Shown: positions 1-64,000 of the stretch, in pieces
Layout of the letters: each line of letters begins with the position of its first letter
Numbering within the stretch: the stretch's first letter is position 1
Assembly (NCBI GenBank): GCA_022393335.1
Contig: JAJEKB010021016.1
Location: forward strand, 832,938 to 896,937
Origin: Macrotrachela quadricornifera
Taxonomy: Eukaryota; Rotifera; Eurotatoria; Philodinida; Philodinidae
Length of the DNA: 64,000 nt
Direction of reading: 5' to 3'
The notes under the pieces: model-generated
Database searches by the model: none
The model's input: the letters and a program-made list of their open reading frames with translations, nothing else
What the model was told of the DNA's origin: nothing
Position numbers and translations under genes: made by a program

Positions 1-1179
1 TAATGATATAAGAATCCATTTTAATCGTAATTTAACTTGTGGTAGAAGTATTCGTTCTTCTGTTGCTAATAATGGAATTTATGGTTTTATAAACGGGAAG
101 AGAAAGTATTAATCTATTTCTGAAAACAATACTTGATATTAAACCATGGATACAAGATCCATTTCTTGTACCTATTCCTTGGAGATTGATTACATTAAAT
201 TCAAAAAATTTAACAGTAGCTATTATGTGGAATGATAATGTTGTACATCCACACTCACCTATCACTAGTTCACTTCATGAAACTGTCGAATATTTAAAAA
301 AATCTGGAATTTGAATTATTGATTGGGAACCAGTTGATCATCAGAAAAGTTGAGTTTTAATTAATGCATTATATTATTGTAATGAAGCTGAAGAAGAACG
401 AAATATTATGACTGAAGCAGGTGAACAACCTTTGTTTTTTCAACTTTTGGTAAAAATGTCGAACATTGCCTCTATTTTGGGATATTCGCCATGTTCTTTA
501 TTGTTATCATCTCATGTTTTCTAATCACCCAGCTTTTCTCTGTAGTTAAAGTTTTTGATGATTTTATGATACTATCTGACTATCTGTATAAATATAACCT
601 AAAAAGCTTCATTTACATGTTCGATCAGGAATTTCATTTTAGAAACTGTGGTATTTGATACTGTACTTTCGCCTCTTTTTAGTAGAAACAAATTAAATCA
701 TTGTTAGAGTCATGTACTCTAAGATACCATTAGATTTACTACCTTAATTTAATATTTTTGGATTGAATGAAAACAGTAAATAGTAAGCAATATTTATTAA
801 AAGCCATTTCGATATTAAATCTATCTCTGGATATAACCAATTTCTTTTGAAAGAATATTCATTTTTAAAATCATTCAAAACTTCAACTGTTAACATGGGA
901 AGCAGTGACATATCAATGCATATATGTCTAGCTAAATTTTTCATTCTATGCTGTCATTCATGTGTTGAGCAATATTACAGTGCAATAAGTTTGAAAAAAA
1001 ATTAGTATAATGGATTTCTCCAGTTCTTATGAGGTGAACCGTCTCATCTTGATTGTCTTTTAACACCTGTTGGTCTATCAGTAGCTCCTCAACATGGCAC
1101 AGCTAAATGGTAGGGTTATACTTCTATATGGAATCTTCTTGATTTTGCAGCTTTATTATTTATAAATTTAACAGCAGTA
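1..1179 (+). pseudogene. Amidase-signature (FAAH-like) hydrolase pseudogene, 5'-truncated by window edge
   Basis: The translated pieces read as an amidase-signature hydrolase of the fatty-acid-amide-hydrolase type, which cleaves amide bonds with a Ser-Ser-Lys triad. At 40-105 the motif GRSIRSSVANNGIYGF matches the family's GGSIRxPAxxNGIYG block. After a frameshift near 113-120 the frame continues with LDIKPWIQDPFLVPIPWR and VAIMWNDNVVHPHSPIT. A C-terminal block, LLTPVGLSVAPQHGTAKW followed by GYTSIWNLLDFAA, lies at about 1045-1160. In-frame stops lie at 312-314 (TGA), 351-353 (TGA) and 1111-1113 (TAG), so the gene is dead. About 500 bp between the two conserved blocks show no recognisable homology and may hold an insertion or decayed sequence. 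The 3' end abuts the TIR element at 1180. The family call is confident; the exact subfamily is inferred. Confidence 0.75.
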
Positions 1180-1592
1180 CCCAGGATTCACCAATTGGAA
1201 AATCAAGAAATTCAAGGAATTCAAGAAAATCACGTAATTTGAGAAAATTTCTAGTTTCCTTGAATTCCTTGATTTCCTTGAATTCCGAGCCATTCTCGAT
1301 AGTGAGGGTGAAGGCATCTTTCTTTTTAACAGATGTAGTGGAATTCAAGGAATTTAAGAAAATTAAGGAATTCAAGAACATTTCTAGAATTTCCTTGAAT
1401 TTCTTGATTTCCTTGAATTCCAAGGCATTCTCGATAGTGAGGGTGAAGGCATCTTTCTTTAAACAGATATAGTGGAATTCAAGGAATTGAAGAAAATTAA
1501 GAAGTTTAAGAAAAGGTTGCGGAACTTTCTTGAATATCTTTATGTTGTTGAATTCCTTATATTCCTAGAATTGCCAATTGGCGGATCCTGGG
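1180..1592. mobile_element. Non-autonomous TIR element (TA target site, CCCAGG termini) with internal tandem repeat
   Basis: The ends are inverted: CCCAGGATTCACCAATTGG at the left and the complement of CCCAGGATCCGCCAATTGG at the right. Similarity continues for about 43 bp on each side. TA flanks both ends (1178-1179 and 1593-1594), as in Tc1/mariner-type insertion. The interior has two copies of a unit of about 133 bp (1248-1380 and 1381-1514), rich in GAATTCAAGGAATT-like palindromic words. No transposase is present, so this is a MITE. The tract lies at the end of the amidase pseudogene. Confidence 0.7.
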
Positions 1593-2211
1593 TATATCTC
1601 AAATTTAATTGAATATAAACAAAATTAGAAAATAAAATCTTTTTTTTTTGTTTGCAATATAAATATGTAAAAAGTCGACTAGTTTGGTATGAAACTTGCT
1701 TAAAGCGAATATTGTGTCTTTTATGAAAAATTATTCATCCAATCTAAACGAAAATAAAAATGTCAACAACAAATATGATGTCACATTTTACTGTTCTTTA
1801 TGTATTAAGGTAAGTTTCTATATACATAAATCAACGTGACGTTGTTAGAAGAAAAAAAAATATTTTCACCTTCTATTTTTTTTTTATTAGATATAGGTGA
1901 GTAGGTTAAAAATAAATTTTATCAACATAAGGATATACGATATGTTGTAATGATTATGGTCTTTAGAAAGACTATCCTACATTTTTATTCTTTATTCAAA
2001 CGAGAATGTTTGACTGAAAAAAATAATCTGAATTATACCAAACATGTTGTCCTACGATATATGGATTAAGATAAATATATAATCGCTTTATAAACTTTCG
2101 TAAACGACAGAATATTACATTCATAATAAAAAGACAAAAAAAAAAGAGTCAAGTAAATATTTATTTTAATCTAATAATATTCGTGAACTATTTTAGATTT
2201 AAATTTTTATT

Positions 2212-3028
2212 ATGTTTATTATTTATTTTTTATTGTGCGTTATTCATTTTAATCCATCAATTGAAGATTCACAACGTCTTTTTGCCAGTGATTTTCGTGC
2301 ACCAGAACCACCTAATTCTATTCTTGCCGAATATCAAGCTTCATTTGTTCAACATAAATGGGATGGAACTGGTATATCACATATTGTAGCTGGTACAATT
2401 TATGCTAATCTTAATGTAAGACGTCTTCGAATGGATATAACTTATAATGGTATTATTTCAAGTTCACTTTTTGATTATGCAAATCAGAATAGTGATACTA
2501 CCGTTCCTAACTATATGTAAATAATTAATATATTAAATTAAAATTCTAAGAAAAATTTTATATTTTCTTTGTTTTTTATAGTTATAAATTAACACCAACA
2601 ACAGCTACAACAGGTTCATGTGAATATTATAATGTTACACCAGCTTATCCTTTATTTCCACCAAATATTCTAGTTGAATATCATGGTACTTTTACTGGAC
2701 TTGTTACTGATGATCTTTTTTATGCCAATCAAGGACCATTACAAGCATGGGATATTTTAGTTGGTGAAACAAGTGTAACAGCTTATCTTGATAAGAATAA
2801 TACATTAGTTAGGTAAAGAGAAATTATTCTTATTTAAAATTAAAATAATTTATATATATATATATATCTGTTGATAGAATGGATTTTTCATCACCATCAC
2901 GTAGTACATTTACAACAACACGTCTATTCAATATTTTACCCGGTGCACCACCTCAAAATCTTTTTTCAAATCCATGTCCAACAGGATTACCAACTTCAAC
3001 TACATCAGGTGGTAGTCGAAATATATAA
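2212..3028 (+). CDS. Putative secreted protein of 228 aa, three exons, function unknown
   Basis: Three exons join in frame: 2212-2516, 2582-2812 and 2878-3028. The introns are 65 bp each with GT-AG ends, and the summed coding length of 687 nt is exactly divisible by three. The N-terminus (MFIIYFLLCVIHF...) is a signal-peptide-like hydrophobic stretch. The mature part has alternating beta-strand-like segments (ILAEYQASFVQHKW, GTIYANLNVRRLRMDI, ILVEYHGTF), a few cysteines and a C-terminal tail rich in Ser/Thr and Pro. This recalls lipid-binding LolA/ependymin-type beta folds, but that is only an impression. The chosen ATG gives the signal peptide. An overlapping ATG at 2183 is in another frame and was rejected. 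Confidence 0.7.
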
Positions 3029-3102
3029 ACTGATATTATTTATCTTATCTATAAACTTTCTTAATATTAATTTTTAGTATATCATTGTAATATTTTTCCT
3101 TA

Positions 3103-3108
3103 AATAAA
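3103..3108 (+). terminator. AATAAA poly(A) signal
   Basis: Canonical AATAAA 75 bp after the stop codon of the three-exon secreted-protein gene. The region is AT-rich, so chance occurrence is possible. Confidence 0.4.
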
Positions 3109-3903
3109 TCTACTAAAAATAATGACATATTTATACCATATCAAACTGGAAGACTCGATTCAATATTACTTGAATCAAATATTAAGTTTCTTTCATTTAT
3201 AATATTTCGTGATATTCGGCACATTTTCATTTATAACATGGTCGAAATCATTTAAAGAATAGCGAATATCATCAAAACATGTTGACCGTTATTTTAACGA
3301 ATAGCAATATTTAATATTAATTTTAATAAATCGGTATTCGTTAGACTAATGTGAAGAACATTATAGTACTATCTAGACAAGATACGTAGATCATATATTT
3401 CTCATATCAAGTTGAAAGAAAGTTTCTATTGAAGAATATTTTTCGAGAAGTAGAAACACGATCTATCTTATCTACTCTGATTGAAATAAAATGAAACAAG
3501 GATAAATATTTAATTGAAAGAATATCGAGATTAATATTTTTTTTTACTTTCAATAGTATGTAAAGCATTTATCGGAACTTGAAAAAGCTATTTTCAGTGT
3601 ACATCCATACATATTTACAATTTGATGTAATAAACAAACTAATATTTCAAGTTTTCTTATATGTTAAATTTTTTAGTAGTAGGAACTTTTAGAAATATTT
3701 GGTTCTAAATGAAATAGTAAAAAATATAAGTATCATTTTAGTTGTTATGTAAAATATGTGTTTTTTTGCATATTTTTATTTATCAATTAAAATATATGAT
3801 AAAAGAATAAAGTTACAGCCAATAGAAATGAAAATATTAATATTCAATACTACGACTGTAATCATTATTTTCTATCATCGTTTAGTTGCCTTCACTTGAG
3901 TCC
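3109..3903. other. Intergenic AT-rich DNA
   Basis: Between the convergent ends of two secreted-protein genes. No open frame with coding character, RNA gene or repeat family was recognised. Confidence 0.4.
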
Positions 3904-5144
3904 TTAATATCTTTCTTCAGATGCGGGAGCACCTGTTGAAAATTCTTCTTCAGATCCAGGAGCACCTGTTGAAAATTCTTCTTCAGATCCAGGAGCACCT
4001 GTTGAGAGTTCTTCTTCGGATCCAGGAGCACCTGTTGAGAGTTCTTCTTCGGATCCAGGAGCACCTGTTGAGAGTTCTTCTTCGGATCCAGGAGCACCTG
4101 TTGAGAGTTCTTCTTCAGATCCAGGAGCACCTGTTGAGAGTTCTTCTTCGGATCCAGGAGCACCTGTTGAGAGTTCCTCTTCGGATCCAGGAGCACCAGT
4201 TGAGAATTCTTCTACTGTAGTAAATTCTGTTTGTGGTTCTTCTGTAGTAGTAGATGCTTGTGTTTCGGGTGCTGGTGTAGTTGTAGATGCAGGCACAGCA
4301 GTTGTTGAGGGTCTATATAAATTCAAAAAAAAAGTATCATTTTTTTACTAATTTCAAGATGAAAACTTTGGATACTCTTACTTTGTTGGACGTGCTGTAG
4401 TAGGTCTGGAGAAATTCAAGAAAAATATTAGTTTTTTACTTATTTCAAGATAAAGATACTCTTACTTTGGTGGACGTGCTGTAGTAGGTCTGTAGAAATT
4501 CAAGAAAAGTATTAGTTTTTTATTTATTTCAAGATGAAGATAGTCTTACTTTGGTGGATGTGTTGCAGTTGGTCTGTATAAATTTAAGAAAAGTATAAAT
4601 TTTTCTATTTATTTCAAGATGAAGAAAGTCTTACTTTGGTGGACGCCATCCTCCAATATGAGGTGGACGCCATCCTCCGATATGTGGTGGACGCCAGCCA
4701 CCATGGTGATTGTGTGGTGGTCGCCAGATACCTATATGACCTGGATGTTCGGCATGATCATTGCTTCTATGTAGACAAAAAATTAAGAATAGTTAGTTGA
4801 TGTATTTCGAATATGAAAAAATTTTTAATGTTCTTACTCTGATTCGCTGTGTTGTGGACGAGATGGAACTGATGGATGTTGACTAATCTCTTGCGAGCTA
4901 TTGATGTATGTGAAATTAGCCTTTTGTCACAGAAAATAACTAAGGAAAACACTTACTCAGCACTATCACTATCCGAATGCGATCGATCTCCTGGTCGTGA
5001 ACCAGGTTTGCGGCCGCCATCTACAATAGAAGTTCATGCATTTTTATTAGTATTTGAAGCAAAATATATTATAAACTTACGAGGTCGGCCTGCAACGGCA
5101 ACTACTAATAATAACACAAGTAAAAAACTAGTTTGCTTGAGCAT
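3904..5144 (-). CDS. Secreted repeat protein of 261 aa with GGWRPPHI, KPTTARPP and STGAPGSEEEL repeats, eight exons
   Basis: Eight exons join with consistent phases: 5144-5081, 5020-4957, 4882-4838, 4766-4635, 4573-4550, 4489-4466, 4405-4382 and 4312-3904. The total is 786 nt. The protein starts with a clear signal peptide (MLKQTSFLLVLLLVVAVAG). A charged segment follows, then His/Trp-rich GGWRPPHI repeats in exon 4. Three exons of only 24 nt then encode KPTATHPP, KPTTARPP and KPTTARPT. The last exon holds a Thr/Pro-rich stretch and nine copies of the 11-residue unit STGAPGSEEEL. The low-complexity, Ser/Thr-rich acidic composition suggests a mucin-like or structural secreted protein, possibly O-glycosylated. 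No enzyme domain is visible. The three micro-exons plus their introns are near-identical tandem duplicates of about 84 bp, so the gene appears to grow by duplicating exon-intron units. The function is not known. Confidence 0.8.
3915..4205. repeat. Coding minisatellite, 33-bp unit, about nine copies
   Basis: A 33-bp unit (core GATCCAGGAGCACCTGTTGA) is repeated head to tail and encodes the acidic 11-mer of the last exon of the minus-strand repeat protein. Copies differ mostly at synonymous sites (CTT/CTC, GGA/CGGA), which fits recent unequal exchange while the frame is kept. Confidence 0.9.
4370..4630. repeat. Tandem duplication of a 24-nt exon plus flanking intron, three copies, unit about 84 bp
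   Basis: Three blocks share the order intron tail, 24-nt exon, GTAAGA donor and intron head. The exons lie at 4382-4405, 4466-4489 and 4550-4573. Both coding and intronic parts are alike, so whole exon-intron units were copied. Confidence 0.8.
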
Positions 5145-6103
5145 GTTTTAGTCAATCATAACTTTAATTTCGGATATCAATAGCTTTATATACTGCTAGG
5201 TTTAGTATGTTACTGTCATTTGATACCAATGCAGATTTTTTCTAAAACCATCCTTATAAATTAAAAAAAATTGATATTTTGTGTGATTTTTCAATTAATT
5301 TTATGATACTCAAATATCAAAAAGGCTCAAATATTATTTTATATCAGATAAAAGGATTAGAGAATTTTGCTGATTGTTACACTTTTAGTGCATAGTTTAT
5401 TTTTATTTTTAAATCAAATGAAAGATTACTATAAATTTTTTACTATAGACACATTCGATTATTTTCTTGTCAGTACGTTAGCTGAATTGTGTGGGTTGAT
5501 TTCAGTAAAATATAAGTTTAAATCATAACTCGAATATTTTACTAGTCATGAAATTTATTAGCATTAAACTTAATGATATGAACAATGATCTTATATCTTC
5601 GTCATTAGCAATATCAAAATGTTAAAAAACAATTATATTGAATATTTATTCGTTATAATTTTCAGTACAACATGAAAGATAAACCATTTGATTGATTTTT
5701 GAATCATCAAAACAAAACAAAAAAAAAAATAAGAAGCGAGAATGATTTTTTATGCGATCATTACTTTCGTTCTCTTACATATCTAATCTGAGTAATAATT
5801 TCGTTTGCCCTTGAGAACAAAAAGGATAAAAAAAAAGAAAGGTTACACTAAAATGGTTATTCGTAAAATCAATTAAAACGAAGCTCTATTTAATATATTT
5901 TAAATATTATCTTAAATGAGGTGCTAAACAATGATAGAATTATTTAGTAATCCACAATTAATTATCATAATCATATGATTTTATGATAAAACATTACTTA
6001 TGTTATATATTTCAATTATTATTAAAAAATTCTTTTATAAAATTATATTCACTATTGATATAAAACTTCAATGAATACAATAAAATAAAATAAAATATTA
6101 TTT
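5145..6103. other. Intergenic AT-rich DNA
   Basis: Upstream of the repeat-protein gene and downstream of the acetyltransferase gene. Homopolymer A/T runs are common. No gene or repeat family was recognised. Confidence 0.4.
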
Positions 6104-6598
6104 TTAAATAAAAAATAATGTCATTGGAACAGAATCATATCCAGTTTCTGGTAAATCTTTCATATAATTCGATTGACCAATTCCTAAGATAAAACCTGCT
6201 TTTTCATACATTCTAATTGCTTTTTTATTCGTACGTTCTGTTTGTAAATGAATATATTTATATCCACGTCTATGATACCATGCAATAATATTTTTTAATA
6301 AACTTGTACCAATACCACGACCTTGTGCGGATTTTCTTACTCCAAATAATGTTATTAAAAGTCCACCACTTGATCCAATATTAAACATTAATGCACATCC
6401 AACACATATATCATTTTCATGTGCACACCATATGTGATTTGCATTACGAATTGTTTCACGTAAATCACCATATGTAAAACTTTTTTGAAATAATGGATAT
6501 AGAACATCTTCTAATTCCCATAATGGATAATTAAGATGATGAGTAATTTTAATTGGTGCTAAAAAATATGAAATTTGTTGACTGGATGAACGAAACAT
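6104..6598 (-). CDS. GNAT-family N-acetyltransferase, 164 aa, intronless
   Basis: Members transfer the acetyl group of acetyl-CoA to an amine; the substrate cannot be read from sequence. The acetyl-CoA binding loop (motif A) is QGRGIG at residues 92-97, preceded by a beta-strand (LLITLFGV). The C-terminal helix motif NKKAIRMYEKAGF (residues 124-136) matches the N-x-x-A-x-x-x-Y-x-x-x-GF signature of the fold. The length is normal for a single GNAT domain and no frame break is seen. The start is the first ATG of the frame. Both neighbours are unrelated intergenic stretches, so no pathway context is available. The domain call is confident. Confidence 0.85.
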   Translation of the reverse strand: MFRSSSQQISYFLAPIKITHHLNYPLWELEDVLYPLFQKSFTYGDLRETIRNANHIWCAHENDICVGCALMFNIGSSGGLLITLFGVRKSAQGRGIGTSLLKNIIAWYHRRGYKYIHLQTERTNKKAIRMYEKAGFILGIGQSNYMKDLPETGYDSVPMTLFFI

Positions 6599-7118
6599 TA
6601 TTATTACTGTTAAATAGTATTCATAAAAAGAAATAACATATTCTTTATTGTGTTTCGATTTTCTTGTTTTTTTTTTATCCTTATACTGTATAGGTGATTT
6701 ACATCACACATACAGTTACGAATAATGAAGATTTTATATACATATGCTTTAGCAGTTAGAAAAACAAATTATTATGATTACTTTTTCACGTGGATAAAAA
6801 AAATAAATACTAAAAAAATATTTTTTTGTGATTTACTTATCTTGCTTTTATAATAATTACAAAAAGAACAAATATTTAAGAAATTTCGGTATATAAATTA
6901 TCCATAGTAAATAAAACTTTATTTTTATCAATATATATTGAAATATTTGCATAAAGTAGTTAATATTTAACATTTGGATTTGTTTCAATATAAAAAATTA
7001 TTGAAATAAAATCATTATTATTTTATAAAATATTTGTAAATAAAAGAGCTACTTATAATGATGTTATCGTAGATAAAAATCTATTTATTGATATGATATA
7101 ACCTTGAAGTTTTTTTCG
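6599..7118. other. Intergenic AT-rich DNA
   Basis: Presumed 5' flank of the acetyltransferase gene, running up to the Merlin-like element. Nothing specific was recognised. Confidence 0.4.
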
Positions 7119-7904
7119 GTATCAGTCGGATATGTCGACGTATTATATCTGAAAAATTGAAAACTAGCTATAGATATCTATTTAATATATTACAAAATGG
7201 AATGTTAAATACCAAATAAAAAATTAAAATGAAATCGGTCAAATCGATGAAAGTCTAATGAGAGGAAGAAGGAAATATAACCGTGGAAAACTGCTTCTAG
7301 GAGATGCAACTCTACGATCAAGAAAAAATGATCCAAATGTTGTTAGAGGTCCTTGGGTTTTTGGGCTCGTTCAGATGGAAAAAAGGATTCAAGGTTGTTT
7401 CGTGTCTTTAAAAGAGATGAATCCACCTTACGAGCAATTATGCAGCGAAATGTTGCCACTGGTTCTATCATTATGGCAGATGAATGGAAAGCATACAGTA
7501 ATATTTCAAGGTGACTTGGCTTCAATTTTATCCATAGAATAGTTAATCATTCTAAAAGCTTCGTAAATCCGATTGATGGAACAAATACACAAAGAATTGA
7601 AGCAAATTGGGGTTAGATGAAGACAAAATTGATTAAATCAATGAGAGAACCAAAGAAAATATATTACAGGATCATTCGCCTGAATACTGGTGGAGAGGAA
7701 TCCATAATACAAACCCTTTTCTTGATATCATTGCTGAAATTCAACGTCCGAAGCCTTTACAATGAATTCTAAGACTTTCAACTTTTATCTTTTTTTTTAA
7801 TTTTTAATTGCGTATTTAACATTTGATTTAGTAATATATTAAATAGATATCTATAGCTGGTTTTCAATTTTTCAGACATAATACGTCGACATATCCGACT
7901 AATA
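7119..7904 (+). mobile_element. Merlin (IS1016/ISXO2-like) DNA transposon remnant with 75-bp TIRs
   Basis: The ends are long inverted repeats: 7119-7193 (starts GTATCAGTCGGATATGTCGA) and 7831-7904, near-perfect over about 75 bp. The interior, about 0.64 kb, encodes a broken DDE transposase of the ISXO2-like type. No clean target-site duplication was seen. Confidence 0.75.
7255..7770 (+). pseudogene. ISXO2-like/Merlin DDE transposase, frameshifted
   Basis: This is the transposase of the surrounding TIR element, a cut-and-paste enzyme with an RNase-H-like DDE core. Pieces in different frames read RRKYNRGK, GPWVFGLVQ, then DESTLRAIMQRNVATGSII, then ADEWKAYSN (second catalytic Asp, about 7475-7500). 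Further on are NHSKSFVNPIDGTNTQRIE and ANW (Glu). These match the family order YxRGR...WVFGG...DxxxAYxxL...VNHSxxFVdP..GxHTNxIExxW. At least two frame changes and one in-frame stop (after ANWG, near 7616) disable it. The ATG at 7258 opens the N-terminal piece only. Confidence 0.75.
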
Positions 7905-7907
7905 CTT

Positions 7908-8450
7908 GCTTAGACATATTTAGGATTATATGCAGAGTTTCAGGCTTCTAAGTCTTGTATTTCGCCATAGCTCACCATTTCTTATATGCTAGGTGCATGT
8001 AACCTGTTAGCGGATGATCCATCATAAATACCAGAAGATGCAGCATGAAAAGCTCTACAATCTACAATATAAACCTTATACTAATTGTGTCCTTCTCTAT
8101 TTTGAAAATAATAGCAAAACTCTATGAACTGCCCATCTCAGCATCGAGAATCGATTGCTCAGAAAACTGTTTATTTTGAAAGAAAAAGTGCATAATCAAC
8201 ATCCGCTTTATGTTGTAGCTTGTAAAGCTTTCACACTGCATCTTTTGGTATATTTTGTTTTATTATAATAAAATATTTTTGAGAATGAGAATATCAGATG
8301 CAAAATTCTTTCGTTTATTATAAGTCACGTATTAAGTAGCGTATAAAAAATTGCATGTCACTCGCGTAAAAGAAATGATAGATTACGATAAAGTAGAAGA
8401 CTTAGAATTCTGAAATTTTACATATAATCCTAAATATGTCTAAGCATTAT
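7908..8450. mobile_element. Second TIR element, about 540 bp, immediately next to the Merlin remnant
   Basis: The left end 7908-7957 (GCTTAGACATATTTAGGATT and onward to TCTAAGTCTT) is repeated inverted at 8397-8446 with few mismatches. No transposase is visible inside. The element begins within about 5 bp of the Merlin right TIR, so the two may form a composite or a nested insertion. Confidence 0.65.
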
Positions 8451-8609
8451 AATAGAATACTTGAACTCAAACGGCGACTTTTAGAAGAATCGGTCGAAAA
8501 AACTTTTCTAGTGCCCTATATACTTTAACTGGGCGTGATTGATGTTCAGATGTTCCATGTCCTTAGCAGAATAAAGTTGAATGCAAACCTGCAAGTAATT
8601 TCGTTCATA

Positions 8610-9012
8610 AAAAAAACTCATTTTATGATTTTTTCCCACCTATTATTGATTGGAATAGCATTTGAAATGGCGCTTTCTGTTGGATTTGACAATGGATCAG
8701 AAACATATCCAACTCCTTCAGATTGGAATGTATTCATCACCTAACTTCTGTTTCATTGTTGAGATGATGGATTCTAGCATATCGTCCTCGTGTAATTGAG
8801 CAATACTCTTCAGATTTATCTCGATGTTTTGATAAAGTACGTTGTGTGTTTTTACCCAATTCAATGTTTGAGTAATTTTCTTTTTGTGTACTGTCAGAAT
8901 TTTTCAAGTTGAGTACGTTCAGGAAGATGAGCTCCGACAAAAACCACTTTAAGTGTATCACACAAATCATTCAATGTCAATGGTAAACTTTTGACAATAT
9001 TCGGCACATTTT
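8610..9012 (-). pseudogene. Helitron-associated polyprotein remnant (N-terminal region)
   Basis: Minus-strand pieces read VPNIVKSLPLTLNDLCDTLK, VVFVGAHLPERTQLEKF, ITQTLNWVKTHNVLYQNIEI, IAQLHEDDMLESIISTMKQK and GVGYVSDPLSNPTESAIS, in successive frames. I recognise this order from the region that precedes the helicase in animal Helitron-type polyproteins; the assignment is from memory of the family. The frames shift at least twice and the helicase/nuclease parts are absent, so this is a small relic of a rolling-circle transposon. Confidence 0.5.
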
Positions 9013-9039
9013 ATAGAAAAGTAATGCAATTGTTTTTTA

Positions 9040-9430
9040 ATGTTGCTTGGGCAGTTGTACTTGACTGAAAAGGCGAATGAAGCTTTATTGTATAGGATGT
9101 GCAGTGAGTCCTTAGCCAAAGAAAAACTTGAATATTTTCATTACGACTCGACTAAACGGGCTCATTTTTTTACCAAGGATAAAGACATGTTCACACTTCA
9201 AAACCATCGGGACAAGGTTGAGAAAAACCTTTGATAGGTATCACTATTGAATTTAACGAGAAAACTTTACTTTTTCGCATATAGGAAAACAACAAAATGC
9301 AGGATAGTGTAAAAGGCATTTAATTGTAAAGAAAATTGAGTATTTCCATTACCGCTCGACTATACCAGCTTATTTTTTAACTAAGGATAGAGGCATGTTC
9401 ATATCCTAAATCCATACGGGCACGCTTAGT
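9040..9430. repeat. Two degenerate direct repeats, spaced about 220 bp
   Basis: A block at about 9128-9215 (TTGAATATTTTCATTACGAC...ACATGTTCACAC) recurs with mismatches at about 9347-9430 (TTGAGTATTTCCATTACCGC...GCATGTTCATAT). No coding sense is kept. Likely a decayed repeat or transposon tail. Confidence 0.5.
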
Positions 9431-10600
9431 GAGAAGTGTAGTTTTCAAGATAGCGAAAATTTTCTTAGAAAAAGAATTATAAAAAAAATCTTTTAATAAA
9501 CTTTTTAGAAAGGATAAAACTTCATATCAAAACCTAAATATTTTTCGAATATTTATATTCAATGAATCGAAAAAAATGAAATTGGCTGTTAACGAACAAC
9601 TAAACTAAAATAATGAATATGAATTTTGACAAATAAAACGTTTATTTTTTTGTTTATAAATAAGTCACGTTTTTTAATAAAAACTCATTTTATTTATTTC
9701 AATTCAAATAATTTATATTATTAACGTTTTAATTGAAAATAATATTTATAATTGTTAAAAAAAAAAGACTATCGATGCAAATATAGATGTCATCCCTCAA
9801 TCAACATTGAAGTAAACGATCCAGGCCTCTATTCGATGTTAACGTAACGAAAAAACATATGGCCACTAAAATTGTATTAATAATGAAACTATTTTTATTT
9901 TTATGATGTATTTCTAAATTCAAAATTATCAATAAATAAATTGAAAGAATATAATTTATAAAATACAAATGAATAATGAATTTTGAATAAGACAATGATA
10001 ATAAATTCAATCATTTTAAGTATCTTGATTTTGTATTTCTCTAATTTCTTAATCAATTGTTTGTTTACTTAGATAGAATTTAATGGAATAACAATCATTA
10101 TTCAAACTTCTCTCACATTATTTTTATTTTTCTAGAAGATATACGAGAATTTATTTGTAAAATTTTTCCACGACAAATTCATTAGTATATGGATTGAAAC
10201 AAATCATTTATCACCCACATTAAATAATCTAATTTATTGTCATAAAATAATATAATCTACGTTTGTGTTTCTATTGAACGAATTCTAAATTTTCGAACAA
10301 TCCAAAGCAGCATCTATGTGATCTATAATTTAGTTTATTCGTTTATTGCAAATTGAATATTAAAACCAATATGAATAGATCAATCCAACATTTCTTTCCA
10401 ATATTAACATAGAAACGTTTATTTTCTATGAGTTTTCTATTACAAAATAATTTGAAAAAAATAATAATAAACTTTTCTCATTGCAATACGAGCACTACAT
10501 ACGTTAGTATGCATTATTTCGAAAAAACAATAATAACGATGAAGGTTAAGGACAACCAAATCTAATATTAACATTCTTCTTTTCATCAACAAGTAAATTA
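9431..10600. other. Intergenic AT-rich DNA
   Basis: About 1.2 kb of AT-rich sequence. Short open frames have no protein-like composition. Nothing further was recognised. Confidence 0.4.
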
Positions 10601-10604
10601 TGAT

Positions 10605-10720
10605 ATAAAATATAATAATTGAATGAATGAATAGATTTATTCAAATAATATATATGTAGTGAAACTTGAGATTGTTATTTGAATAAATCTATTCATTCAT
10701 TCATTCATTATATTTTATAT
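10605..10720. repeat. Hairpin-forming inverted repeat (GAAT-repeat arms)
   Basis: The left arm GAATGAATGAATAGATTTAT... (10621-10648) is complementary to 10675-10702, with about 26 bp between them. Flanking ATAAAATATAAT/ATTATATTTTAT extends the pairing. It is either a short foldback element or an extruding palindrome. Confidence 0.7.
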
Positions 10721-11435
10721 TCAAATTTAAAAATGCCTATGTTATTATCAAATACTATTAAACGATAATACTTCTGTTTATTTCTTGTTTTTTTTTATAC
10801 ACTAATATTGAGCATACTCACAAAGAATAGTTTTAATATTAATTATATCATCTCAATAGTACAATTGCAATGTAATACTCCTCTCGTATAAATTCTAAAA
10901 TTTTCGAAAAAAAATACTATTTTTATTTTTATGTGTATAATAGCATACTGCAAAATAGAAAGAAAAAAAGGAATAATTCGTTTATCCACATTTACTGTAC
11001 AAACATGCATAATAAGAATAACAAAACGTAATTTTTCTATCGATAAATAAGAATCCTTTTCTTTATTTGAACAACATATTAATGAATCTATTATGTTTGG
11101 CCATCATTGGCTGCGTTTTCGTGCTCAGTAACATACTTTGAAAAAGTAAAAGTAATATCTTCATTCTTATATACATAACAACATATTGCAAGAGTGCGAT
11201 AAATGCTCTTGAAAAATCGCCGAAAAAAACAAGAAAAAAAAATACATGACTTTTTTTTTCTTGTATTTCATTCATTTACTGATAATAACGATAAAATAAT
11301 AATGTATACTTTTTTTGTTCTTCGTTTTTCTTGTGACAACACGAGCCACAAAATAGGGTGGAGACTGTTAAGTAGGAAGAGAAAAAAACGTTTGACGATA
11401 AAAAAAACAACAAATAGAAAAAACGTTTAAAATCA
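10721..11435. other. Intergenic AT-rich DNA upstream of the ART-TPR gene
   Basis: Presumed 5' flank of the ART-TPR gene. Poly(A)/poly(T) tracts only; no other feature was supported. Confidence 0.35.
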
Positions 11436-11441
11436 TATAAA
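11436..11441 (+). promoter_or_regulatory. Possible TATA box of the receiver-ART-TPR gene
   Basis: TATAAA lies 58 bp before the ATG at 11499. The spacing is plausible, but the background is AT-rich, so this is weak. Confidence 0.25.
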
Positions 11442-11498
11442 TTCAAGTATTGTTTTTAGTTTGTCATTAACATTGTTCATCACACTCTTCTGAACACT

Positions 11499-13439
11499 AT
11501 GGGAAATAAAAAAACAAAACCAGCAATAGCACGTGGATCAAAACAACATACCACCATGATGCTATCATCAGCTCCGTATACTCACCGTATTCAAAATTTC
11601 CTATTGGTCTGGCTTGACAACAGTATTGATGAAGTTAAAAATGCTGATTCTATTAATACAATGTCCAAATTACGAGAAGTTGTGAACACCGTACATACAT
11701 TTACCACGGTAGATGAATGCGTTAACTTCATCAACAGCATTGAAGAAGAAAACATATTCATGATTTCGTCGGGTGCACTTGGAGAAATAATAGTACCTGT
11801 TGTTCACGAAATGTCACAGGTTGGTGCAGTGTATATTTTTTGTGAAAACAAAACTCGTCATAAGCTATGGACAAAAAATTGGGCAAAGGTCAAAGGTGTC
11901 TTCACAGATATTAAACCAATCTGTGAAGCACTGAAACAAGCTGCTCATGAATGTGATCAAAACACCATTTCAATGAGCTTTGTAGCCACGAATGATGATG
12001 TAACAAATAAAAATCTTAATGAACTCGATCAATCCTTTATGTATACGCAAGTACTGAAGGAAATTCTTCTAACAACTGATTTCGATCAACAGCATATTAA
12101 AGACTTTCTTGTCTACTGTCTGGAAGAATTTATCGATAATAATAACGAACTGAAAAATATTGATAAATTCGAACGTGAATATCACAAATATAGTCCAATC
12201 TGGTGGTATACTTACGAATGTTTTCTTTTTTCAATGTTAAATCGTGCTTTACGAATGATGGAAACTGACCTCATTTTGAATATGGGTTTCTTTGTTAAAG
12301 ATCTCCACGAACATATTAAACAACTTCACTCTGAACAATATCCTGGACACGCTCATTCACACAAATTCATCATATATCGTGGTCAAGGTCTTTCACAAAA
12401 AGAGTTTGATAAATTATTCCAAACAAAAGGTGGACTATTATCTTTTAATAATTTTTTATCCACCACTATGGATCAACAAGTATCTCTTAAATTTGCTCGT
12501 GAAACAGTAGAAACTTCTGATTTAGTAGGCGTTTTATTCGTCATGAACATTGATCCATCCATACCATCAACACCTTTTGCTAATGTTTGTAGTGTTAGTT
12601 GTCATCAAGGTGAAAAAGAAATTCTCTTTTCTATGCATTCCGTATTTCGAATTGTGGACATTAAACAAATGAAAAATAGTAATGATCGTCTCTGGGAAGT
12701 GAAATTAACACTAACCAGTGATAATGATCCTGATTTACATAGTTTAACTGAACAAATACGCAAAGAGACATTTCCACATCTGAAAGGATGGTATCGTATG
12801 AGTAATTTATTAATGAAAGTTGGACAAATTGATAAGGCTCAGCAAGTATACGAAATTATGCTTGGTCACAAACCTGATGAGCATGAAGAAGCACATATTT
12901 ATCATATTCTCGGAGTAATCAAGCATGGTCGAAGAGAATATACACAAGCAATTATATATTATGAAAAATCAATTGAAATCAATCAGAAGATTCTCCCTCC
13001 TACACACCCTGATTTAGCTGCTTCTTACAATAATATTGGTTCGGTGTATGAAAACATGGGTGATTATTCAAAAGCACTTTCATCTCATGAAAAAGCACTT
13101 GAAATACGACAAACAGTTCTTCCTGAAAACCATCCTGATTTGGCTGAATCTTACAGTAATATTGGTTTGGTATATCAAAACATGGATGATTATTTAAAAG
13201 CACTTTCATCTCATGAAAAAGCACTTCAAATACGACAAAAAATTCTTCCTCAAAATCATCCAAGTTTGGCCATTTCTTGCAGTAATATTGGTTCGGTGTA
13301 TGACATTATAGGTGATCATTCAAAAGCACTTTCATTTTATGAACTTGCTCTGAATATAGGAGAACATGCATTACCTGAAAATCATCCACATCTTCAAATA
13401 TATAAGAAGAGTATTGAAATTGAACGAAAGAAATTGTAA
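11499..13439 (+). CDS. Receiver-like / arginine ADP-ribosyltransferase / TPR protein, 646 aa
   Basis: A single-exon protein of three parts. Residues 30-150 form a response-regulator-like domain (FLLVWLDN at 34-41) whose phosphoacceptor strand reads FMISSGALG, with Ser in place of Asp, so phosphotransfer is unlikely. Residues about 200-405 are an ART domain of the R-S-E class: YRG at 293-295, STT at 321-323 and the EKE (ExE) motif at 372-374. Enzymes of this class move ADP-ribose from NAD+ to a protein arginine. Residues about 425-640 hold kinesin-light-chain-type TPRs with a 42-residue period (SYNNIGSVYENMGDYSKALS...ILPxxHP), for protein binding. All catalytic motif residues are present, so activity is plausible. 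No signal peptide is seen, so it is probably cytosolic. Such ART-TPR fusions are abundant in bdelloids. The target protein is unknown. Confidence 0.9.
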   Translation: MGNKKTKPAIARGSKQHTTMMLSSAPYTHRIQNFLLVWLDNSIDEVKNADSINTMSKLREVVNTVHTFTTVDECVNFINSIEEENIFMISSGALGEIIVPVVHEMSQVGAVYIFCENKTRHKLWTKNWAKVKGVFTDIKPICEALKQAAHECDQNTISMSFVATNDDVTNKNLNELDQSFMYTQVLKEILLTTDFDQQHIKDFLVYCLEEFIDNNNELKNIDKFEREYHKYSPIWWYTYECFLFSMLNRALRMMETDLILNMGFFVKDLHEHIKQLHSEQYPGHAHSHKFIIYRGQGLSQKEFDKLFQTKGGLLSFNNFLSTTMDQQVSLKFARETVETSDLVGVLFVMNIDPSIPSTPFANVCSVSCHQGEKEILFSMHSVFRIVDIKQMKNSNDRLWEVKLTLTSDNDPDLHSLTEQIRKETFPHLKGWYRMSNLLMKVGQIDKAQQVYEIMLGHKPDEHEEAHIYHILGVIKHGRREYTQAIIYYEKSIEINQKILPPTHPDLAASYNNIGSVYENMGDYSKALSSHEKALEIRQTVLPENHPDLAESYSNIGLVYQNMDDYLKALSSHEKALQIRQKILPQNHPSLAISCSNIGSVYDIIGDHSKALSFYELALNIGEHALPENHPHLQIYKKSIEIERKKL

Positions 13440-13467
13440 TTGTGTGTATGCTTTTTTCTATTTGGAA

Positions 13468-13473
13468 AATAAA
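13468..13473 (+). terminator. AATAAA poly(A) signal of the ART-TPR gene
   Basis: AATAAA 28 bp after the stop codon, followed by an A-rich tract. Confidence 0.5.
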
Positions 13474-13499
13474 GATTTAAAAAAATAGAAAACAATTTT

Positions 13500-13874
13500 T
13501 CTTGTTATTTAAAAGACACGTGCGCGCATATAGAGAAACTCTGTCAAGTTGAAATAACACAATGGAACGATGCCTACGGGTAAGGTGACCCATACATATA
13601 CATATATGTATAAGAACATGCATATATATAGTATAACGACCTTCACGACATAGTTTGTATTTTTCAACAGAAAGAGTTTCTTTATGTCGAATATATAGTC
13701 ATTCGACAGGCTTTATAAAAGAAAGGAAGGTGGAACAGAAAAGACTTCATTATTCCTTTTCCTGAAAGAAAGGGTTATAGGGCGTTTAAATACGCCGGCT
13801 AAAATGCTTAAAGTTTGTCTGTCTGTTCAAGCCAATCAGAATTCAGTATTCGCTAAACTAATGAAAAGTTACTA
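13500..13874. other. Intergenic DNA between the ART-TPR gene and a palindrome
   Basis: Somewhat less AT-rich, with TA-rich microsatellite-like stretches (13596-13630). It may be part of the repeat that contains the palindrome. No gene was seen. Confidence 0.35.
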
Positions 13875-14513
13875 ATAGTTCTAACAATGGAGGTGTGTGT
13901 ACTGTTGAGCGAAAAGTCTATATATTTTTACATCAAAAGAAAGCTCTCATCGCCAATATAACAAGGTTAAAATATTAGCTGCCCTTGGCTTGTCTGTACG
14001 GAGTTATGGGCATTTTACTAGATTTTCGACCTTTGGCAAGGCATATATAGAAAAATCGAATTACGAAATTTTGACCTGAAATTTTGCCCATGGATAGCTC
14101 TCATAGTCATTAGAATGTCCTAAAAATTTCAGCCAAAAAGAATGTTTTCTTCTTGGGATATCGAACGTTGAAGAAATTTGATTTTGAGACCTTCTCTTGT
14201 CACACATGATCATTTTCTGGAGGTTCAATATCTCAAGAAGAAAACATTCTTTTTGGCTGAAATTTTTAGGACATTCTAATGACTATGAGAGCTATCCATG
14301 GGCAAAATTTCAGGTCAAAATTTCGTAATTCGATTTTTCTATATATGCCTTGCCAAAGGTCAAAAATCTAGTAAAATGCCCATAACTCCGTACAGACAAG
14401 CCAAGGGCAGCTAATATTTTAACCTTGTTATATTGGCGATGAGAGCTTTCTTTTGATGTAAAAATATATAGACTTTTCGCTCAACAGTACACACACCTCC
14501 ATTGTTAGAACTA
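13875..14513. repeat. Long palindrome / foldback element, arms about 290 bp
   Basis: Sequence from ATAGTTCTAACAATGGAGGT (13875 onward) to about 14169 is repeated inverted at about 14222-14513 with very few mismatches. The central loop is about 50 bp. No coding content is present. A diverged single copy of an arm end lies at 26045-26155, so this is a dispersed repeat family. Confidence 0.9.
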
Positions 14514-15040
14514 TGATTTTTTTCACTTTTTCCGTTGATTGTGAAAGTATTCTATCAGAAAACTTAATGTTTGTATTCAAACAAATATCAGATTTGAGAT
14601 CACCATTAAAAACTGAGTCGAACTACATATAATTCAAATCTTTTAAAGACTTTTCATTTTATTTCGAAAAAAATCCTCCTGCATCCTCCCAGGGATATCT
14701 TCATAACACCCCGAATTTAATATATGTCATTAACGGCAATTTTATTGGTGAAACTAAGTTTCAGCCTTAATGATATTAACAAAAGAAAAATACCTACAAA
14801 TATGTTGTGTATATAGTCTTGGAAATACATGATTTTTTAAGATGTTATATAAGTATCTCTGGATAGGGTAGGGTGAATTTTTCGAAATAAAATGAAAAGT
14901 CTTTAAAAGATTTGAATTATATGTAGTTCGACTCAGTTTTTAATGGTGATCTCAAATCTGATATTTGTTTGAATACAAACATTAAGTTCTCTGATAGAAT
15001 ACTTTCACAATCAATGAAAAAAGTGAAAAAAAATCATAAT
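14514..15040. repeat. Second palindrome abutting the first, arms about 160 bp
   Basis: 14514-14672 (GATTTTTTTCACTTTTTCCG... to TTTCGAAAAAAAT) is repeated inverted at about 14878-15040. The spacer of about 205 bp contains a CATCCTCCCAGGGATATC stretch. It starts exactly where the first palindrome ends, so the two may be halves of one composite foldback element. Confidence 0.85.
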
Positions 15041-15057
15041 TCTAAGACATCTTCATC

Positions 15058-15530
15058 CAAAAATTTTTATGTGGCTACATTTTTTAAACTTTCGGAAATA
15101 TTAGAGGTTGTAGCTCATTCAAAGAGCTATCCAATGAGCTGGACCAGAATTTTGGTATCTTTAATTTTCACGATAAATTATTCGTCACAAAATTACTGAT
15201 AAACACAAATATAGATATTATATCAGCAGTGCATACTGACAATTTAGTATCGAATTCTACTGAATCAAATTCATTATTTAAGTTCCATTTTATCTTATGT
15301 ATTTATTAGAAAATTGAATTCACTACCCGGGCATCACTTATTGAGGAAATGACCAAAACATGAGGAATTTCGTTAATAATTGTAAGCTTTCAAAAATCAA
15401 CTGAAACATCATAAATTTAGCATCAAAATGATCGTCGCAATATGCTCTTTCTATTGACATAAAATTCAATAGGATTTAGAAGGAAAAGTATCAATGGGTC
15501 GATTTGTGGTTTTATGCGCTCCAGTCCTTA
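15058..15530. repeat. Dispersed repeat, copy 1 (second copy at 43660-44165)
   Basis: About 470 bp here match the second copy in the same orientation. Shared words include CGAATTCTACTGAATCAAAT, AAGTTCCATTTTATCTTATG and CTATTGACATAAAATTCAAT. This copy lacks an insert of about 50 bp seen in the other. There is no coding content, so it is an interspersed repeat of unknown class. Confidence 0.85.
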
Positions 15531-15841
15531 TCAACACAGTTGTTAAAAACATGAACCGATAAAAAAATTATCTGTTTACGTGTTTTATCTAAGATTTTTC
15601 TCTTCATTTCAATCTATATTCTATCAATATTTGATCTCATTAATATTCAATTGACATGTATCAATTACTTCGTGTATGTTTATCACAAATATTATAAAGT
15701 TACTTAAAGCATTTTGCATTTCATTTGAATTTTTTTGTTTTATATATGCAAATATAAGCACAAATTTGTTTTTTGAAACATTTTTTTATTAGATAAAAGA
15801 AAAAAACTATTATGTTCGTTTTTTGAGAGAATAATTAAAAA

Positions 15842-16649
15842 TTAATTAAGATTTTGACATTCTGCTGGTATATCAAATATACTTGGATCAACAATCTTTG
15901 GTGAATAATCTGTTGTTGTCATTGTAGTTATAACAGCTAAAATTTTTATAAATATATAAATTAATTAGTTTCTTAAATAAATAATTTCTTACGAGGATTT
16001 GCAAGAAAAACATTTCCAGTCAATGGAATACAATGACCATCACGACTAACTGTTGCATAATTAATTACTTCATCAATTTTAACAAACCATGTATCACCAA
16101 TAATTTGTTTATCATCATATCCATATGTAAATGAATGTAAATAAGTAGCTGTATCTAGATGGAAATCAAATTCAAAGTGAAATATAAATAATGAATATTA
16201 GAAATTAATTTACCTGGAATACAAGAAAGTGGTTTTATTGGCATAGTTGATTTATAACATTTTTTTGAATCAAGATCAATTGTATAAATTTGTCCATCAT
16301 TTGAATTTTCAATAATCCATAAATTTGATTTTTGTTGATCTGGTATTGAAAATGAAACACCTTTCATTCCAACCATACCAAGATATGAATCATATGAAAA
16401 ATTATAATATCCCTTTTTTAAATTTATAAATCATTTCAAATGAAAGTATTTATTTAAACTAATATGACTTACATATGAACCTGCTGTTTTACCATCTGGT
16501 AATTGTACGCCATTGGATGTACTCATTTGTGCACTAAATTGTTTTGGTACACAACATCGGTCGGGTTCATTTTTTACTGATTTTATTGATTTACCATTTA
16601 AACCAATGATAAGAAGAGTAATGACAACAATTAATGTTGAGTAGAACAT
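15842..16649 (-). CDS. Ependymin-related secreted protein, 210 aa, four exons
   Basis: Exons 16649-16473, 16412-16214, 16154-15993 and 15936-15842 join in frame (633 nt) with GT-AG introns of about 55-60 bp. The protein has an N-terminal signal peptide (MFYSTLIVVITLLIIGLNG) and a family-like cysteine pattern: CC near the start (DRCCVPKQFSA), then KKCYKS, SCIP, GHCIPL and the terminal IPAEC. The order 'Cys-x-x-Pro ... beta strands ... GDTWF ... C-I-P-L ... F-D-I-P-x-E-C' matches ependymin-related proteins, secreted lipid-binding beta-sandwich proteins of the extracellular or lysosomal space. The length is normal for the family. The start is the only ATG giving a signal peptide. Domain identity comes from the cysteine and aromatic pattern rather than a search. 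Confidence 0.8.
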
Positions 16650-17530
16650 TTTTTCGGTTTTTTTTTAAGTCAGTTGTTCTGTATAGAATAATAAATGAAA
16701 AATGCATTCATATTTATAGAAGATTGAAACAAAGAAAAAAGATAAATATTTGTCATATCTTATATTTTCTTTTTTTGTTTATTAGTGTCATTGATATCTC
16801 ATCACATCATATTTATCAAAAAATAAAGTAACTGAATCATATTCATATCTATTACGCAGCGCATATTGGGTCATTTACATTGATATCTATAAAAAAAATA
16901 GAACAGTTTATTATCGTGAGAACAAAGGTCAAACGTAGGCTTATCAACAAAATCAGTTTTGTATGGAAAGGAATAAAGATTATAGTGTTATATTTAGTTA
17001 AGTGGAGTGTGGAACCTCGTGTATTGATTATATATTGTTTTGCATTTGATTAAATACAAAAATCAGATAAGAATCTTATAAAGAAAAGGAGCAAACACCT
17101 GATAAAATCACACAAGTGGTTTTTTTTCCAGGCTTTTTTAACTAAGTCATATATCACTTAATAGACCATTAAATGATCGACACAATGTTCACCGAATTTA
17201 ATGATATATTCAAATCAATTGTCTAAAAAATCATTATTTAGAAAAATTCTATTTTTCAATGAAAAAAGGGTTTGATACTGAGAACTACACGATTGACAAA
17301 ATGATTGAATTATTTTATCACAAACACAAATAGAATGATCCACGAGTTGAAACTCAATAATAACACAATACATTTATTATTATTGAGAAAGAATCAATAA
17401 ATCAATTTCTTTCAGATTTATTTTCACTTCTCAATTTTACATTTCATTACATCTTTATCTTTTTTTGATTGATAGTACAATATTTTAAAAATAAATCAAA
17501 AAATTTTATGATAATATTTTTAAATAATAA
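16650..17530. other. Intergenic AT-rich DNA
   Basis: Between the upstream flank of the ependymin-related gene and the 3' end of the pectinase gene. Nothing was recognised. Confidence 0.4.
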
Positions 17531-18934
17531 TTAAAGTAATTTACGTTTGAAACATGGTGGTGGTGGTTGAGTATTTCCTTGTGCAATACCTTCGACATTC
17601 GAACATGCATAATATTCATTACCCCATGGATGAAAACCAGGATTATTTACAATTACATTATCAAATAGTATATTTAACATAGGATTAGAAGAATTACCAA
17701 TAATAACTCCAGGACTTATTTGTGGATTATTAAGAGTAATATTTCGTAAAATAATGTTATTCCAAGTAATACCAGATGGAATTGGACATGAAGTTTCTGG
17801 TATAAATGGCCATAAAAGTGAACAAGCACCTTTAAAACCTGCTTGTTGTGGTCCAATCCATATAGCCCATTGAGAAGCATTATTTATTTGAATATTTTCA
17901 TAATAAATATCAGTAATTTCACCAGTATGACCTTCTTCACCTGGACGTGATTTTAAATAAATTCCTTTAAATGTATTAAACATCGTCGAATTTCTAAATG
18001 TAATATTTCGAACACATGAATGTGCTGCAGATGGACCAACAGAACCAATTGTTAAACCAACACCTGAAGCATTAATACGTTCAAATAACATATTTTCACT
18101 ACATGATGAATGTATACTATTTGAATCTTGTTGTTTTACTGCAATACAATCATCATCATTCCATATATTACAATCATGAATCCATACATTTATACCAGAT
18201 ATATCAAATCCATCTGTATTAAAAGCAGTTAATTCATTTAAATCATGCCAATTTCTATTTGGATTTCTACGTGCATCTACATCTGTATAACGAATTTCTA
18301 AATTTGCAATATCTTTTCCATAAAATGTCCATTTAGGAGAATTTTTTAATAAAATATTTTCAATTAAAATATTAGTAGAATTATAAATTACTAGTAAACG
18401 AGGTCGATCTCCACGAATAACTAAATATTCAACTAAACCCCACCAACGATTACCTGAACCATCAATAATTCCTTTATTATTTGACAAATGTGAACTAGTA
18501 AAAATAACATGATCTAATTGTTCAAAATAAAAACAATCATAAACTTGATGAGTCTTTGGATCACGAGGCCATACTAATTCATTATCAGAAAATTTAAGAA
18601 TACCATCAATTTGAATAGTTACATTTGATAATCCACGAGCATAGAGACCACCCATTAACCAATATGTTCGATTAGATGGTATAAGAAGAATATTACCACT
18701 TTTCAATGACGAAAGAGTTCGATTGAGAAGAAGTGTATTTTTCCAACAAGTAGATAATGAACTATCACCAGCTATGCCTCCAATCGTTTCAAAATTAATT
18801 ATTTCAACATTTGAAAACACTGAATGATCACTAACGGCATTAATATTGATATGAGAATGAACACTTTTGCCAAAAATAACAGTGAAAATGATTAGAGAAC
18901 TAAACGTGAAAATAAAAGACGTCGAAAACATCAA
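17531..18934 (-). CDS. GH28 polygalacturonase-family glycoside hydrolase, 467 aa, intronless, secreted
   Basis: GH28 enzymes hydrolyse alpha-1,4 links in pectin (polygalacturonan or rhamnogalacturonan) through a right-handed beta-helix. Residues 1-28 look like a signal peptide, so the enzyme is secreted. Conserved blocks are NTDGFD (239-244), NDDDCIAVK (259-267), GVGLTIGSVG (291-300) and YLKSRPG (326-332). The Asp residues expected to act as acid and base are present. The usual GHG histidine is Val292 and the Arg of the RIK motif is Tyr326 (YLK), so this belongs to a divergent subgroup or has altered activity. Cysteines are frequent, as in secreted enzymes. Lack of introns next to intron-bearing neighbours, and a fungal/plant/bacterial family, suggest horizontal transfer. 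Plant-cell-wall enzymes of this type are known in bdelloids. Confidence 0.85.
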   Translation of the reverse strand: MMFSTSFIFTFSSLIIFTVIFGKSVHSHININAVSDHSVFSNVEIINFETIGGIAGDSSLSTCWKNTLLLNRTLSSLKSGNILLIPSNRTYWLMGGLYARGLSNVTIQIDGILKFSDNELVWPRDPKTHQVYDCFYFEQLDHVIFTSSHLSNNKGIIDGSGNRWWGLVEYLVIRGDRPRLLVIYNSTNILIENILLKNSPKWTFYGKDIANLEIRYTDVDARRNPNRNWHDLNELTAFNTDGFDISGINVWIHDCNIWNDDDCIAVKQQDSNSIHSSCSENMLFERINASGVGLTIGSVGPSAAHSCVRNITFRNSTMFNTFKGIYLKSRPGEEGHTGEITDIYYENIQINNASQWAIWIGPQQAGFKGACSLLWPFIPETSCPIPSGITWNNIILRNITLNNPQISPGVIIGNSSNPMLNILFDNVIVNNPGFHPWGNEYYACSNVEGIAQGNTQPPPPCFKRKLL

Positions 18935-21312
18935 TTGCGCTTGATATTGTTAGTAAACAAATTCTGAGAAAAAAAAACGTGTCCAACGTTCTAGCTTTGT
19001 AACTATAAAGAAAAAGATAAGAACACATACATTTATTATCTTTTTTTTCTCAACTATCATTATCTATGATAAAAAAGGGAAGAATAGAATATTCAATTTG
19101 ATTTTTATTTTGTTTGAATGTATACTTCTTTGTTTCTGTCTTTTGAATTTATTTCTTATCTAATTTCTTATTGTTATTCGCTTACTTTTCTCAATAAAAT
19201 AAAAATGTCTAATGTTTATCATATTTATGAATTGATTTTTTTGAGATATTTTTTTCTTAACTATCTATATTCAATAGATATTTTTAAAATTCATATATAT
19301 TTTCTTTAATTTATATTTGCTATTTGTTCTTCCATAATTTATTCGATAATTTTCAGGAATCTTTTTTATATTAAAAACTTTTCAAAGCATATAGTGTTAA
19401 TTTGCATATCAAAAAATGAACTTATAAAAATCGAAAGCAAAGAAAAATCAGATAGTATGAGAAGTCATTCGTTGATATCGATTTGAATGTGCGCCGAAAA
19501 TTGTAATTTGAAAGATCATTGTCTTCGACTTTTATATATGACAGATAAGATTTCATGATTATTAAATCAATCATGTCTTTTTATAACACATAAATAGGTT
19601 CTCTCGTTTCTATTCAGAAAAAAGAGTTTAAATCAATACATATTACTTATGGATAATTTATTATATATGTATGTTCTTCTGATATTCTACTGAAAAAGTC
19701 TCATACAATTAAATTAAGCCAGATGAGTTATCATCAAATCATATAAATAAAATTCGTATTCTTATAATTCTTAGACATTCCTATCATAATATAATAAGTT
19801 TATTAGGCAATTAAAAAATTCGAGCCAACTCCTTTATGGTATCACTTGGTTAACACTAAATCAGCCTCTCTATCTTAACACACTCAACATACAATAGTTT
19901 AAATTAAATAGATTTTCAACTATGTCATTCATCATTATAAAACCTGAAAATTCGTTCCATCAGGCTTCAAAACTATGCAATGTCCATGTAAGTGAAAACA
20001 ATCCTATTACTATCAATAATTAGTTGTTCAATATCAGAGAGCATACATTTAGGATAAAATGTAAAAATCAATCGATTATCAAAACATATGGATTCAATAT
20101 CATTCTCTTTATGTGATCCTAAAAACATATCGATTGTAAATATTCTTATTTGTGAAATGCACAGAACTTGGTGATAGTGCAATGTCTTTCAATAAAATTA
20201 TTTCACCCTCAATGAGTTCAAACTTTTGTTTCTTCCAAATACTTCAGATTAATGTAAATGGTATCTTTGTCATAAGCGTAACATCTAACCATGAACTTTT
20301 TGAGAGAACATAAAACAACTACTAAAGAGTATTTGATAAAAGATTTATCTCAAAATGTTGTATTATTGATGAGTTATGCTGCTCAGAAGGGTAGCATACG
20401 ATTTCTATAAAAGTGAGTTCATTCTTGTGATGACTGGTATTCTATCAAAACTGAACTAACATGCTTTATAGTTTGAGCGTTTAAAGTCTCATTGATTAGA
20501 TATTCAATGATGAGTTCATTCGCTAAAAACTTTCTAGTATAAGTAATTGACAATGATATCAATTACGACTCACTGAGAATAGTATTCCTGTAGATGATTA
20601 GCCCATAAACCCTTACATAATCTAAGATCCAGTGCACGGAATACTTTCGACACATATGGCAGTTTGAAAATGATGTTATTAAACTATATTATGAATTGTA
20701 TTCCTGTTTAACATAACACTTTCAATACGAAAAATTTATCTTAATCTTCAACTCAATAGTAAAAATGTCACCAACAATTGGAGTTACGTGAAATTCTGTC
20801 ACAATATTCAGCAGTGAAATGTAGTTTGTTTTCGTTTCATCGACTTGTGACAATAGAAAAAAGACACAAGTTTTTTTTTTTTTTCAAAATTCGTTCTGTT
20901 TCTTTGTCAATAGTACTGGAACATTGACTAAAAAAAGAAACTAACAAAATGCCTCGTGCTTTTGATGTACTCGTTTATTTCTATATGCGCCATTAATTTT
21001 TACTCGTTCTCTTTTTTTTTCTTCTATCGAACTGGAGAATATATACATACATATGCAATGAGTTTTATTTGACAGAATCAACTGAAAAACATTTACTTTT
21101 TTTATTCATTATTGTATTTTTTTTACTGTACTAAGAAAGTAGGTCGTCAAAAAGAAAAATTCATCTTTAGTGATTGGTTGTTTCAAAAAACGCCAAAACA
21201 AACGAAACTTTCTTTTATGTTATTCATGAACTCTCGCAACCGTGTCCATAACCAGGAATGCGTATTAAAACGATAAAATTTTGTATTCTCTTTTTCAGAT
21301 CATTTTCTATGA
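18935..21312. other. Long intergenic region, 2.4 kb
   Basis: AT-rich. Around 19970-20660 the minus strand has broken protein-like stretches (for example KFELIEGEIILL) that may be a decayed gene, but no family could be named. The rest, including a T-rich tract at about 20870-20885, shows nothing specific. Confidence 0.3.
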
Positions 21313-22201
21313 ATGGATCGAAAAAACGATAAATATATAGCTCAACAAGAAGCACAATCCGGATTCATACCACTGAATAATATGAGNNNNNNNNNNNNNN
21401 NNNNNNNNNNNNNNNNNNNNNNNNNNNNNNNNNNNNNNNNNNNNNNNNNNNNNNNNNNNNNNNNNNNNNNNNNNNNNNNNNNNNNNNNNNNNNNNNNNNN
21501 NNNNNNNNNNNNNNNNNNNNNNNNNNNNNNNNNNNNNNNNNNNNNNNNNNNNNNNNNNNNNNNNNNNNNNNNNNNNNNNNNNNNNNNNNNNNNNNNNNNN
21601 NNNNNNNNNNNNNNNNNNNNNNNNNNNNNNNNNNNNNNNNNNNNNNNNNNNNNNNNNNNNNNNNNNNNNNNNNNNNNNNNNNNNNNNNNNNNNNNNNNNN
21701 NNNNNNNNNNNNNNNNNNNNNNNNNNNNNNNNNNNNNNNNNNNNNNNNNNNNNNNNNNNNNNNNNNNNNNNNNNNNNNNNNNNNNNATCAATAAAAGATA
21801 TTCTGGCTTCTGCAAAGAAGCTCTTACAAGTGGAGATTTATTTACCATGAATGGTAAGTATTTCAATATAAAGAGAACAATTCAATCCTGAATGAACTTT
21901 CATACAATTATCATAAGTTAAATTCTTGAAAAAAAATTATTATATGAACGAAAGTGATGACTTTTAGTATCTCAATTTTTTATTTATATTGAATATTAAG
22001 ATTTTGAAGTAGAAAGAATGTTGATGATTTTGAATTTGATTGTTATAGTTCCAATGAATCTTGATGTCAAGATGAAAATGCTCGTTATTGGTGCTCTATT
22101 TTTGATTGTAAGTTCTATTTAATCGGTATTCTTAATTTCTATATTTTCATCTATAGGATTTGATGAATTATGCTATGAATCCTCAACAACAAAACTCGTG
22201 A
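21313..22201 (+). CDS. Unknown protein, three visible exons, interrupted by an assembly gap
   Basis: The frame opens with MDRKNDKYIAQQEAQSGF at 21313 and enters the 400-N gap. It reappears in the same frame (INKRYSGFCKEALTSGDLF), ends at 21853 in phase 1, and splices to 22049-22107 (VPMNLDVKMKMLVIGALFLI) and 22157-22201 (DLMNYAMNPQQQNS, stop). The splice sites are GT-AG, introns are 195 and 49 bp, and phases agree. The second visible exon contains a short hydrophobic stretch (MLVIGALFLI). The gap size is probably arbitrary, so frame agreement across it is not strong evidence. The function is not recognised. Confidence 0.45.
21387..21786. other. Assembly gap (400 N)
   Basis: A run of exactly 400 N inside the unknown gene; the true length is unknown. 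Confidence 1.
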
Positions 22202-23317
22202 TATCAACTACAGTTGACTAATATAATGAATGACTATGAATATTCTTCTACTTGAACTATTTCATATATATATTAGTGTTGAAACTAACTTTTTATTTCA
22301 TTATATACTTTTGCTTATTATCAGCTGTACATAAATAAAATGTAGTGATGTAACTATGATTAGAGTAAGACAGCTTGAATCCTTCTCCACCATCAAAGAT
22401 TTCAGCCTATGTTGAGACATAATAAAAAGAAGAAAAATGATATAAGATACAATCTTCTTCTCCGAGTATTGAATTACGCTATCTAAAATTAGTAAATATA
22501 GTATTAAATTGAATTTTTGAAAAACAAAGACGTCTACAATACGTGCGAAAGATCGGTAGATAATTATTCTATAACTCAATTGATTTTCAGATTTTCTTTC
22601 AAGAAGAGGAACCAACGAGACAGACATTACAGAATAACTAGTAAAGCTTGTTAGAGATAGAAAAATGAGAAAAAAGAATCGAAATGAGTGACCATTTAGT
22701 CTTTTATGGTTCTGTCTCAACGAATAAACAAGAGTTTATCTATTGATGTCCAATAGTGATGCATATTTATAATAAACAGATAGTGTATGTTTTATCTTCT
22801 TTAATACCAGAAATATCTATTCTTTTAATGAATAACAGTAGAGGATTCTCATAATAGTCAAAATCAAATTGGGCTTCGCCTCTCAGTTGCAAATGAACTA
22901 TTCAAATTTCTTATATTCTTGTTGACATTAGTCAGTATGACAATAACTCTTCATGCCAAGTGAAATTATCTTTCTATAAAAAAAAATAGAGAGAAGACCT
23001 CATTTCAGCCACAGTAATATTCGATATTTGTGTGACTTGCATATCCAACAGAACGAGATTATGTATTTCTTTTTCAGCAGTTACACTTTTATATCCAAAC
23101 CGTAGCTGGCATTAAGACTACTATACTTCTGTATTTAACTATAGCTTAATTGGATTGTGATCGAAAGCAAGTATCCATTATGCACCAACGATGATAAAGT
23201 AGAAAAATTATATGAAAATCTCCAAAAGTACTGTTTTAGAAAATCTTCTGTTTTTGACTGACGATGTAGTTAAAACCAATTGTTGTTTTAAATTTAAATA
23301 TAATTAGATGTTTACTA
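22202..23317. other. Intergenic DNA
   Basis: From the end of the unknown gene to the mariner left end. A minus-strand open frame at 22301-22720 has no protein-like composition. Nothing else was recognised. Confidence 0.35.
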
Positions 23318-23373
23318 CTTAGGGCATACCAAACATAGTGACCCAGGTACCTTATTTTCTTATAATAAGCTTA

Positions 23374-23992
23374 CAGTCAAAATACCTATTAACGCCACGA
23401 GAATTTTCACACTTCTTGTTCGATTTGATGCGCAGTTATTTTGCATTCGATTGAAAATGTTTTTTATATATTAATGATTGCTGAAATCTGGACTTTCAAA
23501 TAGTATAACTTCGATCTATCATTTTCAATATGATATGGAAAAAATCAGTGGTCTCCGAACATCGACTGCGTCTGTCGTTATTAGAGGCACATTCCCTAAT
23601 AGCGACACAAAGCCAATTTTTGTCCTTAATAATGGCGTATTATTATAAATGTATAATGTCTTTATTACTGAACTGTTTCGTGATATTTCAGTCATGATGA
23701 ATGGTGATTTAGATCAGATAATGGCTAGCTCTTGTTTTCAAGCTGGAAAGTTCGCTTGGTGTCGTTATTAGAGGCACGTTCCCAAATAATGAAAGTCGTA
23801 GACGATGATCGTAGACCATGGATATCTTCCGTATAATGTTGAAAATGATAGATCGAACTTATACTATTTGAAAGCCTAGATTCCAACAATCATAAATATA
23901 TAAAAATATTTTCAGTCGGATGCAAAATAGCTGCACACCAAATTAAAGAAGAAGTGTGAAAATTCTCGTATCGTTAATAGGGATTTTGACTG
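23374..23992. mobile_element. Nested Tc1/mariner-type MITE inside the mariner left TIR
   Basis: The ends CAGTCAAAATACCTATTAAC and the complement of CAGTCAAAATCCCTATTAAC are inverted, with about 160 bp of TIR on each side. TA flanks both sides (23372-23373 and 23993-23994). The centre has two copies of TCGTTATTAGAGGCACRTTC. It splits the TIR of the host mariner, so it inserted later. Confidence 0.85.
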
Positions 23993-24304
23993 TATTGAAA
24001 TCTTCTTTCTATATAAGAAGATAGAGAAAGCGAAGTTCTTTTTTCTATGCTATTCGACCACTTTTTTAACTTCTAGCATAATAAGAAAATTTCAATAAGA
24101 ACTGTTTTTGTATAAAACATAACTGTTTAATGTTATCATATTTTCATCTATGTGTATTTTACTTTTGTTTTTTCTATTCACTTTACCTTCTTTGTTTTTC
24201 TTCTTGTCGTTTCTAATGTCTGTCTCTATATATATACTGTAGATGCAGTTTATAATAGCCAGTAGTAGTAGAGTAAAGGAAAAGAAATATGAGACAAGTT
24301 CAAT

Positions 24305-25274
24305 AAATTTTTATTTCATTTTTATACTCTTCTCTCTTCGAAGAATACATGAATGCGGTTACGGCATCGGGTTGATTATCTATATTTTGTTTGATTAAAT
24401 AGAATAATCAAAAAGCACATGGTGCAAGATCTGGAGAATTATCTGGATGTGGTATTATTGTGACACCTTTTGATTCAAGGTAATCGAAGACAGCTGTGTG
24501 AACATGGGGTTTTCCATTGTCATGGAATAGTTTAATACCATGTGTGTTAAATGAGTGCTTTTGCTGCTTGGTTTCATTGACGAGAGGTTTTAAACACTTA
24601 TGAATAAAATACTGATAAGCGACAATTTGTCCGCGTTCAATACGATGAACAAGAATAGGACCACTTGACTTAAAAAAGATGCAAAATAAAGTTTTTGGAG
24701 CGAACTTATCGGGTCGAAGTACTGAAGGTAAAGGATCTCCTTTTGCTATTCAAGCAGTATTTGATGATTTGCGACCAATTTGTGTGTGATAAAACCACGA
24801 CTCATCATCAGTTACCATATCACATAAGCGCCACATCTTTTTTTCAAATTTTTCAAAGTTTTCTTTGCATATCTGAACTTGTTCAGCACGCTGGCAATCA
24901 GTCAGATGCTTTGGAATATAACGAGCAGTAATCTTTGTGAGCTACAAATGGTAGGAGATAATTCGCTATGTAGTGCCATATTTTGGGTCAGTTTGTTTCT
25001 GTATTTCTTTTATTGTCACATAAGGATCATCATCAATCAGAAGTCGAACTTGTACAATATTTTCAGATGTTGTTTCAGTAATAGGTTTACCAGGTCGTAC
25101 TTCATGTTCAGTTTCCACCCAACCTTCATGAAACCACCTATTTCACCGTTTTAGTGTTCTGAATGAAGGAGCTTGATCACCATGGACAAAATACAGTTTA
25201 TTATGAATATCTTTTGCTGGGATATTAAGTGCGGTACGCGTTTTAATATAAAATCGAAAATGTTCTTTATCCAT
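24305..25274 (-). pseudogene. Mariner transposase pseudogene
   Basis: The minus-strand reading opens MDKEHFRFYIKTRTALNIP at 25274 (N-terminal HTH region). It continues with EVRPGKPITETTSENIVQV, RYIPKHLTDCQRAEQV (matches the WVPHxLT linker), VTDDESWFYH (first Asp), LFHDNGKPHVH (second Asp, HDNARPH motif) and PHPDNSPDLAPC (third Asp region of the D,D34D triad). Several in-frame stops (after FRTLKR, KYGTT and SYHL, and in place of the Trp after SSNTA) and an Ala for the last motif's Asp (PCAF for PCDF) inactivate it. It is the transposase of the surrounding TIR element. Confidence 0.85.
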
Positions 25275-25901
25275 TTAAAACTAATTAGTAGTGTTAAAGT
25301 TTAACCTGTGTCAAATGGTTTCTTGCAAATTATTTACTAACGCAGAATAATTACGGAATCAGTATGGGCAAAACTCAACTCCCACGTCTAAAGTGGCTGA
25401 TATATATACATGAGCTCGATTATTCAAGAACATTCCAGAAGATCATGAATTCTATGATATTGTCATAGCGCAGCCATGATACTGAAAAACCAAAGACAAA
25501 AAGGTTAGAATCTTACGTAACGCTCTACTTTATTGTAGTGGTGCATATGAAAACACCTGACAAAACTTCACATACTCACGAAATGGACTGAGCAGATCTC
25601 TTAATATATATGAAAGTATGTATCCATGTATAGAGTGCTAGGCATTAGAAAGGATGAGAGGAAAAAACCAAAAATAAAATACACATAGATGAAAATGTGA
25701 TAACATTAAATAGTTATGTTTTATACAAAAACAGTTCTTATTGAAATTTTATTATCATGTTAGAAGTTAAAAAAGTGATCATATAGCATAGAGAAAAAAG
25801 AACTTCACTTTCTCTATCTTCTCATATGGAAAGAAAATTTCAATAAGCCTATTAAAAGAAAATAAGGTACCTGGGCCACTACTTTTGGTATGCCCTAAGT
25901 A

Positions 25902-26906
25902 GAGGAGTAAATTTGTCCTGTAGCCCATGGAATCGGCGTTTTCTATCAACCATTAAAAAATTTAACTCTACTATTATAAAGTCTTCTCTGATTTATTTTT
26001 TTATTCCTAGTTTTCACATACCTTAAAATTTAAATATCTATCTCTAGTGAAGCCAAGAGTAGCTAGTATTTTAATCATGTTAGTTTGGCAATGAGAGCTT
26101 TCATTTGACCCGAATATGTCCTATCTCCTTGCCTTACATCACACACATTTCCATTGTAAGTAACTCTAGTTTTCCAGCGGCCCATTATGTCTGAACATTC
26201 CATGTTCCCATAGAAACTGTAAGATTCCGATCTTCATAGTAATTCAATAAAGGCCTCATTGCTTATTTGTCACAAACACTATTCTATAAAATATTTAAAA
26301 AACATTCTTAAGCAATAGTGAATCCACAATTATTGTATGTCTATAAGGCATCCTTAATGCCTTCGACAGAAAACAAGATCGTAAATAAAAGTTTTGAGAA
26401 TTTATTTTTTCCTTTAATTACAAATGTTTTATTTTGCAAAGAGAAAGAAGTTAAATCGATGAGAAATGATGCACAATTAATGATACGGAAATGAATCTAG
26501 AAAAATTATTTTTTTTTCAATTATTTTCGCATGAAAACTTTATCATATATAAATATAGAGTGCCATTGGAATAGTTTGGTTTCATGGAGATAACAATTTT
26601 TAGAAAGACTTTGGATTTTGCACTTTCTCCAAACTATTCGAAAACAAATGAAACCGATTCTTCTTTATTAACGTTTTTAGAGAAATTATTTGATATTCAT
26701 TTTTTAACAAGAGAAAATTATCATTTGATGAAAAAAGAAATAGTTTGTTCTTTCTTTCTTTATTTTCCCATTAAATTTTTCTAATTTATTTTCTCTCCAC
26801 TCTTCACAGTTGAATAAGATGTATATATATGTAAAAATTTTCTTCAAAAATTATAACAGTTGGTGATATAACAAAGAGAATATTTCTTTCTTCAATAGAT
26901 TACACG
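25902..26906. other. Intergenic DNA with a repeat remnant and possible promoter of the giant gene
   Basis: 26045-26155 is a diverged copy of the palindrome arm end seen at about 14395-14510 (GCCAAG, GCAATGAGAGCTTTC and CATTGT words). A TATATAAATA word occurs near 26547, upstream of the giant gene. The small frame 26584-26784 has no recognised homology. AG at 26896-26897 just before the ATG at 26907 could be the acceptor of a 5'-UTR intron or a trans-splice site. Confidence 0.35.
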
Positions 26907-29900
26907 ATGAACATCAAAATTTTCTTTCATTGGCTTTACAAGGAAATATATACTTACAATGTTTTTGTACCTGACGAAAATGATTATGATGATAATGAAA
27001 ACGAACGAGAAGTATCAGCAACTGTTTTGAGACGGCAAAGATATGCAACTCGATTGTATATTTTACTTCTCATGGGTAAGTAAAAAGGAAATGAGCTTTT
27101 CTTACTGTGTTGTACAAAATGCTTGCGACTTGTTAGAAGCCGAATGGTAGAGTTTATGAGAAATTTGATTTTGCGGCAAATTCAAATATCAAACAATTTT
27201 GTAGCAAAAATTCGCTACCATAGATACAATAGTTATGATCATGACAATATAATGTACATAGCGATCAGATTAGCATAATCATTTTACCTTCTAAGCGACA
27301 TGATGCCCTATATCATTTAAAAGTTTCTCCCAGTAGCTTCTATGTACAAGATATTTGTGATATTGCGGTGTTTGCTGTATAATGGTATTTCTGGTATTAA
27401 CTTTTTCAAGCATATTAATCCTTATTTTTTTTCTTTTTCAGTGTTTTTGTATATTCTTTTCTATATCACTTTAATAAAACCACAATCTCGAACGTACATT
27501 GTTTCTTCGATTAATCTTGATGTTTTCAATCAACTATATCTTGAACATAGTGAAACTCTTTCATGTCCATGTTCAAAAGTTACAACACCTTATCGAAATT
27601 TTGTCTCCTACAACGTCACTTTTCATCCGGTTTGCAATAGTACGTTTGTTAGTGAATCATGGATTGAAGCACTATACTTTCCCAATGCGAGTATGTATGG
27701 AGTAGCAGACTTTCGAACAACAGCTCATGCTCAGGTAAACATATATATTTTTATTGTTAGAAGAATGGGATTGAGGATTTTGATCTATTGAGTATAACCT
27801 TTGACAAATGAGTCTTTGTACCTTCACTCTTGTTCATTATTTTCCTCTCATTATGTCCGGTTAGCTGAGAGCCAATATCCAAGTCAATAGCGTAGTATCA
27901 TTTTTAACACACGAATAGCCCTTTTCCTCTGTTAGTTAAATATTTCTACTGAATCATGCATTCATGATGATTCAACCTCACCATTTCTCTTTCCAAACTT
28001 TATTACTCCAAAGTCAAAACTTGCAAACTTAGCAAGATCCATCGATAATATAGGTCATACGATAAATTATAGTAATTACCAGGAAATTCGTTTTGGATAA
28101 ATTGGAAAATAATTTTCACTCAATTGAGAGCGAGGGCAAAACACATGCACAGGACATCGATTAGACTCATAATGATCAGAATGCACATACTAAGTATAAT
28201 AGATATAATCGGAATAACGGACATTAGGTCCATTATATTACTTAAAAGTCTTCTCTTACAGATGTGATGAAAAATAAATTCCTGAGAAATTGCTATAATG
28301 CATCAAATCTAATGGAATTTACATTAGTAATATTTCAATAACTACAAAAGATTTATAATTTATTATTAGAATTTCTTTTCTTCTCGTTTAGTTTCGACTT
28401 TTGGCCAACTTATGCTCATTTTCTCAAGATGCAATGTTTCAAAATCAGCTTGATCTTGAGAATAATGAGTTTGTCACTCTTTATCTTCTTCATCAATCAC
28501 GAGTTCAATCAGAAGTTTATGCTACTACAGATTTATTTCAGAACACTCTCTCTACTCGAATTACTTCATTTGTCAACTATCTTCGAATCACCACACGAGC
28601 AGATTATTTGGTTTCAGCTCTCAATACAAATTTTTTGGTCGCAGCTGATGCTATAGGCAGCGAGCCTTATATGGTAGGAGGAATGGTAACGTATGGTTCA
28701 TGGTCCATAACAGGAGAAGAAACAAGCTCATATAAGTCATGCAGCACTGAAAATCCAACAAGTTCAGTAGGTTTCCTTTCAATCTCGAATGAGACACAAT
28801 TTGTTGCTCATTTACGGTGGGAAGAGCCTAAATACAATTCTTCACTTGTAAATGGATTTTTTGCTGCATGTACTCCTTTCGAAGCTCTTTTGGCGAGTAC
28901 ACTTGATTGTTTATATGATATTAGCTGTCTTCAGTTATTATCTTATCACTTTCCAGGGCTAAATCAAGTAAGAATAATACTATTCTATATCTCTTTTCAT
29001 TTAGAATTGTTTTGTTTAGATAAACATCAATTTGAGTAGTGCTGTTCTTTGCGATTCAGAGAGATCAAATGTGTCCGTAAACAATCTTTTGCTAAATTTA
29101 TTTGTTCACAATCGAACACCAAATATCAATTATATGAAATACTTTGAGCAATGCTCTCCTTCATTCTGCACTTACACAACAACAAATGAAACCGATTTTT
29201 CTTACACAATCACTCTTTTCATTAGTCTTTATGGTGGTCTCATTATTATACTTCGTCTTATTGCACCTTTTTTAATTGACATTCTATTGCAATTGAAACA
29301 TCATGCGCCACGTAGAGATGTTAATTCAGGTATCTGCACTCAAATACAATTAAAAAATTGTTGTTAAAGATAAATTTTCTATTTGTCTTCTAGAATCTAT
29401 ACCTACGAGACGTTTTTCTCGATTTGTCGAATGGATGAAACGCTTAAACTTATTCAAGGAAATTGATAATCGATCAGAACAGAGTATCAAACAACAGAGG
29501 ATTATTACCCGTGTCTATGTGGTATTAATAATAGGTATAGTTGTTCGATCGATATTTTCTTCTCGTAATAAGCAAAAGCTAGAATTCGTATTTTTATAAT
29601 ATCGTTACCATAACAAGATATTTTCTGAAAAATAACCATATAATCTGACAGCTCGCGGAATTCTCTCCCATCCTATGTATTAGTTATGCTCTCCCATACA
29701 ATTATGAAACACAAATTAATTCAAATGATATGTATGTATGTATGTAGACATTCTGCTAATGACGATCTTTTCCAGCTCTCCTGTTCCATAAGCTCTTCCT
29801 TTCTTTTATTCCATAACTTTCAATTTATGCAAATAGTCAGGGTTTATCAAAGTATATAATAATGTCTGGAAGAAGTCATTCTTGTACTGCTCACTATCTC

Positions 29901-32900
29901 AAAAATAGAACAAAGATGATGATAGAAATGAGCAAATATACAAGGTGATAGAGAATAATATCAATTTTTCAGAATATGTGGCTATTTTTCGAAAAATGCC
30001 CTTGTAGAATAACAATACACATTTCCAGCTTTTGTTTTCTCTCGATAGTCAAAAACATATTCAGCCTTATATGCAGATATAATATCGAAACAACGTTTCA
30101 AGTAATCTAAAATTTATTTTTTGATTACTAGGTTCAATAATGACTCTACTCCTCTTCACTTCACTCGACCCTCAAATAACAATCATTAATATTTCAAATC
30201 CTTCACTAGAAACTTATGAAGATTTACAGATCTCACATTCGGATACACTTCGATGTCCTTGTACAAGCGCAAATATATTACATCGAGCATTTATCTCATT
30301 ATCTCCAGTTTTTCATCAAGTGTGTTCCAGTGATTTTGTCACAGATCAATGGCTTGAAATATTAAGAAATAGTTATGCATTCGAAATGACTTTTGACTGG
30401 CGTAGTAAATCTTTTTCACAGTTTCAATTGTTATCTAATCTTTGTCAATTCGCACATGAAACAGTTACCACTGCTATTGATCGCTTTCTTATGGAATTTT
30501 TCGTTACTTCGAATGCATTAACCAAAATCGATTTTGACCAACAAATAAATGCAACTCTCGATGAATTTTTCCAATCTACAATTATTTATTTTGATCTTTT
30601 TGTCGAAACAACACGTCTTTTTATGCAGGTCGATCAGCCATTTATGGGATCAATATACCCTTACTATTATCAAGACGATTTGGACTTACTTTTATCCCCG
30701 ACATACCAGTTAGTGGATGATAGGTTGATGATAAGCGTATGTTATATGTGAAAAATGATAAATATTGTTCCTTTCGTTCATGTATGTTTGTAAGGATTCG
30801 TTCACTTTAGTGTATTGATGTTTCTCCAACTGATAAGATTCGCTTAATTCTGAGTCTGTTAGTATAAACACTAACAATGAATTAATATAGAATCAAAAAT
30901 TGTATAGATGTAGATTATGGAACGCAATGCTTCGAAGAATGCATCTTAGCTTGAGTATAGATAAGAGATAATCACAACATCACATCCACCTTAGATTATA
31001 TTATTGTTAGTAATACATTTATTCAACCAAAATTTTAGCCTTTTTTTTATCGTTGTTCATTGACTAGCGTATTTGATATATGAACTACTTAGAAGAGTGA
31101 GTTTAATCCTAAAAACAAGCAGTAATCATGTTTCATCGATGTAGCGTTGAGAGCAAAAGCTTGAAAAAAAAAGACTTTCGATAAGTTATCTCTTTCACTA
31201 CTATGACGTCAGATTAAATGATGGTTTCTAAGATGCGATCAATGGTATTTTATTCTTTTCTCTTCAGTTCTTGTTTCTAATGTATGGAACTCGTGATATC
31301 AATACAACGCACATCAAATGTATTTGTGCAACTAATCCTCATTGCCAAAGTCCGATGATTATTTACGAAATCGACTATCGTTTTCGTATAGGATATGACT
31401 TTCATGTCGCTTATGTAGTGCCAAGTTTCAATGAAGGATGTTCAGTTCTTGAATCTCTTCGACTCTCAACTTTCGAATGTTTTTATACTACTTCGGACTG
31501 TTTCTCAGTTCTATTGCGTTACATTCAAGAGGCATTTATCTATAATGTTGAATATCCATCGTGGTTAGATGTTCGTCCTCTTGTTTATAATTCAACATCG
31601 AGTCAATTTCCTCCAAACATTTCCGTATCAACAATAATTAATAAAATCATGATCGAACGATGGGATTCATCTATTTCATATGAGCAATTTTATCAATCAT
31701 GTGCACCTAGTCATTGTTCTTATTCTGACAAAACTCAGACGAAAACAGCGTTTGGAATTATTGCTACTTTAGTATCTATGATTGGCGGTGTTAGTGTTTC
31801 ATTGCGTTTGATAACACCTCATATTGTGATGCTTTTGATTTCTTTATTTACAAAGAAGAATGCAAGGCAACAGCGACGAGGTAATATTTTATCCTTCTTT
31901 TAGTGTGAACGAAAATAGATATTACAAATTTTAAAAATAAATCAAAAATGCTTAAATATTCGATAGTTTCAAAGTAGTAGTCATAAAAAAAAGAGTTCTC
32001 GAGATTAAAGATTGTTTTGAAACTTGTGATTTTTGTTATATGATAAAGAGAAACAATGAGAAATGAATTATTATATGTATATAGTTCGAAGAAAATTGTC
32101 CGATCATCTGAAATTGATCATAAAAAATCTGATTGAGCTATTGTATACCACTGCAATCAATCTCAACATTTTTTCGGCACGACATTTTGGAAATAATGTT
32201 AACCGAGCATTAACTAAACGTCTTGGTCAATGGACCACTCGTCTTTACATTCTTCTATTTATCATTACTCTTGTGGTTCTTGTTCTATACTCTATTATTC
32301 AACCACAACCATTAACAAAAAACTTCAATAAACCATCTTTTGATTTTTACAATCATCTCAGACAACAATATGGAGATGTATTAAAATGTTCATGTTCATC
32401 AGTTGCATCGATGTTTAATCAATTTGTCAATATTGAACCCGAATTTCATCAGGTAAGCACATATCATTGTAATGCTTTTATTATATAATGTTCATCACTT
32501 GACAAATTCAAAAACGGAGTTAATTTGATGAAATGTAGGTATGTTCAAGTCAATTTATCTTGAATGAATGGAGAAATAATCTTACTGGTAAGCTTTTCGG
32601 TGGTTCTGGTAACAATAGAGAAATAGATTATCGTGGATTCCTTTCTGCTCATTTACAATTCCTTCAAGGTTTGTGTCAACTCTCCATTCAATCAGTCAAT
32701 AGCTTGATTGAACAATTTCTTTCGTCACTATTTATCACTGCTCAATTATTATCTCCAGACGATTTTCAAATTCGTCTCTCATCATTAATCAATCAAACTA
32801 AATCAAATGCTCCTATTACATTCAATCGTCTTCTCTCTTTGACTCGCATTGTCAATCATGGGAATGCTATTATATCAACTTATGGAACTAATTTCGAGTA

Positions 32901-35900
32901 TATTGAGGACATTTTCGGAGAGATTTACACTTATGCAGTAACACGATCTTTAATCTATGACGATGCTTGTTCTTGTGGTTTATTACCAAATTGTACTACT
33001 CAAGCGAATTTCATAAACTTGGAAACTCTCGAAAAAACACCAATCAAAGGTATAAAAATTGGATGCACACCAAGTGAATCATTTCGATCGTCAACTCTTG
33101 AATGTTTCTATGATCAGTTATGTCTTGATCTTATTCAAAACTATACCAATTACTCAACAAATATTATTCCTCTTAATCAAACGATAAACCGATTCTTAAT
33201 AAATGCAACTGTAAATGAACTGATCAATGATGTATTTGTTGAAAATTGGACAACATCAATGAATTATTCATCTTATTTTCATAAATGTTCACCTTTATTA
33301 TGTTCATATACTTATGTTGAACAATTCAATCTTCTCTATACAATTACTCTTTTACTTGGACTTCAAGGCGGTGTTAGCATTGTTCTCCAATGGATTTGTC
33401 CTCAGATAGTTCGACTCCTATTTAAAATATATCGATATCGCAAAAGGCGAACCACTCCTGTTCAACTTATATCTACTGTGGAAATGACACCTGCTGAAAA
33501 CGTTAATGCCAATGTTGATAATCGAATTTCTCATATAGAACCGAATATATCAGCAGATGAAGTGTTATGGTATGTTTCTTTTCTATTCATTTGACTGATA
33601 ATTTTCAAGATACATTCATTAGCGTCGATGTTGCATCACCAATACAATATTCTTTAAAATGTATCTTTATCTATACGATATTGATATTTGTAATAATCAT
33701 TGTGATTATATTTTCGATTTTTATTGCTCGACATGAAAGAAAACAAGAGATTTCAACAGGTATGAACTTTTCGGAATAAATATTTGTTTCCGACTGTTTA
33801 TCTCAATAAACAGTACAGAGAATAGAACAAGATATTATCGTTTGATAGATAACAATGGATTCATCTGACAATCCATGTGTATTTGGCAGTTAAAATAGTT
33901 TAGTTTCAAGTATTGAGAATTTTAATGATGAATAAATGACTTGCCCATCTATCTGCTCAGTCATGTGTCTTATTATAAATATGTATTTCTATCAAAGTAT
34001 TGAAATTTTGAAAAATAGTTCACTTTAACATTTTCATTAACAGAACTCTCACTCTCATCCTCTTAATAATAACATATAGAATAATAAACTAATTTTGTTA
34101 GTTTCTTCAACTATAATTACAACGACAATCGATACCATCATTTATTCAATGACTACGGCAACAGCGAACATTACAAATACTTCCTGTGAGTATATCAAAG
34201 AATTCTAGTTTCTTGCTCGAAGACGAGAGTTTGTTATTTTCTGAGACTGATGGTATGAGATATTCATTGTTTATATAGAACGATATAAGAAGGATGTTTT
34301 ATAAGTTTAGATCCCAATTTTATTTTTTCTGTACTCCGAGAGAAAAAGAATTCAACTTTATAATTTCAAAAAGCAACATTCAAAGGATAGTCTTTGTGTT
34401 AGTTCACAAAGTCCAGTAAGATTTAACTTTTCAAAAGCATAATTGAAAATTCATATCTGACCAACATTACTGGACTTCAAAATAGGTCTGCTGTCGCACG
34501 AACTCGTTTTTTCAACTAAAGGGATACCAAACCCTTTCACATTATTGATTTGGAAAGTTATTGTTTACTGAACTTTGTAGAGAATTTGACGGACTATCTT
34601 TTTAAAATAGATATTCATATTAAAGCAATAATAATTAAGAAAAGTATTGATAAAACATTGTCACAGTAACTATTTGTACAGAAAGTACGTATAAAAATCA
34701 AATTATATGAGTTTTTCTAGTTTTTTGATGAACGTATTATTTTCCTATAACTCAGTCAAATTAAATGTTATTCATATACAATAATAGTTTGAATGTTGCT
34801 TTTTGAAATCGTAAAGATAGAATCTTTTTGTCTCGGTGTATAAGATTGTTTTTTGATTTCTTTGTTTTTTCACTAGTACTACTTTGTCAGCCAACATTGC
34901 AGTCAATATCAGTAAACCCTAATAATTACACCAGTGAATACTTATATCCTCTTGCGGGGGATTTTAATAATGATAATCGACTTGATGTCGTTTTTTATTC
35001 AATCGAATATGATGGTATAATCGTGGCATTAGGGCTTGGGGACGGAAATTTTCAAGAAGAGAGAAGGTTGTCTCCATTAAATTATTTTGACATAGTTAAT
35101 ATGGGTTTTGGTGATTTCAACGACGATAATTATCTGGATCTAATCGTCATAAGTCTAAACGTGAGGTCTACAGCTCTTCTACTTGGAATTGGTGACGGCA
35201 CTTTCCAAGCACCAACAATATTGTATTCTATTTCTCTTATATATCCTATCACTGTTGCTGTATCAGATCTAAACAATGACAATCGATTAGATTTTATTAT
35301 TGCCAGTCTGTACGAAAACAACGTTTTTGTGTTACTAGGAAACGGTGATGGTACGTTCATACAACCAGCGGGTTTATATACTGGTTTTCGTAGTTATTTA
35401 TATTCAATTGCTGTCGATGACTTCAATAACGATAATCATTTGGATTTTGCTGTCGTAAATCAGAATACTAGAAATATTGGCGTATTTCTTGGACATAATA
35501 ATGGCAGTTTTGAAGCACAAATAGTATCATCTGCTGGTGGTGCTCTTGATCCATCCTATATAGCAGTTGGCGATTTTAATAGCGACAATCATTTGGACAT
35601 TGCTATCTCTTATAAAACGAAGTGTAGTGTCGGTATTATGTTTGGATATGGAAATGGAAGTTTTGGAGAAATTCTAAAGTTCTACACACCATCTGACGTA
35701 ACAGACTTTCCAATAGTTGCTATGGACTTCAACGGCGACAGTCACTTGGATATCCTATTTCACAGAAAAGATCCTTCGGGTGTAGATATTCTACTTGGAG
35801 ATGGAAAAGGTCGTTTTCAAAGACAAAATTTATTTTCAGTCGAAATTATAGATAATAGAGCACGATTAATTATAGGTGATTTCAACAGTGATGGATATCA

Positions 35901-35979
35901 AGATATAATTAGTGTAGTAGCAGATCCTCCTTCTTTCAATGTTCTGTTGAACACATGTGGATGTTGTACGTTGCAATAA
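26907..35979 (+). CDS. Giant membrane protein, about 1809 aa: three tandem TM-ectodomain-TM modules, a seventh TM and a seven-blade FG-GAP propeller; 12 exons
   Basis: Exons: 26907-27075, 27442-27734, 28392-28967, 29020-29329, 29394-29534, 30132-30736, 31268-31880, 32085-32452, 32539-33569, 33623-33759, 34102-34185, 34877-35979. All junctions are GT-AG with matching phases (5430 nt). Each module has a basic linker, a TM (ending RLYILL... or RVYVVL...), a Cys-rich ectodomain and a GGxxxxLRLIxP-type TM. Shared ectodomain motifs are CPC/CSC, VCSSxF, ESxxxSTLECFY and CxPxxCxY. TMs are near residues 48-70, 408-432, 488-508, 858-890, 956-975, 1290-1318 and 1382-1403. A Thr/Ser stalk follows, then seven DFNxDxxLD calcium-binding FG-GAP blades (about 1450-1800), integrin-alpha-like. 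With a cytosolic N-terminus the propeller is extracellular; a basic ARHERK stretch after the last TM argues somewhat against this. A receptor or adhesion role is inferred. The modules are a bdelloid family I recognise but cannot name. Splitting into several genes is the alternative. Confidence 0.75.
34900..35960 (+). other. FG-GAP/VCBS beta-propeller domain (within the giant gene)
   Basis: Seven repeats carry the Ca-binding loop: GDFNNDNRLD, GDFNDDNYLD, SDLNNDNRLD, DDFNNDNHLD, GDFNSDNHLD, MDFNGDSHLD and GDFNSDGYQD. Most are followed by an LLGxGDGTF-like turn. Seven copies make one closed propeller. The open frame extends upstream to a TTG at 34828, but no ATG precedes it; the upstream part is best read as intron. 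Confidence 0.9.
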
Positions 35980-36290
35980 TTATGCTTATCAATATTAATA
36001 ATGCTTTTAATTTGCCAGAAAAAATAATATTGCACAATCGACTAGTGTATGCCTATAGTAGAAAGAAAACATTTAAAGATCTTGTTTCATCAGAATTTAG
36101 CTTTTTGTACTCCATCAAATTTCTAAAATAATATCAGTACATAATGAACTTTTGTCTGTCTTATGAAATATTTTTGCATACTTTTGCTTGCTTTTGTCTT
36201 CTTCATATTCTTTATTGTTTTCAATCACTTATTTTGAATTTCGTATAGCCATTATATTATTTCAAAAGATACTGAATAAAACACTGATTA
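35980..36290. other. 3' flank of the giant gene
   Basis: AT-rich; nothing specific was recognised. Confidence 0.35.
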
Positions 36291-36560
36291 AGTTGAATTC
36301 AAGTATTCAACTTTTGAAGCTTGGTACGCCTTTCCACAGGGTTTGGTCCTCACCATCAGCTGTTCATCTGTGGTGTTGGTACGCCCTCCTCCAGCATTTC
36401 GCCCTTACCCTCAGCTGGCCCTGTGTGGTGTTGGTACGCCCTGCTCCAGGATTTCACCCTCACCCACAGATACCTCTGTGAGGTTCTATACCCCCAATGT
36501 CTTCCCTCTCTCTCTTCGAATACTTGAATAGTTGAATTCAATTTTCAAGTATTACATATA
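36290..36560. repeat. GC-rich minisatellite island (about 53-bp unit) flanked by inverted TTCAAGTATT-like words
   Basis: Two and a half copies of a unit starting TGTGGTGTTGGTACGCCC (36371, 36424, diverged first copy near 36320) form a locally GC-rich patch in AT-rich DNA. AATTCAAGTATTCAACTTTT on the left and GAATACTTGAATAGTTGAAT on the right are inverted. The open frames here on both strands follow from low stop-codon density and are not genes. Confidence 0.7.
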
Positions 36561-37568
36561 TGAGGTTAACATGATCTCCTCTTGCGTGCAACTTTCGATA
36601 AAGTTTAGGATATTTTTGGAAAGAAGTATGCCAACTGTAGCCAAAGTGACTAATGTCAGCACTTTATTAATGGTCCGTAAAAGCCAAAATTGTTATATAT
36701 GATGAAAAAAGTACCGATGCTTGGTATTTTTCGAATTTAAAATTGGTAGTCTCGCTTTTGGAAATCATAAAATGTGATAAGTTTGTTCAGATTGAGGTGA
36801 CTATAGTATCGCACTTATTGATAAATTACCTGCCAATGATTCTCAAAATAAATAGAATGAATTCAGTCGAGGGTTAAGCGAGTCACCATTGACGAGCGTT
36901 ATTTGTTATATAGGATGTATCAAAAATTCTCAAATAATTTTAAAATGAACTGTTATCATGCTTCTTGATCATGTTCGAAATGTGCAACATTTTTTATTTC
37001 GTCTAGATCTTGTCCTAAGTTGATGGCAAAATTTGGAATTCTTTTCAATGATGCGTTGTGAAAAATTCTATTAACAATGGAAACCTTCATGATAGTACTA
37101 CATTTCACAATATTGTGCGAAATGAAAAAAGGATTCGAAGATTATTTTTATTATCAAATATGTTTTTATATAAGAGAATCACCAGGTTATTCTTTAAGAA
37201 CCACTATGATCAGAAGAATAGTAAATGGAGGAAATAATAAATTTACCAAATCACATGAGATACAAAGATAAAAAATCTCATTGTCAATCATAGAATTTAA
37301 TGTAATATGATGATCCATCTAAAATTGTTATTTTTCAATTTTTTATTAAAATAAACTGTTGCATCATCTTATGCTCATTTTTACTGCTGATGAATATTTT
37401 TGTATGATTTCATCAGTCTTTTTTCTTTGTTGTAAAGATAAGAATATATGGTTATATTTGCATCATCAACTAATATTCTTGCATAATATTCTCTTTAAAT
37501 ATTTATATTTTATAAGAGGCAACATACTTTTTTTCTAGTCACATAATAAAATATATTTTATTATTAAG
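36561..37568. other. Intergenic DNA upstream of the RNA ligase
   Basis: No coding or repeat feature was supported. Short frames such as 37077-37271 are AT-rich and not protein-like. Confidence 0.35.
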
Positions 37569-38624
37569 ATGATTTCGTTTCCCTCCATCAAACAATTTCG
37601 AACGGTGATTGCTGATATAACTGAGCGTACTGATCAGTGCAACAACGATAATGATAAAGAACTCTCTGTACTCAATTTCATTGGTACTGTTAAAATCCAT
37701 GGTACTAATGCAGGAATTGGTTATCATCGAGAGTTGGGGCATTGGTATCAATCACGTAATTTGATAATTACGCCAATCAAGGATAATCTTGGCTTTGCTC
37801 AATATATCGATCCTTTAGCTGATCAATTTTTTTCTGAATATGTTCTTCCACATTGTCCAATAATTCGAGAAAACTATGAACAAGGCAATAATATTCTCAT
37901 TTTTGGTGAATGGTGCGGCGGAAATATTCAAGCAAATGTGGCCATTGTTGGTCTTCCTAAAATGTTCGTGATTTTCAAAGTAAGAGTCGTTGGTCGAAAG
38001 ACGAGGAGAACAGGTGCAAATCAAACTGAGGGTGACAGCAATAAAAATAATAAAACGAATCCATTTTGGGTTTCACCAGAAGAGTGGTCAACTATCAAGT
38101 GGCACGATCGACTCATCTATAATATTTATGATTTTCCTACTTTTTCAATAAAAATTGACTTCAAACATCCGGAATTTTCACAAAAGCAACTTGCTGATAT
38201 TACTGAACAAGTCGAAAAGCAATGTCCTGTAGGTGAATATTTTAAACGAATTGGCATCGGTGAAGGTGTTGTATGGACTGAATGGATGCAAACTCATGGT
38301 GAGCTTACATTCAAAGTGAAAGGTCGAGAACATTCTTCAACAAAAGTAAGAAAATTAGCCGATATAAATACCGAAAAATTAACCAGTAGAGAAGAATTTG
38401 TTGAATATGCATGTACTGAAAATCGCATGCGTCAAGCACACGAATATTTGCGAGAACAACAATTGACAATTGAAATGACAAATTTTCGAATATTTATCAA
38501 ATGGCTTCTGAACGATATTATCAAAGAGGAAAAGGATACTATAAAACAATCGAATATGAATATCAATTATATAGGACGTGCGGTATCGAACAAAGCTCGA
38601 ACATGGTTCCATCAACAATTGTAA
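37569..38624 (+). CDS. Rnl2-type RNA ligase, 351 aa, intronless
   Basis: ATP-dependent RNA ligases seal 3'-OH/5'-phosphate breaks through a lysyl-AMP intermediate. Nucleotidyltransferase motifs are all visible: motif I KIHGTN (42-47, Lys42 as adenylated residue), motif III-like IFGEWCGG (111-118), motif IV GEGVVW (231-236) and motif V LTFKVKG (246-252). A C-terminal all-helical part follows (about 255-351). The motif I form KxHGTN resembles T4 Rnl2 and the trypanosome editing ligases rather than DNA ligases. The size fits Rnl2-like proteins. The single exon and the phage/bacterial affinity suggest horizontal acquisition; RNA ligases of foreign origin have been reported in bdelloids (from memory). 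A role in RNA repair after desiccation or oxidative damage is inference. No targeting signal is seen, and the first ATG is used. Confidence 0.85.
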   Translation: MISFPSIKQFRTVIADITERTDQCNNDNDKELSVLNFIGTVKIHGTNAGIGYHRELGHWYQSRNLIITPIKDNLGFAQYIDPLADQFFSEYVLPHCPIIRENYEQGNNILIFGEWCGGNIQANVAIVGLPKMFVIFKVRVVGRKTRRTGANQTEGDSNKNNKTNPFWVSPEEWSTIKWHDRLIYNIYDFPTFSIKIDFKHPEFSQKQLADITEQVEKQCPVGEYFKRIGIGEGVVWTEWMQTHGELTFKVKGREHSSTKVRKLADINTEKLTSREEFVEYACTENRMRQAHEYLREQQLTIEMTNFRIFIKWLLNDIIKEEKDTIKQSNMNINYIGRAVSNKARTWFHQQL

Positions 38625-38879
38625 TACTAGAATTTAATCAAACCAATAGGAACACGATATTTATTTTCATTTTATTTAAATTAAAATGATTTTTTTTCTT
38701 TAACTGATCTGTTGAATTAAGTATAGAATGATGTCTAGACTTTCAGATGTCTTATATTCACTTTATCAACTTGTAAATGTACTTTTTCAAAGAGAAAGAA
38801 GTCTTTTAAAAGATTGAGAGCAACACAGAAAAAATGTTAAATATTAAAATAATAAAATCAAAATTGTGATTGCGATATG

Positions 38880-39284
38880 CATTACAATATTTCTTTTATT
38901 TTCATTTGTATCAATGTACTTTTAAGTTTATCTTGATCAGCTGCATGAACACAAGAAGAAAATCCATCTACACCGCGCGTCATATAAATTCCACTGAGAG
39001 AATTTTCTTGTTTTCCTAAAGTGATTCCTTCTACTGCACCTGCACATCTAAAGCACCTTCAATTATTTTAATGACCTTATCCCCTATTGAAATTAAATCA
39101 AATTTGTCTTCTATTATGGCAGCAATAGAACCAACTGCTTGAAATCCTAGATTTGAATTCCATGATGTTATAGGAATATCTGAGTAAATTCCACTTTCCA
39201 TAATAGTTTTTCTATTTAATGCAATTGAAATATTTTCTTTTAGATTTGCCGTTCCAGCTTCATTTAACATAATTATCATCGGCT
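38880..39284 (-). pseudogene. Oxidoreductase relic, possibly zinc-type alcohol dehydrogenase / quinone oxidoreductase N-terminus
   Basis: Minus-strand frame 39279-39031 reads MIIMLNEAGTANLKENISI, then ALNRKTIMESGIYSDIP and GFQAVGSIAAIIEDKFDLIS followed by IGDKVIK. This resembles the N-terminal block of the medium-chain dehydrogenase family (ALNRxDxxxRxGxYxxxP ... G.EAVGxIxxVG ... xGDxV). The frame shifts near 39050. The continuation (AVEGITLGKQENSLSGIYMT and onward) is protein-like but not recognised. The upstream end is cut by the TTAA-flanked element. The family call is tentative. Confidence 0.35.
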
Positions 39285-39288
39285 TTAA

Positions 39289-39996
39289 GGCCCACCCCCC
39301 TCTAAAATTTTTTTTTCCCTAGAACACTCAATCTTACTGAAATTTTTATTGAATAAGTATCTGACCATTGATAGTTCTCAGTGAAAATTTGAGCTTATAA
39401 TATTGAGTTTTTCACGAGTTTTTGTAACATCAAGGGTCAAAAAGTAGGTGTCCATGTATCAAAGATTTTTGTTTTCAATTTTAATGATACAGACCTCTGG
39501 ATGGTGTCAAAATGTAGAGAAAACCTGCCTCTATAACCGAACAAAGCCGGATTTTCGAAAAAAAAATAATAATTTTTCAAGATAGTTTTTTCGAAAAACC
39601 TAGATTCATTTTTTAGAAAACTCGAGTTTTTTGTAAACAAATAAATTGAAAACAAAAAATCTGGCTCTGTTAGGTTGTAGCGCTGATATTTACCTTCATT
39701 TTAAAACCTTCTCGAGCTCTCTAACATTTAAAATGGCGGAAAAATCTTTGTCACACTGACAGAAAAAACACAAAAAAACAGTTTCGAGAAAAGAGCAAAA
39801 CAAATTTTGACTTTAGTCATTTTTCTATGTTAGGCGCTTCAGAAAAACTCTGTAAAACCCTCAAAATCCATCGTAAAACTAACAAATCAAAGTGCATTCG
39901 AAAGTAGAGATGGTGGGCTATCTAACTATGTATAAATCTCAAAATCGGTATTTTTGACGAAAATTGCTGTTTTTGACCCGGGGGGGGGGGCGGGCC
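39289..39996. mobile_element. TTAA-flanked TIR element (piggyBac-like MITE), 708 bp
   Basis: Termini GGCCCACCCCCC and the inverse of GGCCCGCCCCCC are flanked on both sides by TTAA (39285-39288 and 39997-40000), the hallmark target of piggyBac-type elements. No transposase is present. The interior is AT-rich with phased A runs, and the minus frame 39655-39437 is not protein-like. Confidence 0.6.
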
Positions 39997-40084
39997 TTAA
40001 TTGAAGTAGGATCAAATAGCACAGAAATATAGGACCTTTTATTCTCCATCACACTATATAAAAGGAAAGTTATTTTAATCCTAG

Positions 40085-40136
40085 TATACGGTATTAAAGT
40101 GTTATTGCGCGTACTACTTTTGGTATGCCCTAAGTA
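40085..40136. mobile_element. Solo terminal repeat of the mariner family
   Basis: ACTACTTTTGGTATGCCCTA (40113-40132), ending CCCTAAG then TA at 40135-40136, matches the right end of the mariner at 25877-25901. No partner end was found nearby, so this is a truncated copy. Confidence 0.65.
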
Positions 40137-41171
40137 CAATCCATTAAGTATTTGTAAAGTAGACATAAAAAATCTCTCTTAAATATATCAATAGCATTAA
40201 GATCACATTAGATAGATAACACACTGTTTTTTTTGCATCAAGCAGACATTCATAATGTTTTTTCGTTGAGAGCCTTAGAATCCTCAAGTGATGCATTAAT
40301 ACACTTTAAGTTCAAGTATTATATGTATAAGTCATTTTTCAAACATATCATATATTTTTTTTCATTCTAGTACTACTTAAATTTCAGATCACATCGATAC
40401 TAATGTGATGTTAATTTAATTGATGTATGTAAGAAAGTATTTTGAACTATCTTCATTGTTAGGCTTTTCCTTACTATAAGTGGCTCCACTTATGAATAGA
40501 ATGGATCACTTGAGAATGTTTTCTCGTAGAGAAGTTATCCATTATATAGAGTTTTTCCATTGAGTGATCTATTGCATGTACATTATAGTCATATGATCAA
40601 CTAATGTTTCTTGAATCGTTGTCTATTTGAGTTCTTTCAAGTTGATATAGAGTTAAGTACCTGATGGCAAATTCTTGTTATTTTCATGAACCAATCGAAT
40701 TTCTTCAGAGAGATCCAATGTGCGTTTCGTCGTTGTCTCACGATGAAAAATAGACAGATGTATTATTGCTTCAGAGGCAAGCGGTCAATTTATTGGAAAC
40801 TATTCATTCTTATTATTTTTTCTGTTTCTGCTTGCAACGAATTTTTCTTGCAATGACTAGACCGACAACGAAGAATGCAAAATGTATTTTCTTCTTTCCT
40901 CTTGTTTTCATAGACATATTCAGACGTTGTTGCATGTATGTTCGCTATATATAGGTTTTCTTTGTCGAAGGAATCGAAAAGTGTTTATTGTTAAGTGTAA
41001 TCTATCAGTGATAGGGTCACATAAGTGATTTTTTTCTGAGAGGCAGTATATTACGAAGAAGAACAACAAGTCATTAAGAAAATCGTAGTTAATAGTTATT
41101 TTTTGACTCAATTTATACATTGATCAAATATTGTTCTTAATTATATTAGATTATGAAAATTTTCAAGACAA
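40137..41171. other. Intergenic DNA upstream of the F-box gene
   Basis: AT-rich. Short frames on both strands are not protein-like. Confidence 0.35.
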
Positions 41172-43113
41172 ATGGAAGATAATTTCGACGATATTGATAA
41201 TACATTATCATCAATAAAACATCGTCGTTATAAAATAACTTGTTTACTTGATTTACCAAATGAAATTTTACTTTTAATTTGTCGTTATTTATCACCAGCT
41301 TATATTTTACACTCATTTTATACACCTGAAAAACCTGAACTACATCTTCATCGTTTAATTATTGATTATTATAAAAAAATAAAACTTGATCAAATATATT
41401 TTAATGAATATTCTTATTTTCATGTATTATTTTCTAATTCAACTAATCCTCTTCAACCTTCATCAATTATATTAAGTAATCAACATGTATCTTGTTTAAC
41501 TAGTCGATTTTTTAATTATATTCGTAATAATATAATTGAATCAATATTTACCAATTTGAAACATCTTATATTAATTGATTCTTCTACATATGATATTCGT
41601 AATATTGAACAATATATTGATCAACTTACACAACTTGAATATCTTCATATTAATATTCGACAACATAATAAAGATTTTGGTAAGTTTAATCAAATAATTA
41701 AATTATCATTTAATTGATAAGTGATATTGAAAAGAAAATCTTATAGAAATTTCTCACATTATTTAAGAATAAATAATTTTTTTTAGATATATTTTACACG
41801 GAAATGTGTGATGGATCGATCGGTCGATTATTATTCAATAAAAACCTATCAATCTTACATAATGTTAATATTGAAATTCCTGGTGGACTTGTATTGTATC
41901 ATTCATTATTATCTCATCAAAATCTTCGTCATGTTCAATTTATTTTACAAACAATTGATGATTTATATATATTACTCAATAAACTTCTACCTAATGTTGA
42001 AACAATGATTGTTCAATTATCTCAAAAACGTATTTTGAGTAAGTTTATTGATAACAGTTAATAATTGAAATATATATCTATATATTTATTTAAGCATGTC
42101 ATCCTCCACAATGTATATCAAAATGTCATCGTTTAATTGAATTTAGTTTATTAGAACCTCGTATTGGAATAGTTATTGATGATATTAAATCTATTCTTAT
42201 TTATATGCCAAATTTAATTAAATTAACATTAAGTATTCGTGATACACCTGATCCAATATTTAGTAATGGTCCATCTTTTGAATCAATATTAAATGAATAT
42301 GTTCCAAATATTCGTCAATTTGATTATACAATGACACATAGAATTCTAAATCAAGAATATATTAAAGATTTTGTTCAATGGTCAATGAATATTAAATATT
42401 ATTCAAATGAAAATTCTGAATGGATTCATATATATTCATTACCATGGCCATCAAATAAAAATGATAAACGAAAATTACCTATTGTTAAAGATGGTTGGAA
42501 TAAATCAGTTGGATTAGATGTTAAAAGAACATCATATATGGAACATGTTATGATTACAAATGCAAATGAATTAATTCAATTAAAAAATGTTTTTTATAGT
42601 GCTTATCAAATAACAAGTTCTATATCAATTGATATTAAATTACCTGAAAGAATTTCTAAACTTATTCTCACACAAGATGTTGGTAAGATATTTTATATAA
42701 AAGAAAACCTAGTTGATTATTTTATTTTAGATATTGGTTCGATAAATTCAATAGTTCATTTAAATATTTATCATTTAATAGTTAAACGTTGTTTAATATC
42801 AGAAAATGATATATCAATTCTTGCTCATCAATATCCAAATGTTAAATATTTACAATTATTATTTCCATTAAATAAAACATTATTTATTCGTTGTATTAAA
42901 ACTTTATTTAGTAATGATGGTAGTATCGAGAAAAAGTTTCGTTATTGGTCTAAATTGATCAATTTTTCTACAGAAGTCGTTTATGAACAATCAAAATTAA
43001 TAATTTCTGACAGTCAATTTCATCGTTGGCTTACTGAAAATACAGATTTGAAATATAATAGATATTTTTTTCATGCAAACTATTCTGCATCAATGTTTTC
43101 TGTTTGGCTTTGA
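41172..43113 (+). CDS. F-box protein with divergent leucine-rich repeats, 592 aa, three exons
   Basis: Exons 41172-41679, 41787-42038 and 42095-43113 join in phase 1 at both junctions (1779 nt). Residues 23-45 are an F-box (LLDLPNEILLLICRYLS), which binds Skp1 in SCF ubiquitin ligases. The rest is a solenoid of degenerate LRR-like segments (LTQLEYLHINIR, LIKLTLSIRD, YPNVKYLQLLFPL), presumably the substrate-binding part. The DLPNEILLxICxYLSP form with an Ile/Asn/Tyr-rich tail is typical of a large bdelloid F-box family. The substrate is unknown. No signal peptide or TM is present. Codon use is extremely AT-rich, like the neighbouring genes. Confidence 0.85.
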
Positions 43114-43147
43114 TTTTCTTCTATTTATATATTTCTTGTTTTTATAT

Positions 43148-43153
43148 AATAAA
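43148..43153 (+). terminator. AATAAA poly(A) signal of the F-box gene
   Basis: AATAAA 34 bp after the stop codon, followed by an A-rich run. Confidence 0.5.
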
Positions 43154-43659
43154 GATAAAAAAAACATAATTTACTTCAAGAAAAATGTCCGATCTCGTTA
43201 ATGTAACAGCAGTGATACTAAGGAGATAAAGTGTAACACTTCACTACTGAATTTTACAAGGTATTAAAGCTGTTTATACATGTAATTTTCGAAAATGATG
43301 AGGTTTTTTTAATAAATGGAAAACCCAGTCAGACAAAATCAGAAAAAAAAGGCATTTTTATGTGTTCAAAAATTTGATTTGTTTACTCAATACCACAAAA
43401 ATATAAACAATTTTTTTATTTTTAGAAGCATCAATTTAAATATATCATTACCACTCGTTTTTTGTTTTATCAAAGTTTATTCGAAGATAAAACATGAAAA
43501 AATTGAGACAAAATATATTTGTCTTAAACAAGCTTTGTATTGGATAGTATAAGAAACGCACTATTAAGAATTATAAATCAGTCTATAGAAGTTATACTCT
43601 CTTGAATAGCGAACTATTGTCTTTGGATACGATAAATTTTACGAAAAACTTTCTATAGG
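43154..43659. other. Intergenic AT-rich DNA
   Basis: Between the F-box gene and the dispersed repeat; nothing was recognised. Confidence 0.35.
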
Positions 43660-44165
43660 GCCATATTTTTTAAAGTTTCGGAAACATAAGATTTTGTAGC
43701 TTTTTCAAACAGCTATTCAAATGTGCTAAACCAGAATTTTGGTACTTTCAATTTTTACGATAAATCATTCGTCACAAAATCACTATAGATCACAAATATA
43801 GACATAATATCACTAGTGCATACGTAGAATTTAGTATCGAATTCTACTGAATCAAATAACCGATTGATGATTCATATACACAATTGAAGCCCTATTCAAG
43901 AAGTATCAAATTCATTATTTAAGTTCCATTTTATCTTATGTATTTATTATAAAATTGAACTCACTATCCAGATATCATTTATTGAAGAAATAACCAAAAA
44001 TGAGTAATTTTGTTAATAGTTGTAAGGTTTCAAAAATCGACCGAAACACCATAAATTTAGCATCAAAATGCGCGTCTCAATATTCTCTTTCTATTGACAT
44101 AAAATTCAATAGGGTTTAGAAGGGAAAATACCAATGGACCAATTTATGGTCTTATGCGCTCGTGT
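43660..44165. repeat. Dispersed repeat, copy 2 (first copy at 15058-15530)
   Basis: Same orientation as copy 1 and similar over about 470 bp. It carries an extra stretch of about 50 bp (43858-43908, CGATTGATGATTCATATACA and onward) absent from the other copy. Both end near GGTTTTATGCGCTC-like sequence (GGTCTTATGCGCTC here). Confidence 0.85.
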
Positions 44166-44169
44166 CCTT

Positions 44170-45456
44170 TCTTTAAATTGTTGCAATGGTTTCTGCACTT
44201 ATTGTTCGTTTGAGTTCATCATCAAAGCGTCCATCGCTATCACCGCGTCTTGTAATTGCTCTGAAGACCATTCTTCATGTAGGATGCTTTTGATGTTTCA
44301 TAGTTTTGAAAACGATCGAAAGATAAAATCTACAACATAAAGCTGATTAAAAACAAAATAAGAGTCAGAGTGGATTCATGTTATATTGTATACAACAACA
44401 AAATTACAATTTAGTTCTAGATAAAAATAATTTTTTTTGTATAAACAATCTTAAAAAAAGAATTAGAATAATTGTTGCATACATATATGAAATATCTATT
44501 GAGACATATGTTTCACCATGTATATGCATATGTTCCTATTCAATATTCACAGATGCGGGCTATGAGTCGCAGCATACAGTATTCCACATAGATTTCTTCA
44601 TTTTCAGTCTCAGGACTATCCACATATGTATTCCAAGTGAATGTTCGTATGATTTTGGAAACTTTAGTGAAAAGAAAAGTAGCAGAAATATATCGTATAA
44701 TAAGAATATTTCTGCTATGTGAACCCACATACCCTACATTTTGACGAATTACCAGAGCCCTGATAGCCGATAACACACAAACACACTGCCGGTGTTTGTG
44801 TATATATGATATCGCCCCTCCGACACGACGGGGACGAAGGGTTGCATTTTGTCGGACAAAAATAAAAAGAAACACATGCATACTTACCTATTTTAGAGCA
44901 ACAGCCATTGTAAACTGATATTAACTGGTTGCCAGGAAAACTAGCAATGATTAAGCTAAAAGTGATGAATAGATTAGTGTAAATGAAAACTTTGTATGCA
45001 TACTTCTATTTCCTACTTTTTTGTCGTTCATTCAAGACTTTTCGAATTTATAAAGCCAAATTTGATAAAATATCTTTTGTACATGACATGTTTTTGTTAA
45101 TCTAGAGCAAGATTGTGAGTCGAAGAAGAAAAGAAAGAAGCCACAATCGAATGTGAAAACGAATAAATATAGATTTACTTCAAGCTACAATATAGACATG
45201 ACAAAAATTATATTAGTGCAGCATACAAATATTCCTTTCTATGTCTCGATTCTTCCACTTTCCAAAATTTTCAAATAAGAGTGTTTTTTCTTATTTTTCT
45301 TTTTTTATATACAAAAAGAAAACACAACAAAGTATACAAAAAAAAATCTTTATATTGTTTATTCATGATCTCACTCGTCGATGATAATAATCATAGCTAA
45401 TAAAAAAAAAAATGCAACATTCATAAGACTTAAAATAATCTATCTTGAATAGAATG
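44170..45456. other. Intergenic DNA
   Basis: Contains overlapping open frames on both strands at 44378-44881 with no protein-like composition, and a small GC-richer patch at about 44800-44850. No gene is supported. Confidence 0.35.
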
Positions 45457-45919
45457 GCACCTCACTCGACAAGTTCATCGTTATCATTACCATCTGATAA
45501 TAATATAGTTGGTGCTTGCCTAAGTCTCAGAAGAGAATAACGTGCACCAGCAGAAGGATTGTCTTAAGTGACAGCACAATAACGAGCCACAGAAGCACCT
45601 AGATAATGATGCGCAACAATAGAAAACCGACGAGCATAGAAAGAATCAACAGGCTCAAAATTATTAGGATCTAAATTTGGAACTGGTGCTGAAGCTAGAA
45701 CTGGAGTTAGAGCAGCAACATCACCAACATTTGCCTAAAAATGACAAAAGAATCGGATGATCACATTATTCTAACTAACCAACTTGTTGTACTCGTTATT
45801 CTTACATTTCTTCGTAATGACTCGACAAATGCTGAATTAACAATATTGTCCTTACTGTCACGATACATGTATGACATGTTAGTAAGCGAAGAAAATAGTT
45901 TTGAGGGTGTAAATAATAC
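45457..45919 (-). pseudogene. Orphan two-exon coding fragment of unknown family with a premature stop
   Basis: The minus strand reads exon 45919-45806 (VLFTPSKLFSSLTNMSYMYR ... VESLRRN, 38 codons), a 71-bp GT-AG intron and an exon from 45734. Both exons are in phase 0. The second reads ANVGDVAALTPVLASAPVPN, then DSFYARRFSIVAHHYLGASV, and meets TAA at 45566-45564. The same frame then stays open and protein-like (NPSAGARYSLLRLRQAPT) to about 45457. The composition is rich in Ala/Val/Arg, unlike the surrounding AT-driven frames, so this is real coding sequence. It is now a pseudogene unless the stop is an error. Protein-like minus-strand frames further upstream (46298-46092, 46722-46600) may be more exons. 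No family was recognised. Confidence 0.5.
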
Positions 45920-47210
45920 CTAGAAATAAACATATATAATAGTTCAATTACATCAAAGTAAAATGTTTTGTAATATATTTCTATTCTTTTTGTGATTTCA
46001 TCTAAATACATGAGTGCAGCACACAACTCGTTAACATTTTTCTTCTTTCATTCTTTCTATAAAAGATCGAAAGACCAACACAACATAATGATTATGAATG
46101 TGTGTTTAGTATGAATTGAATATTATCATCGCTTGTGTTAGCCGTCATTTTGATGTTACTCTCATTGTCGACAATACGTGCAAGCCATTCAGTGTGACAA
46201 CTTTCTCGAATATAAGTACCATACTTATCAACATTAATATCTACTGTAATGTAATTTGATGCTATTGATATACACAGACTAACAGTGTTTGTTATCACTT
46301 ATTTGACACGATAAAGATTAGACCGTTGGACTTTATTGGCAATAAGTATTTGAATAAGAGATATATTAAACATGATCTATATGAAAATATGTTTGTATTG
46401 CACAAGCAACATGGCCATTTTCTTCCAATATTTTCCATCACAACGAATTTTGTTTGCTCTGTTCATTTTTTTGTGTTCAAAAATTGTTCTTATCGGAAAA
46501 AACTTTAAAAAAAAGCTTCGATGCAAAATCGATCGTCTCTCGCACTCTGCTAGAATCCACAATTTTGAGGGTGAGTATAGCTACCATGACACGTGTTTCG
46601 TCTAAGCTACTGGATTTATCAAATGGCAAATTTATTTGTTGTGATACAAAATCACAAGAGTTATCGTCTATTTCGTGGCTCTTAAGAGAAAGAATATGTA
46701 TAATTATAAATAGACGCCACAAATATAATATATTACTTTTTGTGTTTTGTACAACAGTTCTGTTGATGGAGTGTTAATTGTAAGTTGATTTATGAGAGAG
46801 GTTACTTTTGTTATTAAAAAACTTTTAATTTGTTTTAATAGAAGTTGATTCGTTTGAATTTGATGTTTGTAAATATTATTATCAATTGTTTATGATTCTG
46901 AGGGATAATAGTCATGATCTTAATCTGAAATTTAAGAAAGTAGTATATTGTATGATTTTTAAGTAATCATATCAGTCTACTACGAAGTTTGTGCGTCTTT
47001 ATTAGAGGAATACAAAGAAAAACAGGTAGGAAAGAAAGGAAAAATTATCCTTTTATTGTTTGGTGGCTAGTGAAACTGAGTCGTTGATTGTTATTTTTCT
47101 ATAAAAAACGTAAGGAGAAGTTTTAATTGAATGAGAATTAGAGATATATTTCAATACGTGCATGGTTTATTTTTATTCTAGTCAGATAATGTCAAGTATT
47201 TAATGTTCGG
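45920..47210. other. Region with scattered minus-strand coding-like stretches
   Basis: Minus-strand segments at 46298-46092 (DINVDKYGTYIRESCHTEWL) and 46722-46550 (EIDDNSCDFVSQQINLPFDK) look protein-like and could be further exons of the fragment at 45457-45919, but no consistent splice chain could be built. The rest is AT-rich. Confidence 0.25.
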
Positions 47211-47546
47211 TCATTTCTTTATTAAAAAACGATCGATTGAAAAAGATGAATCTTGATTTCGCATCAGTTTATTCGTAAAATCTTTCATTCGTGAATGATC
47301 TCCGAAGTTCACGTGCGAAATTTGATTTATTTGTTGTTCAAAGTTGACTATCACAGTACCGTCCCAATTGGACAGGTAAGGAAGTTGTAATATGATTTCT
47401 TGTTGTTGTTGTTGTTTTTTAACTTTTCGATGTTTATCATAATTGAAAACATGATCTCGTAGAATACCGTAATTAGATCGATTGAATGGCGGATAGATGA
47501 TTGATGCTCCAAATTCCTCGAAAATTTCATCAGAATATTCTTGAAG
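47211..47546 (-). CDS. Orphan terminal exon of unknown gene, 111 codons plus stop
   Basis: A phase-0 open frame lies directly behind a splice-acceptor sequence (ATACTCTAG, cut before 47546). It reads LQEYSDEIFEEFGASIIYPP, then NYGILRDHVFNYDKHRKVKK and a Gln run. After that come ILQLPYLSNWDGTVIVNFEQ, SHVNFGDHSRMKDFTNKL and a stop at 47211. It has no in-frame ATG at its beginning, so ATG-based searches miss it. The composition is clearly protein-like. A possible upstream piece in another frame (YLETSVYHEHMYHDYVLPPV, about 47740-47680) could be the preceding exon, but the junction phases do not fit. The family is unknown; it could be a gene fragment. Confidence 0.4.
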   Translation of the reverse strand, partial: LQEYSDEIFEEFGASIIYPPFNRSNYGILRDHVFNYDKHRKVKKQQQQQEIILQLPYLSNWDGTVIVNFEQQINQISHVNFGDHSRMKDFTNKLMRNQDSSFSIDRFLIKK

Positions 47547-47759
47547 CTAGAGTATGATGTTGATCTCGTTGAGTTCATTGTCGAAAGAAGCATCTGTAGA
47601 ATACTAACGTATTGCTTTTAATAGAGATTGCCGTAGTCATTTTCATACATTTTTTTTCTTTTGGATGTTGAATTATATTAAGAACTGGTGGTAATACATA
47701 GTCATGGTACATATGTTCATGATAAACACTTGTTTCAAGATAGTTAAAGATTCTTGAAA

Positions 47760-49815
47760 TTTTATAATAAATTTTGGAGAAGTTGTATTATTTTAATCTT
47801 GAGGGTGAGGATGACCAGTAGAGCACGCCGTGATCGCGAATACGACATTGCTTAACGGTCTCATCGAACGGTTTATTTGTATATGGACTCTATTTTAATA
47901 ATTGGTAGATCAGAAATTAGATGTCTATACAAATTGGCCTATATATTGGGAAAAGCAAGAGGAAAATGATTCGAATTAGTACACAGAGTTGAAAAAAGTA
48001 AGGTAATATGAATCCGAGTATAGTTTTTAATGGTTTTATTTTCTTTTAAAAATATGTTTGGTAGGTATGTATAAAAAATTACTTAAAAAAGTATAAGAAC
48101 GAATTTTTTTTAAATTAAACTCTCGAAACAATTCTTTTTTTCAAAAATTGAATTAATTGGAGTTTTATATCAAAAAGTCGAATCATACGTTTGACAAATT
48201 TATATTTTTCAGTTAGAATTCAATTTAGGATTGAAAATAAGCTAAACAGTTTTAACTAAAAATCTTATTTATGTTCGTAAATGAGAAAACACATCTCTTG
48301 ATCTGACTCTTTCACCTTTTTCTCTTTCCACGATTCGAGCAGATGATACTCTTATCGGATCAATAAGCTTCATATGTTAAAAAAGAAACATAGATAATAA
48401 CTATTATTAGCGCGAATTCTTTCCTTTGAATTTAAATACTGGTTGATGATAATATACCGCTACCAATCAGCCAGTGAAGTAGATAATCATCATTTGCATT
48501 TGAGTGTCTGTATCCTCATCTACGTGTTTGTCATTAATTTGTGCTTGCAATAACATGCACTATTCCATTTCTTGACGAATGCTTTAATTATATCAAGTGA
48601 TCTATATTCTATGATCCTTTTTTGCATAGTATATTCTAAACTAGTAATACAATCAATATTTTTTAGTATATTAGATTCCAATTTGAGCATATGGAACTGT
48701 AGTGTAACTTTTAGACGACAATATTGTGTGAACTGAGATAATGAATATCTTTGAAAAAGTTTCCGTGATTACAATTTGCAATAACAAATAGCATTTTTTT
48801 AGTGTTCTAATTCATTTTCTCTAGCCAGAAAAGCTTTCTTGTTCTCAATGACTCTTGGATTTTGAGTTTTTCAGTCTAAGCTACTTTCAACTTCTACATT
48901 AGCTTTTGCACTGTGTTTTCAGCACTCAGTATCTGATAAATTTCAAAACGATCAATATTTCCAAATGAATGTTGAAATATCTTGATGGAATTCAATGGAA
49001 CTGATCGTGCTGTTCTCAAACCAGAGTATCATGAAGAACGTCAAAGATTTTTCAGTGAATGAGGCTTTCGAAGCTGACTAGTTTTTTCTCGCAAACTCTA
49101 ATCACAAAAAAATGGTCGTTGACTTTAAATGACTTAACATAATCTGCATATCTATCAACAATCGAGAAAGTAAATGTCACCGACAACAGATATTAAGGAA
49201 AAATACCTTAATCAGTTTTTTCTATTTTGAGATTATAATCAGGATGCATGAAACCAACAATAAATGATGATAATCTATTGCATCGGATAATTAGTAGCGC
49301 CATACTGTCAACCATCTCTATTCAATTTCAGTGGAGAAAGCTTATGCTAATGATAATTATTATGTATGTTTCTCCGTAATGCAAGAAACAGAAACAAAAA
49401 AAAGTATGCGCTTCATTCCAAATCTATATAATTAGATATGATAATGGTTCTAAAAGAGGAAGTTAGAATAGACTTTTATAAAAACTAACAAACTTTACTG
49501 GTAATTGAGTAAAGTGTACGACATTTTGACACAGTAGCAAGTAATTCACAAGTTCCACCGAATGATCTTCTGTTTTCATAAACTTTTTTCTAACAGATAT
49601 ATGTCCTGAAAAGTATGGCATTTTTTTTATCTTTACTCTTAAGATAATTCTGAAAAAGATATTTAAGGTTGATATTTTGTGCTTCAGCACTTTTTCTGGT
49701 GTTGTTGCAATCGTCTAGAAAATGATTATAAAACTTTTTAGTTTTAGCAATCTTCGCTCTTCATTAAAGACACCGTTGAAGACTGTTCCATCAAAAAGAA
49801 GTTTATTTTATTAAA
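47760..49815. other. Intergenic DNA, 2 kb
   Basis: Minus strand around 48560-48430 contains a short protein-like run (LLQAQINDKHVDEDTDTQMQ) interrupted by stops, perhaps a decayed exon. The rest shows nothing recognisable. Confidence 0.3.
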
Positions 49816-51271
49816 ATGTCATCTACATCATCATCGTTAATCAACACATTGACATTAATAACACAACGAGCTGGACCATACATCTACTATACAGAAATGA
49901 CTCTCGGTGTAACCAGCTGTTTACTGAACATTTGTGTTTTCCCTCAACAACAATATCGCACGATATCCGTCTGCATCTGTAAGTATTTTTTTATTTTGAT
50001 AAAGAATTGAAGAATGTTTGACACACAGAGAAAACTAAAAGTATTTAGTTAATACTTAGGAATTTTACAAGCGTGCACAGGTTTCAGGACGAAATTTCTT
50101 CGAATTTTTATATTCATTCGAGTGTTGATGTTTTTGTATTATGGATGAATACTAGAGATGCCTATATGTAGATATTGTATCTATGCACATGTATATTCTT
50201 TCACTTTTGAGCTTACTCAAAATGAAACTATTTGATAAAATATGATTATAAAAGAAACGAAGAAGCATTTATTTGAATGAATGAATGTAAATCTTCAACG
50301 TTGCTTATTCATTTGTTGTAGTATATTAATCTAGACAGACAGGTGCATAAAAGTAATAAAAGAATTCTAATTATTTCATTTTCTTTTTGGTAGATTTTCT
50401 TACAGCATCAATAGCAATGTTGGCTACATTAACTTTTGGGCTTTCAGCCACTATCTATACATTATACCGTACAGATCTTATGTTGGTATCGGTTTTTTTC
50501 TGCAAATTTCGAAATTATTATCAACAAGTTGCTTATATGATAATGCGCTGGTCTTTAGTGGCTGCTTGCTTCGATCGAGTTATACTTTCATCTCACAACA
50601 TACGTTGGCATCGTTTTGCTCGAGTACAAGTTGCATATCGTGTTGTTGCAATAATGACAGTTGTCTGGTTAATATTACCTGCTCCTTCTCTCTTCTATTA
50701 TAACATAAGAGGACCTTCCTGCGGTTCTGCGTATAATCTAGCTACACAGTATTATCATGCTGTTTATATTCTTCTTACTGGATTTATTTTACCAGTTAGC
50801 ATGATGATTATTTCTGCTTTGATTATTTTTCGTAACCTTGTTTATAAAAGAAAACGTCGTCAAGTTATAGTTGCACAACAACAAGAGCTTAGAAATCTAG
50901 CAGAAGATGCACAACGAAGACGTGATCGTCAAGTTTTATTGATCCTTCTTGGTCAATCGATAGCTTATTTTATTGCATCAGCACCATGGTTTACTTATCT
51001 TTTTTATTTGTCGGCTACAATAAATGTTACTAACAAATCAGCTGAGCGAATAGCGCTCGAACGATTTGCCTATTTTCTTGCTGAACCGATTCAATATCTC
51101 TTCCCAATATTGTCATTCTATTTATATGTAATGACGTCTAGTGTGTATCGAAGCGATTTATTGATTATGATACGTTCTCTGCTGCGATGCGAACGGCAGA
51201 ACAATATTCATAGAGTTCAACCAGCTACTGGCAATTCTGCCAATCAAAATAGGAATGAACGTCAAACATAA
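49816..51271 (+). CDS. Rhodopsin-like (class A) G-protein-coupled receptor, 346 aa, two exons
   Basis: Exons 49816-49978 and 50394-51271 join in phase 1 (1041 nt) across a 415-bp intron placed at the TM1-TM2 loop. Seven hydrophobic segments are visible. The end of TM3 has CFDRVIL (DRV at 115-117, a DRY variant). Cys91 at the TM3 start (FFCKF) and Cys164 in the second extracellular loop (GPSCGSA) can form the canonical disulfide. The third intracellular loop is long and basic (YKRKRRQVIVAQQQEL...RRRDRQ). TM7 lacks a standard NPxxY and reads EPIQYLFPILSFYLYVMTS. The protein is a plasma-membrane receptor in the style of the expanded peptide-receptor-like GPCRs of bdelloids; the ligand is unknown. 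The start ATG gives a short extracellular N-terminus (MSSTSSSLINTLTLITQR) with no signal peptide. Confidence 0.85.
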
Positions 51272-51831
51272 TCAGCAAGACTGTCAAGACCTAATAATTG
51301 TGGCACGAAAGAGTCACACCAACCGGTCGAGTCACCGTCAAACAATAAAAGTAAAATGGAATTTACTATATTATTATAAACAAACTTAATTTCTAACTTA
51401 CTATGTGTCTGTTTTTCTTTTACAATTATATATTATGCTATTCACTTGATTAGATTCTCTACATGCTTTTTATCCTATGTTGCTATCGTACCCTTCGTAT
51501 ACATAATTATTTCATTTACTTCTTTAGTGCATCTGCTTCAATAATCTATTTCAACAATAAATATGAAACCATTCTTAGGAGTGACAAAGATTTACGTTGA
51601 CAAGAATAATATTAAGTTCATCGTTGATGAGATGAAGAACTTTCATAGAAACTCTTTTCAATGAATTAAAACATTCTTACTTGACGGTCCGAGTGGATGG
51701 AGCTATAAATAGAAAGACACGGGTTTCGAACGAGCGAGATGGATGCACACTGATTCGGGCGGGTAACAACATTTTCGCGGGCGTCCTGAAGAACCATGAA
51801 AATTTCACAATATGTCCTTTTTTTACGTACC
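51272..51831. other. Intergenic DNA
   Basis: 3' flank of the GPCR gene up to the hAT-like element. A GC-richer patch (51680-51790) carries no recognisable gene. Confidence 0.35.
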
Positions 51832-52235
51832 ATGTCAAACAGAGCTAGGACGCAAGTATTTGTACTTGTACTTCCCGAAAAGTACTTGGCACTTGGACTT
51901 GAAATTTCAGAAAAGTACTTGGCACTCACACTTTAATGACGGAACGACGTCTTTAATAGCAACTAATGTGTCGTTTAACTTTGTCAAAACGTCGATAGTT
52001 ACTCAAAATACTAGAAAGATTGTCGTTATTTTCACTTCATTGGCGTGTTCCAATTGCAAATGATGTGCATGTCTTCTGAAGTACAAGTAACGTGCATCGA
52101 GACGATCCGCTAGGTCCCTTGACTGTAAATTCGAACTAATATCCTGCCGTCAAACATATTTATTTTAGAGATTAAGATTTCGACTACAGTCAAGCAGAAG
52201 CTCTTGATGACCGGGAGTACTCACAATATAGAGTA

Positions 52236-52325
52236 TTTAAGGATCCAAAGGTACCCTAATATATAGTATTTGAGGACCCAAGGGTATCCCCAATATATAG
52301 GACTGGAGGACTCAAGGTAGATTGC
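52236..52325. repeat. Short tandem repeat inside the hAT-like element, about 32-bp unit, three copies
   Basis: Units follow the pattern TAxTATAGxATTxxAGGAxCCAAxGGTAxC. Diverged copies of the same kind of unit (GGTCCTC.TGTGCTxTAT) lie at about 62085-62150. Confidence 0.6.
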
Positions 52326-52589
52326 GCAGGCGTAAGCATTCCAAGAAGTTCATCATTACTACGAGAAAATGTAAACAAATGTAACAGACGGTATCTGCAG
52401 TTTATCTTCAATGAATATATTAGTATACTGGAGTACAAATTTCAGTTATTATGTTTTGATATTCAATTATGTTGTAATCTCACAATATATCAGTGATCTT
52501 TAAAAATTCATTGACGTCTTTTTGTTCTACTCCCATAATGTATTGTACATATATCTCAAATGTACGTCCAAAGTTCTTCTTTTTTAAAC

Positions 52590-52825
52590 ATGTACAAGTA
52601 CGAAAGTATACGTCTTGAAGTACAAGTACAAGTATCAAGTATTTGTGATCAAATGCAAGTATAAGTATCAAGTATTTATCAAAAAGTACGAGTACAAGTA
52701 CCAAGTATTTGTGATAAAGTACAAGTATAAGTACCAAGTATTTGCCACAAGGTACAAGTACAAGTACCAAGTACATTTTTGCAAGTACAAGTAAAGTACT
52801 TTTACTTGCAGTACTTGTACTCGTC
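52590..52825. repeat. Subterminal tandem repeat of the hAT-like element (AAGTACAAGTACCAAGTATT units)
   Basis: About seven units of roughly 30 bp built on AGTACAAGTAxAAGTAxCAAGTATTT. This subterminal array resembles the repeated transposase-binding sites of hAT elements. Open frames over it (LVLVLVxxxKYLV) are artefacts. Confidence 0.75.
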
Positions 52826-52842
52826 CTAGCTCTGATGTCAAA

Positions 52843-54973
52843 ATAGATAATGAATGGTTCATCATTTCCAACTTATCAATTAAAGTCTATGTAACGAAAA
52901 CGTACTTCGGATTGATGATTATAAGATGTGAAGGGAGAGATGACTCACAATGTTCGATCAATAGCGAAACGTAATTGTTTATTGAATAATATGAATAAAA
53001 CGAACAATATTGTAGCTTTTTGATTATACTTTAAGTTCAGACTCCATTACGTTTCCAAGTCTCAATTACAATTCAGAATCATCTTTTCTTCTTCTCTACT
53101 TCGATATTCTTTTTCTTAAAGTGTCTTATTCCGACTATCTATATCTACTAACCTTCACACTACTACAATCTCAGAGAGTTTTTCTTTTTTACATAAAAAA
53201 ATGGAGAGATGAAGAAAGAAAGAGTGAAGAACAAAAGCGTGGAAGAAAAATGCATCGCAAGATAACATAACAAAAGGCAACGGAAATGATAACACACAAT
53301 ACGGGAGAAAGAATTTCACTTTGGAAGTCCATTGTTCATATATATAAAGAGTGTCCCAGAAGTTCAAAAATGTTTTTTAAAAATTATCATTTTCATATTT
53401 ATTATAAGCGAATTTTTTTGAAATTATTAGACTAATATTGTGATGAAATTTTTTCAAAATTTTTCGACAGCTAAATATTATGTGAATAGAAGAGGAAAGT
53501 TACTATTGATAATAATTTTGATAGTTTTATATAATTTTAAAAAAGAAGAGTAAGGAGAATTATAACAAAGAAATAAAATTAGCTAGAGCTTTCGGCATAT
53601 CAAATGCCATCACCAATGGGAAAAAGAGAGAAAAAGTGATATAAGATATTGCTTGATTGTCTGTTTCATTGAATTGTTATTGAATATGAAATACGAATAA
53701 TCAATTCAAGATGTTGATACTATTGTTTTGCCTATGTAACTATCATTTAATAATAATAATAATTAAATGAATAACCATAGGTCTTTTGTAAATTTCTTTG
53801 TTATAACTCTCTTTATTCTTCTTTTTTAAAATTATATTGATTATTTGATTTATTTTATAATGTAGCACTCAAATTATTCTCGTCCTTACTAGCTTTAAAG
53901 TATGCAGTGAAAAGCAAAGAAAATAGTAAATTAGAAATATTTAGTTTATTATCGTTCAAATATCAAAAATCTTGAATACGGGCAATAATAATCATTGTTA
54001 TTTAATATCATTCAAAAGAAAATACATGATTTCATGTCAGATATTTAATTAAAGATCACTATTTTTATTTTTATTTCTATTTCTATGAAGAGAAATTAGA
54101 ATAACGAGAGATCATATTCTCCATTAAGAATTATCTGAATCTAATAAATGAAATAATATTGAAAATCGAACGTCAAAACTATGTAAAAAGTCATACTTGT
54201 CACATCAAAATCATCTAAAGATGTTCTCCAGTACAAGCCATTTCTGAATATCCCACGCTAATAGTTTTTATAGGATTGTAGTCCAAAGAGAGTACTTCCA
54301 ACCTCTAAAAACCATCTCCCAAATTGATCCATATCGTGGAAGAAAACTTATCTTGAAAACCCTCTTATCAAAAAATTTTTTTTCAGAAGATTCTTCTGGT
54401 CAAATAGAGCAACATAGAGGGCTGAAAATTTTAGAGAAGACACATCTTTCAGTGATCTATTTACAATAAAAATTTTAGACTTTTATCTTATTTTAATGGA
54501 AAGTTATAAGGGATTACATTCCTCAAAAAACTACGCTATCGAATGAGTCATAAAATGGCAATAGTAGGATTAGACAAGGTATATGTCTGCACAAAAATTT
54601 TAGCTTAATCGGCCTAGCCATCTTCGAAATTTAGCCACATTACAACACTCCATTGGTCGATATTGTGTTTTTCATAAAATACTCATAAAATATCAAGACT
54701 TGAATATTTTTTAAAACAGTTTCCCTCTACAACATATTTTTAGTTAAACAGAATCTGACAACCTTGATTGAGCAGATTAGTTCGTGGCTTATATGGTCTA
54801 GCTCATATACCATGTAATTCTTACTTACATAGAAATATTGTAAAGGTTTACCATGGATAAATGCATCAATTAATGAAGTGATGAATATATAAAACACAAA
54901 CAAAAAGTCGAATGACACGTTCCTGATATAAATGTCAGATAAAAACTATTTTTAAAAATAGAAAATTTATAAA
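52843..54973. other. Intergenic AT-rich DNA, 2.1 kb
   Basis: Includes a less AT-rich stretch at about 54230-54660 that reads like an interspersed repeat, but it has no second copy in this window. No gene was recognised. Confidence 0.3.
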
Positions 54974-54975
54974 TA

Positions 54976-55097
54976 CCCAGGATAATGATTACGACCGCTG
55001 TAACCGGCAGAAAACGGCCGTAATACCGCGCACATGAAACGAGTCAAATACAATAAAAAAAAAACGATCGCTTACGGCGAGGTATGATTGACCTGGG
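54976..55097. mobile_element. Small 122-bp TIR element with the same CCCAGG/CCTGGG ends and TA flanks as the one at 1180
   Basis: Starts CCCAGGATAATGATTACGAC and ends with CCTGGG, with TA on each side (54974-54975 and 55098-55099). The interior is unusually rich in CG-containing words (CGGCAG, ACGGCCG, CCGCGC). Only about 10-20 bp of TIR is shared with the element at 1180-1592. Confidence 0.45.
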
Positions 55098-55316
55098 TAT
55101 TACCTTCTGCAAGGATGGCTGTAATTGATCTACATCATCCTTGCAGAAGAACAACCATACGAAACATATAATAATACGTAATAAATAAATGATTAACACA
55201 GTAATGATCGAGGATAAACGAGTAAAATGATTGACATATGTATTAAACATTTTATTTGATGTATTGTTTTTTATAAATAATGTTTCATTTAAGATATTCT
55301 TTTTTGATTCGATCAT
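55098..55316 (-). CDS. Small hypothetical membrane protein, possibly a first exon
   Basis: Minus-strand ATG at 55316 opens a frame with a polar N-terminus (MIESKKNILNETLFIKNNTS), one strong hydrophobic segment (ITVLIIYLLRIIICFVWLFF) and a polar tail (CKDDVDQLQPSLQK). A GT donor (AAG|GTAATA) follows just before the 122-bp TIR element, so the element would sit in an intron. No downstream exon could be fixed and no family was recognised. It may be a chance frame. Confidence 0.25.
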
Positions 55317-56183
55317 GTGCTTCTTAGATAAGGTAAATTCGAGAGTAATACATGAAATTGCAATAATTTAGAAAAAAAAAAGAAATTATATATGTAATTA
55401 CTAATTCAGATGTTTTAAAACATTCTTCAATTACTTTTGCATTTGATTCGGAGAGTGCTAAAACATTCATATACTGTTATTCGTATTCGATCAGACATTT
55501 TTTATCTACAAATTATAAAACAATAATTTTTATTTTTGATGAAAAATTGATTCGTTGAGAATGAACTATACATTTAAGATAAAAATAATAAAAATTAAAT
55601 AAAACAAAGAAAGAGAGATTATTGGATTAGTTATGCAAAGAAATCTTCTTACATGTGTAATTATAGAATTTCATAGAAGACGCTTTATGTTGGAATATTT
55701 TTACTTTAATCACAATGTCCTTACTCTCACATAGTATTGTACATGTAAATTACATCAATCAGTGAGACGATATGATTAAAATAAAAATGTATCTAGAAAT
55801 CCTCGCATCGTTTTTTTTTTTATTTGAAGATTTTCATTTTTTAGTCAAATATTAATTTTTTCTTCATATCAACGAAAACATCATGAACAATGTCTTGTAA
55901 CAACAATTTATAATCATTAATGAAAAGACTTTCATGTTCAAGATAATATAGGTTTAAATTTAATCATCCATGATAAATATGTTAATAAGGATTAAAAATT
56001 ATAAAATACATTGGAAAGTTGTAAAATTTAATGTATAAAATTCAAATATAAATGCACATTTATATTTAGAGCCATCTGTTGAATACATAACTTCAATTTT
56101 AGACAAACTTTAAACTTATAAGAAATTAATTCTTTTTTTTTATTTAACTTACAATTATCTCTAGATTAAAGCTATATACGTAT
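55317..56183. other. Intergenic AT-rich DNA
   Basis: No feature was recognised. Confidence 0.35.
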
Positions 56184-56660
56184 ACACACTAAAAATCAAT
56201 GTGTCACAATCTCAATGGAGAAAATGTGTCGTCCGGAGAGTGTGCCGTATATATATTTCTTTCGTTCTCTCTGCTGACTGTTCATTCACCTTATTGTTTC
56301 AAACATACGGTTATATATAAAAAACATGATTAAACGTACAAAACTTGTACATTTTCGTCTGAGTTATTTTTTTACAGTTCTCGATTATTTATTTGTTGAA
56401 AATACACCATTCTTGACCAATGATCGAGAGAGAATTACCATTAAGTGGTCTGATGGAGATCGGATCACTTCAAGGATGGACAGATTCTACAATTTGACCT
56501 CCTTGAATTTTCAACATGGCAATAGTTAAATCGAAAAATATTCAAAATTTGCCATATGGTAGATTTCAACCATGCTTTCAGAATGTGTCGCATGTGTCGA
56601 GCAAGAATGTGTCGTACATTGTGTTGCAAAATGCGACATATTTTATTTTAGTGTGCATTC
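56184..56660. mobile_element. Possible TIR element, about 470 bp
   Basis: CACACTAAAAATCAATGTGT near 56186 is inverted as ...TTTTATTTTAGTGTG near 56655. GTGTCGC/GTGTCAC words are subterminal at both ends. No clear target duplication is seen and TIR identity is modest, so the call is tentative. The plus-strand frame inside (56326-56529) has no recognised homology. Confidence 0.4.
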
Positions 56661-57776
56661 GCATAACAACTTCTCGTAGATCTTTCAATTTCATTTCTTT
56701 GTTGTCAAATAACAATACAGATACAGTAACGACTCGTTATCATGTATTTCGTTTGCACCTCTAACAAATACCATCAGAATAGCTAAAACTATGATTGAAT
56801 CAAATATCGATTATTTAATGAATACTTATGACAAGTGAGTAAGTGTTACACCAGTGCACCAAATTAGGCTTAAAGCTTCTCAAAACAACTGCTGATGGTT
56901 CCAAAGTAGCACTTCCCTTTCACAAAAGCAAATAGGGAATATAACTGAGTTTCTAAAAACATTCATTGCACAGAATTCAATAAATAATACAGATTAAATA
57001 TATGTTGTAGAAGATTTTCCAATATCCTTGATAAACCGTAGGAAAAATCAAGTTTCATTTTGACAGTCGATCGAAAATTATTGAAATATACGAAGTAATT
57101 TATTTGTGTCACAATTGACACTTTGAATAGTCATATATGTTAGAAATACAACATCATTGTTGCAGTGCTAATGAAAAATCTCGAAGTAATCATTTCAACA
57201 ACTAAGAACCGAGAGGGTGGATATTTATTCTTTCCATATTAGGATTCTAAGAAAATGATTAATAAGGATGGTACTGACCGTGATAAAGACATAGATTAAC
57301 TAGCACTGGACTTCACCCAAGGAACATATCCTTTTAACTTCATTTGAAATTTATTTTTCGTTCAATTATCCCATAGAAATAAATAATTTGGGTATTTGAA
57401 TGGTTAGTTTTGTGTCTGCGATCTAAATCTCCGAATTGTTGATGATTACCAAAAAACTCACTTCAAATATATAAAATTTAGTCTGAACTTTTCGCAATTT
57501 TCTTTCAAAAACGGTTTGATGATAGTTACAATAAGGATCGTGGGTCAACGATTATGATCCATAGAGTAAATATCGAACAGGCAACATTGGGATCAATGAA
57601 TAAAGTTTCGCTTTCTCTCACGAAATAGATGAATCTGTTTTTCTGAATAGAATTCATTTATAATTTCGATAATTTATTGTTTCGGTCTTCGAAAATCAAG
57701 AAGAAGAGAATAAAAAGTCATGTTAATTATTGAAATGAAATTCTTAGTGAAAATGAGAAAGTCACTCATTTCAAAT
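56661..57776. other. Intergenic DNA downstream of the ART-receiver gene
   Basis: AT-rich; nothing was recognised. Confidence 0.35.
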
Positions 57777-59255
57777 TCAATTGAAAAGCGCAAACTTTCC
57801 TAATTCCGCATCATCTTGAGTTACTTTGATTTTATCTGGTTTTCGGATACCAAACACCTGTTCCAGTTTGTTATATGCGGATTCCTCATGACCAGTAAAT
57901 ATTAAGCAATTCTGATTGAATCCAAGTTTTCGCACTTGATACAGTAGTCGAGCACCAGCTGTACTTGGAGACGACTCATTAGTTCGCTTCATATCCGTCA
58001 CGATGCGAAATGTATCGCTACTTTTAAGTCGTTCTCCAAATTCTGAGCGAAGAAATGCTAGCGCTGACTCTGTGTTCGACTTCGGGATGAAGTGAACATT
58101 CACATAGGTTCCTTGTGTACTCGCTTTTTCCATGTGTCGTTTATTTTCCCAACTTTCGTCAAAAATATTGTCATCAACCCACAGTATGACGTATTTGCAA
58201 AAGCCCAGTTCAATCTAAAGAAGTTAAATAGATTAATCAGTGAAGTATTATAGGCGATGACTTACCTGTCTCAAATATATTTTGTTCTTCCGGATCTGTC
58301 TATCATATGTAACGTTGCATACGAGAAAGGATGAATGAGGAAGAAAAAGAACTTCATCTTCTTGATCAGCACAATTCGAAAAATATCGTATACTTCGACC
58401 AGTCAGCGACCAAATAATGAAAACGGTATTACGTTCAGTAAAATGTGACATATCCTGTCCACCTTTATCTGAACTACTGAACTGGAGCCAGGTCACGATT
58501 TCACCAGACTTATAGTCAGCTTGATCCTCTTCTTCCAATTGAATGTATCGTACCACTTCACCCCAGTAGAAATCAATATGAGAGAGACCTTTAACAAGAT
58601 AATATAAGATCATAGCTGCTCTACCTCCAACTTTGGCCTGATCCACATACAACTGGTCCTGCTTGACTAATCGTCTGGCAACAGTAGTTGCGTCTAAGTT
58701 GAGCGCTGCACTATATCCACCTGTATAGAATGCAATGGCAAAACTGTATGCCTTCGCATCATCTTCAGGAACATCGCGTTGTACGAAATACTGATATGTT
58801 TCATCACTTTTCGCATGATGCATGTCGATGTCTTCTTGCCTGTCATACTTCTTGCATGCTTCGATTAAGTTTTGAAACGAGGGACTTCTTCCTTCTCGCA
58901 TCATTTGTTCTAATGCTGGCCCAAAATCATCCTCAATCACAGCAAAATCCTCACGTTGTTCGATGAGTTGAAGTGCATTTTGATAGAGACGAGCATTCTC
59001 AAGGTAATTCTCAACAACTTCAGAGCCATGATATTGGGAGTTTGGTAATTTTTCAAAGTTAGGTATATGACCGACCGAGTGTAAGTACATTCTTTGTTTT
59101 AGCTTATATTTTTTATTTCCGAAATTTCTCTTAGCTACTTGAGCTTGTTGAAGTACATCCATATGACTATGACGGCATTGCATGCGCTTTGCCTCAGATT
59201 CTGCCATAACAAATACTTTTTTCTTTTCCTTTTGCTTTTGACCAAAAGATGCCAT
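57777..59255 (-). CDS. ADP-ribosyltransferase with C-terminal receiver-like domain, 475 aa, two exons
   Basis: Exon 1 (59255-58266, 330 codons) and exon 2 (58214-57777) join in phase 0 across a 51-bp GT-AG intron. Residues about 120-320 form an R-S-E type ART domain: Arg236 in GEVVRYIQL, SSS at 260-262 (STS motif) and EDE at 299-301 in the EDEVLFLP turn. The fold should use NAD+ to modify arginine. Residues 338-475 form a response-regulator-like domain with VILWVDDN (acidic pair 344-345), RIVTDMKR (Asp404 as possible phosphoacceptor), LIFTGHE (Thr437) and a Lys near 458-460. Unlike the domain in the ART-TPR protein, this one keeps the acidic residues, Asp, Thr and Lys. The N-terminal 60 residues are basic and helical (MASFGQKQKEKKK). 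No signal peptide is seen, so it is probably cytosolic. The partner and target are unknown. Confidence 0.8.
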
Positions 59256-60040
59256 GGTTATTTTTTTTTTTCTATAAAAAGAGGATTGAGAGAGTATATG
59301 ACACTGACTTCATTTAGAAAGACTGGTACAAGCGACTAATCGAAGATGATGATAAAGATGAAATAGATGGGTGTAACTAAGCCACTTCTTAATCTTAAGA
59401 ACCTCAATTAATTTCATGCTCATGACTAGTTATAAGAATGGTTATCAGAAGTTAAGCATTCTTCTAATAGACAAGCAATATTTGGCGAAATTAAAATATA
59501 ACAGTTTCGATAGTAATTCCGACCGAAACGCACTCAACAGAGAAAACTGTCAGCGCAATTTTTGACAGGATTAAAACTATGAAACACAATGTACTTATTC
59601 TTACTAATTACTTCAAAGCCGTGTTTGATGTATATTCGGATATATTCGGCCATTATTCTTTACTTTGAAGCATTGAACTGCAATAAGGCAATACTTCAAA
59701 GATATTGCATCTAGATATAGCTTATACATGACCTCTGATAGTCCCCGGAGACGCGTGTCACCGTAGATGGCAGGTTCCAAACTTCATTCCACATGCTACA
59801 TAAAAGCCTCAAAAGGCCATCCATCTCGATCTGTGGAGGGAGAGAGCCCAACTTTCTATCATTAAACACTTTAACACTCTCTTTCAAATCGTGTTTCACA
59901 AAAAACTCCTTCTATACCGCCCAGGCAGTAAAAATCGATAAAATAACGGTATTAAAAACTCAAACTTTCACCTTAAAAATAAAGTTTGCAAGCGTCGCCA
60001 TCTTCAAATTCTCAAATTTTTACACAAAAAATTTTTTTCG
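59256..60040. other. Intergenic DNA upstream of the ART-receiver gene
   Basis: The minus frame 59899-59711 is not recognised as protein. No repeat was identified. Confidence 0.35.
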
Positions 60041-61432
60041 TTTGAAAACGTAAGATGCGCACATAAAAAATCGAGAACTGTCTCAATTTTCGTTTGAAAG
60101 TTACCTATTTTGATGCTTCTGACTAAGCTGACTCCGAATATCACCTTTTCGTTTGAATTCCATTAAATTTTGGTAGAGAAATTCTCAAAATATAATGAGC
60201 ATAAAAAAGACGAAAAATTCCAGTCATTAGCAGAAAACTTGCAATTTCGACCGTTTGCATTCACTTTAAACCTCTGAATTTCATATATTCGGGTTCACGA
60301 TCGAAAACTGAATCTAATTATGTACTTTTAAGTCACTAAAAGAAAAAAGCTTTCTCATAAAGTTTCGACATGATTAAGCACTCGATGTGATGAGTTACTT
60401 ATCTTGTAGACCTATCTACTTCCTCATTTTGAAACTTGACTTTGATCATCATACGTTAATCGAACCGCTTTTTCAAGCTGAACAAAAGTATGCATCGCTT
60501 TTTTTTTTCTAACACGGTTTCATTATTGAGAATACTGATTTTTTTTCCAACGATAGGCGTCAATATGGGGCTTCGGCTTATATATATTGATTTTCTCAAC
60601 CAAAACTCAATTACAATGCTATATGAACAGCATATTCGAAGTCAGAATCAGAGGCTGGGTGGAATAACACATGTTTCACTAAAAAATAGTTTTCGTCAAA
60701 ATTCCACCTTGAAGGGACCAGAAGCAAAATTCTCGAAAAACGAGCTGTAAGAGTGCACAGGACAAAATTTTGACGAAAATTACTTTTAGTGAAGTATTTG
60801 TTATTCGTCTCAGTTTTTTATTCTGATTTCGAATATGGTTATTCATATAACATTGTAACTGAGTTTTGGTTGAGAAAATCAATATATATAAGCCGAAGCC
60901 CCATATTGACGCCTATCATTGGAAAAAAAATCAGTATTCTCAATAATGAAACCGTGTTAGAAAAAAAAAAGCGATGCATACTTTTGTTCAGCTTGAAAAA
61001 GCGGTTCGATTAACGTATGATGATCAAAGTCAAGTTTCAAAATGAGGAAGTAGATAGGTCTACAAGATAAGTAACTCATCACATCGAGTGCTTAATCATG
61101 TCGAAACTTTATGAGAAAGCTTTTTTTCTTTTAGTGACTTAAAAGTACATAATTAGATTCAGTTTTCGATCGTGAACCCGAATATATGAAATTCAGAGGT
61201 TTAAAGTGAATGCAAACGGTCGAAATTGCAAGTTTTCTGCTAATGACTGGAATTTTTCGTCTTTTTTATGCTCATTATATTTTGAGAATTTCTCTACCAA
61301 AAATTAATCGAATTCAAATGAAAAGGTGATATTCAGAATCAGCATAGTCAGATGCATCGGTATATGTAGCTTTCAAACGAAAATTGAGATAGTCCTGGAT
61401 TTTTTACATGTGCGTACCTTGAAAACTGCATA
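60041..61432. repeat. Large palindrome / foldback element, arms about 660 bp
   Basis: The left arm (about 60041-60705) and right arm (about 60762-61432) are inverted copies with few differences. For example, ATGGGGCTTCGGCTTATATA at 60565 pairs with TATATAAGCCGAAGCCCCAT at about 60884. The centre of about 55 bp holds CCTTGAAGGGACCAGAAGC. No transposase is seen; open frames on both arms mirror each other. Confidence 0.9.
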
Positions 61433-61880
61433 TTTTAACGCGTCATCATGCGTATTTTTATTGTATTTTACTGAGTGAGCATCACTTACTTTGCGGTAAG
61501 AAAGAGTGAATCAAATGAAATTGCACTATCAGCCAACATTATTTGTCTTAAAAGGAAAGCGCAAAAGCATTTTTTTTTCTTTCTTCCTCATGTTTACGAG
61601 TCTATCGACGCAAACCAAACCTCTCCTAACAACACGAGATGTAGGATTCGACTCGCATCATAAATGAATCTCATATTATCAAAACAACCCGAAAATAACT
61701 ATTAAAAAAAAACTTTATCAGAAGCTGCATGGGATAGTAAAAAAATTTAATTGGTCTGAATTGAAATGCGTCACCGCCGTTGAAAAAACAGATAAAAGAT
61801 AAGGGTAAACATATGAATGAATAAGACAAGTTACTACTGTCCATTTCAAAAAAAAAGAAGACGGATGGATATTTTTTAAG
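61433..61880. other. Intergenic AT-rich DNA
   Basis: No feature was recognised. Confidence 0.35.
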
Positions 61881-62320
61881 GCCCCTTCAGCTAGAGATGT
61901 ATCGAGCCCGAGACCAAGCCGAGACTCTCGGTCTCCGTTACAGGCATACTCATATTAAGCACTAACTATTGCCTATCTGGGTATTAGGAGTATCACTTTA
62001 ACTTTATTTTAACAATTAAAGTTACAGTACCGCACTTTCAAACTTTGACTTTGATTTTTCAAAGTTAAAGTGAGCTGCTGATACACCTTAAGGTCCTCAT
62101 GTGCTATATAATAGAGGTACCCTTAGGTCCTCTTGTGCTGTATACAAGTAACGCTCGTCGCTATAACTCGCTAAACCCTTGACTGAAATCAACCTAATTA
62201 GGGTGGTACTTTAAACTTTAATTAAAGTCCAAATTTTACAGTCATCAAGGAGGGTTGGCCACGGACCTGTACTTTGGAACCTTTATCATAGTTCCGAAAC
62301 TTTTGAAACTTTCCAGCTAA
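61881..62320. repeat. Degenerate element related to the hAT-like repeat at 51840
   Basis: AAGTAACGCTCGTCG...CCCTTGACTG...AACCTAATTAG (62146-62200) resembles AAGTAACGTGCATCGAGACG...CCCTTGACTG...AACTAAT (52084-52140). The preceding AGGTCCTC repeats also resemble those at 52236-52325. Ends could not be set. Confidence 0.45.
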
Positions 62321-62715
62321 TCCATTCTGAAGACACATTACAAGAACAAACTTTCTCCTTTTGTGTATACTTATTCAAAAAATCAATCTTACAACAACTG
62401 ATTAAGTTTCTAGTAAAATTGCATCCTTCACTTTATATCAAAAAAGTTCTCTAACGAAACTATTTTATCGAAAGAAACCATCTTAAATACCATAATGAAT
62501 ATTCTAAGTATCTATAATAGACAAAACGTTTTCTAATAAGACTATCTTATCGAAAGGAACTATCTTAAAGATTAAACATTATTTATATAGATTATTATGG
62601 AATCACTATTGGATGATTCAAAGAATATGTCGAATATGATATTTATTAAATATAAAAAGGAATGTATCGTATCTTCGAAGCGATTATAAAGTCGAGCTAG
62701 AATTTCCAACCAAGG
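62321..62715. other. Intergenic AT-rich DNA
   Basis: A short imperfect direct repeat (TCTAACGAAACTATTTTATC at 62451 and TCTAATAAGACTATCTTATC at 62532) is the only structure seen. Confidence 0.35.
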
Positions 62716-63770
62716 GTTTCCAAACATATGATTTGTGCACAAATCCAGAAAAGATTAATCAACTAGATTTGGATTTGAAATTTTTCACAAATCGGGTTCG
62801 CAGAAAATTTAACTGGATAGGTTCGGATCCAGAAAAGAACTTAATCGGTCGGATTTGGATCCGGGTTCGGGTCCAAAAAGCTTGGACCCGACGGACTCTA
62901 ATCCTCGCTATCATGAACGATGTTTTATGTCGTGTCAAACAAACTGATCCACAAATAGAAAAAGCACTTATCGGATCGGATAATGCAGGTTGTCATCATT
63001 CGGCAAACATATTTGTGTCAGCCAAACAAATATCAGGAAACACTAATGTAGTAATCAAATGAATTGACTTTTGTGATCCACAGGATGACAAAGATCCTTG
63101 AGATTGTTATCCTGCTGTTATTAAATCAAATGTTCGCAGATATTTAAATGAAAAATATAATGTGACTACAGTTTCTGACTTTGACGAAGCACGCCATTTA
63201 TAGAAAGAGGTCAAAGGTGTTTTTGTACTTGATTGCCGAACCGAAAATAATGAATTAAAAAGTAATACGAAGTGTATAATCAATTAGATAACGAATTTTT
63301 ATAATTTCGAATATCAAAGTTAGGATCTTTTAGTGCATCGCTCATGGAACATGGGCTCCGGTCTTTTGATGCCGTGATTACAGTTGAATCATGATCAGCC
63401 CGTTTTAAATATAGTATCTGGTAAAACCTAAGTGTTTGTTCATGAGTGAGTAGAGACAAAAAAGAGAAATCATGGATATCGACGACTGTGATGCACAAGA
63501 TGGCGTATCATTACAAAATTGTAATAAGCAAAAGATTATATATGAATACGATGTTGAGCAGGGTTACACTGCGAAATTTGTAAAATTTGGAAACTATATC
63601 AATCATACACTCATTGGTAAATATCGATGCACTGTTTAAAAAAACTTTATTGAAAGATACAGCTATGAAAATGTATCATTCGAAATCAGAAGAATTTGAA
63701 AGTCGACGATGAAACGAGATTACTTCCTCAAGGTTGGGTTTTGCTCTTACGCACGTAGGTGAAGTAAGCA
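62716..63770 (+). pseudogene. Decayed transposon-associated protein (uncharacterised animal repeat family)
   Basis: Plus-strand pieces read ILAIMNDVLCRVKQTDPQIE, GSDNAGCHHSANIFVSAKQI, IDFCDPQDDKDP, VIKSNVRRYLNEKYNVTTVS and KEVKGVFVLDCRTEN. Later come LLVHRSWNMGSG (about 63330) and DDETRLLPQGWVLLL (about 63700). I recognise this order (ADNAGCYHSAxT...RIDFxDPQGGKGPCDRxAAVxKSNVRRYxNE) as a repeat-associated protein common in invertebrate genomes; its biochemical role is not known to me. In-frame stops at 63060-63062, 63101-63103 and 63201-63203, plus frameshifts, show decay. The 5' part (62790-62900) is a GGATCCGGGTTCGG-type low-complexity tract. Confidence 0.6.
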
Positions 63771-63784
63771 CCAGATTCGAGTAA

Positions 63785-64000
63785 TTCCAGCCCGGATTCG
63801 CCCAGATAGCGTTCCAGAAGAGTTCCAAGTACAGCTTGACGAGCTCTATCCACTGGTGAAATCAAATTCCCGATAGCTCAAAACATGTTTCGGAAAAATG
63901 CAAAATACTCATTTTTTTACTATAGGAAACACGGTAACATTGAAGTATATCAAGCTCGGATTCGCGCAGAAAGCGTTCCAGAGCATTCCACACGAGTTCC
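63785..64000. repeat. Start of a repeat with period about 167 bp, cut by the window end
   Basis: GGATTCGCCCAGATAGCGTT (63794) recurs as GGATTCGCGCAGAAAGCGTT (63959), each followed by CCAGA. Only two partial copies lie in the window. Confidence 0.5.

Follow-up and report, generated by a model that had tools for sequence, protein, structure and literature searches.

The window analysed here is a stretch of 64,000 nucleotides of the rotifer Macrotrachela quadricornifera (contig JAJEKB010021016.1). On its forward strand, 12 exons between positions 26907 and 35979 can be joined into an open frame of 5430 nt (1809 codons and a stop codon) with GT-AG borders at 11/11 introns and no internal stop, as the first-pass annotation had proposed. 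The predicted exons and associated signals are listed below, with the evidence in brackets.

Exon 1, 26907..27075, forward strand: start codon, acidic cytosolic N-terminus with an N-V-F motif, start of TM1 of module 1 (model, junction alignment, motif)
Exon 2, 27442..27734, forward strand: remainder of TM1, start of ectodomain 1 with C-P-C and H-P-V-C motifs (model, alignment)
Exon 3, 28392..28967, forward strand: middle of ectodomain 1 (model, alignment)
Exon 4, 29020..29329, forward strand: end of ectodomain 1, TM2 of module 1 with a G-G motif; next intron in phase 1 (model, alignment)
Exon 5, 29394..29534, forward strand: cytosolic linker 1-2 with an L-N-L-F motif, start of TM1 of module 2; preceding intron 64 nt (model, alignment, motif)
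Exon 6, 30132..30736, forward strand: remaining TM1, first half of ectodomain 2 (model, alignment)
Exon 7, 31268..31880, forward strand: second half of ectodomain 2, TM2 of module 2; next intron in phase 1 (model, alignment)
Exon 8, 32085..32452, forward strand: cytosolic linker 2-3 with an L-N-I-F motif, TM1, start of ectodomain 3 (model, alignment, motif)
Exon 9, 32539..33569, forward strand: remainder of ectodomain 3, TM2 of module 3, R/K-rich cytosolic tail (model, alignment)
Exon 10, 33623..33759, forward strand: TM7, aa 1383-1401; in-frame ATG absent (model, hydropathy)
Intron 10, 33760..34101, forward strand: four AATAAA, putative alternative 3' end (motif count, shuffles)
Exon 11, 34102..34185, forward strand: Ser/Thr-rich stalk (model, alignment)
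Exon 12, 34877..35979, forward strand: FG-GAP propeller of 7 blades with a calcium-type D-x-N-x-D loop per blade, stop codon (model, Pfam, loop spacing, PDB profile match)
AATAAA, 36275..36280, forward strand: candidate poly(A) signal for full-length transcripts, about 300 nt 3' of the stop codon

Several other features accompany this gene in the window. A nine-copy 33-bp tandem repeat at 3904-4351 is open on both strands, its minus strand encoding repeats of the S-T-G-A-P-G-S-E-E-E-L type; a gene for a GNAT acetyltransferase lies at 6104-6703 (-); one open frame at 11460-13439 (+) combines a weak ADP-ribosyltransferase-like region, scoring under the Pfam cut-off, with TPR repeats after it; and 400 consecutive N occupy 21387-21786. 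The single open frame at 17531-18949 (-) belongs to Glycosyl hydrolase family 28 (polygalacturonase-type, E 1e-33) and is a candidate for horizontal transfer, the family being unusual in animals. Directly 3' of the giant gene, a 55-bp unit is repeated about twice (36348-36484), and a gene with an RNA ligase domain (PF09414) is located ~1.6 kb 3' of it, at 37539-38624 (+). The window further holds a rhodopsin-type GPCR frame (PF00001) at 50360-51271 (+) and an ADP-ribosyltransferase-like frame (PF01129, 28.2 bits) at 58248-59309 (-), which is adjoined by a frame at 57777-58214 with no Pfam match.

The joined 12-exon sequence has a GC content of 0.42/0.355/0.244 at codon positions 1/2/3 and no stop in the gene frame, versus 107 and 138 in the other two frames; whichever of the 11 introns is read through, a stop follows after 2 to 23 extra codons. 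Among the site combinations tried there was one alternative, an exon 6 end at 30712, which is likewise open (5406 nt); the alignment of the junction with relatives favors 30736. When 14 relatives were aligned with the model, most junctions were located within uninterrupted aligned blocks; the linkers at 29329, 31880 and especially 33569 are variable. The 33569 junction, between module 3 and TM7, is backed mainly by P0001 of Adineta ricciae (ADEVF|EVDA in the window copy, ADEVL|CVDV in P0001). This single 1641-aa model is the nearest relative, with 67% identity to module 1, 62% to module 3 and 52% to the propeller; a part of module 2 is missing from it, and it is outside the four best matches for module 2 and for the TM7-stalk piece. 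According to the available part of the source, the A. ricciae gene models were produced by BRAKER with RNA-seq from the same species (PMC7943196), and they thus provide support, not proof, for individual junctions. The gene model of the window copy therefore rests on homology, with expression and splicing as predictions.

The first nine exons encode three tandem modules, as had been suggested earlier, and their homology was demonstrated by profile-profile comparison (hhalign E 2e-59 to 3e-68), with a pairwise identity of 26-29% within the window protein. The same majority residue (>=70%) is found in 3/3 module types at 35 alignment columns, ten of which are cysteines. Ahead of modules 1, 2 and 3, an N-[LIVM]-F motif is present in 35/38, 35/38 and 33/38 complete proteins, respectively, versus 30/757 background ectodomain windows. 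Since this motif extends the repeated unit into the cytosol, a whole two-TM protein appears to have been triplicated, and not the ectodomain alone. Modules 1 and 2 share an intron inside TM1, identical in phase and alignment position; module 3 has no intron at this place. In the tree of 114 modules from the 38 complete proteins, M1, M2 and M3 each form a clade with support of 1.0, 0.999 and 0.81, so that the modules keep a fixed order and the triplication predates the divergence of the sampled genes; the value of just 0.81 for M3 counts against the explanation preferred below.

Three modules were counted in 108/121 relatives (many incomplete), two in 13/121 and more than three in none, in a sample that favors proteins like the three-module query but into which four or more modules would still have fitted. 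For this count, module fragments were merged by HMM coordinates, the HMM having been trained on the same proteins that it scored; three complete modules are present in 38/121, and 11/13 two-module proteins start within a module. The base matches no Pfam family: at E<=1, the window protein yielded nothing but two FG-GAP families, and the module profiles had no PDB sequence match at E<=10. The protein P0300 (675 aa) carries one whole and one partial module with 27% identity to module 1, which points to a putative wider module superfamily.

The earlier claim of a seven-bladed FG-GAP propeller was confirmed by matches to PF13517 (113.4 bits, cut-off 26.9) and PF01839 (58.6 bits, cut-off 22.1), together with seven D-x-N-x-D-type loops spaced by 51 residues. 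PDB matches of a profile of 22 relatives were confined to the propeller and comprised secreted esterases (E 1e-10), the fungal Psathyrella velutina lectin (E 1e-5), cartilage acidic protein 1 (E 1e-5) and integrin alpha-V (E 2e-3). Mean identity is 29% in the propeller versus 43% in the base.

We also analyzed up to 9 kb upstream of 20 FG-GAP loci of the same genome, picked from the top-scoring list (open frames of 319-383 residues, some near-copies of each other). Strong module-3 exons were found at 1/20 (L039), a frequency that does not apply to the genome because the loci were selected by score and frame length; a 15-bit match was found at 1/20 (L033) and no module match at 18/20. Visual inspection showed a short ORF encoding one TM and then a Thr-rich stretch ahead of the propeller at 9/20 loci (L022, L024, L026, L028, L034-L038), with L027 as a doubtful tenth; the pairs L024/L034 and L035/L037 resemble mutual copies. 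The order TM, Thr-rich stretch, propeller is that of exons 10-12, whereas no three-module base was found upstream of these cassettes, within up to 9 kb. We therefore favor viewing the window gene as a base that may have acquired a ready-made TM-stalk-propeller cassette; as the base ends on the cytosolic side, the orientation of the cassette would be preserved. Other open frames with FG-GAP matches in this genome are much longer: many measure roughly 1390-1600 aa and one 9667 aa, and they would make up a second class of FG-GAP proteins.

Residues 1-1440, used as a query, returned 203 proteins, and the figures that follow were obtained from the best 120 of them (lengths about 995-3166). All organism-named proteins in this set come from Adineta. 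FG-GAP was annotated in 69/120 and absent in 51/120, and the blade motif also gave 69/120; the annotated base-propeller fusions come from A. ricciae, A. steineri and A. vaga. P0094 has an NHL propeller as its outer part, and P0033 and P0057 combine FG-GAP with NHL there, suggesting that the outer part is exchangeable while the base remains. A search with a single module, as suggested in the first-pass annotation, was conducted with module 3 and reached both Adineta and Rotaria (best 120 of 224), including five Rotaria proteins with 50-59% identity. Judged by these matches, the predicted window protein belongs to a large bdelloid family deposited as uncharacterised proteins. The previous statement that no named family has this structure thus stands insofar as the base is outside Pfam, and it should be refined in that relatives are already present in the databases. 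A 2013 paper on Penelope elements in Adineta vaga reports, in its available part, FG-GAP, NHL and seven-transmembrane proteins among expanded families, for which roles in defence, chemosensing and cell-cell communication were suggested; the three-module/propeller fusion is not described in that part (PMC3846280). In the literature on bdelloid or rotifer FG-GAP proteins, no description of the family was found. As a whole, the protein would represent a new arrangement, a known extracellular propeller on a membrane base outside Pfam.

Exons 1-12 could also belong to two adjacent genes: exons 1-9 would then encode six TMs in three modules, and exons 10-12 a separate single-pass protein with TM, stalk and propeller. 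The module-free cassettes mentioned above agree with such a division, as do the 27/120 relative models (best 120) that end with neither TM7 nor blades within 130 residues of module 3; moreover, an in-frame ATG at 33567 would, on retention of intron 9, start an ORF that runs through exon 10. Against this, exons 9 and 10 are just 53 nt apart, exon 10 itself lacks an in-frame ATG, read-through of intron 9 stops at 33592, and fusions are annotated in 69/120 of the best-matching relatives. The 64-nt intron between modules 1 and 2 and the 53-nt intron before exon 10 leave scant room for gene ends; intron 7 also holds an AATAAA, in a count not above chance. Base and propeller similarities are correlated among 26 proteins (Mantel r 0.887, p 0.001), and the nearest neighbor is identical for both parts in 20/26, a co-divergence that paired duplication could also yield. 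We conclude that exons 1-12 are predicted to form one gene; two co-duplicated genes are a minor and improbable rival.

A shorter product of this gene is a fair prediction. Intron 10 contains AATAAA at 33775, 33805, 33931 and 34083, whereas 500 dinucleotide shuffles average 0.6 and 0/500 reach four, this intron being one of 11 tested. Read-through from exon 10 would add 6 codons up to a stop at 33777, which is overlapped by the first AATAAA. An alternative 3' end in intron 10 may therefore give an isoform without the propeller; the alternative is split annotation. Of the relative models (best 120), 17/120 end just past a seventh TM, with blades missing from the 130 residues that follow module 3. 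Together with those ending before TM7 and the 51/120 lacking an FG-GAP annotation, they count against the explanation preferred below, as the propeller may be optional, or annotations may be split.

Hydropathy supports the seven TMs proposed earlier, namely TM1 and TM2 in each module and a seventh at aa 1383-1401. In the 38 complete proteins, K+R amounts to 17.5%, 19.4% and 16.2% in the three predicted cytosolic linkers (the third scored in 27/38), 5.6-7.2% in the ectodomains and beyond TM7, and 8.5% in the N-terminus, which is 19% acidic. This positive-inside pattern supports a cytosolic N-terminus and, in line with the earlier claim, an outward propeller; the topology is backed indirectly. 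The ectodomains contain 1.75-2.82 sequons per 100 residues and the part after TM7 contains 1.96, but the linker preceding TM7 (2.02) and linker 1-2 (1.37) carry them too, so that sequons discriminate the sides less well than charge.

Based on these results, we propose that one gene would give rise to a seven-pass plasma-membrane protein. Each module would consist of the cytosolic N-[LIVM]-F motif, TM1, an ectodomain of ~300-330 residues that is probably disulfide-rich, and TM2 with a G-G motif; triplication of this complete subunit would have produced the membrane base of three homologous two-TM modules. Behind it, a TM-Thr/Ser stalk-seven-bladed FG-GAP cassette, of the kind that occurs base-free in the genome, would have been fused. 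The outward and probably calcium-loaded propeller, which is more divergent than the base, may bind a ligand, and the base may relay the contact to the cytosolic linkers. We consider that such a protein, with its triplicated base and fused outward propeller, is probably a diversified surface recognition receptor (for self/non-self, microbes, or food/chemical contact). This reading is ranked first because of the outward calcium-type propeller, its divergence in excess of the base, the large family and the exchangeable outer domains. Relaxed constraint may, however, account for the higher divergence of the propeller, and no recognised cytosolic signalling domain was detected in the window protein (Pfam, E<=1), which counts against a receptor.

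Rather unlikely, in our estimate, is a single-chain pseudo-trimeric ligand-gated channel, in which the modules would be two-TM subunits like those of DEG/ENaC or PAC around one pore, with the propeller as a tethered sensor or regulator. The modules share with PAC/ASOR (TMEM206) the two TMs per unit, beta strands out of TM1 and into TM2, and a large ectodomain, and the structural match to this fold is weak. They differ in that three units are joined in one chain instead of being separate subunits and in that the predicted ectodomain contains two long helices; the PAC ectodomain is also smaller. The proton-activated chloride channel PAC/ASOR is a trimer, according to the available part of the source (PMC8809534). 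PF15122 (PAC/TMEM206) had no match in the window protein at E<=1, and a genome search with it gave 0 matches in the genome and in its controls alike and so carries no weight. The two TMs, the cysteine-rich ectodomain and the G-G motif in TM2 resemble DEG/ENaC channels, which have two TMs and a cysteine-rich ectodomain and are trimeric. ASC (PF00858) was not detected in the window protein at E<=1 (whole Pfam list), nor among the 25 families listed of 56 (A2) and 38 (A3) for the module alignments. Comparison of the modules with the rotifer's own ASC genes gave an hhalign local probability of 0.0-0.3%, reversed controls giving 0.0-0.6%. No convincing Foldseek or VIA match to the trimeric palm-type (DEG/ENaC) fold was obtained, an absence that does not exclude the fold. 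The genome itself contains DEG/ENaC loci, with 109 exon-level matches (L009-L020 among them), and 3 of the best 5 are stop-free inside the match.

Nav and Cav are covalent pseudo-tetramers; by analogy, the base may be a covalent pseudo-trimer channel of long-diverged modules, in which the outward propeller would sense a ligand and gate the pore, and the alternative 3' ends in intron 10 would give sensor-bearing and sensor-free channels. This fuller version we regard as unlikely.

A non-signalling role in surface adhesion or as a coat, with a glycosylated multi-pass anchor and a calcium-dependent lectin-like propeller, appears distinctly improbable. The outer parts do carry ~2 sequons per 100 residues, and the esterase, lectin, cartilage acidic protein 1 and integrin matches of the propeller are consistent with it. 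However, a triplicated and strongly ordered two-TM base seems beyond the needs of an anchor, and the same genome has simpler anchors for similar propellers.

Two further identities were rejected. The propeller resembles the integrin alpha head in its seven FG-GAP blades, calcium-type loops, attachment to a membrane-anchored chain and profile similarity to integrin alpha-V. Integrin alpha chains have thigh/calf domains and a single C-terminal TM, whereas the window protein has seven TM candidates, all outside the propeller, which is C-terminal to the last of them, and no known beta partner; Pfam at E<=1 found FG-GAP only and no thigh/calf part. The earlier description as integrin-like thus applies to the propeller and not to the rest. 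A seven-TM GPCR gave no 7tm match at E<=1, whereas Pfam detected the GPCR elsewhere in the window.

Overall, our analysis indicates that public databases hold a large animal surface-protein family whose membrane base lies outside Pfam, and no solved structure of this base came to light. Should the family consist of channels, it would provide a natural covalent trimer, in which subunit order, asymmetry and gating could be tested in one chain. If it is a receptor family, as we favor, bdelloids would have built diversified recognition on a three-module base with exchangeable propellers.
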